Source: a virus | IMG/VR virus record: IMGVR_UViG_3300018080_000620 | Location: 1-22,661 of that record | Strand: one strand, 5' to 3' | Length of the DNA: 22,661 bases | In this document: in pieces, positions 1-22,661 of the stretch | Position numbering within the stretch: position 1 is the first letter of the stretch | How the letters are laid out: each line of letters begins with the position of its first letter | Translations under genes and position numbers: made by a program | Notes under the pieces: generated by a model | The model's database searches: none | The model's input: the letters and a program-made list of their open reading frames with translations, nothing else | Told to the model about the DNA's origin: nothing

Positions 1-2
1 AG

Positions 3-56
3 AAATGCGAAAATCTAAATTTAGAGGCAAAATTGAATGTAACGGCGTTTGCTTAA
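3..56 (+). CDS. possible 3' end of an upstream gene (partial)
   Basis: The left edge is open in the frame starting at base 3 and closes at a TAA at 54-56, giving a 17-residue tail ending VTAFA. The stop falls in the loop of the intrinsic terminator at 45-73, a common arrangement at the end of an operon. A second frame is also open from the edge and closes at the TAG at 59-61. Seventeen codons are too few to prove coding or name a family. It is included because the terminator implies that something upstream is transcribed into this point. Confidence 0.3.
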   Translation, partial: KCENLNLEAKLNVTAFA

Positions 57-73
57 ATTAGCAACCGCTTTTT
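45..73 (+). terminator. intrinsic terminator at left edge
   Basis: Bases 45-53 pair with 60-68 (GCGTTTGCT with AGCAACCGC, one T/C mismatch) around a six-base loop, followed immediately by TTTTT at 69-73. This is a standard rho-independent terminator for + strand transcription. It separates the upstream gene from the non-coding region and the packaging operon. Confidence 0.75.
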
Positions 74-95
74 ATATATTTAAAAATACTAAAAC

Positions 96-180
96 AATTC
101 AATATAAAATTACAAATAAGCATGCTCGGTTTTTCTTGGCCTTTCCGATACAAAACAAAAAACCAATCAAATATTGAATT
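96..180. repeat. 10-bp inverted repeat overlapping the RNA fold
   Basis: AATTCAATAT at 96-105 is the exact reverse complement of ATATTGAATT at 171-180. The right arm lies in the P1/P2 linker of the candidate structured RNA, so pairing would cross P1 and make a pseudoknot or an alternative conformation. A second crossing pair is TAAGCATG at 117-124 with CATGCTTA at 262-269, which competes with P4. In AT-rich DNA an eight-base pair may be chance; the ten-base one is less likely to be. Confidence 0.4.
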
Positions 181-345
181 TGAAAGACTGTTTTAGACTA
201 ATCCTTTACATAGACTCCCATATAACCCCGTGGGAGAGGATTAACCAACAAACGCCCTCCTCATGCTTAGACCAAAAAAGATTTTGATTTTAGCAGGGGG
301 TGGGAGTTGGAGCCTAAACACCTTTCACCTTCATTGATTGGTTTT
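159..345. ncRNA. candidate structured RNA with three-way junction
   Basis: No gene is visible between 74 and 485, but the inverted repeats nest into one closed fold. P1: 159-170 with 334-345, 12 perfect pairs. P2: 182-186 with 322-326, 189-193 with 316-320, and 195-196 with 314-315. P3: 199-204 with 238-243, capped by 215-220 with 231-236. P4: 245-249 with 306-310, then 255-267 with 292-303 (two G-U pairs on the + strand), capped by 273-277 with 282-286. P2, P3 and P4 meet with linkers of only one to three bases. Strand is unresolved: the G-U pairs (258/300 and 261/297) would be A-C mismatches on the - strand, favouring +. Yet a good - strand promoter lies at 378-408, and on the - strand the P1 arm runs into a T-rich tail. 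A weak + promoter (TTAAAA at 80-85, TATAAA at 103-108) also exists. I do not recognise a named RNA family. A cos/pac recognition region is an alternative. Confidence 0.5.
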
Positions 346-377
346 AGTTACAGACTCTCCAAAACTCTGGTATATGA

Positions 378-408
378 ATTATAGCATAGATGGGGGTGGT
401 ATGGTCAA
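378..408 (-). promoter_or_regulatory. possible - strand promoter (extended -10)
   Basis: Read on the - strand, TTGACC (408-403) is followed 19 bases later by TATAAT (383-378), preceded by TGC, an extended -10. Transcription would start near 371 and run leftwards through the structured region. No - strand reading frame of useful length follows, so any product would be non-coding. The spacer is slightly long, but the extended -10 could compensate. Confidence 0.4.
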
Positions 409-436
409 GTGTTTTTTAAGTGTAGTTTAATACTAT

Positions 437-464
437 TTGACAAAAAAAAAGGAAAGGATATAAT
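437..464 (+). promoter_or_regulatory. sigma70-type promoter of packaging operon
   Basis: TTGACA at 437-442 and TATAAT at 459-464 are both exact consensus hexamers, 16 bases apart. Transcription should start near 471, only about 15 bases before the first ATG at 486, so the mRNA leader is very short. The sequence just after the -10 (GAGATAAAATAAGATA, 465-480) is almost repeated after the promoter at 9957-9985, suggesting a shared regulatory signature. Confidence 0.85.
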
Positions 465-485
465 GAGATAAAATAAGATATAGAA

Positions 486-710
486 ATGGAAAAGAAAATA
501 ATAAAAAGACATAGACCAAAAACAAAAGGCAAATTAATCAAAGCTTTTCTTTATGGTAAAGTTAGATTGGAATTGTACGATAAAACTTTCTTCGTTGTGT
601 TTAAGGGGAATAAAGAAGTTTATTGGATAGAACTTGAAAAGCTTAAGGAAATAATGGAAAAATTCAAAAATGAAAAGGACAGAATTAAATTAAATAAAAT
701 ATTATCATGA
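486..710 (+). CDS. small basic hypothetical protein
   Basis: A 74-residue lysine-rich protein, first gene after the strong promoter at 437-464. The N-terminal 20 residues are very basic, the middle (about 20-50) alternates hydrophobic and charged residues as in a small beta sheet, and the C-terminus (about 50-70) looks like a charged helix. There is no transmembrane segment or cysteine pair. The ATG lies about 15 bases from the predicted transcript start with no Shine-Dalgarno sequence. Its stop overlaps the next gene's start (ATGA at 707-710). I do not recognise a family. Its position at the head of the packaging operon and its basic N-terminus would suit nucleic-acid binding, but that is inference. 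Confidence 0.65.
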   Translation: MEKKIIKRHRPKTKGKLIKAFLYGKVRLELYDKTFFVVFKGNKEVYWIELEKLKEIMEKFKNEKDRIKLNKILS

Positions 711-883
711 AAAAAACATATTCAGGCCGTGAACTTGCAAAAATAACAGGCTTGCATTACAAAACAGTTTATAATTATGTAAAGCGTGGATTACTACCAG
801 ATAGAAAGGGGGACGTTAGCGAGCATTATGTTTTTTATGAGGAGGATTTGGAGAAACTAAAAGAAATAATAAAAATTAAGTAA
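707..883 (+). CDS. MerR/excisionase-like HTH DNA-binding protein
   Basis: A 58-residue protein whose first half reads as a winged-helix HTH of the MerR/Xis (HTH_17) type: YSGRELAKITGLHYKTVYNY at residues 5-24 supplies the two helices of the HTH, followed by the VKRGLLP wing turn typical of excisionases and MerR heads. The C-terminal residues 44-58 form a short charged helix. It starts with an ATGA overlap on the preceding stop, so it is translationally coupled. Such proteins act as small transcriptional regulators or as recombination directionality factors. No integrase is visible in this window, so a regulator of the late or packaging genes is as likely as an excisionase. Confidence 0.75.
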   Translation: MKKTYSGRELAKITGLHYKTVYNYVKRGLLPDRKGDVSEHYVFYEEDLEKLKEIIKIK

Positions 884-888
884 ATATT

Positions 889-1164
889 ATGAGAAAAAGA
901 AAAAAAAGGGAAGTTTCCGGTTCTATTAAGAAACTAAAAAAGAATTTTATAGCGAAGTTAGAATTAAACGAAAATAAATACACAATGCCAACATATAATA
1001 AAATGGTATTACAAGTTAAGTTAAATCATAGCTCGTTGATTAAAACAAAAACAGAGAAAATTGAAGTAGAGGTTCTTTCAGCAAGAAAGATTGAAGGTGT
1101 AGTTTATTATGAATTTGAAGGAATGAGAGGTGTTTATTTTAACAGCAATTTATTTGTAAAATAA
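889..1164 (+). CDS. hypothetical protein, basic N-terminus
   Basis: A 91-residue protein beginning with a run of lysines and arginines (residues 2-20), followed by a region rich in alternating beta-type residues up to the C-terminus (for example KIEVEVLSARKIEGVVYYEF, about residues 57-76). No signal peptide, membrane helix or metal-binding pattern is seen. It lies five bases after the HTH gene, and its stop shares one base with the next start (TAATG at 1162-1166), so it is part of the same operon. Family not recognised. A small nucleic-acid-binding or virion accessory role is possible but unsupported. Confidence 0.6.
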   Translation: MRKRKKREVSGSIKKLKKNFIAKLELNENKYTMPTYNKMVLQVKLNHSSLIKTKTEKIEVEVLSARKIEGVVYYEFEGMRGVYFNSNLFVK

Positions 1165-1556
1165 TGCATTTAGTAAAATATAGACCAAGAAAATATAACA
1201 ATGTTAAAACGGATGGCTATGATTCAAAACTAGAAGCAAGCAGAGCCAAGGAATTAGAAGTTTGGAGGCGTGGAGGATTAATTGACCATTGGGACGCACA
1301 GGAACGCCACGAGATACGTTTAAACGGTGAATTGATAACAACATACAAAATAGACTTTGTAATCTATCACAACGGCAAAATTCACCCAAAGGGAGTCATT
1401 GAATACATCGAGACTAAAGGATATTTCGATTATGCGAGTAAATTGAGGTGGAAAATGTTTGTTGCAACCTTCCATGATGAAATTTTAAAAGGGGATGTGA
1501 TTTGTACGCTAGAAATGCAATCAAACAATTATAATTATAAAAAGTATAAAAAGTAA
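1164..1556 (+). CDS. DUF1064-family phage nuclease
   Basis: A 130-residue protein matching the pattern of DUF1064, small phage proteins with a restriction-endonuclease-like (PD-(D/E)xK) fold. Visible signatures are YDSKLEASRA (19-28) near the N-terminus, YKIDFVIY (61-68) with the catalytic-type Asp64, and YIETKGY (81-87), whose E83-x-K85 forms the expected (D/E)xK element. The length is normal for the family. DUF1064 proteins are usually found in phage replication or packaging neighbourhoods and are thought to cut branched or specific DNA; the exact substrate is not known to me. Here the gene lies about 1.2 kb upstream of the terminase genes, fitting a role in preparing DNA for packaging. Overlaps the upstream stop by one base. 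Confidence 0.8.
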   Translation: MHLVKYRPRKYNNVKTDGYDSKLEASRAKELEVWRRGGLIDHWDAQERHEIRLNGELITTYKIDFVIYHNGKIHPKGVIEYIETKGYFDYASKLRWKMFVATFHDEILKGDVICTLEMQSNNYNYKKYKK

Positions 1557-1572
1557 TTATTAAAAAACAAAC

Positions 1573-1893
1573 ATGAATGAAAAAAGGTACAAGAGGAGAA
1601 TGGAGGTTCTCAAAAAATTACCTCTCCGAGAACAAATTAGAAGATTAAAAGTTTCTTGTGGCAAATATCGCTTTGAGAATGCAAAATTAAGGAAAGAAAA
1701 CATTAAAGTTGATTATTATGTTAATGAGGGTGAAAGATTAAAACAAAACATCCAGAGACTACAAAAGCAATATTTCGATGTTAAACAAGATAGAGACACA
1801 TTAAAGAACGATAAACAGTTTTTTAGAAAAAGATATAATAGATTAAAGAAAAATTGGTTTGTTAAATTATTTTTAATTAAGAAACATGGTTAA
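1573..1893 (+). CDS. coiled-coil hypothetical protein
   Basis: A 106-residue, very basic and almost wholly helical protein. Residues 30-95 show repeating hydrophobic positions among Lys, Arg, Glu and Gln, as expected for a coiled coil (for example ERLKQNIQRLQKQY at about 54-67). The start follows an A-rich leader (AAAAAACAAAC) without Shine-Dalgarno, the usual arrangement in this window. The stop overlaps the next gene by eight bases. No enzymatic motif is present. It may be a small scaffolding or DNA-binding accessory protein; no family recognised. Confidence 0.6.
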   Translation: MNEKRYKRRMEVLKKLPLREQIRRLKVSCGKYRFENAKLRKENIKVDYYVNEGERLKQNIQRLQKQYFDVKQDRDTLKNDKQFFRKRYNRLKKNWFVKLFLIKKHG

Positions 1894-2101
1894 AAAGATC
1901 AAAAGTAGAATTATAAAGAATTATCGAACCTTTATTTTTCATGAGTTCTTAAGGTTATATAATGCTCAAATTATTGAGGGTAATTGTAAAACACAAACCA
2001 AATTCCTGGAAGATATGAAAGAAATGTATCAACTCATTGAATTACACGAAGGCGACACTTTAATATTAAAAATAGTCAATGGGCGTGCTAAAAATCAGTG
2101 A
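1886..2101 (+). CDS. hypothetical protein
   Basis: A 71-residue protein with a basic N-terminus (MVKKIKSRIIKNYR) followed by mixed helix and a short beta-like C-terminal stretch (about 57-65, TLILKIVN). There are no cysteine clusters, membrane helices or known motifs. It begins inside the end of the coiled-coil gene (eight-base overlap), and its own end overlaps the next reading frame by about 20 bases, so the three genes are tightly coupled. Family and function not recognised. Confidence 0.55.
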   Translation: MVKKIKSRIIKNYRTFIFHEFLRLYNAQIIEGNCKTQTKFLEDMKEMYQLIELHEGDTLILKIVNGRAKNQ

Positions 2102-2303
2102 GGCCGAAGCGATTTTGAAAAAATACAATTTAAAGAAGAAAAAGCCTTTAGTTTTAAAACATAAGAAAGGGCTGGACTTCTATAAAAATAGAAAACCTTT
2201 ATATAAATATTTAAAGATAGAAAAAAGGAAGATGGTTAAAGATGGTTATTTGGGTAAAATAGTAAAAGATAATGTTATTCATAAATTTTATTTACAACGA
2301 TGA
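2079..2303 (+). CDS. small lysine-rich hypothetical protein
   Basis: A 74-residue protein with about one third Lys plus Arg, which could bind nucleic acid. The ATG at 2079 lies inside the preceding gene; a GTG at 2085 in the same frame would shorten that overlap and cannot be excluded. Segment ISEAEAILKKY (about 6-16) looks helical, and the C-terminal third alternates as in a beta hairpin. The stop overlaps the next start (ATGA at 2300-2303). No family recognised. Confidence 0.55.
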   Translation: MGVLKISEAEAILKKYNLKKKKPLVLKHKKGLDFYKNRKPLYKYLKIEKRKMVKDGYLGKIVKDNVIHKFYLQR

Positions 2304-2419
2304 AAAGAAAATCATTCAAATTAAGTAAAGATGATTATAATAAAGAAAGGATAGTTTATGGTACTTTAATGATTTTAATTTGGGTTGCATTTTGTTTATT
2401 AGTAATTTTAGTAAGATGA
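2300..2419 (+). CDS. 39-residue single-pass membrane protein
   Basis: A short frame starting with an ATGA overlap on the previous stop and ending with an ATGA overlap on the small terminase start at 2416. The first 18 residues are charged and basic; residues 19-38 (IVYGTLMILIWVAFCLLVIL) form one strongly hydrophobic helix of membrane-spanning length. The coupled overlaps at both ends argue that it is real despite its size. Its function is unknown: it is too small and too early in the operon to be called a holin with confidence. Confidence 0.6.
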   Translation: MKRKSFKLSKDDYNKERIVYGTLMILIWVAFCLLVILVR

Positions 2420-2934
2420 AAGTAGATAGACACAAAGCATTTAACTTATATTGTAAAAGGAATAAAGAGACTTTTAAGTTTTACACGGTTAAAGAAGTAG
2501 CAAAAGAGCTTGATTTAAAATATTCATATTTAAAGGATGTTTCGGTAGAAATGGGATGGAGAGAGAAACGGAAAGAATGCTTAAAAAAGAGGGCTGAGAG
2601 GGCAAGAGAGTACATAACGGAAACCTCGGCAAAGATGGAAGCGGAGAATTATAAATTATTTGACCGAACCAAAAAACTCCTTATTGATTCAATGGTTCAA
2701 TTAGAAGAAAAAAGAGACAAGGACGGCAAAGTTTCGCCGTGGGCCATTAAAGAAGTTATTGAGGGCCTTGGAACCGTAAACAAAAATCAAAGAGTTATTT
2801 GTGGATTGCCGAATGAAATTAATAGGGGCGAAATTACAAATATTAATAAAGAGATTCCTTTGACAGACGAAGAGGTTAAAAAGATTGATGAAGATTTAAA
2901 AAAAGCTAATGATAAATCTGAAGTTTCTAATTGA
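2416..2934 (+). CDS. terS: terminase small subunit
   Basis: A 172-residue protein directly upstream of the large terminase. An HTH is visible at about residues 24-47 (YTVKEVAKELDLKYSYLKDV followed by EMGW), typical of small terminase subunits that recognise the packaging site. Residues 55-110 are a long charged helix suitable for oligomerisation, and the C-terminus is acidic. An upstream in-frame ATG at 2380 exists, but 2416 gives the ATGA coupling seen elsewhere in this operon and removes twelve hydrophobic residues that belong to the overlapping membrane-protein frame, so 2416 is preferred. The C-terminus overlaps the large terminase by 26 bases. Family assignment rests on the HTH plus position, not on a conserved catalytic motif. 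Confidence 0.8.
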   Translation: MKVDRHKAFNLYCKRNKETFKFYTVKEVAKELDLKYSYLKDVSVEMGWREKRKECLKKRAERAREYITETSAKMEAENYKLFDRTKKLLIDSMVQLEEKRDKDGKVSPWAIKEVIEGLGTVNKNQRVICGLPNEINRGEITNINKEIPLTDEEVKKIDEDLKKANDKSEVSN

Positions 2935-4432
2935 AAAATATGGTTATGAAACTACAAGAAAATATCTACAAAAGAGATTCTCGCAAAAGACGCCGGAAGC
3001 TTTTTGGGAATTTTCAAGGTTTTGTTATGGCGATAAAATGGGGGATGAAACCCCTTTTTTTCATCGTGAGATTGTTAATGATCTTATTAAAGATAATGAT
3101 GGGAATTGTGGCCGTATTGCTCGTGGCGCACCGAGAGGGGGGGCAAAATCAACACTAATCGGAACGCTTTATTTAAGTTGGTTAGCTTTAAATGGATTCT
3201 TTAATCATATTCTTTACGTCTCCGACACGGCCGATAAAGCCGTCGCACTTTCAAGTCCATTAAGAAAACAAATAGAAACAAATAGGCATATTAAATTTTT
3301 ATACCCAAACGCAAAAAGTAAAGATACATGGGGAAAAGAGGCATATATTGTTAATGGGCTAAATGGTGCTTGTTTGATTAAGCCTATTGGACAGGGTAAA
3401 AATGTGAGAGGTACTAGTGAAGATAACATAAGGCCGGAGTTTGCGATTTTGGATGATTTGGAAAATCTTGAACTTGTATATTCAAGAGACCGAAGAAAGA
3501 AATTGAAGCAATGGCTTGATTTTGATTTAGAGCCGGCAATGGATAGGTATCATAAAAATATAGTTTATGTTGGGACAATTTTACATTATCATTCACTACT
3601 TAACCAAGTAATAAATAAAAAAGGGAAATATAAATCTTGGAATACTAAATTATATAAGGCTATTGAGAATGGTAAAAGTTTTTGGGAAAGTAGGTTTTCA
3701 ATGGACTATTTAAAGGCTATAAGAGATGACCCAAACCATGAGGATTATGTTGGTTCAATTGTTTTTTCCCAAGAATTTCAAAACGAACCACAGGACGAGA
3801 AAGATAGAATCATACAAACTCACTGGCTTAAAACATATAATCTTATTGAGACAATTAACAAAAGACCGGAGAAAACACCACAGGCTAAAGAGAAAGGATT
3901 TTTAGATGAATTAGATGTTTATGGAGCAGTTGACCCCGCTATCAGTGAAAAGGCCACAGCCGATAATTTCGCTTTGTATATTTTCGGTTATAACAGAAAG
4001 ACAGCAAAAGAATACATGCTTGATTGTGTGGTTATCAAATCAAACGATCCGGAAGAACACACAAGGCTTTGTGTTGATCGGATTATTCGGTGGGGATGTA
4101 TCAAGTTTGGAGTTGAAGCGGTGCAATATCAAGCCGGCTTAAAAACCATGATTAGAAACGCTTTGAATAAAAAAGCTTATTATAAATGCCGTGTCGTTAA
4201 GATAAAAACTAATAAAGACAAGATACAACGGGCAAGAATCCACTCGGCACAATTCCAAGCAGGATTAATCTTATTGCGGGAAGAGCATAAAAATTATAAT
4301 ATATTAAGTAATGAAATTTTAGAGTTTCCATTAGGTGAACATGATGACACTTTTGACTCTTTAATGCTTGCCAGGGAGACCCGCCAAAAATCAAGAAAAA
4401 AGAGAACTTTTAAAGACAATCCATTAAAATAA
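2909..4432 (+). CDS. terL: terminase large subunit
   Basis: A 507-residue packaging motor: an N-terminal ATPase that drives DNA into the prohead and a C-terminal RNase H-like nuclease that cuts concatemers. Visible motifs are Walker A ARGAPRGGAKST (71-82), Walker B FAILDD with the following LEN (178-186), and the coupling motif VGTILH (221-226). The nuclease domain shows VYGAVDPAIS (337-346) with Asp342, Glu403 in GVEAVQYQAG, and the acidic cluster GEHDDTFDSL (476-485). Length and order are normal for the family. It overlaps the small subunit by 26 bases, and the portal gene follows after four bases, the usual packaging cluster. Confidence 0.95.
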   Translation: MINLKFLIEKYGYETTRKYLQKRFSQKTPEAFWEFSRFCYGDKMGDETPFFHREIVNDLIKDNDGNCGRIARGAPRGGAKSTLIGTLYLSWLALNGFFNHILYVSDTADKAVALSSPLRKQIETNRHIKFLYPNAKSKDTWGKEAYIVNGLNGACLIKPIGQGKNVRGTSEDNIRPEFAILDDLENLELVYSRDRRKKLKQWLDFDLEPAMDRYHKNIVYVGTILHYHSLLNQVINKKGKYKSWNTKLYKAIENGKSFWESRFSMDYLKAIRDDPNHEDYVGSIVFSQEFQNEPQDEKDRIIQTHWLKTYNLIETINKRPEKTPQAKEKGFLDELDVYGAVDPAISEKATADNFALYIFGYNRKTAKEYMLDCVVIKSNDPEEHTRLCVDRIIRWGCIKFGVEAVQYQAGLKTMIRNALNKKAYYKCRVVKIKTNKDKIQRARIHSAQFQAGLILLREEHKNYNILSNEILEFPLGEHDDTFDSLMLARETRQKSRKKRTFKDNPLK

Positions 4433-4436
4433 AAAA

Positions 4437-5915
4437 ATGCCAGAACAAATCACACCTTTACCCTTCACTTATTATCCACCAAAGGAGGATGAGACTAGAC
4501 TTTTAGGGTATGAAAAATATCAAAAAATGTTTGATGGTGAACATTTTGAAGCCTTTGAAGTGAAAAAACAAGATATATTCGAGGATTTAAAACAAATAGA
4601 ATATATAATTGTGAACTTTGCCGAAATGATTTCAAAACTTAATGCCGACATGCTTTTTGAGGAGTTTCCAAAAATAACTCTACCGGATGGAGATAATGAG
4701 TTTATGGATTCTTGTTTCTATGAGAATAATTTACGTCGACAAATTTATGAGAGTGGATTAGAAAATTCTTATCGTGGAGATGCCGTTTTTAGAATTAGAG
4801 CCGAGGATTCAAAGCTTATCATTGAGGACATTAACCCGTCGGCTTATTTCCCCGTACTTAACGAACAAAACACAAGAGCAGAACCAAAAGAGAAAATATT
4901 AATGTGGACTTATGAAGGGAAAGACTTAAAGACTAAAATAAATGGCACTGTTTTAAGAGTAGAGCGACACACAAAAGGGTGGATTGTTAACGAGGCTTAT
5001 TTATTAAAGGGAAAGACCGGAGAAATTGGGGTTAAACTTCCGTATAATGATTATTTTGACGGGGAGGAAGTTGTTGACACTAAAATCAATGAATGGCTAA
5101 TTATAGAGATTCCAAACTATTCAACTAATAATTCCTATTGGGGAATATCAGATTATAAAAGTTTAATTAGTGCCTTTAACGCAATTAACAAACGTAAAAC
5201 CAAGATTGATGAGATTTTAGATAAACATGGTGACCCGATTCTTGCCGTTCCTGATGGAGTTCTTGATGAGGATGGACAAGTGCAGAAAAAGAAGTTTGGA
5301 GTGATCGAAGTTGACACCGGAGAAGATGGCGGGATGAAACCGGAATATATTGTTTGGGATGCAAAGTTAGAAAGTGCATTTAGGGAAATTGAAGATTTAA
5401 CAAAAGATATATTTTTGACCAGTGAGACTAGCCAGGCTTTATTTGGGATGGACAGTGGAGGTGGTCAAGCAGAAAGTGGGAGAGCTTTAAAGTTTAGATT
5501 GATTAGAACAATAGCTAAAAAACATAGAAAGGAAATTTATTATACTGATGGGCTAACAACATTATTTTATAATGCTCAATTATTCGCAAAAGCTAACGGC
5601 CTAAAATGTGGAGACAAAAAATTGTCCAAAGAACCAACAAAGCCAGTTATTGAGTGGCAAGATGGAGTTATTAACGATATGGTCGAGGTTGTTGAAATAG
5701 AGACAACCAAGATTAATAATGATCTCCAAACAAAAGCGGGAGCGATCGCAGTTATAGAAGGAATCACACAAGATGAAGCCGAGGAAAGAGTTGAAAAGAT
5801 CGACGAAGAGAAGAAAAAGAACGACTCGGCGTTTGGTGTTTCTCCATTTATGACCACTGAAAACAAAAAGAAAGAAGAAGAGGAAAAAGAATTAAACGAT
5901 AACTCTAAAAATTAA
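4437..5915 (+). CDS. portal protein (SPP1 gp6-like)
   Basis: A 492-residue protein immediately after the large terminase and just before the MuF-type minor head protein. Size, position and character (mixed alpha/beta core, long helices near residues 310-380, acidic and lysine-rich C-terminal tail from about 450) fit the SPP1 gp6-like portal family. Portals form the dodecameric ring at one vertex through which DNA enters and to which the connector attaches. The segment around 325-350 (AREIEDLTKD and the following helices) resembles the stem and crown region of this family. I have no single diagnostic motif; confidence comes from the syntenic block. Two bases separate it from the next gene. Confidence 0.85.
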   Translation: MPEQITPLPFTYYPPKEDETRLLGYEKYQKMFDGEHFEAFEVKKQDIFEDLKQIEYIIVNFAEMISKLNADMLFEEFPKITLPDGDNEFMDSCFYENNLRRQIYESGLENSYRGDAVFRIRAEDSKLIIEDINPSAYFPVLNEQNTRAEPKEKILMWTYEGKDLKTKINGTVLRVERHTKGWIVNEAYLLKGKTGEIGVKLPYNDYFDGEEVVDTKINEWLIIEIPNYSTNNSYWGISDYKSLISAFNAINKRKTKIDEILDKHGDPILAVPDGVLDEDGQVQKKKFGVIEVDTGEDGGMKPEYIVWDAKLESAFREIEDLTKDIFLTSETSQALFGMDSGGGQAESGRALKFRLIRTIAKKHRKEIYYTDGLTTLFYNAQLFAKANGLKCGDKKLSKEPTKPVIEWQDGVINDMVEVVEIETTKINNDLQTKAGAIAVIEGITQDEAEERVEKIDEEKKKNDSAFGVSPFMTTENKKKEEEEKELNDNSKN

Positions 5916-5917
5916 TT

Positions 5918-7654
5918 ATGGCGGTTGCACCGAATGGGGTTGTTCCAAGCGATGAGGCGGTAAAACTTTTCAACTCCATAATACTAAAATTAAATAATGA
6001 TCTCGTTAGAACTATCAAAAACGCTAACACCAAAGACTTTCAAGCTCAAAGGCAAGTAGCAATTCAAAGACAATTGCAAGCAGTTATTGACGAGTCGGAT
6101 AAAGATGTTAGAAGCTGGTTAAGTGTTGAAATTCCATCTTTTTATGAAAATGGAATGTTTCAAGGCACAAAAGATTTGCATGGTCGAGGTTCCAAAATTG
6201 CTTACCCTCCAGAATTTGCGAAGGTGCATAAAGATGCAATAAGAGCCTTGATTAATGAGGGTTACGGACACATGGCACAGGGAATGCAGGGCATGAGTGC
6301 CGGGATTATGGCACAAATAAATGATGTTACCCGTGAGAATATCCAGGTTAATATTGGGAAAGGATTATTGACAGGTGCAAATTTAAGAGAGATTAAAAAG
6401 GATATTGAGAAGTCATTAAAGAAAGATGGAATAACCGCACTAGTAGACAAGGGAGGCAAGAAGTGGGATTTATCAACTTATGGGGAGATGCTCGCAAGAA
6501 CTAGATTAACACAAGCCCATAATGTCGGAGTCGTTAACCAAATGCAAGCTAATAATTATGATCTCGTTCAAGTTTCAAGCCATTATAATTCTTGTCCTTT
6601 ATGCTTGCCATGGCAATCAAAAGTATTAAGTGTTTCGGGGAATAGCTCGCAATTTCCATCACTTGATGAAGCTGAAAGCCAAGGGTTGTTTCATCCTAAT
6701 TGTAAGCATGCAATCACCCCATATCACATTAAATATTTGGATGCTTCCGTTGTTTGGGATGCAGAACAACAAAAATACGTTCCTTATACAGAATTAAGAG
6801 CGAATGATTTTAATAGAAAGGCGTTAGAGTCAACAAGTGATTGGAATAAAAACACGTTTAAATATCATGGTAATTCTATAGTTGGAGTTTCGGCGAGAGG
6901 GTCAACCGAAGGAATGGTCAAAGTTTTTGGTCAAAAATTTCCTAGTGTCACTGACCCAAATATGGTCATAGAACAAGGGATAACAGATAGGGCAATAGAT
7001 GATTTTGCAAGAAAGATGAACTTAGAATTTGGTTATTTAGATAAGCCTGATTTTTTACCGGCTTTTCAATCAACTCTTCACGGCAATAAATACAAAACAT
7101 TCAGAGCATTAAGACAAGATTTATACGCTATGAGTAGAAGTTTAGAAATTCCGGCGAGAAGATTAAGCAATCAAATAATAAGAGTTAACCAAAACTTTTT
7201 TAATAAGGGTGGGGCTTTTTCACAAATCGAAAAGGCCTACAACGTGGATAAACTTGGACAAATCTTATTTGCAAATGTCGGATATAAAGATAGTGTTTCA
7301 ATACCAAGAGATATGTGGAAAACATTGAAAGGGTCAATTTCAGTGCATAACCACCCAAACAATACACCACCATCTTTTTCAGATATGATAACCGCAAAGA
7401 AATTAAAATATTCACAAATGAGAGTCGTCGGAAAAGATTATACTTGGATAGTAAACGAACCCAAAAAAGGATGGGAGAGCGTTAAAGCTAAAGACATGGA
7501 ATTAATGTATAATGTTTCTAAAGACGAATTGCTTGATGAGTATTTTAAGAATCCTGATAAATTTAAAGACCCAGTTTCGTCAAATGAATTTGTGTTTGGT
7601 TCTTTTGCTAAAAACGTGGGGCTTGATGTTAATAAAATTAAAACTTTAAAATGA
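5918..7654 (+). CDS. MuF-type minor head protein with C-terminal JAB-like domain
   Basis: A 578-residue two-part protein. Residues about 140-275 are the MuF/SPP1 gp7 head-morphogenesis domain: TRLTQAHNVGV (195-205), CPLC (226-229) and FHPNCKH (258-264). The C-terminal part (about 430-520) carries a JAMM/RadC-like metal site: IEKAY with Glu438, then SVHNHPNNTPPSFSDM (475-490), giving HxHP, Ser486 and Asp489. The spacing is one residue shorter than in RadC (HxH-x6-S-x2-D). MuF proteins sit on or near the portal and can enter the cell with the DNA; several MuF families carry C-terminal toxin or enzyme domains. A metallopeptidase acting in head maturation or as an injected effector is therefore inferred. 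Its stop overlaps the next small gene (ATGA). Confidence 0.88.
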   Translation: MAVAPNGVVPSDEAVKLFNSIILKLNNDLVRTIKNANTKDFQAQRQVAIQRQLQAVIDESDKDVRSWLSVEIPSFYENGMFQGTKDLHGRGSKIAYPPEFAKVHKDAIRALINEGYGHMAQGMQGMSAGIMAQINDVTRENIQVNIGKGLLTGANLREIKKDIEKSLKKDGITALVDKGGKKWDLSTYGEMLARTRLTQAHNVGVVNQMQANNYDLVQVSSHYNSCPLCLPWQSKVLSVSGNSSQFPSLDEAESQGLFHPNCKHAITPYHIKYLDASVVWDAEQQKYVPYTELRANDFNRKALESTSDWNKNTFKYHGNSIVGVSARGSTEGMVKVFGQKFPSVTDPNMVIEQGITDRAIDDFARKMNLEFGYLDKPDFLPAFQSTLHGNKYKTFRALRQDLYAMSRSLEIPARRLSNQIIRVNQNFFNKGGAFSQIEKAYNVDKLGQILFANVGYKDSVSIPRDMWKTLKGSISVHNHPNNTPPSFSDMITAKKLKYSQMRVVGKDYTWIVNEPKKGWESVKAKDMELMYNVSKDELLDEYFKNPDKFKDPVSSNEFVFGSFAKNVGLDVNKIKTLK

Positions 7655-7791
7655 CAAGCTTAGTCGAAGTTTTTGTTTGGGTTTTCTTGATGGTAATATT
7701 CGCTATTGCATTTACTTGGGGGATTACTTTTGGTTTAGATATGTTAATTGATAAAATAGAAAATCATGAGTTTCTTACAATTCGACAATGA
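7651..7791 (+). CDS. 46-residue single-pass membrane protein
   Basis: The frame starts with an ATGA overlap on the MuF stop and ends inside the next gene. Residues 4-28 (around VEVFVWVFLMVIFAIAFTWG) are a continuous hydrophobic helix with three tryptophan or aromatic positions, followed by a short charged tail. It is translationally coupled to the MuF gene. Two readings are possible: a small inner-membrane accessory protein of the phage, or, if the MuF C-terminal domain is an effector, part of a producer-protection pair. Neither is proven. Confidence 0.6.
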   Translation: MTSLVEVFVWVFLMVIFAIAFTWGITFGLDMLIDKIENHEFLTIRQ

Positions 7792-8062
7792 TAATAATAT
7801 TGATGAGGTTGGTGTTTTGAATTGGGCGAAGAGAAAAGAGAGATTGCCGGCTTGGTATGATATACCTTTTAGATATAAAACAACCTTAAAGGATGAGTTA
7901 GAAGTGCATAAAAATTACAAGCCCAAAATTGATGTTGCTATCCCCACAAAAATTCATACATTTATTGAAAGAGGCGATAAAAAAGGATTAAGAAATTATG
8001 CAAATAAGCTTGAAAACAAGAAGCAACGAGAGGTTGCCTTAAGACTTGCCAGGTATTTATAG
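7766..8062 (+). CDS. hypothetical protein downstream of MuF
   Basis: A 98-residue soluble protein with an acidic N-terminus (FDNDNNIDEVGV) and a basic helical C-terminal third (RNYANKLENKKQREVALRLA). It overlaps the upstream 46-residue membrane-protein gene by 26 bases. It is the last gene before the terminator at 8112-8133. No cysteine or metal-binding pattern and no known domain recognised. By position it could be a head accessory protein or a partner of the MuF C-terminal domain. Confidence 0.6.
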   Translation: MSFLQFDNDNNIDEVGVLNWAKRKERLPAWYDIPFRYKTTLKDELEVHKNYKPKIDVAIPTKIHTFIERGDKKGLRNYANKLENKKQREVALRLARYL

Positions 8063-8075
8063 AATATTGTATAAT
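8046..8075 (+). promoter_or_regulatory. promoter ahead of scaffold-capsid operon
   Basis: TTGCCA at 8046-8051 and a perfect TATAAT at 8070-8075 with an 18-base spacer, overlapping the end of the 7766-8062 gene. The bases after the -10 are GAG, as at the 437-464 promoter. Transcription would start near 8082, only about 30 bases before the terminator at 8112-8133, so downstream genes would depend on read-through. Confidence 0.6.
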
Positions 8076-8111
8076 GAGTTTAGTTTTTGCATAGCTTATT
8101 AATTATTGTAC

Positions 8112-8133
8112 AAAAGCCCCTTGCGGGGTTTTT
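8112..8133 (+). terminator. intrinsic terminator between MuF block and scaffold
   Basis: AAAAGCCCC (8112-8120), loop TTGC, GGGGTTTTT (8125-8133), with further T-rich sequence after it. A strong GC stem in a very AT-rich surrounding. It closes the packaging operon and also sits about 30 bases downstream of the start from the 8046-8075 promoter, so it may act as an attenuator for the scaffold and capsid genes. Confidence 0.8.
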
Positions 8134-8202
8134 GTGTTTGTTTTATTATAAATTCAAGTTTACTTTTTCTTAATAAAAAAAGATAAAAATTAAAAACCAA
8201 AA

Positions 8203-8907
8203 ATGACAGAACAACAAACCACCCCTAGCGGTGATAATTCAAGCGTGACCCCTCAAGGTGATGGTGGAGAAGTTACACAAACAACCGAACCTCAATCACA
8301 AGAACCCACATCTTCACCCGAAAATATCTCGGTAAAAGATAATGGGATTATAGAACATGATGGGAGAGAATATATTTTAAAAGATTCCTTCAAGGCCGTT
8401 AGTGATAAATATAAAGCTAACAAGGAGAAAGTGGAGGAGTATGAAAAAGCTAAAGAGGAAAAAGACAATGAAAGGCTTTTGAACGAAAAAAAATATGATG
8501 AATTGATTGCTAAAAAAGATAATAAGTTGAATGAATATAAAAATAAAGTAGAAACGCAAACAAAAATCAATTCGATTCAATCCATCGGGGCTAAACTTGG
8601 AGCAAATGATGTTGGTGATCTTACAAATTTACTTGATTTAAATAGTTTCGAGATTGACGAGAGCGGTAAAGTAAACACCGATCAAGTCGAAAAAGCACTT
8701 AATAATCTTAAAGAAGTTAAACCTTATTTATTTGGACAAGCTCAAACGGTCAATATTGGATCGGATGGGGGAAGCCCGGCCAAACAAGGTCAACAAGAAT
8801 CCATTAAATTATCAGATTTTATGGATCAAGATTTTAGAAAGGCTAATCCTGAGATTATTGATAAAGTAAGAAGTAACCAAATCACCGTTATTAGAGACGT
8901 AGATTAG
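8203..8907 (+). CDS. capsid scaffold protein
   Basis: A 234-residue protein with the typical make-up of phage scaffolds: a low-complexity acidic, Thr/Gln/Ser/Pro-rich N-terminus (1-45), a short ordered patch (about 45-60), a long charged coiled coil (about 62-125, mostly Lys and Glu), and a C-terminal part ending with a basic-acidic segment (KLSDFMDQDFRKANPEII, about 206-223) that would contact the coat protein. It lies directly upstream of the major capsid gene, where scaffolds or prohead proteases are found, and has no protease motif. It would assemble inside the prohead and leave or be cleaved before packaging. The start follows an A-rich leader, no Shine-Dalgarno. Confidence 0.8.
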   Translation: MTEQQTTPSGDNSSVTPQGDGGEVTQTTEPQSQEPTSSPENISVKDNGIIEHDGREYILKDSFKAVSDKYKANKEKVEEYEKAKEEKDNERLLNEKKYDELIAKKDNKLNEYKNKVETQTKINSIQSIGAKLGANDVGDLTNLLDLNSFEIDESGKVNTDQVEKALNNLKEVKPYLFGQAQTVNIGSDGGSPAKQGQQESIKLSDFMDQDFRKANPEIIDKVRSNQITVIRDVD

Positions 8908-8914
8908 GAAAGGG

Positions 8915-8949
8915 GCGGTTTAATCAAATTATCTTGTTTATTAATCCGC
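8915..8949 (+). other. hairpin just upstream of major capsid gene
   Basis: GCGGTTTAAT (8915-8924) pairs with ATTAATCCGC (8940-8949) apart from one T/T mismatch, around a 15-base loop. It lies between the scaffold stop (8907) and the capsid ATG (8963) and is not followed by a T-run, so it is not an obvious terminator. A role in mRNA stability or in raising capsid over scaffold expression (for example as a processing site) would fit. Confidence 0.5.
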
Positions 8950-8962
8950 TTAAAATAAAACC

Positions 8963-9898
8963 ATGGCCTCAACTAGACCAGTATGGAAGGGTGATAATAC
9001 GGACTTTGTGCCGGAAATTATCGCTACTTTCGCCCTTGATAAATTGGTTGGCGAGTTTCAACTTGCAAACTTTTTTACAAAAGACACTGATTGGGAACCA
9101 GTACAAGAAGGTGAAACTTTGAAAATTAGAAAAAGAGGAGCTTTCACCACAAAGCAAAAAGCTTTTAACACAGATTACGCACTTCAAGACCCTGGAACTG
9201 ATAGAGTTTCAGTAACCTTGGATCAACATTGGTACGTTTCTTTTGCGATTGACGACATTTTGGAGACAGTCAAAAAAGGAAATACCGCACCTCTTGAGGA
9301 GTATCTTGAGGACGCTATTAAAACTTTAGCTGAAAGAATTGAAACTAATCTTGCAGAGGAAATTTCTAACTTAACCAATACGGTTGGAAGTGCGGGAGTA
9401 AGCATTACAGACAGTTTGGTTTTGCTACCAGCTAGAAAAACTTTAGCTACTAACAAAACTCCTTTAACACCTCGTGGAATGTTTTTGCACCCAGAGCAAA
9501 CAAACGATGTTTTGGCATTAGACAAGTTTACGACAGTCGAAAAATATGGAAGTGCTAAACCTATTCTTGAAGGTGAACTTGGTAAAATTTACGGAGCTAA
9601 CACCGCTGAAAACGTTTATCTTCCAAGCGGTACAACTTCACCGACTCCTCTTTATGGATTCGTTGGACACCCTCACGCTATCATTTTCGCTACTCGACCA
9701 ATCAAGAGTGCAATGAATATGCTTGCTAACGGAAAGAACAACGGAAGAATCCAATTTGACATGGAAAAAGATGGATTCATCATAAGAGTCACAATTTTCC
9801 CTAACGATTCTAAAGGTTACACACAATGTAATGTTGAAGCTCTTTGGGGAACAGCAGTTTTGAGAGACGAAGTTGGAGTAAGAATTATATCTAGCTAA
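8963..9898 (+). CDS. major capsid protein
   Basis: A 311-residue protein after the scaffold gene, the usual place and length for an HK97-fold coat protein. The N-terminal half (for example DPGTDRVSVTLDQHWYVSFA, about 75-94) resembles the P22 gp5-like coat group: an extended N-arm and E-loop region followed by a helix (ETVKKGNTAPLEEYLEDAIK). The C-terminal part ends with a beta-rich segment (RVTIFPNDSKGYTQCNVEAL and following). No delta domain or cleavage site is obvious, agreeing with a separate scaffold protein. The coat subunits build the icosahedral shell. The ATG has an A-rich leader (AAAATAAAACC). A terminator region follows at once. Confidence 0.88.
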   Translation: MASTRPVWKGDNTDFVPEIIATFALDKLVGEFQLANFFTKDTDWEPVQEGETLKIRKRGAFTTKQKAFNTDYALQDPGTDRVSVTLDQHWYVSFAIDDILETVKKGNTAPLEEYLEDAIKTLAERIETNLAEEISNLTNTVGSAGVSITDSLVLLPARKTLATNKTPLTPRGMFLHPEQTNDVLALDKFTTVEKYGSAKPILEGELGKIYGANTAENVYLPSGTTSPTPLYGFVGHPHAIIFATRPIKSAMNMLANGKNNGRIQFDMEKDGFIIRVTIFPNDSKGYTQCNVEALWGTAVLRDEVGVRIISS

Positions 9899-9907
9899 TC
9901 TTAATTT

Positions 9908-9916
9908 TGCTATAAT
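9908..9916 (+). promoter_or_regulatory. extended -10 promoter after capsid gene
   Basis: TGC followed by a perfect TATAAT (9911-9916) and GGG. No good -35 is seen at the normal distance, but the TGn element can replace it. Transcription would begin near 9922, at the base of the small hairpin TGTAAG (9922-9927) / CTTACA (9938-9943), and stop at the terminator at 9950-9971, giving an RNA of about 50 bases. Confidence 0.5.
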
Positions 9917-9949
9917 GGGACTGTAAGCCCGACTAAACTTACAAACATT

Positions 9950-9971
9950 AAGACCCTTGACGGGTCTTTTT
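9950..9971 (+). terminator. intrinsic terminator after major capsid gene
   Basis: AAGACCC (9950-9956), loop TTGAC, GGGTCTT (9962-9968) running into further Ts to 9971. A perfect seven-pair stem that ends the capsid operon. The loop plus the first stem base (TTGACG, 9957-9962) is also the -35 box of the next promoter. Confidence 0.85.
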
Positions 9972-9985
9972 GTTATGGTTATAAT
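9957..9985 (+). promoter_or_regulatory. promoter of cargo operon, -35 inside terminator loop
   Basis: TTGACG at 9957-9962 and TATAAT at 9980-9985, spacer 17 bases. Transcription should begin near 9992, about 20 bases before the ATG at 10013. The downstream bases GGGATAAAGTAAGATA (9986-10001) nearly match those after the promoter at 437-464 (two A/G differences). Confidence 0.8.
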
Positions 9986-10012
9986 GGGATAAAGTAAGAT
10001 AATAGAAAAAGC

Positions 10013-10204
10013 ATGGACATAAAACAATTAAGAAATTTTGATATTCACAAATGGAAAGGTTTTATTCCTTGTGAATATTGCAATCATGAATACAGAGGGA
10101 TTATTGATATTGTTTATTTAGATTATATAAGCAAGGATTTGGTTGAATTTGAATGTTCTAAATGTGAAAAGTTAAATAGATTAATTATTAAAAATAAACA
10201 TTAG
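10013..10204 (+). CDS. small zinc-ribbon protein
   Basis: A 63-residue protein with two cysteine pairs, CEYC (about 20-23) and CSKC (about 48-51), separated by a beta-rich stretch; the layout of a zinc ribbon. It is the first gene behind the promoter at 9957-9985. No catalytic motif accompanies it. Small zinc ribbons of this kind in phages often bind nucleic acid or protein partners. A transcription or translation adaptor role would fit its leading position but is inference. It is not closely similar to the three CxxC proteins at 14042-14783. Confidence 0.7.
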   Translation: MDIKQLRNFDIHKWKGFIPCEYCNHEYRGIIDIVYLDYISKDLVEFECSKCEKLNRLIIKNKH

Positions 10205-10316
10205 GGATAAAACAACGTCAGAGCTATTAGATGAAATTGCAGGTTGTATTTTTAAAATATTTTACATAAAAGAGATTACAACTTGGCTTAGTAAATTATT
10301 AAAATTTAAAAAATAA
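10200..10316 (+). CDS. possible 38-residue protein with ATT start
   Basis: An open frame between the zinc-ribbon gene and the YopX gene has no ATG, GTG or TTG start, but begins with ATT directly behind the sequence AAAAATAAAC, the leader that elsewhere in this window precedes ATG (for example 10309-10318 and 16569-16580). Translated from there it reads as an amphipathic helical peptide (TTSELLDEIAGCIFKIFYIK, residues 5-24) ending in basic residues. Either it uses a rare ATT start, or an ATG was lost by a single base change. It could also be unused sequence. Confidence 0.3.
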   Translation: MRDKTTSELLDEIAGCIFKIFYIKEITTWLSKLLKFKK

Positions 10317-10318
10317 AC

Positions 10319-10645
10319 ATGAGGGAAATAAAATTTAAAATATGGGATGAGTATAAAGAAGAAATGAGATATATTGGAGATTTAGAAGAAATACATTTAT
10401 CACAGGATGAAATTGATTTTGCTAATTGCGAAATTCTACAATACACAGGACTAAAAGATAAAAACGGTGTTGAGATTTACGAGGGGGATTTAGTCGAAAC
10501 AATTAATTTTGATAGATTGAGAGTTGAGTGGGATTATGATAGATGGGGATTATTTGATGGAATTTGTAATGAAGAAGATTTTGCCAATGCCAGCGAAATA
10601 AAAGTTATAGGAAACATTTATGAAAATAAAGAATTAATTAAATAA
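10319..10645 (+). CDS. YopX-family phage protein
   Basis: A 108-residue protein with the clear pattern of the YopX family (PF09643): MREIKFKIWDEYKEEMRYI at the start, ILQYTGLKDKNGVEIYEGDL (about 39-58) in the middle and KVIGNIYENKEL near the end. The family is very common in phages of many hosts and forms beta-rich oligomers; its biochemical role is not settled. It lies third in the cargo operon with an A-rich leader. The length is slightly short of average but complete. Confidence 0.92.
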   Translation: MREIKFKIWDEYKEEMRYIGDLEEIHLSQDEIDFANCEILQYTGLKDKNGVEIYEGDLVETINFDRLRVEWDYDRWGLFDGICNEEDFANASEIKVIGNIYENKELIK

Positions 10646-10654
10646 AAAATAATT

Positions 10655-10840
10655 ATGATTGGGAAATTAATTCTTAAATTGTTATATAAACACAAAGCAT
10701 TGAAGATTGAAGTTTACAAAGAGCCTTCAACTCTTTCAGTAATTACTACTGTAAAATTTCTTAATAAGGAGATATACAAAATAAAAAGCCCAGAATTTGA
10801 GCAAATAAATTGTAGACATCCTTATAATTTAATTAAATAA
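10655..10840 (+). CDS. small hypothetical protein
   Basis: A 61-residue protein placed ten bases after the YopX gene and ten before the glycosyltransferase gene. It begins with a moderately hydrophobic basic helix (IGKLILKLLYKHKALKI), then a beta-like stretch. It contains one cysteine and no recognisable motif. The spacing on both sides and an intact frame in a compact operon argue for a real gene. Function unknown. Confidence 0.55.
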   Translation: MIGKLILKLLYKHKALKIEVYKEPSTLSVITTVKFLNKEIYKIKSPEFEQINCRHPYNLIK

Positions 10841-10850
10841 AAAATAAACC

Positions 10851-13800
10851 ATGCTATTTTATCTAGTCGGAAAGTCGGGGAGGATTAGGGAGTTAAACAT
10901 CTCCCACGAACACAAAAACGAATTATTAAAAGCAGGGTATCGAATGGCTAACCCTAAAGAGAGAGTTGATTTTATCCATGAACGAATCAAAAGAAATAAA
11001 AAGAAATTCGCAGAACTTAAACGTAAATATCCTGATTTTATGGATGTGCATTTTCTTTGTGGCTCGAGGATTAACGACGGTTACGGTGTGACTTCAAAAT
11101 TGTTAGCAAGAGAGCTTGAAAAGAATAATATATTTTTGAATAGAGAATTAAACGGTCAAAAGGTAGGTTTAATTTATTCTTATCCATACATGATCGACAG
11201 GCTTCAAACTCCGTATAAGATTATTTACACCATGTTTGAAAGCTCAAAAATGCCTGATGATTGGGGTGAGTATTTGAGGAAAGCAAACCTTGTTATTGTC
11301 CCTAGTGAATTTTGTAGGATGTCAATGTTAAATCAATTCGGGATTGACCCCGTTGTAATCCCGTTAGGATATGACCAAGAAGTTTATAAATTTGTAAAAA
11401 GAAAAAGAGACCAGAGAAAAGACCCTTTCACATTCTTACATTATGATGCTTTTAAAAACCGTAAAGGATGGGATTTGATATTGAAAGCTTTTAATGAGGA
11501 GTTTGGAAAAACCGATTTTGTTAAGCTTATTTTTAAGACAACTTTAAAGCAAGCGGTTCCATTAGATTATGACAATATCGAGACTATCAAGGGAGATTTT
11601 GGCAATGATGAGATGATGAAGTTAATAGGTAAAGCGGATTGTTTTGTTTACCCTTCTCGAGGTGAAGGGTTTGGATTGCCACCACTTGAAGCTATGGCTA
11701 CAGGAATACCAACAATCCAACCACGACAGCATGGATTAGGGCAATATTTCAATCACAATGTGATGTATAAAGTCAATACAAAACCATGCAAAGCGGTTTT
11801 CGCAAATCCTCACTTTGATGAGATGGATTTAGGAGTTATGAGAAATTGTAGTGTTAAATCTTTGAGGTCAAAAATGCGTTTGGCTTATGATGATTGGAAA
11901 GCTAATAGAAAACCATTTAGAACCCCTTTTAATATTCACCAGCACGCTAGAAATTACACAATCGCAAAGACAGGGGGGAAATTAGCCGATTTAATTAAGA
12001 AAGAGACCACAGAGCATTTTGAGAGCAAGAACAAGATTGTATTTCTAACCGAGGACACTGAACACATCACGGGGGGCCGTTATTATTCTTGGTGGCTAGC
12101 CACGGCTTTAAAAGCTATAGGATATGATGTTGTTATTTATACTAATCGAATACCGGCGTTTATTGATGATTTTCTCGCTTACCCCCAACCTCGTGTAAAA
12201 ATTGTTAATTCTCTTTTACACGTAGATACTCCGGCGAAGATGTATTTTGGAAGCCCAATTTTGGGGAGTACACAAGCTTGTAAACTTGGTGAGAAATATA
12301 ACAAACCTGTCTATTGTGAGATTTTTGACCCGTTCCCAATGATGGAGCATTGGAAAGATCAAGGTCATCACCCAACTTGGAATGAGTTAATCCCATTAAT
12401 GAAAAATAAAAGAGTCAATATTATTTCACTTTGTGAATATGCTAATAGATGGATTTATGATTGGTTGAACAAGAGGAAAGGGCAAGTTAAAGTGATTAGC
12501 CCTTGTATCAATTCAAAGGCTAAAGATCAGGCGAAGCAAAAGAAAAAGAAGGATTGGGCGGTTTTTGTATCGAGACTTTGCACACACAAAAATATTGACC
12601 ATGTTCTTGACGCAATTAAAAAAACAAATTTAGACTTGCATATTATTACAAGTGTCGATGAGGTTGAAGTTGATAAAATGATTAAAGAGCGTGGAATGGA
12701 GGACAGGGTTAAAATTCATTGGTTTATTAGCGATGTTGAAAAGTTTGAATTAATAAAACAGGCAAAAGTCACAATTAACGCTTCAAGCTTTGAGGGTTAT
12801 GGGATGTTTATTAGTGAGTCTTTAGCTTGTAAGGTTCCTGTTGTTTGTTACGATTATCCGACTTTTAGAGAGATTGCAAGTGAATTTAGAAACCAGAAAT
12901 TCATATATTTTGCAGACTATAATAAAAAAGACAGTTTAAAAAATGCACTAAATACATGCTTAAAAGACGAAGAAATAAGAAGGGAACGGTTAAAATGTAT
13001 TGAAGATGCGGTTTTTAAACAATGGGATTTCAAGATAATGAAACATCAATTGAAATATAACTTACATAAAAATGTTACTGATTTAAAAATAGGTGTTGTT
13101 ATGTGTGTTTTGAATGAGGAGAAATTCGTCAAGTCTAGTTTACGATCTGTTATCAAACATAGCAATATTGAAAAGGTGGCCGTTGTAGAGGGTTGTGTGA
13201 CCTTAAATGAAGGAAACGCCAATCAACAAGGATTAAGCCTTGACAATACCGCAAAAGAAATTTGTAAAGTTATCAATGAGGAAAACGGAAGAAAGATTAT
13301 TTATGATCGTTATGGATGGGCTGGTAGTAAATCAGAGCTTAGAAACCACGCCCTTAAAATGCTTGGTGACGATATGGATTATATTTTGGTTGTTGACGGT
13401 GACGAGGTTTACAAACAGATTGATCTTGATAAATTAGTAGGCTCGATGATCGAAAATCCTGATGCCACAGTTTTTAAGATTAAGCATTTGCATTTTTGGA
13501 AAGACGGAAAGACTTTGACGGTTGGGTCGATGTGGGATGCTTATTTATTCAGATGTTTTAAATATGAAGATAAAACACTCCATTGGGAGCGTCACGAAGC
13601 CCCCGTTGTTAGTCGAGACGGTGAAAGTGTAGAAACTTTGGGAAAAGTGGTAGAATTTAAAAAAGTGTTCGTTTATCATTATGGCTATATGAAAAGCAAC
13701 GATGAGGTAAAAGCCAAGATTGATTATTATAAAAAACGAGACTTAAAACTAACTGTTAAAGATACTTATTCATCATGGAAAAAAGGAGAAGAAACCCAAC

Positions 13801-13874
13801 CAACTCATCAGGGAGGAACGATAAAAAAATTCAAAGGAACTCACCCGCCAGAGATGAGGGGCTTAATTTTATAG
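10851..13874 (+). CDS. three-domain glycosyltransferase (GT4-GT4-GT2)
   Basis: A 1007-residue protein with three glycosyltransferase units. GT4-like domain 1 spans about 65-385; its sugar-nucleotide signature is YPSRGEGFGLPPLEAMATG (267-285), with the E272 and E280 pair. GT4-like domain 2 spans about 395-735, with ASSFEGYGMFISESLACKVP (644-663) as the matching motif. A GT2-like domain spans about 745-960: IGVVMCVLNEEKFVKSSLRS (747-766), then YILVVDGDEVY (844-854) with the Asp849/Asp851 metal-binding pair. The first 50 residues form a separate unassigned element. There is no membrane segment, so it should act in the cytoplasm. With the downstream dehydratase and methyltransferases it probably builds a short glycan on a phage or host acceptor. 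Three fused domains suggest three ordered transfers. Acceptor unknown. Confidence 0.9.
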   Translation: MLFYLVGKSGRIRELNISHEHKNELLKAGYRMANPKERVDFIHERIKRNKKKFAELKRKYPDFMDVHFLCGSRINDGYGVTSKLLARELEKNNIFLNRELNGQKVGLIYSYPYMIDRLQTPYKIIYTMFESSKMPDDWGEYLRKANLVIVPSEFCRMSMLNQFGIDPVVIPLGYDQEVYKFVKRKRDQRKDPFTFLHYDAFKNRKGWDLILKAFNEEFGKTDFVKLIFKTTLKQAVPLDYDNIETIKGDFGNDEMMKLIGKADCFVYPSRGEGFGLPPLEAMATGIPTIQPRQHGLGQYFNHNVMYKVNTKPCKAVFANPHFDEMDLGVMRNCSVKSLRSKMRLAYDDWKANRKPFRTPFNIHQHARNYTIAKTGGKLADLIKKETTEHFESKNKIVFLTEDTEHITGGRYYSWWLATALKAIGYDVVIYTNRIPAFIDDFLAYPQPRVKIVNSLLHVDTPAKMYFGSPILGSTQACKLGEKYNKPVYCEIFDPFPMMEHWKDQGHHPTWNELIPLMKNKRVNIISLCEYANRWIYDWLNKRKGQVKVISPCINSKAKDQAKQKKKKDWAVFVSRLCTHKNIDHVLDAIKKTNLDLHIITSVDEVEVDKMIKERGMEDRVKIHWFISDVEKFELIKQAKVTINASSFEGYGMFISESLACKVPVVCYDYPTFREIASEFRNQKFIYFADYNKKDSLKNALNTCLKDEEIRRERLKCIEDAVFKQWDFKIMKHQLKYNLHKNVTDLKIGVVMCVLNEEKFVKSSLRSVIKHSNIEKVAVVEGCVTLNEGNANQQGLSLDNTAKEICKVINEENGRKIIYDRYGWAGSKSELRNHALKMLGDDMDYILVVDGDEVYKQIDLDKLVGSMIENPDATVFKIKHLHFWKDGKTLTVGSMWDAYLFRCFKYEDKTLHWERHEAPVVSRDGESVETLGKVVEFKKVFVYHYGYMKSNDEVKAKIDYYKKRDLKLTVKDTYSSWKKGEETQPTHQGGTIKKFKGTHPPEMRGLIL

Positions 13875-13888
13875 TCACAAATAAAAAT

Positions 13889-14023
13889 ATGTTTGAAAAA
13901 CAAGTAAATGAGGCTTTACATCTTTCAATATTTCAATTAACCGTTGGCTTTGTGATTTTATATTGGCGAATCATTTTAGTTGTAATGGTTATTGTGATGT
14001 TGTCGGTTTTAGCTTTAAAATAA
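13889..14023 (+). CDS. 44-residue membrane protein
   Basis: Starting at ATG 13889, the frame encodes a short polar N-terminus and one long hydrophobic stretch (about residues 14-42, VILYWRIILVVMVIVMLSVL at about 22-41), enough for a transmembrane helix. The same frame is open upstream to 13775, but that would overlap the glycosyltransferase by 100 bases with a low-quality sequence, so 13889 is preferred. It sits between the glycosyltransferase gene and the Shine-Dalgarno cassette. It may be a small membrane anchor or holin-like peptide; nothing more can be said. Confidence 0.5.
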   Translation: MFEKQVNEALHLSIFQLTVGFVILYWRIILVVMVIVMLSVLALK

Positions 14024-14028
14024 AGCAA

Positions 14029-14036
14029 AAGGAGGA
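14029..14036 (+). promoter_or_regulatory. strong Shine-Dalgarno site before 14042
   Basis: AAGGAGG ends about six bases before the ATG at 14042. Matching sites precede the next genes: GGAGG at 14214-14218 (ATG 14226), GAGGAGG at 14441-14447 (ATG 14452) and GAGGAGG at 14596-14602 (ATG 14610). Elsewhere in the window starts mostly have A-rich leaders instead, so this marks a cassette with different translation signals. Confidence 0.75.
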
Positions 14037-14041
14037 TCAAA

Positions 14042-14242
14042 ATGGACAGGTATGGAAGGTCGAAAAATTCGATGAAATTCGATGTTACTTGCGACGAGTG
14101 CAAGAAAAAAACAAACATCGGGTTTCCTTGGAAGGATGGAACGTATTGCATTAAATGTTGGACAACCGCAAGAGAAAAGGAGGTTGGAATAATTGGGGGC
14201 ACAGATCTTATCATGGAGGCCGTCTATGGCAAAAAAGAATAA
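14042..14242 (+). CDS. double-CxxC small protein 1 of cassette
   Basis: A 66-residue protein with CDEC (about 17-20) and CIKC (about 36-39) joined by a stretch holding FPWKDGTY, a zinc-ribbon or LIM-like arrangement. It shares the pattern CxxC, aromatic-x-Gly turn, CxxC and following Trp or basic residues with the proteins at 14452 and 14610, indicating common descent. A strong Shine-Dalgarno precedes it. Its end overlaps the HNH gene. Such proteins may bind DNA, RNA or a partner protein; linked nuclease suggests nucleic acid. Not a known named family to me. Confidence 0.7.
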   Translation: MDRYGRSKNSMKFDVTCDECKKKTNIGFPWKDGTYCIKCWTTAREKEVGIIGGTDLIMEAVYGKKE

Positions 14243-14495
14243 GAAACAGGTGTATGGTGTTTGCCCTAGATGTTTTGAACTTCATTATCTTCAAAAACAT
14301 CATGTTCTCCCAAGGTTCCAGTACGGAGACAATCCACACAAAATATATTTGTGTCATGATTGCCACCTTGATCTACATAGATTACTGGGACAGAGGAAAA
14401 GAACACAGGCAAGCTTTTACAAAATCACTAGAGATTATGTGAGGAGGAACAATGAAAACGGAAGTGAAGGTTTACGTTCTTATCGGAAACCGTAA
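14226..14495 (+). CDS. HNH-type endonuclease
   Basis: An 89-residue protein with a zinc-stabilised HNH pattern: CPRC (13-16), then the KHHVLP core (His25/His26), an Asn in GDNPHK, and the second zinc pair with catalytic-type His in LCHDCHLDLHRLL (about 42-54). The start at ATG 14226 lies seven bases after GGAGG. A TTG at 14193 in the same frame, also behind AAAAGGAGG, would add eleven residues and cannot be ruled out. The end overlaps the following gene by 44 bases. HNH enzymes cut DNA in homing, packaging or defence. Here it lies apart from the terminase and within a cassette of different translation style, so a mobile or accessory nuclease is more likely than a packaging one. Confidence 0.8.
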   Translation: MAKKNKKQVYGVCPRCFELHYLQKHHVLPRFQYGDNPHKIYLCHDCHLDLHRLLGQRKRTQASFYKITRDYVRRNNENGSEGLRSYRKP

Positions 14496-14613
14496 ATGCA
14501 ACCAGTGTTTTGAAACCCATACATTCAATTTGAGAATGGGTAATTGGGCAATATGCTGGGACTGTTGGAAAAAACGACAGATTGCGGAAATAGCAGAGGA
14601 GGTTGATAAATGA
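14452..14613 (+). CDS. double-CxxC small protein 2 of cassette
   Basis: A 53-residue protein with CNQC (16-19) and CWDC (35-38), separated by 15 residues that include LRMGNWAI, followed by WKKRQ. Same layout as the proteins at 14042 and 14610. It starts behind GAGGAGG within the HNH gene and ends with its stop overlapping the next ATG (ATGA at 14610-14613). The acidic tail (AEIAEEVDK) differs from its relatives. Zinc-binding is inferred from the cysteines only. Confidence 0.65.
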   Translation: MKTEVKVYVLIGNRKCNQCFETHTFNLRMGNWAICWDCWKKRQIAEIAEEVDK

Positions 14614-14783
14614 ATGTTAGTTGTCCGATGCTAAAAAAAGAGCAATGCAGTGTTTGCGGTAAGACGCTTGATAGGTGGTGGTATATTGGAGATGAAACAT
14701 TTTGCAGAATTTGCAAGGGGACGATAAGAAATGAAGAAAAAGCGTTCAAAGCGGAGGAAGCAACGGAAAAAGAAGGCACTTAA
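14610..14783 (+). CDS. double-CxxC small protein 3 of cassette
   Basis: A 57-residue protein with CSVC (13-16) and CRIC (32-35), with the linking stretch RWWYIGDETF and a lysine/glutamate-rich C-terminus. The third copy of the pattern seen at 14042 and 14452. The ATG is seven bases after GAGGAGG. It ends three bases before the membrane protein at 14787. Together the three proteins and the HNH nuclease form a compact cassette of about 740 bases. Function unknown. Confidence 0.65.
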   Translation: MNVSCPMLKKEQCSVCGKTLDRWWYIGDETFCRICKGTIRNEEKAFKAEEATEKEGT

Positions 14784-14786
14784 ACA

Positions 14787-15062
14787 ATGGAGAATCTGGA
14801 GAAGGCCGATAAAAACATCGAGGTGATTGGATGGATAGCTTTTGGGGTTAGTGTGTGTGCGATCGGTAGCATATTTGATCAAATATTTAAAAATATTGAT
14901 GGTCAAGTTTGCTCGGTTCCTATGGCGTTTATGTTATTTCTTAATGCGAGTTTGTGGCTACTTTATTTTATAAAGTCAAACATTCGCAAAAAGAAAATAC
15001 TGATAATTCAGTCATTCGCCATAATCACACATGCTATAAACACTATTACCGCTTTATTTTAG
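14787..15062 (+). CDS. SemiSWEET-like three-helix membrane protein
   Basis: A 91-residue protein with three hydrophobic helices at about 12-32, 44-63 and 70-90, the size and layout of bacterial SemiSWEET/PQ-loop sugar transporters, which work as dimers. IGWIAFGVSVCAIGSIFDQI followed by FKNIDG recalls the family's first helix (usually ...SYIPQI...N..G), and LNASLWLLYF recalls its second (..INC.LWV.YG). However, the usual PQ is replaced by Asp-Gln and the conserved Asn of the third helix is not evident, so transport activity is doubtful. The resemblance is by eye only. A holin-like function is the main alternative. It follows the Shine-Dalgarno cassette but has only a weak site itself. Confidence 0.55.
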   Translation: MENLEKADKNIEVIGWIAFGVSVCAIGSIFDQIFKNIDGQVCSVPMAFMLFLNASLWLLYFIKSNIRKKKILIIQSFAIITHAINTITALF

Positions 15063-15069
15063 GGAGACC

Positions 15070-15094
15070 GGGGGAACTCCTTAAATATTCCCCC
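15070..15094 (+). other. GC-rich hairpin between membrane-protein genes
   Basis: GGGGGAA (15070-15076) pairs exactly with TTCCCCC (15088-15094) around an 11-base loop. It starts eight bases after the SemiSWEET-like stop and lies 23 bases before the next ATG. There is no T-run after it, so intrinsic termination is doubtful; it may mark the right edge of the inserted cassette or protect the mRNA end. Confidence 0.45.
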
Positions 15095-15117
15095 TACAAT
15101 AAATATTAAAAACAAAC

Positions 15118-15291
15118 ATGATAAGCAAACCAAAAAACATTGACGATTATAAAATAAAAATGAATATTCCAATCTTAATTTTGTTAGCCATTGTTATATT
15201 TAGTATTTTTTATATATCCGATTTACACCAAACAATACATTGCTATAAAACTATAGATAGAGACGATTGTAATAAAGTTTTTAACAAATAA
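15118..15291 (+). CDS. 57-residue membrane-anchored protein
   Basis: A short gene behind the leader AAAAACAAAC. Residues 1-15 are charged and polar, residues 16-34 (NIPILILLAIVIFSIFYIS) form a transmembrane helix, and the tail (35-57) is polar with two cysteines (HCYK and DDCN) that could form a disulfide outside the membrane. It ends two bases before the methyltransferase gene. It could be a small envelope or lysis-accessory (spanin- or holin-like) protein, but no motif decides this. Confidence 0.55.
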   Translation: MISKPKNIDDYKIKMNIPILILLAIVIFSIFYISDLHQTIHCYKTIDRDDCNKVFNK

Positions 15292-15293
15292 TT

Positions 15294-15767
15294 ATGAAAA
15301 AAATCAATTTAGGATGTGGCCTTAAACAAGAAAAAGGATATATAAATTGTGATTCAAGAGCTGACGTTAACCCCGACAGAGTTTTTGATATAACAAATAG
15401 TTTTCCGTTTATAGATAATTCGATAGATGAGGTTAGGGCAATATCTGTTTTTGAGCATATTAGTAAATGGGAAAAGGGGAATGTTTTTCATGAATGTCAC
15501 CGAGTGTTAAAGAAAGATGGCCATTTAATAATCTCGATTCCCAACATGCTAGAATTATCAAATAACCTTTTGACTTTAAATAAAGAAGAGTTGTTTATCA
15601 ACTTTATTTATGGAGAGCAAGATTATAAAGAAAACCAGCATAAATGGGGGTGGACACCAACAACAATTGAGGAGGATTTGAAGATTGCGGGATTTAAGAA
15701 AATCTACGTTAACCCAAAATTTAATCATCGCTATAATGGCGAGATGTTTATAAAAGCTAAAAAATAA
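15294..15767 (+). CDS. SAM-dependent methyltransferase (class I)
   Basis: A 157-residue protein with the SAM-binding motif I INLGCG (4-9), the acidic end of the second strand at YINCD (16-20), and the later HRVLKKDGHLIISIPN segment (about 69-84) that is typical of small methyltransferases found in glycan gene clusters. It is shorter than most class I enzymes (about 200 or more) but keeps the core. It is likely to methylate a sugar or glycan intermediate, given the glycosyltransferase upstream and the dehydratase downstream; the acceptor is not visible from sequence. Two-base gap from the membrane-protein gene. Confidence 0.82.
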   Translation: MKKINLGCGLKQEKGYINCDSRADVNPDRVFDITNSFPFIDNSIDEVRAISVFEHISKWEKGNVFHECHRVLKKDGHLIISIPNMLELSNNLLTLNKEELFINFIYGEQDYKENQHKWGWTPTTIEEDLKIAGFKKIYVNPKFNHRYNGEMFIKAKK

Positions 15768-15782
15768 TTATTAATTGAAAAA

Positions 15783-15983
15783 ATGGCTAAAAATGAAATA
15801 GTAGTAAAAACAAAAGACGTTGTAAAAAATTTAAACGCAATAAGGTATTTGGTTGATGAGGTAATTGACATTTCTACGAAGTTTATTGACAAAGTAGAAT
15901 CCGATAAAGCAAGAAGCATTGAAACATATAGGGATTTAGTGGGACTAAGGAAACTTGCAATTAAGATTAAAAAAAATGTATAA
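15783..15983 (+). CDS. small hypothetical protein
   Basis: A 66-residue, mostly helical, charged protein without cysteines, membrane segments or known motifs. Repeating hydrophobic positions in residues 10-45 suggest a helical bundle or oligomer. Its stop overlaps the start of the FkbM methyltransferase (ATG at 15976), so the two are coupled. It may be a partner of the methyltransferase or unrelated. Confidence 0.55.
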   Translation: MAKNEIVVKTKDVVKNLNAIRYLVDEVIDISTKFIDKVESDKARSIETYRDLVGLRKLAIKIKKNV

Positions 15984-16578
15984 AAAATTTCATTCACAAT
16001 TTGGGGAAGATAAACACATTCGAGAAACATTTTATTCTGATTATTCGGAAGATGGTGTTTTCGTAGATATTGGAGCCGGACACCCAACAAAATTATCAAA
16101 CAGTTATCACTTTGAAAGAAACGGCTGGGATGGTATTTGTATTGATGCCGATTCAAGAAGGATTAAGGAGCTTATGGACAAAAGAGATTGTGAGGTCATA
16201 GATGCAGTCATAACAAAAGATCGTAGAGAGGTGTTTTTTTATCAACATCCAGAACAACCAGACATTTCAAGAATTAATGTAAAAGATAATGGGATTGGAC
16301 ACAAAAGAAAGTCAATTAGGATTGAGGATATTTTAGAAGATTTTGGAATAAAGAAAATAGACCTTCTTTCAATAGATGTTGAAGGTTTTGAATTAGAGGC
16401 GTTGGAAAGCTTTGAACTTGAAAAACATAAGCCGGAAGTGATAATTGTTGAATTTTTAACATTAAAAAATGACAGGTCTTTTGAGATTGAAAAATGGTTT
16501 AATACGAATGCTAAAAATTACTTTCAATTCGACAAAACAACTGCTAATTTAATTTATAAAAGAAATAATAAAAAATAA
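15976..16578 (+). CDS. FkbM-family methyltransferase
   Basis: A 200-residue protein with the FkbM pattern: FHSQFGEDKHI (5-15), then VFVDIGAGHP (28-37) for SAM binding, GWDGICIDAD (50-59), and DLLSIDVEGFELEALESF near residues 128-145, the signature DxEG segment of the family. FkbM-type enzymes O-methylate sugars and other small acceptors and are frequent in surface-glycan clusters. The start at 15976 is chosen over the in-frame TTG at 15955, because 15976 gives an ATG with A-rich leader and a short overlap with the previous stop. The gene lies between the other methyltransferase and the GDP-mannose dehydratase, supporting a role in sugar decoration. Confidence 0.88.
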   Translation: MYKKFHSQFGEDKHIRETFYSDYSEDGVFVDIGAGHPTKLSNSYHFERNGWDGICIDADSRRIKELMDKRDCEVIDAVITKDRREVFFYQHPEQPDISRINVKDNGIGHKRKSIRIEDILEDFGIKKIDLLSIDVEGFELEALESFELEKHKPEVIIVEFLTLKNDRSFEIEKWFNTNAKNYFQFDKTTANLIYKRNNKK

Positions 16579-16580
16579 AC

Positions 16581-17594
16581 ATGAAAACAAAAAAAGCTTT
16601 AATCACTGGAGCAACCGGCCAAGATGCTTCATACTTAATCGAATTATTATTAAAAAAAGGATATAAGATTTATGGAATTGATAGGCGAGTTTCTGTAAAT
16701 AAATATTGGAGGCTTGACGATGTTTATAGCAAAGTTGAATTTATAAACGCCGATTTAACCGATCAAACAAGCCTCTTTAATGCGGTCAAAAAGTGTATGC
16801 CAGATGAGATTTATAATTTAGGGGCAATGAGTCACGTTGGATATTCTTTTGAGGTTCCTATTTATACAGCCCAAGCGACAGGATTAAGCGTTTTATATCT
16901 TCTTGAAGCCATTAAAACATTAAAGCCGGATTGTAAGTTTTATCAAGCCTCAACCAGTGAATTATTTGGAGATGTCAAAGAAACACCCCAAACAGAAAAG
17001 ACACCGTTTAATCCTCAATCACCTTACGCAGTAGCCAAACAATTTGGGCATGAGATGGTTAAATTGTACCGTCAAGGACACGGAATTTTTGCATGTAGCG
17101 GTATTTTATTTAATCACGAATCACCAAGAAGAGGGGAGGATTTTGTTACACAAAAGATAGTTAAAGGGGTTGCTAATTATGTGAAGAATGGCGAGACTTT
17201 TTGCTTAGGTAATTTAGATGCAAAAAGAGATTGGGGACATGCCAAAGATTATGTTAGAGCAATGTATTTGATGATGCAAAAAGATATTCCTGATGATTTC
17301 GTTGTTTCTTCTTGCCGAACGTTTACAGTAAGAGATTTTTTTAGATTAGTTTGTGTACAATTCGGTTTAGGATTAAGATTCGAAGGGAAAGGGATAAATG
17401 AGGTAGTCTTTGATAAATATAGCTCATCGGCTATAATGAGAGTAGATGAAAAATTTTATAGACCTTGTGAGGTTAATTCGTTGATTGGTGATTGCTCAAA
17501 GGCAAAAAATGAACTGAAATGGAAAAGAAAATATAACATATATGAGCTTGTAAAAGATATGTGTGACGCTGAAAAACTAAAATACAAACTTTAA
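16581..17594 (+). CDS. gmd: GDP-mannose 4,6-dehydratase
   Basis: A 337-residue short-chain dehydrogenase-type enzyme converting GDP-D-mannose to GDP-4-keto-6-deoxymannose, precursor of fucose, rhamnose, perosamine and related sugars. Motifs in order: LITGATGQDASYL (7-19) for NADP, with Ala at the third glycine position; NLGAMSHVGYSFEVP (79-93); YQASTSELFG (121-130) with Thr125 and Glu127; SPYAVAK (147-153) with Tyr149 and Lys153; FNHESPRRGEDFVTQKI (177-193); LGNLDAKRDWGHAKDYV (209-225). All catalytic residues of the family are present and length is normal, so it should be active. No reductase or epimerase acting on its product is seen here, so the host or another phage region would complete the sugar. 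A-rich leader AAAAAATAAAC before ATG. Confidence 0.95.
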   Translation: MKTKKALITGATGQDASYLIELLLKKGYKIYGIDRRVSVNKYWRLDDVYSKVEFINADLTDQTSLFNAVKKCMPDEIYNLGAMSHVGYSFEVPIYTAQATGLSVLYLLEAIKTLKPDCKFYQASTSELFGDVKETPQTEKTPFNPQSPYAVAKQFGHEMVKLYRQGHGIFACSGILFNHESPRRGEDFVTQKIVKGVANYVKNGETFCLGNLDAKRDWGHAKDYVRAMYLMMQKDIPDDFVVSSCRTFTVRDFFRLVCVQFGLGLRFEGKGINEVVFDKYSSSAIMRVDEKFYRPCEVNSLIGDCSKAKNELKWKRKYNIYELVKDMCDAEKLKYKL

Positions 17595-17602
17595 AATAAA
17601 AA

Positions 17603-18322
17603 ATGGCACTAATAACAATACCAACCCATCCTGACGCTGATAGTTACGGGACACTTGAAGAGGCTGACGCCCATTTTGAAAATAGGGGCGATGTAAGCGA
17701 TTGGGACGATGCAACTGACGACCTTAAAGAGGCGGTTTTGAAATATGCAACCGATCAAATCGAGTCTATGCGTTTCAGATATGGAAAAGTTGTTGCTTGT
17801 CCGATGTATTATCGAAGAGAACAAGAACTAAAATTTCCTCAAAACGTCGACCCTTCAAGAACTGTTACACCTTCCGAGGTGGGGAGTAATTACTTTAAAT
17901 CAACATCTCTTGCCGATCTTTCAACCATGCCTGACGATTATTGGAATAATGGTTGTGCAATCGTCACAGACGGAGTGGGAAAAGGAGAAACTTATTTGAT
18001 AACAGATTTTGATTATTTAACCGGTAAAGTAACAATTGATGGGAGTTGGACAACAACCCCGAACACTTCAAGCTCGATTATGATTGTTTATAGAGTTTTA
18101 GATAATGTTAAGAAAGCCCAATTTGAACAAGCTTTATATTTGATTCAAGGAGGAGGAGAACGCCAGAAATTGCAAGCCGAGGGAGTAGTTGAATTTAAGC
18201 TTGATGAACTTTGGGAAAAATACAGAGACGGAAATTTTAACGCCGGGAGAATGCCTATTTGTTCAACTGCTAAAGGCTATTTGAGAGGCCTTTACGTTAA
18301 TATTGGTAAACTTTTAAGATGA
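17603..18322 (+). CDS. head-tail connector protein (DnaT-like phage family)
   Basis: A 239-residue protein beginning PTHPDADSYGTLEEADAHFE (8-27), which matches the N-terminus of phage connector proteins annotated as DnaT-like or gp15-like adaptors, and returning to the same fold in the C-terminal helices (KKAQFEQALYLIQGGGERQK, about 172-191). In between, residues about 90-165 form a beta-rich insert (CAIVTDGVGKGETYLITDFD, about 113-132) that looks like an added surface domain and makes the protein longer than the usual 170-200. Such connectors bind below the portal. It resumes the morphogenesis block after the cargo region. Its stop overlaps the next start by four bases. Confidence 0.78.
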   Translation: MALITIPTHPDADSYGTLEEADAHFENRGDVSDWDDATDDLKEAVLKYATDQIESMRFRYGKVVACPMYYRREQELKFPQNVDPSRTVTPSEVGSNYFKSTSLADLSTMPDDYWNNGCAIVTDGVGKGETYLITDFDYLTGKVTIDGSWTTTPNTSSSIMIVYRVLDNVKKAQFEQALYLIQGGGERQKLQAEGVVEFKLDELWEKYRDGNFNAGRMPICSTAKGYLRGLYVNIGKLLR

Positions 18323-18636
18323 TAAACAGATATTTAAATCAAACTTGCCAAATAGAAAACGTTGATGACTATGACCCCGAAGGCAAACCAACATATGAAA
18401 CGGCTTTTACTGCTAAATGCAGAATTGTATTTAAACAAGAAATTGCTTTTGATGACCGAAAAAAAGAGTATTTGATTGATGGTAAGGTTTTTTTAAAAAA
18501 GAGTACAGATATAAAAGAAGAGGCGAAGATTACATTTTCAGGTGAGGAGCTGAAAGTTTTATTTATAAGGAAAAGCATAGAGCTTTATGGGTCAACACTT
18601 TTCCAAAGAGCTAATTTTAAAAGAACAAATGAGTAG
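18319..18636 (+). CDS. head-closure / head-tail joining protein
   Basis: A 105-residue, beta-rich protein with ATGA coupling to the connector gene. Pattern and place fit the SPP1 gp16-like head-closure group: short N-terminal segment with CQIENVDDYDPEGKPTYE (10-27), a series of beta strands and a C-terminal segment with VLFIRKSIELYGS. In this group the protein closes the connector channel and provides the tail-docking surface. Sequence conservation in the family is low, so the call leans on order and size. Confidence 0.7.
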   Translation: MINRYLNQTCQIENVDDYDPEGKPTYETAFTAKCRIVFKQEIAFDDRKKEYLIDGKVFLKKSTDIKEEAKITFSGEELKVLFIRKSIELYGSTLFQRANFKRTNE

Positions 18637-19006
18637 CATGTTGGAAGTAAAATTTGACACTAAAGAAGCAATGAAAGGGCTTGATAAGTTAGGAGTTATT
18701 GGTGACTTAATTAAGGTTAGTGCATTGAACGAAATGGCGGATACTCTTTTGTTATTAAGTAGGTTTGAGGTTCCACTGGATAAAGGCCAGTTGCAGAATA
18801 GCGGGAGTAAATCAATAGGTGATGATGACATAGAGGTTGGATATAATAAGGTTTATGCACTATATCAAGATGAGGGCGGTGACAGTAAAAGGAAGATAAC
18901 AAATTATCAAAATGGAAGAAAAAGCCAGTACTTGAAGGAGCCTTTTGAAAAGAATATTGGTAAATGGCACGCAATTTATGTTAAGGAAAGTAAAAAACAA
19001 TTATAA
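18629..19006 (+). CDS. HK97 gp10-like neck protein
   Basis: A 125-residue protein in the position of HK97 gp10-type neck proteins, between head-closure and tail-terminator genes. The opening LEVKFDTKEAMKGLDKLG (5-22), the DKGQLQNSGSKS stretch (about 51-62, comparable with the family's G.LR.S...) and VGYNKVYALYQDEGG (about 70-84) with an aromatic-rich turn all fit. An upstream ATG at 18587 would overlap the preceding gene by 50 bases; ATG 18629 overlaps by only eight, so it is preferred (18638 is also possible). These proteins help complete the neck or tail attachment. Confidence 0.78.
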   Translation: MSSMLEVKFDTKEAMKGLDKLGVIGDLIKVSALNEMADTLLLLSRFEVPLDKGQLQNSGSKSIGDDDIEVGYNKVYALYQDEGGDSKRKITNYQNGRKSQYLKEPFEKNIGKWHAIYVKESKKQL

Positions 19007-19012
19007 TTAGTT

Positions 19013-19399
19013 ATGGCAATAAAAAACATATTATCAAATTTAAGGACGTATTTAATCAATGAAGGCTTTGAAAATGTTTTTATTGGTCAAATGCCTGAAA
19101 AAGCCGATGATTGCATTTTGATTACACAAGAAGGCGGAGAGCCTGACATTTACATCCCTGTTAGAACTCACACTATTCAAATATTAGTTAGAAACCAAAG
19201 TTCAAGATCGGCTTATGATACAAGTTATGAGATTTATGAGAAATTGCACAGAAAATATGATGATTTTGTTTTGGTAGTAGGTGGCGTTGACGTGATGCTT
19301 AGTGATGCCATTACAGAACCCCAACAAATCGGAATTGACCAAACAGACCGCTTTATTTATTCAACAAATTTTAATTTTATGATTCGACAAGATGATTAA
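19013..19399 (+). CDS. tail terminator / minor capsid protein
   Basis: A 128-residue protein resembling the phage minor-capsid/tail-terminator group (Minor_capsid_3-like). It shows an N-terminal helix (LSNLRTYLINEGF), then NVFIGQMPEKADDCILITQE (about 21-40), where the MPxxxxxxI pattern is characteristic, a strand pair (THTIQILVRNQS), the helix YDTSYEIYEKLHRK, and a C-terminal strand series. Tail terminators form a hexamer that stops tail-tube growth and binds the neck. Its order between the gp10-like gene and the tail tube is as expected. The stop overlaps the Com-like gene by eight bases. Confidence 0.78.
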   Translation: MAIKNILSNLRTYLINEGFENVFIGQMPEKADDCILITQEGGEPDIYIPVRTHTIQILVRNQSSRSAYDTSYEIYEKLHRKYDDFVLVVGGVDVMLSDAITEPQQIGIDQTDRFIYSTNFNFMIRQDD

Positions 19400-19574
19400 T
19401 GTAAACGAGAAAAACTATAAAGAGATTCGTTGCAAAAAATGCCGTCGACTTCTTGGATTAGAGTATATTTATAGCGGTAGAATCCAAATCAAATGCCCGA
19501 AATGTAAAACGATAAATGAAATAAAATATAAATGTTATAATCAAGGCGACGATTTGAAAAGGTTAATAAATTAA
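19392..19574 (+). CDS. com: Mu Com-like zinc-finger protein
   Basis: A 60-residue protein with the phage Mu Com pattern: EIRCKKCRRLLGLEYIYSG (11-29) and IQIKCPKCKTINEI (31-44). The CxxC (14-17) and CPKC (35-38) pairs bind zinc. In Mu, Com binds the mom mRNA and opens the start site, allowing DNA modification by Mom. No mom-like gene is seen nearby; the neighbours are the tail terminator (overlapping by eight bases) and the paralogous virion proteins. It may regulate translation of another late gene here, or belong to the wider Com-like family with different RNA targets. Gene symbol given by family resemblance only. Confidence 0.75.
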   Translation: MINVNEKNYKEIRCKKCRRLLGLEYIYSGRIQIKCPKCKTINEIKYKCYNQGDDLKRLIN

Positions 19575-19584
19575 ACTTAAAAAT

Positions 19585-20139
19585 ATGACACAAACAAAAA
19601 AACGATCTATAAACGAACGACTACCATTAGACCCTTTGACTAACGCTCAAACAAATATTGGTTATGAACACCATGAAATTCACGGAGGGAGTCATTTTTT
19701 GATTAGCGGATTTGAGACAGAAGCGGATAGCGGAACTATAAAGCTCGGTATAACAACGCCAGCGGGATTAAAGCAAGCACACGTTACTTTTGAAGTTGAA
19801 GGAACTAGCCAAACTGAATTTAGAATGTATGAAGACCCAACTTATACTAGCGGAACGCCACTAACACCAATAAACAATAATCGAAACTCATCAAAAACAA
19901 GCATCTTGACAGTAGTTAAAGACCCAACCGTTTCAGATGCAGGAGATTTAATTTTAATTCAAAGTAAAGGAAAAGCAGGAACCACACCAAACAGGGCGGA
20001 TTTAACCGCAAACGCTAGAAGAGAACGAGAAATTATTTTAAAATCTGATTCAAAATATCTTTTCGAAATAACCTCCAAAGACGATGACAATATTATAACT
20101 TTTGTGGGCGAATGGTATGAACATTCGGACAAAAGCTAA
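19585..20139 (+). CDS. putative virion protein, paralogue A
   Basis: A 184-residue beta-rich protein that is a tandem paralogue of the next gene. Shared landmarks are INERLPLDPLTN (9-20), HEIHGGSHFLISGF (about 31-44), the GTIKLGITTP strand, SGTPLTPINNNRN (about 88-100) and the C-terminal YLFEIT...GEWYEH. The length and architecture suit a decoration or tail-associated protein, but no named family is recognised. Position just upstream of the tail-tube gene suggests a structural role in head, neck or tail. A-rich leader, no Shine-Dalgarno. Confidence 0.65.
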   Translation: MTQTKKRSINERLPLDPLTNAQTNIGYEHHEIHGGSHFLISGFETEADSGTIKLGITTPAGLKQAHVTFEVEGTSQTEFRMYEDPTYTSGTPLTPINNNRNSSKTSILTVVKDPTVSDAGDLILIQSKGKAGTTPNRADLTANARREREIILKSDSKYLFEITSKDDDNIITFVGEWYEHSDKS

Positions 20140-20157
20140 TAAAAATTAATTTAAAAA

Positions 20158-20715
20158 ATGACAAGACAAAGAACCTTAAACGAAAAGTTGCCTGTAGATA
20201 ATGTGACTGGTTCATTAATCGAAATACATCATTCATTAAACTCTATTCATGAAGGGAATCATTTTTTTACAAAAGGATATATCAATTTAGATGGTGCTGG
20301 GACTATTGGAAGATTTATGTTTACGACTCCGGATAATGGCGACGAGGTACACGCAAAAGCGATTTTATCGGCTAACGCAGAATTTTTGATTGAAATTTGG
20401 GAAGGGATAACAACATCTGACGACGGGACACCGGTTGCTACTTTTTGTAATAACAGAATACTTGACGAAACACCAAAATTAAAAGCTTATGCAAGCCCAA
20501 CGGTTACGGATGAAGGGACTTTAATTTGGTCAACAAAAGTAGGTGACGGAAAAGCACCATCGGGAGTTTCACCGGCTTTAGGATATGAAATAATTGCAAA
20601 GAAAAACACTAAATACATGTTCAAGATTACTAAAGTTGCATCGAGTGAGCATTATGTTGATTATGATTTTTTCTGGGAAGAACACACACCATTAAACGCT
20701 AACGTGAACCCTTAG
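20158..20715 (+). CDS. putative virion protein, paralogue B
   Basis: A 185-residue protein aligned along its whole length with the preceding gene: LNEKLPVDNVTG (7-18), NSIHEGNHFFTKGY (28-41), GTIGRFMFTTP, DGTPVATFCNNRI and, at the end, YMFKITKVASSEHYVDYDFF followed by WEEH. The two differ most in the middle strands and near residues 130-150, which would be surface-exposed if these were decoration or fibre-base proteins. Eighteen bases separate the two genes. The stop codon lies in the loop of the hairpin at 20701-20724. Function is inferred from position only. Confidence 0.65.
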   Translation: MTRQRTLNEKLPVDNVTGSLIEIHHSLNSIHEGNHFFTKGYINLDGAGTIGRFMFTTPDNGDEVHAKAILSANAEFLIEIWEGITTSDDGTPVATFCNNRILDETPKLKAYASPTVTDEGTLIWSTKVGDGKAPSGVSPALGYEIIAKKNTKYMFKITKVASSEHYVDYDFFWEEHTPLNANVNP

Positions 20716-20724
20716 AGGGTCGTT
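20701..20724 (+). terminator. hairpin at end of paralogue B (weak terminator)
   Basis: AACG (20701-20704) and ACCCT (20708-20712) pair with AGGGT (20716-20720) and CGTT (20721-20724), with a TGA bulge and the TAG stop as loop. Only three Ts follow, so termination would be weak or partial. It lies just before the highly expressed type of gene (tail tube), where partial termination or RNA stabilisation may adjust levels. Confidence 0.4.
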
Positions 20725-20752
20725 TAGATATTAATTACCTTAAAAATTAAAT

Positions 20753-21268
20753 ATGGCTAAAGATACCACAAACATCAAGATTGGTGCTTGCGAAGTTACT
20801 TGGGGCGGTGTTGATTTAGGACATACAAAGGGCGGTTGTACCGTTGTTTATACTCCTGAATTTGCAGAGTTGATGGCTGATCAATACGGAAACACTAAAA
20901 TCGACAAACGACTTTTAGGTGAAGAAATGCGAATCAGAGTCCCTTTGACAGAAACACAAGTTGCTAATCTTAAAAACGCTATTCCATTAGCTACACAAGC
21001 GGTTGTGAATGAGCGTTACACGATTGGAAAAGACGCGGGAGCTTCATTATTAGATGAAGCATTGGAGCTAGTTATGCACCCATTAGCTAACGGTGCAGAT
21101 TTGAGCGACGACGTAGTTATTTATAAAGCGGTTGTCGATTCAGAGGTTGAAATTGCTAAAACAAACGAAGATCAAACAATTGTTGAAGTTGAATTTATGG
21201 CTTTGATTGATACATCTAAATCAGATGGAGCTTATCTAGGACATATTGGAGACTCAACAGCAAGCTAA
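20753..21268 (+). CDS. major tail (tube) protein
   Basis: A 171-residue protein between the neck genes and the tail-chaperone genes, the standard place for the tail-tube subunit. Its composition fits: a beta-rich N-terminal half (IKIGACEVTWGGVDLGHTKG, about 8-27, and GCTVVYTPEFAELMADQYG, about 27-45) followed by a loop and helix, then a strand-rich C-terminal half. This resembles the major tail proteins of siphoviruses, which stack as hexamers around the tape measure. The tube length would be set by the tape-measure protein at 22083. It carries no C-terminal Ig-like domain. Confidence 0.8.
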   Translation: MAKDTTNIKIGACEVTWGGVDLGHTKGGCTVVYTPEFAELMADQYGNTKIDKRLLGEEMRIRVPLTETQVANLKNAIPLATQAVVNERYTIGKDAGASLLDEALELVMHPLANGADLSDDVVIYKAVVDSEVEIAKTNEDQTIVEVEFMALIDTSKSDGAYLGHIGDSTAS

Positions 21269-21317
21269 CAAATTTAGAGGAACGGCTAGGCCAAAGATTC
21301 CCATTGTTGGTTTAAAA

Positions 21318-21341
21318 GATAATATAAAAACAGGTATTATC
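21318..21341 (+). other. small inverted repeat before chaperone genes
   Basis: GATAATA (21318-21324) pairs with TATTATC (21335-21341) across ten bases, in the 100-base gap between the tail-tube gene and the chaperone gene. It has no T-run after it and is weak (AT only). The rest of the gap shows no confident promoter or gene. Confidence 0.3.
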
Positions 21342-21368
21342 ATTTAAGCTAATAAGTAATAACAAACC

Positions 21369-21761
21369 ATGAAGTCAATTAAAGAAACAAAAGAAGTTAA
21401 AGTGAATGGTCAAAAGATTATTCTAAAACAACTTGACTTGAAACAATTAATAAAAGTTATCGGTCAAGTAAAAGATTTTCAAGCGATGCTCCAAAACCAG
21501 GACTTTAAGAATAAAGAGGATTTCGTTGGGTCAATACCTGGGTTAATTGTTTCGTCTTATGATGATGTTAAAAAAATGGTTGTAACCGCAATAAACGACT
21601 CAAACGTTATGCCTGAATTTGTTGACGGGCTAACTATAAGGGATTTAACGTCTTTGATTTATGAATTGTTAAAAGTTAATGATTATCAAGGCGTATTGGA
21701 AGATTTGGGAAAAATAAAAGGCTTGAAAGAATTGAAAAGCGAGAAAAAAGAAAGCAAATAA
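21369..21761 (+). CDS. tail assembly chaperone (gpG-like)
   Basis: A 130-residue protein with the features of a lambda gpG-type chaperone: a beta-rich N-terminus (KEVKVNGQKIILKQLDLKQL, about 8-27), a helical middle (IRDLTSLIYELLKVNDYQGV, about 95-114) and a lysine-rich tail. It lies between tail tube and tape measure. Near its end it contains the slippery heptamer GGGAAAA (21707-21713) in the correct register, so part of the ribosomes should change to the -1 frame and make the longer fusion. It coats and holds the tape measure during tail assembly and is not in the finished particle. Confidence 0.85.
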   Translation: MKSIKETKEVKVNGQKIILKQLDLKQLIKVIGQVKDFQAMLQNQDFKNKEDFVGSIPGLIVSSYDDVKKMVVTAINDSNVMPEFVDGLTIRDLTSLIYELLKVNDYQGVLEDLGKIKGLKELKSEKKESK

Positions 21762-22072
21762 TTGATGGTGACTTTCTTTCAAGTCTTATTCATATAATCG
21801 CCTCTAATTACCACTGGTCAAAAACTGAAATACTTAAAGCACTCCCAAGGGAGGTGCTTTATTATGTTCATCAAATAAAGATTGATATTTTACATAAAAA
21901 GATTAACGATTTACATAATTTAATAATCCCAAAAACCAAAAAACCTGATGAGGCAATTGAAAATATACAAAAAAGAATAAATGAGTTAAAATATGGATTA
22001 GAAATTGAAGAAGAAGAAAGACCAGAAAAAGGAGCATTCGACAAGCTTAAACGCTTATTTAATAAAAACTAA
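21369..22072 (+). CDS. frameshifted tail assembly chaperone fusion (gpGT-like)
   Basis: The -1 frame is open without a stop from 21683 to the TAA at 22070-22072. After a -1 slip on GGGAAAA at 21707-21713 the product would be about 234 residues: the first 115 of the gpG-like protein, followed by about 119 from the -1 frame. The added part contains ASNYHWSKTEILKALPREVL, a pattern usual in gpT-like extensions of tail chaperones, then a charged helical region to KLKRLFNKN. There is no good independent start for this second part; a GTG at 21854 would cut the conserved region. The fusion should recruit tube subunits onto the tape measure, as in lambda. Confidence 0.85.
21707..21713 (+). promoter_or_regulatory. 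programmed -1 ribosomal frameshift site
   Basis: G-GGA-AAA in the zero frame of the gpG-like gene is a classic X-XXY-YYZ slippery heptamer, one base different from lambda's GGGAAAG. Both codons can re-pair after the slip (GGA to GGG, AAA to AAA). It lies inside the 79-base zone (21683-21761) where the two frames overlap. No strong downstream pseudoknot was seen by eye. Confidence 0.85.
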
Positions 22073-22082
22073 AATAAAAATC

Positions 22083-22661
22083 ATGGCTTTTGATGCCGGG
22101 AGCGTGGTTGTCAAATTTCTTGCTAATACAACGGCCTTTAACGGAAGTATTAAACAAGCACAATCCTCATTAAACAATTTGCAAAGTGCCGGAAGTAAAG
22201 TTTTTGGAAACTTAAACACCGCCATTGATTCAACTTGGAATACTTTGGTTAGGGGAGGGACAATATTTGCCGGATTAACCGCCGCAGCGACAGGATTTGC
22301 AATTAAACAAACAGCGGAATTTGAACAAGCGAGAATAGCTTTTGATACGTTAGTCGGTAGTGTTGAAAAGGGTGGGAAATTAATGGAGGATGTTTTAATA
22401 TTTGCTGAAAAGACACCTTTTGACTCGCCTGAACTTGTACAGGGAACCAAAAAACTTCTAGCTTATGGGGTCGCCCTTGACGATGTTTTACCGTTACTTA
22501 AAGATTTGGGTGATGTTTCGGCCGGTGTAGGTAAAGAGGAAATGCCCCGTTTGGTTCGTGCTATGGGTCAAATTAAAGCTAAAACTAAACTTGTTGGAAG
22601 TGAATTATTGCAGTTAAACGAAACGGGAATCCCAATTGTCGCGGCCTTGGCCGAAGTTACC
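22083..22661 (+). CDS. tape measure protein, N-terminal part
   Basis: Open from ATG 22083 to the right edge (193 codons, no stop). The N-terminus (DAGSVVVKFLANTTAFNGSI, 4-23) and the following helical core match the usual start of phage tape measures of the TP901 type. KQTAEFEQARIAFDTLVGSV (about 75-94) and EKTPFDSPEL (about 108-117), then the helix LVQGTKKLLAYGVALDDVLP, are hallmark segments. A hydrophobic Ala/Gly/Thr stretch (about 57-72) is present. The protein determines tail length and is usually the largest phage protein, so most lies beyond the window. It follows the chaperone genes by 10 bases behind the A-rich leader AAAATAAAAATC. Confidence 0.9.
   Translation, partial: MAFDAGSVVVKFLANTTAFNGSIKQAQSSLNNLQSAGSKVFGNLNTAIDSTWNTLVRGGTIFAGLTAAATGFAIKQTAEFEQARIAFDTLVGSVEKGGKLMEDVLIFAEKTPFDSPELVQGTKKLLAYGVALDDVLPLLKDLGDVSAGVGKEEMPRLVRAMGQIKAKTKLVGSELLQLNETGIPIVAALAEVT

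Follow-up and report, generated by a model that had tools for sequence, protein, structure and literature searches.

Positions 159-345 of this phage DNA carry no gene, lie ahead of the packaging genes and pair with themselves extensively, which raises the question of whether the locus encodes an RNA, acts as DNA or serves packaging. An earlier note had described it as nested inverted repeats in one non-conflicting fold and had proposed a phage non-coding RNA or a recognition region for DNA packaging. The window analysed here is an entire IMG/VR record of 22,661 bases, without end repeats. The late module that it contains comes from a siphovirus-like phage, and all recognised genes run rightward. 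TerL is of the nuclease type (phrog_38) and is located about 2.5 kb downstream of the element; the portal protein is SPP1-type, and the further late genes comprise minor and major head proteins, a scaffold, and siphovirus neck and tail genes. The TerS assignment is probable, being based on position and on a match to the ORF directly 5′ of TerL in relatives.

Several other features of the late module were recorded. In its middle, a glycan gene block (10851-17594) encodes a 1007-aa multi-domain glycosyltransferase, two methyltransferases, one of them FkbM, and a GDP-mannose 4,6-dehydratase. A 60-aa zinc ribbon at 19392-19571 matched Mu-like Com (PF10122, E 2.4e-8), and the TerL of this phage is also similar to that of Mu-like Pseudomonas phages. 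The gene at 17603-18319 is DnaT-like according to Pfam and head-tail adaptor Ad1 according to PHROGs; its position favours the adaptor, and the Pfam name may mislead annotation.

The 187 bases of the element form a single closed three-way junction of 67 pairs, with junction linkers of 2, 1 and 3 nt (Table 1). The helices had been described correctly in the earlier note, including the perfect pairing of P1 and the linkers of one to three bases; its estimate of about 55 pairs captured the extensive pairing and fell short of the actual count. Folding beyond chance, also claimed there, was confirmed by shuffling on both strands: the free energy was −62.0 kcal/mol on the plus strand (z −6.08) and −63.2 kcal/mol on the minus strand (z −4.99), with none of 200 shuffles equal in either case. 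The flanks at 62-158 and 346-436 had z-scores near 0, and shuffling the flanks only did not weaken the fold; because the flanks contribute nothing, the borders at 159 and 345 are real. The G+C content is 39% in the element versus 27% and 34% in the two flanks. This is the strongest non-coding fold in the window, and its sole equal, at 14841-15030, lies within an ORF. That second region is strongly folded on both strands (z −5.7 on the minus and −4.5 on the plus strand), and its ORF encodes a 91-aa membrane protein with weak AmiS/UreI and sugar-transporter (MtN3) matches.

Table 1. Coordinates of the structured element, its helices and the neighbouring signals.
Feature	Position	Strand	Details
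Hairpin with T-run	44-76	+	−10.8 kcal/mol; 9 of 1000 shuffles as good
U-rich stretch just past P1 (TTTTTTGTTTTG..)	146-158	−	From sequence; possible RNA end
Structured element, closed three-way junction P1-P4, candidate ncRNA body	159-345	− (from promoter)	MFE and shuffles, helix list
P1	159-170/334-345		12 perfect pairs
P2	175-178/330-333, 181-186/322-327, 189-193/316-320, 195-196/314-315		Interrupted
P3	199-205/237-243 plus 215-221/230-236		
P4	245-249/306-310, 253-259/296-302, 264-267/292-295, 269-271/288-290, 273-277/282-286		
Putative leftward promoter, TTGACC-19-TGC-TATAAT, extended −10	378-408	−	Matrix scan; expected start near 371
Putative late-operon promoter, TTGACA-16-TATAAT	437-464	+	12/12 match; top-scoring site of the window
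Late operon start	486-4429	+	74-aa ORF, helix-turn-helix gene, resolvase-like gene, probable TerS, TerL

In agreement with the earlier description of the region as gene-free, no ORF longer than 37 aa was found in 159-345. On the minus strand, AGGAGG is followed by a TTG-started frame of 16 codons within 198-248, probably by chance. The Rfam covariance models, scanned over 1-3000 up to E = 1, gave no match for the element among GOLLD, ROOL, 6S, riboswitch, ribozyme and intron families, and the phi29 packaging RNA (pRNA) model (RF00044) found nothing in the same range; the comparison with large phage RNAs and pRNA suggested earlier was thus negative. Imperfect repeats are present at 88-105, 159-174 and 333-348. 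The segment 88-103 could substitute for 159-170 in pairing with 333-348, and 96-105 is perfectly complementary to 171-180; therefore, two mutually exclusive closing helices are possible. An outer stem extending the RNA to 110-436 on the plus strand was discarded, since the flanks performed equally well when shuffled.

To locate promoters, both strands of the whole window were scanned with a self-written, E. coli-like matrix, in which the extended −10 bonus and the spacer weights were our own choice. Among 865 candidate sites, the leftward site at 378-408 ranked second, back to back with the top-ranked late-operon site. Sites as good as 378-408 occurred on average 0.1 times per shuffled window and in none of 2000 shuffles of 346-436 on the minus strand. 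Its spacer of 19 exceeds the usual length, and the site is missing from the output of a standard scanner, which covers spacers of 16-18. In the relative L021, the top promoter site is at the same place as 437-464. Since the late operon has its own promoter there, the late message begins downstream of the element and does not include it.

On the other side of the element, the hairpin at 44-76 overlaps the stop codon of a probable rightward gene, whose frame is open from 2 to 61. Its stem has one mismatch and was not listed by a simple scanner; judged from its sequence, it should end rightward transcription ahead of 159-345. No good rightward promoter was found in 77-158, where the best −10 ranks 231st of 865. 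The U-rich stretch at 146-158 weakly suggests a possible RNA end, as this genome is rich in A and similar T-tracts occur frequently on its minus strand. The scanner detected no compact GC-rich stem with a T-run, the form of an intrinsic terminator, in 1-600 on either strand. No compact terminator was seen past P1 on the minus strand, unlike the classic one past the capsid gene. The latter (AAGACCC..GGGTCTTTTT) is located at 9898-10012, 3′ of the capsid gene, in a region that also has strong promoter-like sites, with TATAATGGGA occurring twice.

These signals bear on a transcriptional insulator, a large hairpin that would stop or stall either leftward transcription from 378-408 or rightward read-through between modules. 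The inter-module position and the U-rich stretch past P1 on the minus strand are consistent with such a function. However, the compact stem and T-run of the capsid-gene terminator have no counterpart here, and a three-way junction exceeds what a terminator needs, so that we consider an insulator improbable.

The promoter and terminator signals favour a leftward RNA of approximately 226 nt. The stability of the fold points the other way: the inner arms (199-310) had a z-score of −4.8 on the plus strand versus −2.0 on the minus strand, where they are less certain (pair probabilities of about 0.4-0.6), 135-407 reached z −5.0 on the plus strand, and the plus-strand ensemble is better defined. Because the inner arms are more stable on the plus strand, the U-stretch is unremarkable and no compact minus-strand terminator is present, we infer the minus strand from the promoter and terminator signals rather than consider it demonstrated. 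The earlier note had assumed the plus strand, which agrees with the inner arms and disagrees with the promoter and terminator signals.

The same structured RNA could instead be made from the plus strand, either as a small RNA whose promoter, weak or specific to the phage, would lie in 77-115, or as a 3′-UTR structure of read-through mRNA from the upstream genes. Each sub-part is stable alone on that strand, and this possibility would also suit the better-defined ensemble and the rightward orientation of all recognised genes, but the terminator-like hairpin upstream and the low rank of the best rightward −10 make it fairly unlikely.

Alignment searches with the portal protein, TerL and the 74-aa ORF as queries identified about 20 related phages, whose identity in portal, TerL or both is roughly 38-60%. 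A homologue of the element was absent from all of them. Four relatives (L035, L021, L004 and L040) retain the helix-turn-helix gene near the operon start, and the 74-aa gene ahead of it is also present in L035, L021 and, by eye, L004. In these four phages, the syntenic place directly upstream is occupied by rightward genes and no such element is found, as expected for an inserted accessory gene. A covariance model built from the single sequence recovered only the element itself as significant in 556 kb of relatives (58 loci) and nothing in 14 whole contigs, the latter run without a positive control. The blastn search revealed no homologue of the element in phages or plasmids, and a search of genome contigs yielded no relatives. 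Furthermore, exact patterns of its terminal inverted repeats and junction yielded no genuine copy in IMG/VR. The junction-pattern matches were rejected as coding sequence and chance. One match with an inverted-repeat pair of element-like spacing (L063, 1-220) was also rejected, because coding sequence folds back there almost perfectly at the end of a contig; the match probably arose as an artefact of assembly or amplification and imitates a terminal inverted repeat. In another phage locus (L036), the non-coding gap at 1183-1298, directly 5′ of the probable TerS gene, holds a long GC-rich hairpin, possibly a packaging site or a terminator.

The distribution of the element allows two further readings to be weighed. 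A mobile or decayed, MITE-like repeat would account for the terminal inverted repeats and for the absence from the four syntenic relatives. However, the element occurs as a single copy in the window, the inverted-repeat pattern gave one fold-back match and no genuine copy in IMG/VR, and no target-site duplication is visible; a chance fold is excluded by the z-scores. Taken together, a repeat of this kind or a chance fold is quite improbable. Alternatively, the inverted repeats might act as DNA, in a replication origin or a recombination or regulator-binding region. The fold is significant on both strands, the adjoining flank is AT-rich (27% G+C), and the motif AAAACcAATCAA is found at 91 and 159 and inverted at 334, all compatible with a DNA-level site. 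In contrast, no GC-skew turn was found at the element, leaving an origin without skew support, there is no iteron array, nested arms of differing sequence exceed the needs of a DNA palindrome, and the four relatives with the same late genes lack the element. We therefore regard a DNA-level site as unlikely.

A packaging function was the other proposal of the earlier note. The 174-nt pRNA of phi29, itself a phage RNA, has paired ends and contains a three-way junction (PMC11476376, PMC12670572), and 159-345 resembles it in size, closed ends, and a junction with two arms, 2.5 kb upstream of TerL. Since pRNA sequences are highly variable (PMC12670572), the missing RF00044 match alone is not decisive. 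However, pRNA has been described as unique to phi29-like phages (PMC11476376), in which it accompanies gp16/gp10 and paired loops (PMC12670572). Neither a gp16-type ATPase nor a gp10-type connector was found in the record, which is a fragment; TerS/TerL and an SPP1-type portal are present instead. The left and right loops of phi29 pRNA pair by 3-4 nt with a GG/CC core, whereas the apical loops of the element (AUAACCCC and AAGA) show no such pairing. A contact of just 2 bases is conceivable between the internal-loop GGA (303-305) and CC in the loop of P3, as is expected by chance. The ordinary TerS/TerL, SPP1-type portal and siphovirus neck and tail genes make a phi29-type packaging RNA unlikely, and the unpaired arm tips and the element-less relatives with the same packaging proteins argue against a packaging role in general. 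A packaging RNA or packaging recognition site is accordingly the least probable of the readings considered, and this part of the earlier proposal was not supported.

A second closed three-way junction was found in the relative L002, at 1673-1772 (about 100 nt), with −37.7 kcal/mol and z −5.2 on the plus strand. Like 159-345, it is non-coding, lies upstream of TerL (about 1.5 kb) and has a long closing helix and two arms; it differs in being half the size, in its unrelated sequence and in its junction linkers. It matched neither Rfam nor the covariance model of 159-345, and no strong promoter is located near it. A kissing interaction is possible between its two hairpin loops, through GAAGA in one and UCUUC in the other (a few percent by chance). 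Because sequence, size and linkers differ, common origin of the two elements is not established. They might nevertheless represent a divergent class of closed three-way-junction RNAs upstream of TerL, conserved like pRNA in shape only and with a function in a TerS/TerL phage such as binding to the packaging motor or to host RNA polymerase; we consider this joint reading, roles included, very improbable. If the two did form such a class, the role of shape-conserved RNAs in phages with an ordinary terminase would become a question in its own right.

The reading that we tentatively prefer, as possible as it is short of probable, is a free-standing, lineage-specific gene for a structured, trans-acting ncRNA with its own promoter, inserted at the boundary that separates the late operon from the genes upstream of it. 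The non-coding RNA proposed earlier thus remains the best interpretation, partly supported by the folding, the sharp ends, the lack of a gene and the promoter. The promoter of its own that such a gene should have is present as a sequence signal. Leftward transcription would begin near 371 at the extended −10 promoter and copy 159-345; the two RNA ends would pair via P1/P2 and seal the three-way junction and its two arms, and the RNA may terminate near or beyond the U-rich 158-146. If rightward transcription from upstream is halted at about 76 and the late operon begins at about 471, neither rightward message would include the element. With its ends sealed, the small RNA would be stable and may act in trans, on a factor of the host or the phage. 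We infer transcription, 3′ end and function of this candidate RNA as we do its strand. Antisense action on the late operon was also considered and rejected: an 11-nt match links 268-278 with 512-522, but several other 11-mers match elsewhere, and antisense duplex energies were unremarkable.

GOLLD and ROOL are structured ncRNA genes, some of them phage-borne; they are several hundred nt long and conserved, in contrast to the 187 nt of this element, which has no relatives and no Rfam match. Both belong to the large, ornate phage-associated RNAs (PMC12286853). A parallel in arrangement is offered by the accessory ‘moron’ loci of phages (PMC7067206), which are likewise extra transcription units amid core genes, with an apparent promoter of their own, and are missing from relatives at the same place. 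‘Moron’ loci are usually protein genes in prophages, whereas here the candidate is an RNA with predicted expression, in a phage with no lysogeny evidence. On present evidence, the element is an orphan candidate. If transcribed, it would add a small structured RNA, not described before, to a siphovirus group about which little is known, and would indicate that RNA genes, like protein genes, can insert at the boundary before the late operon.
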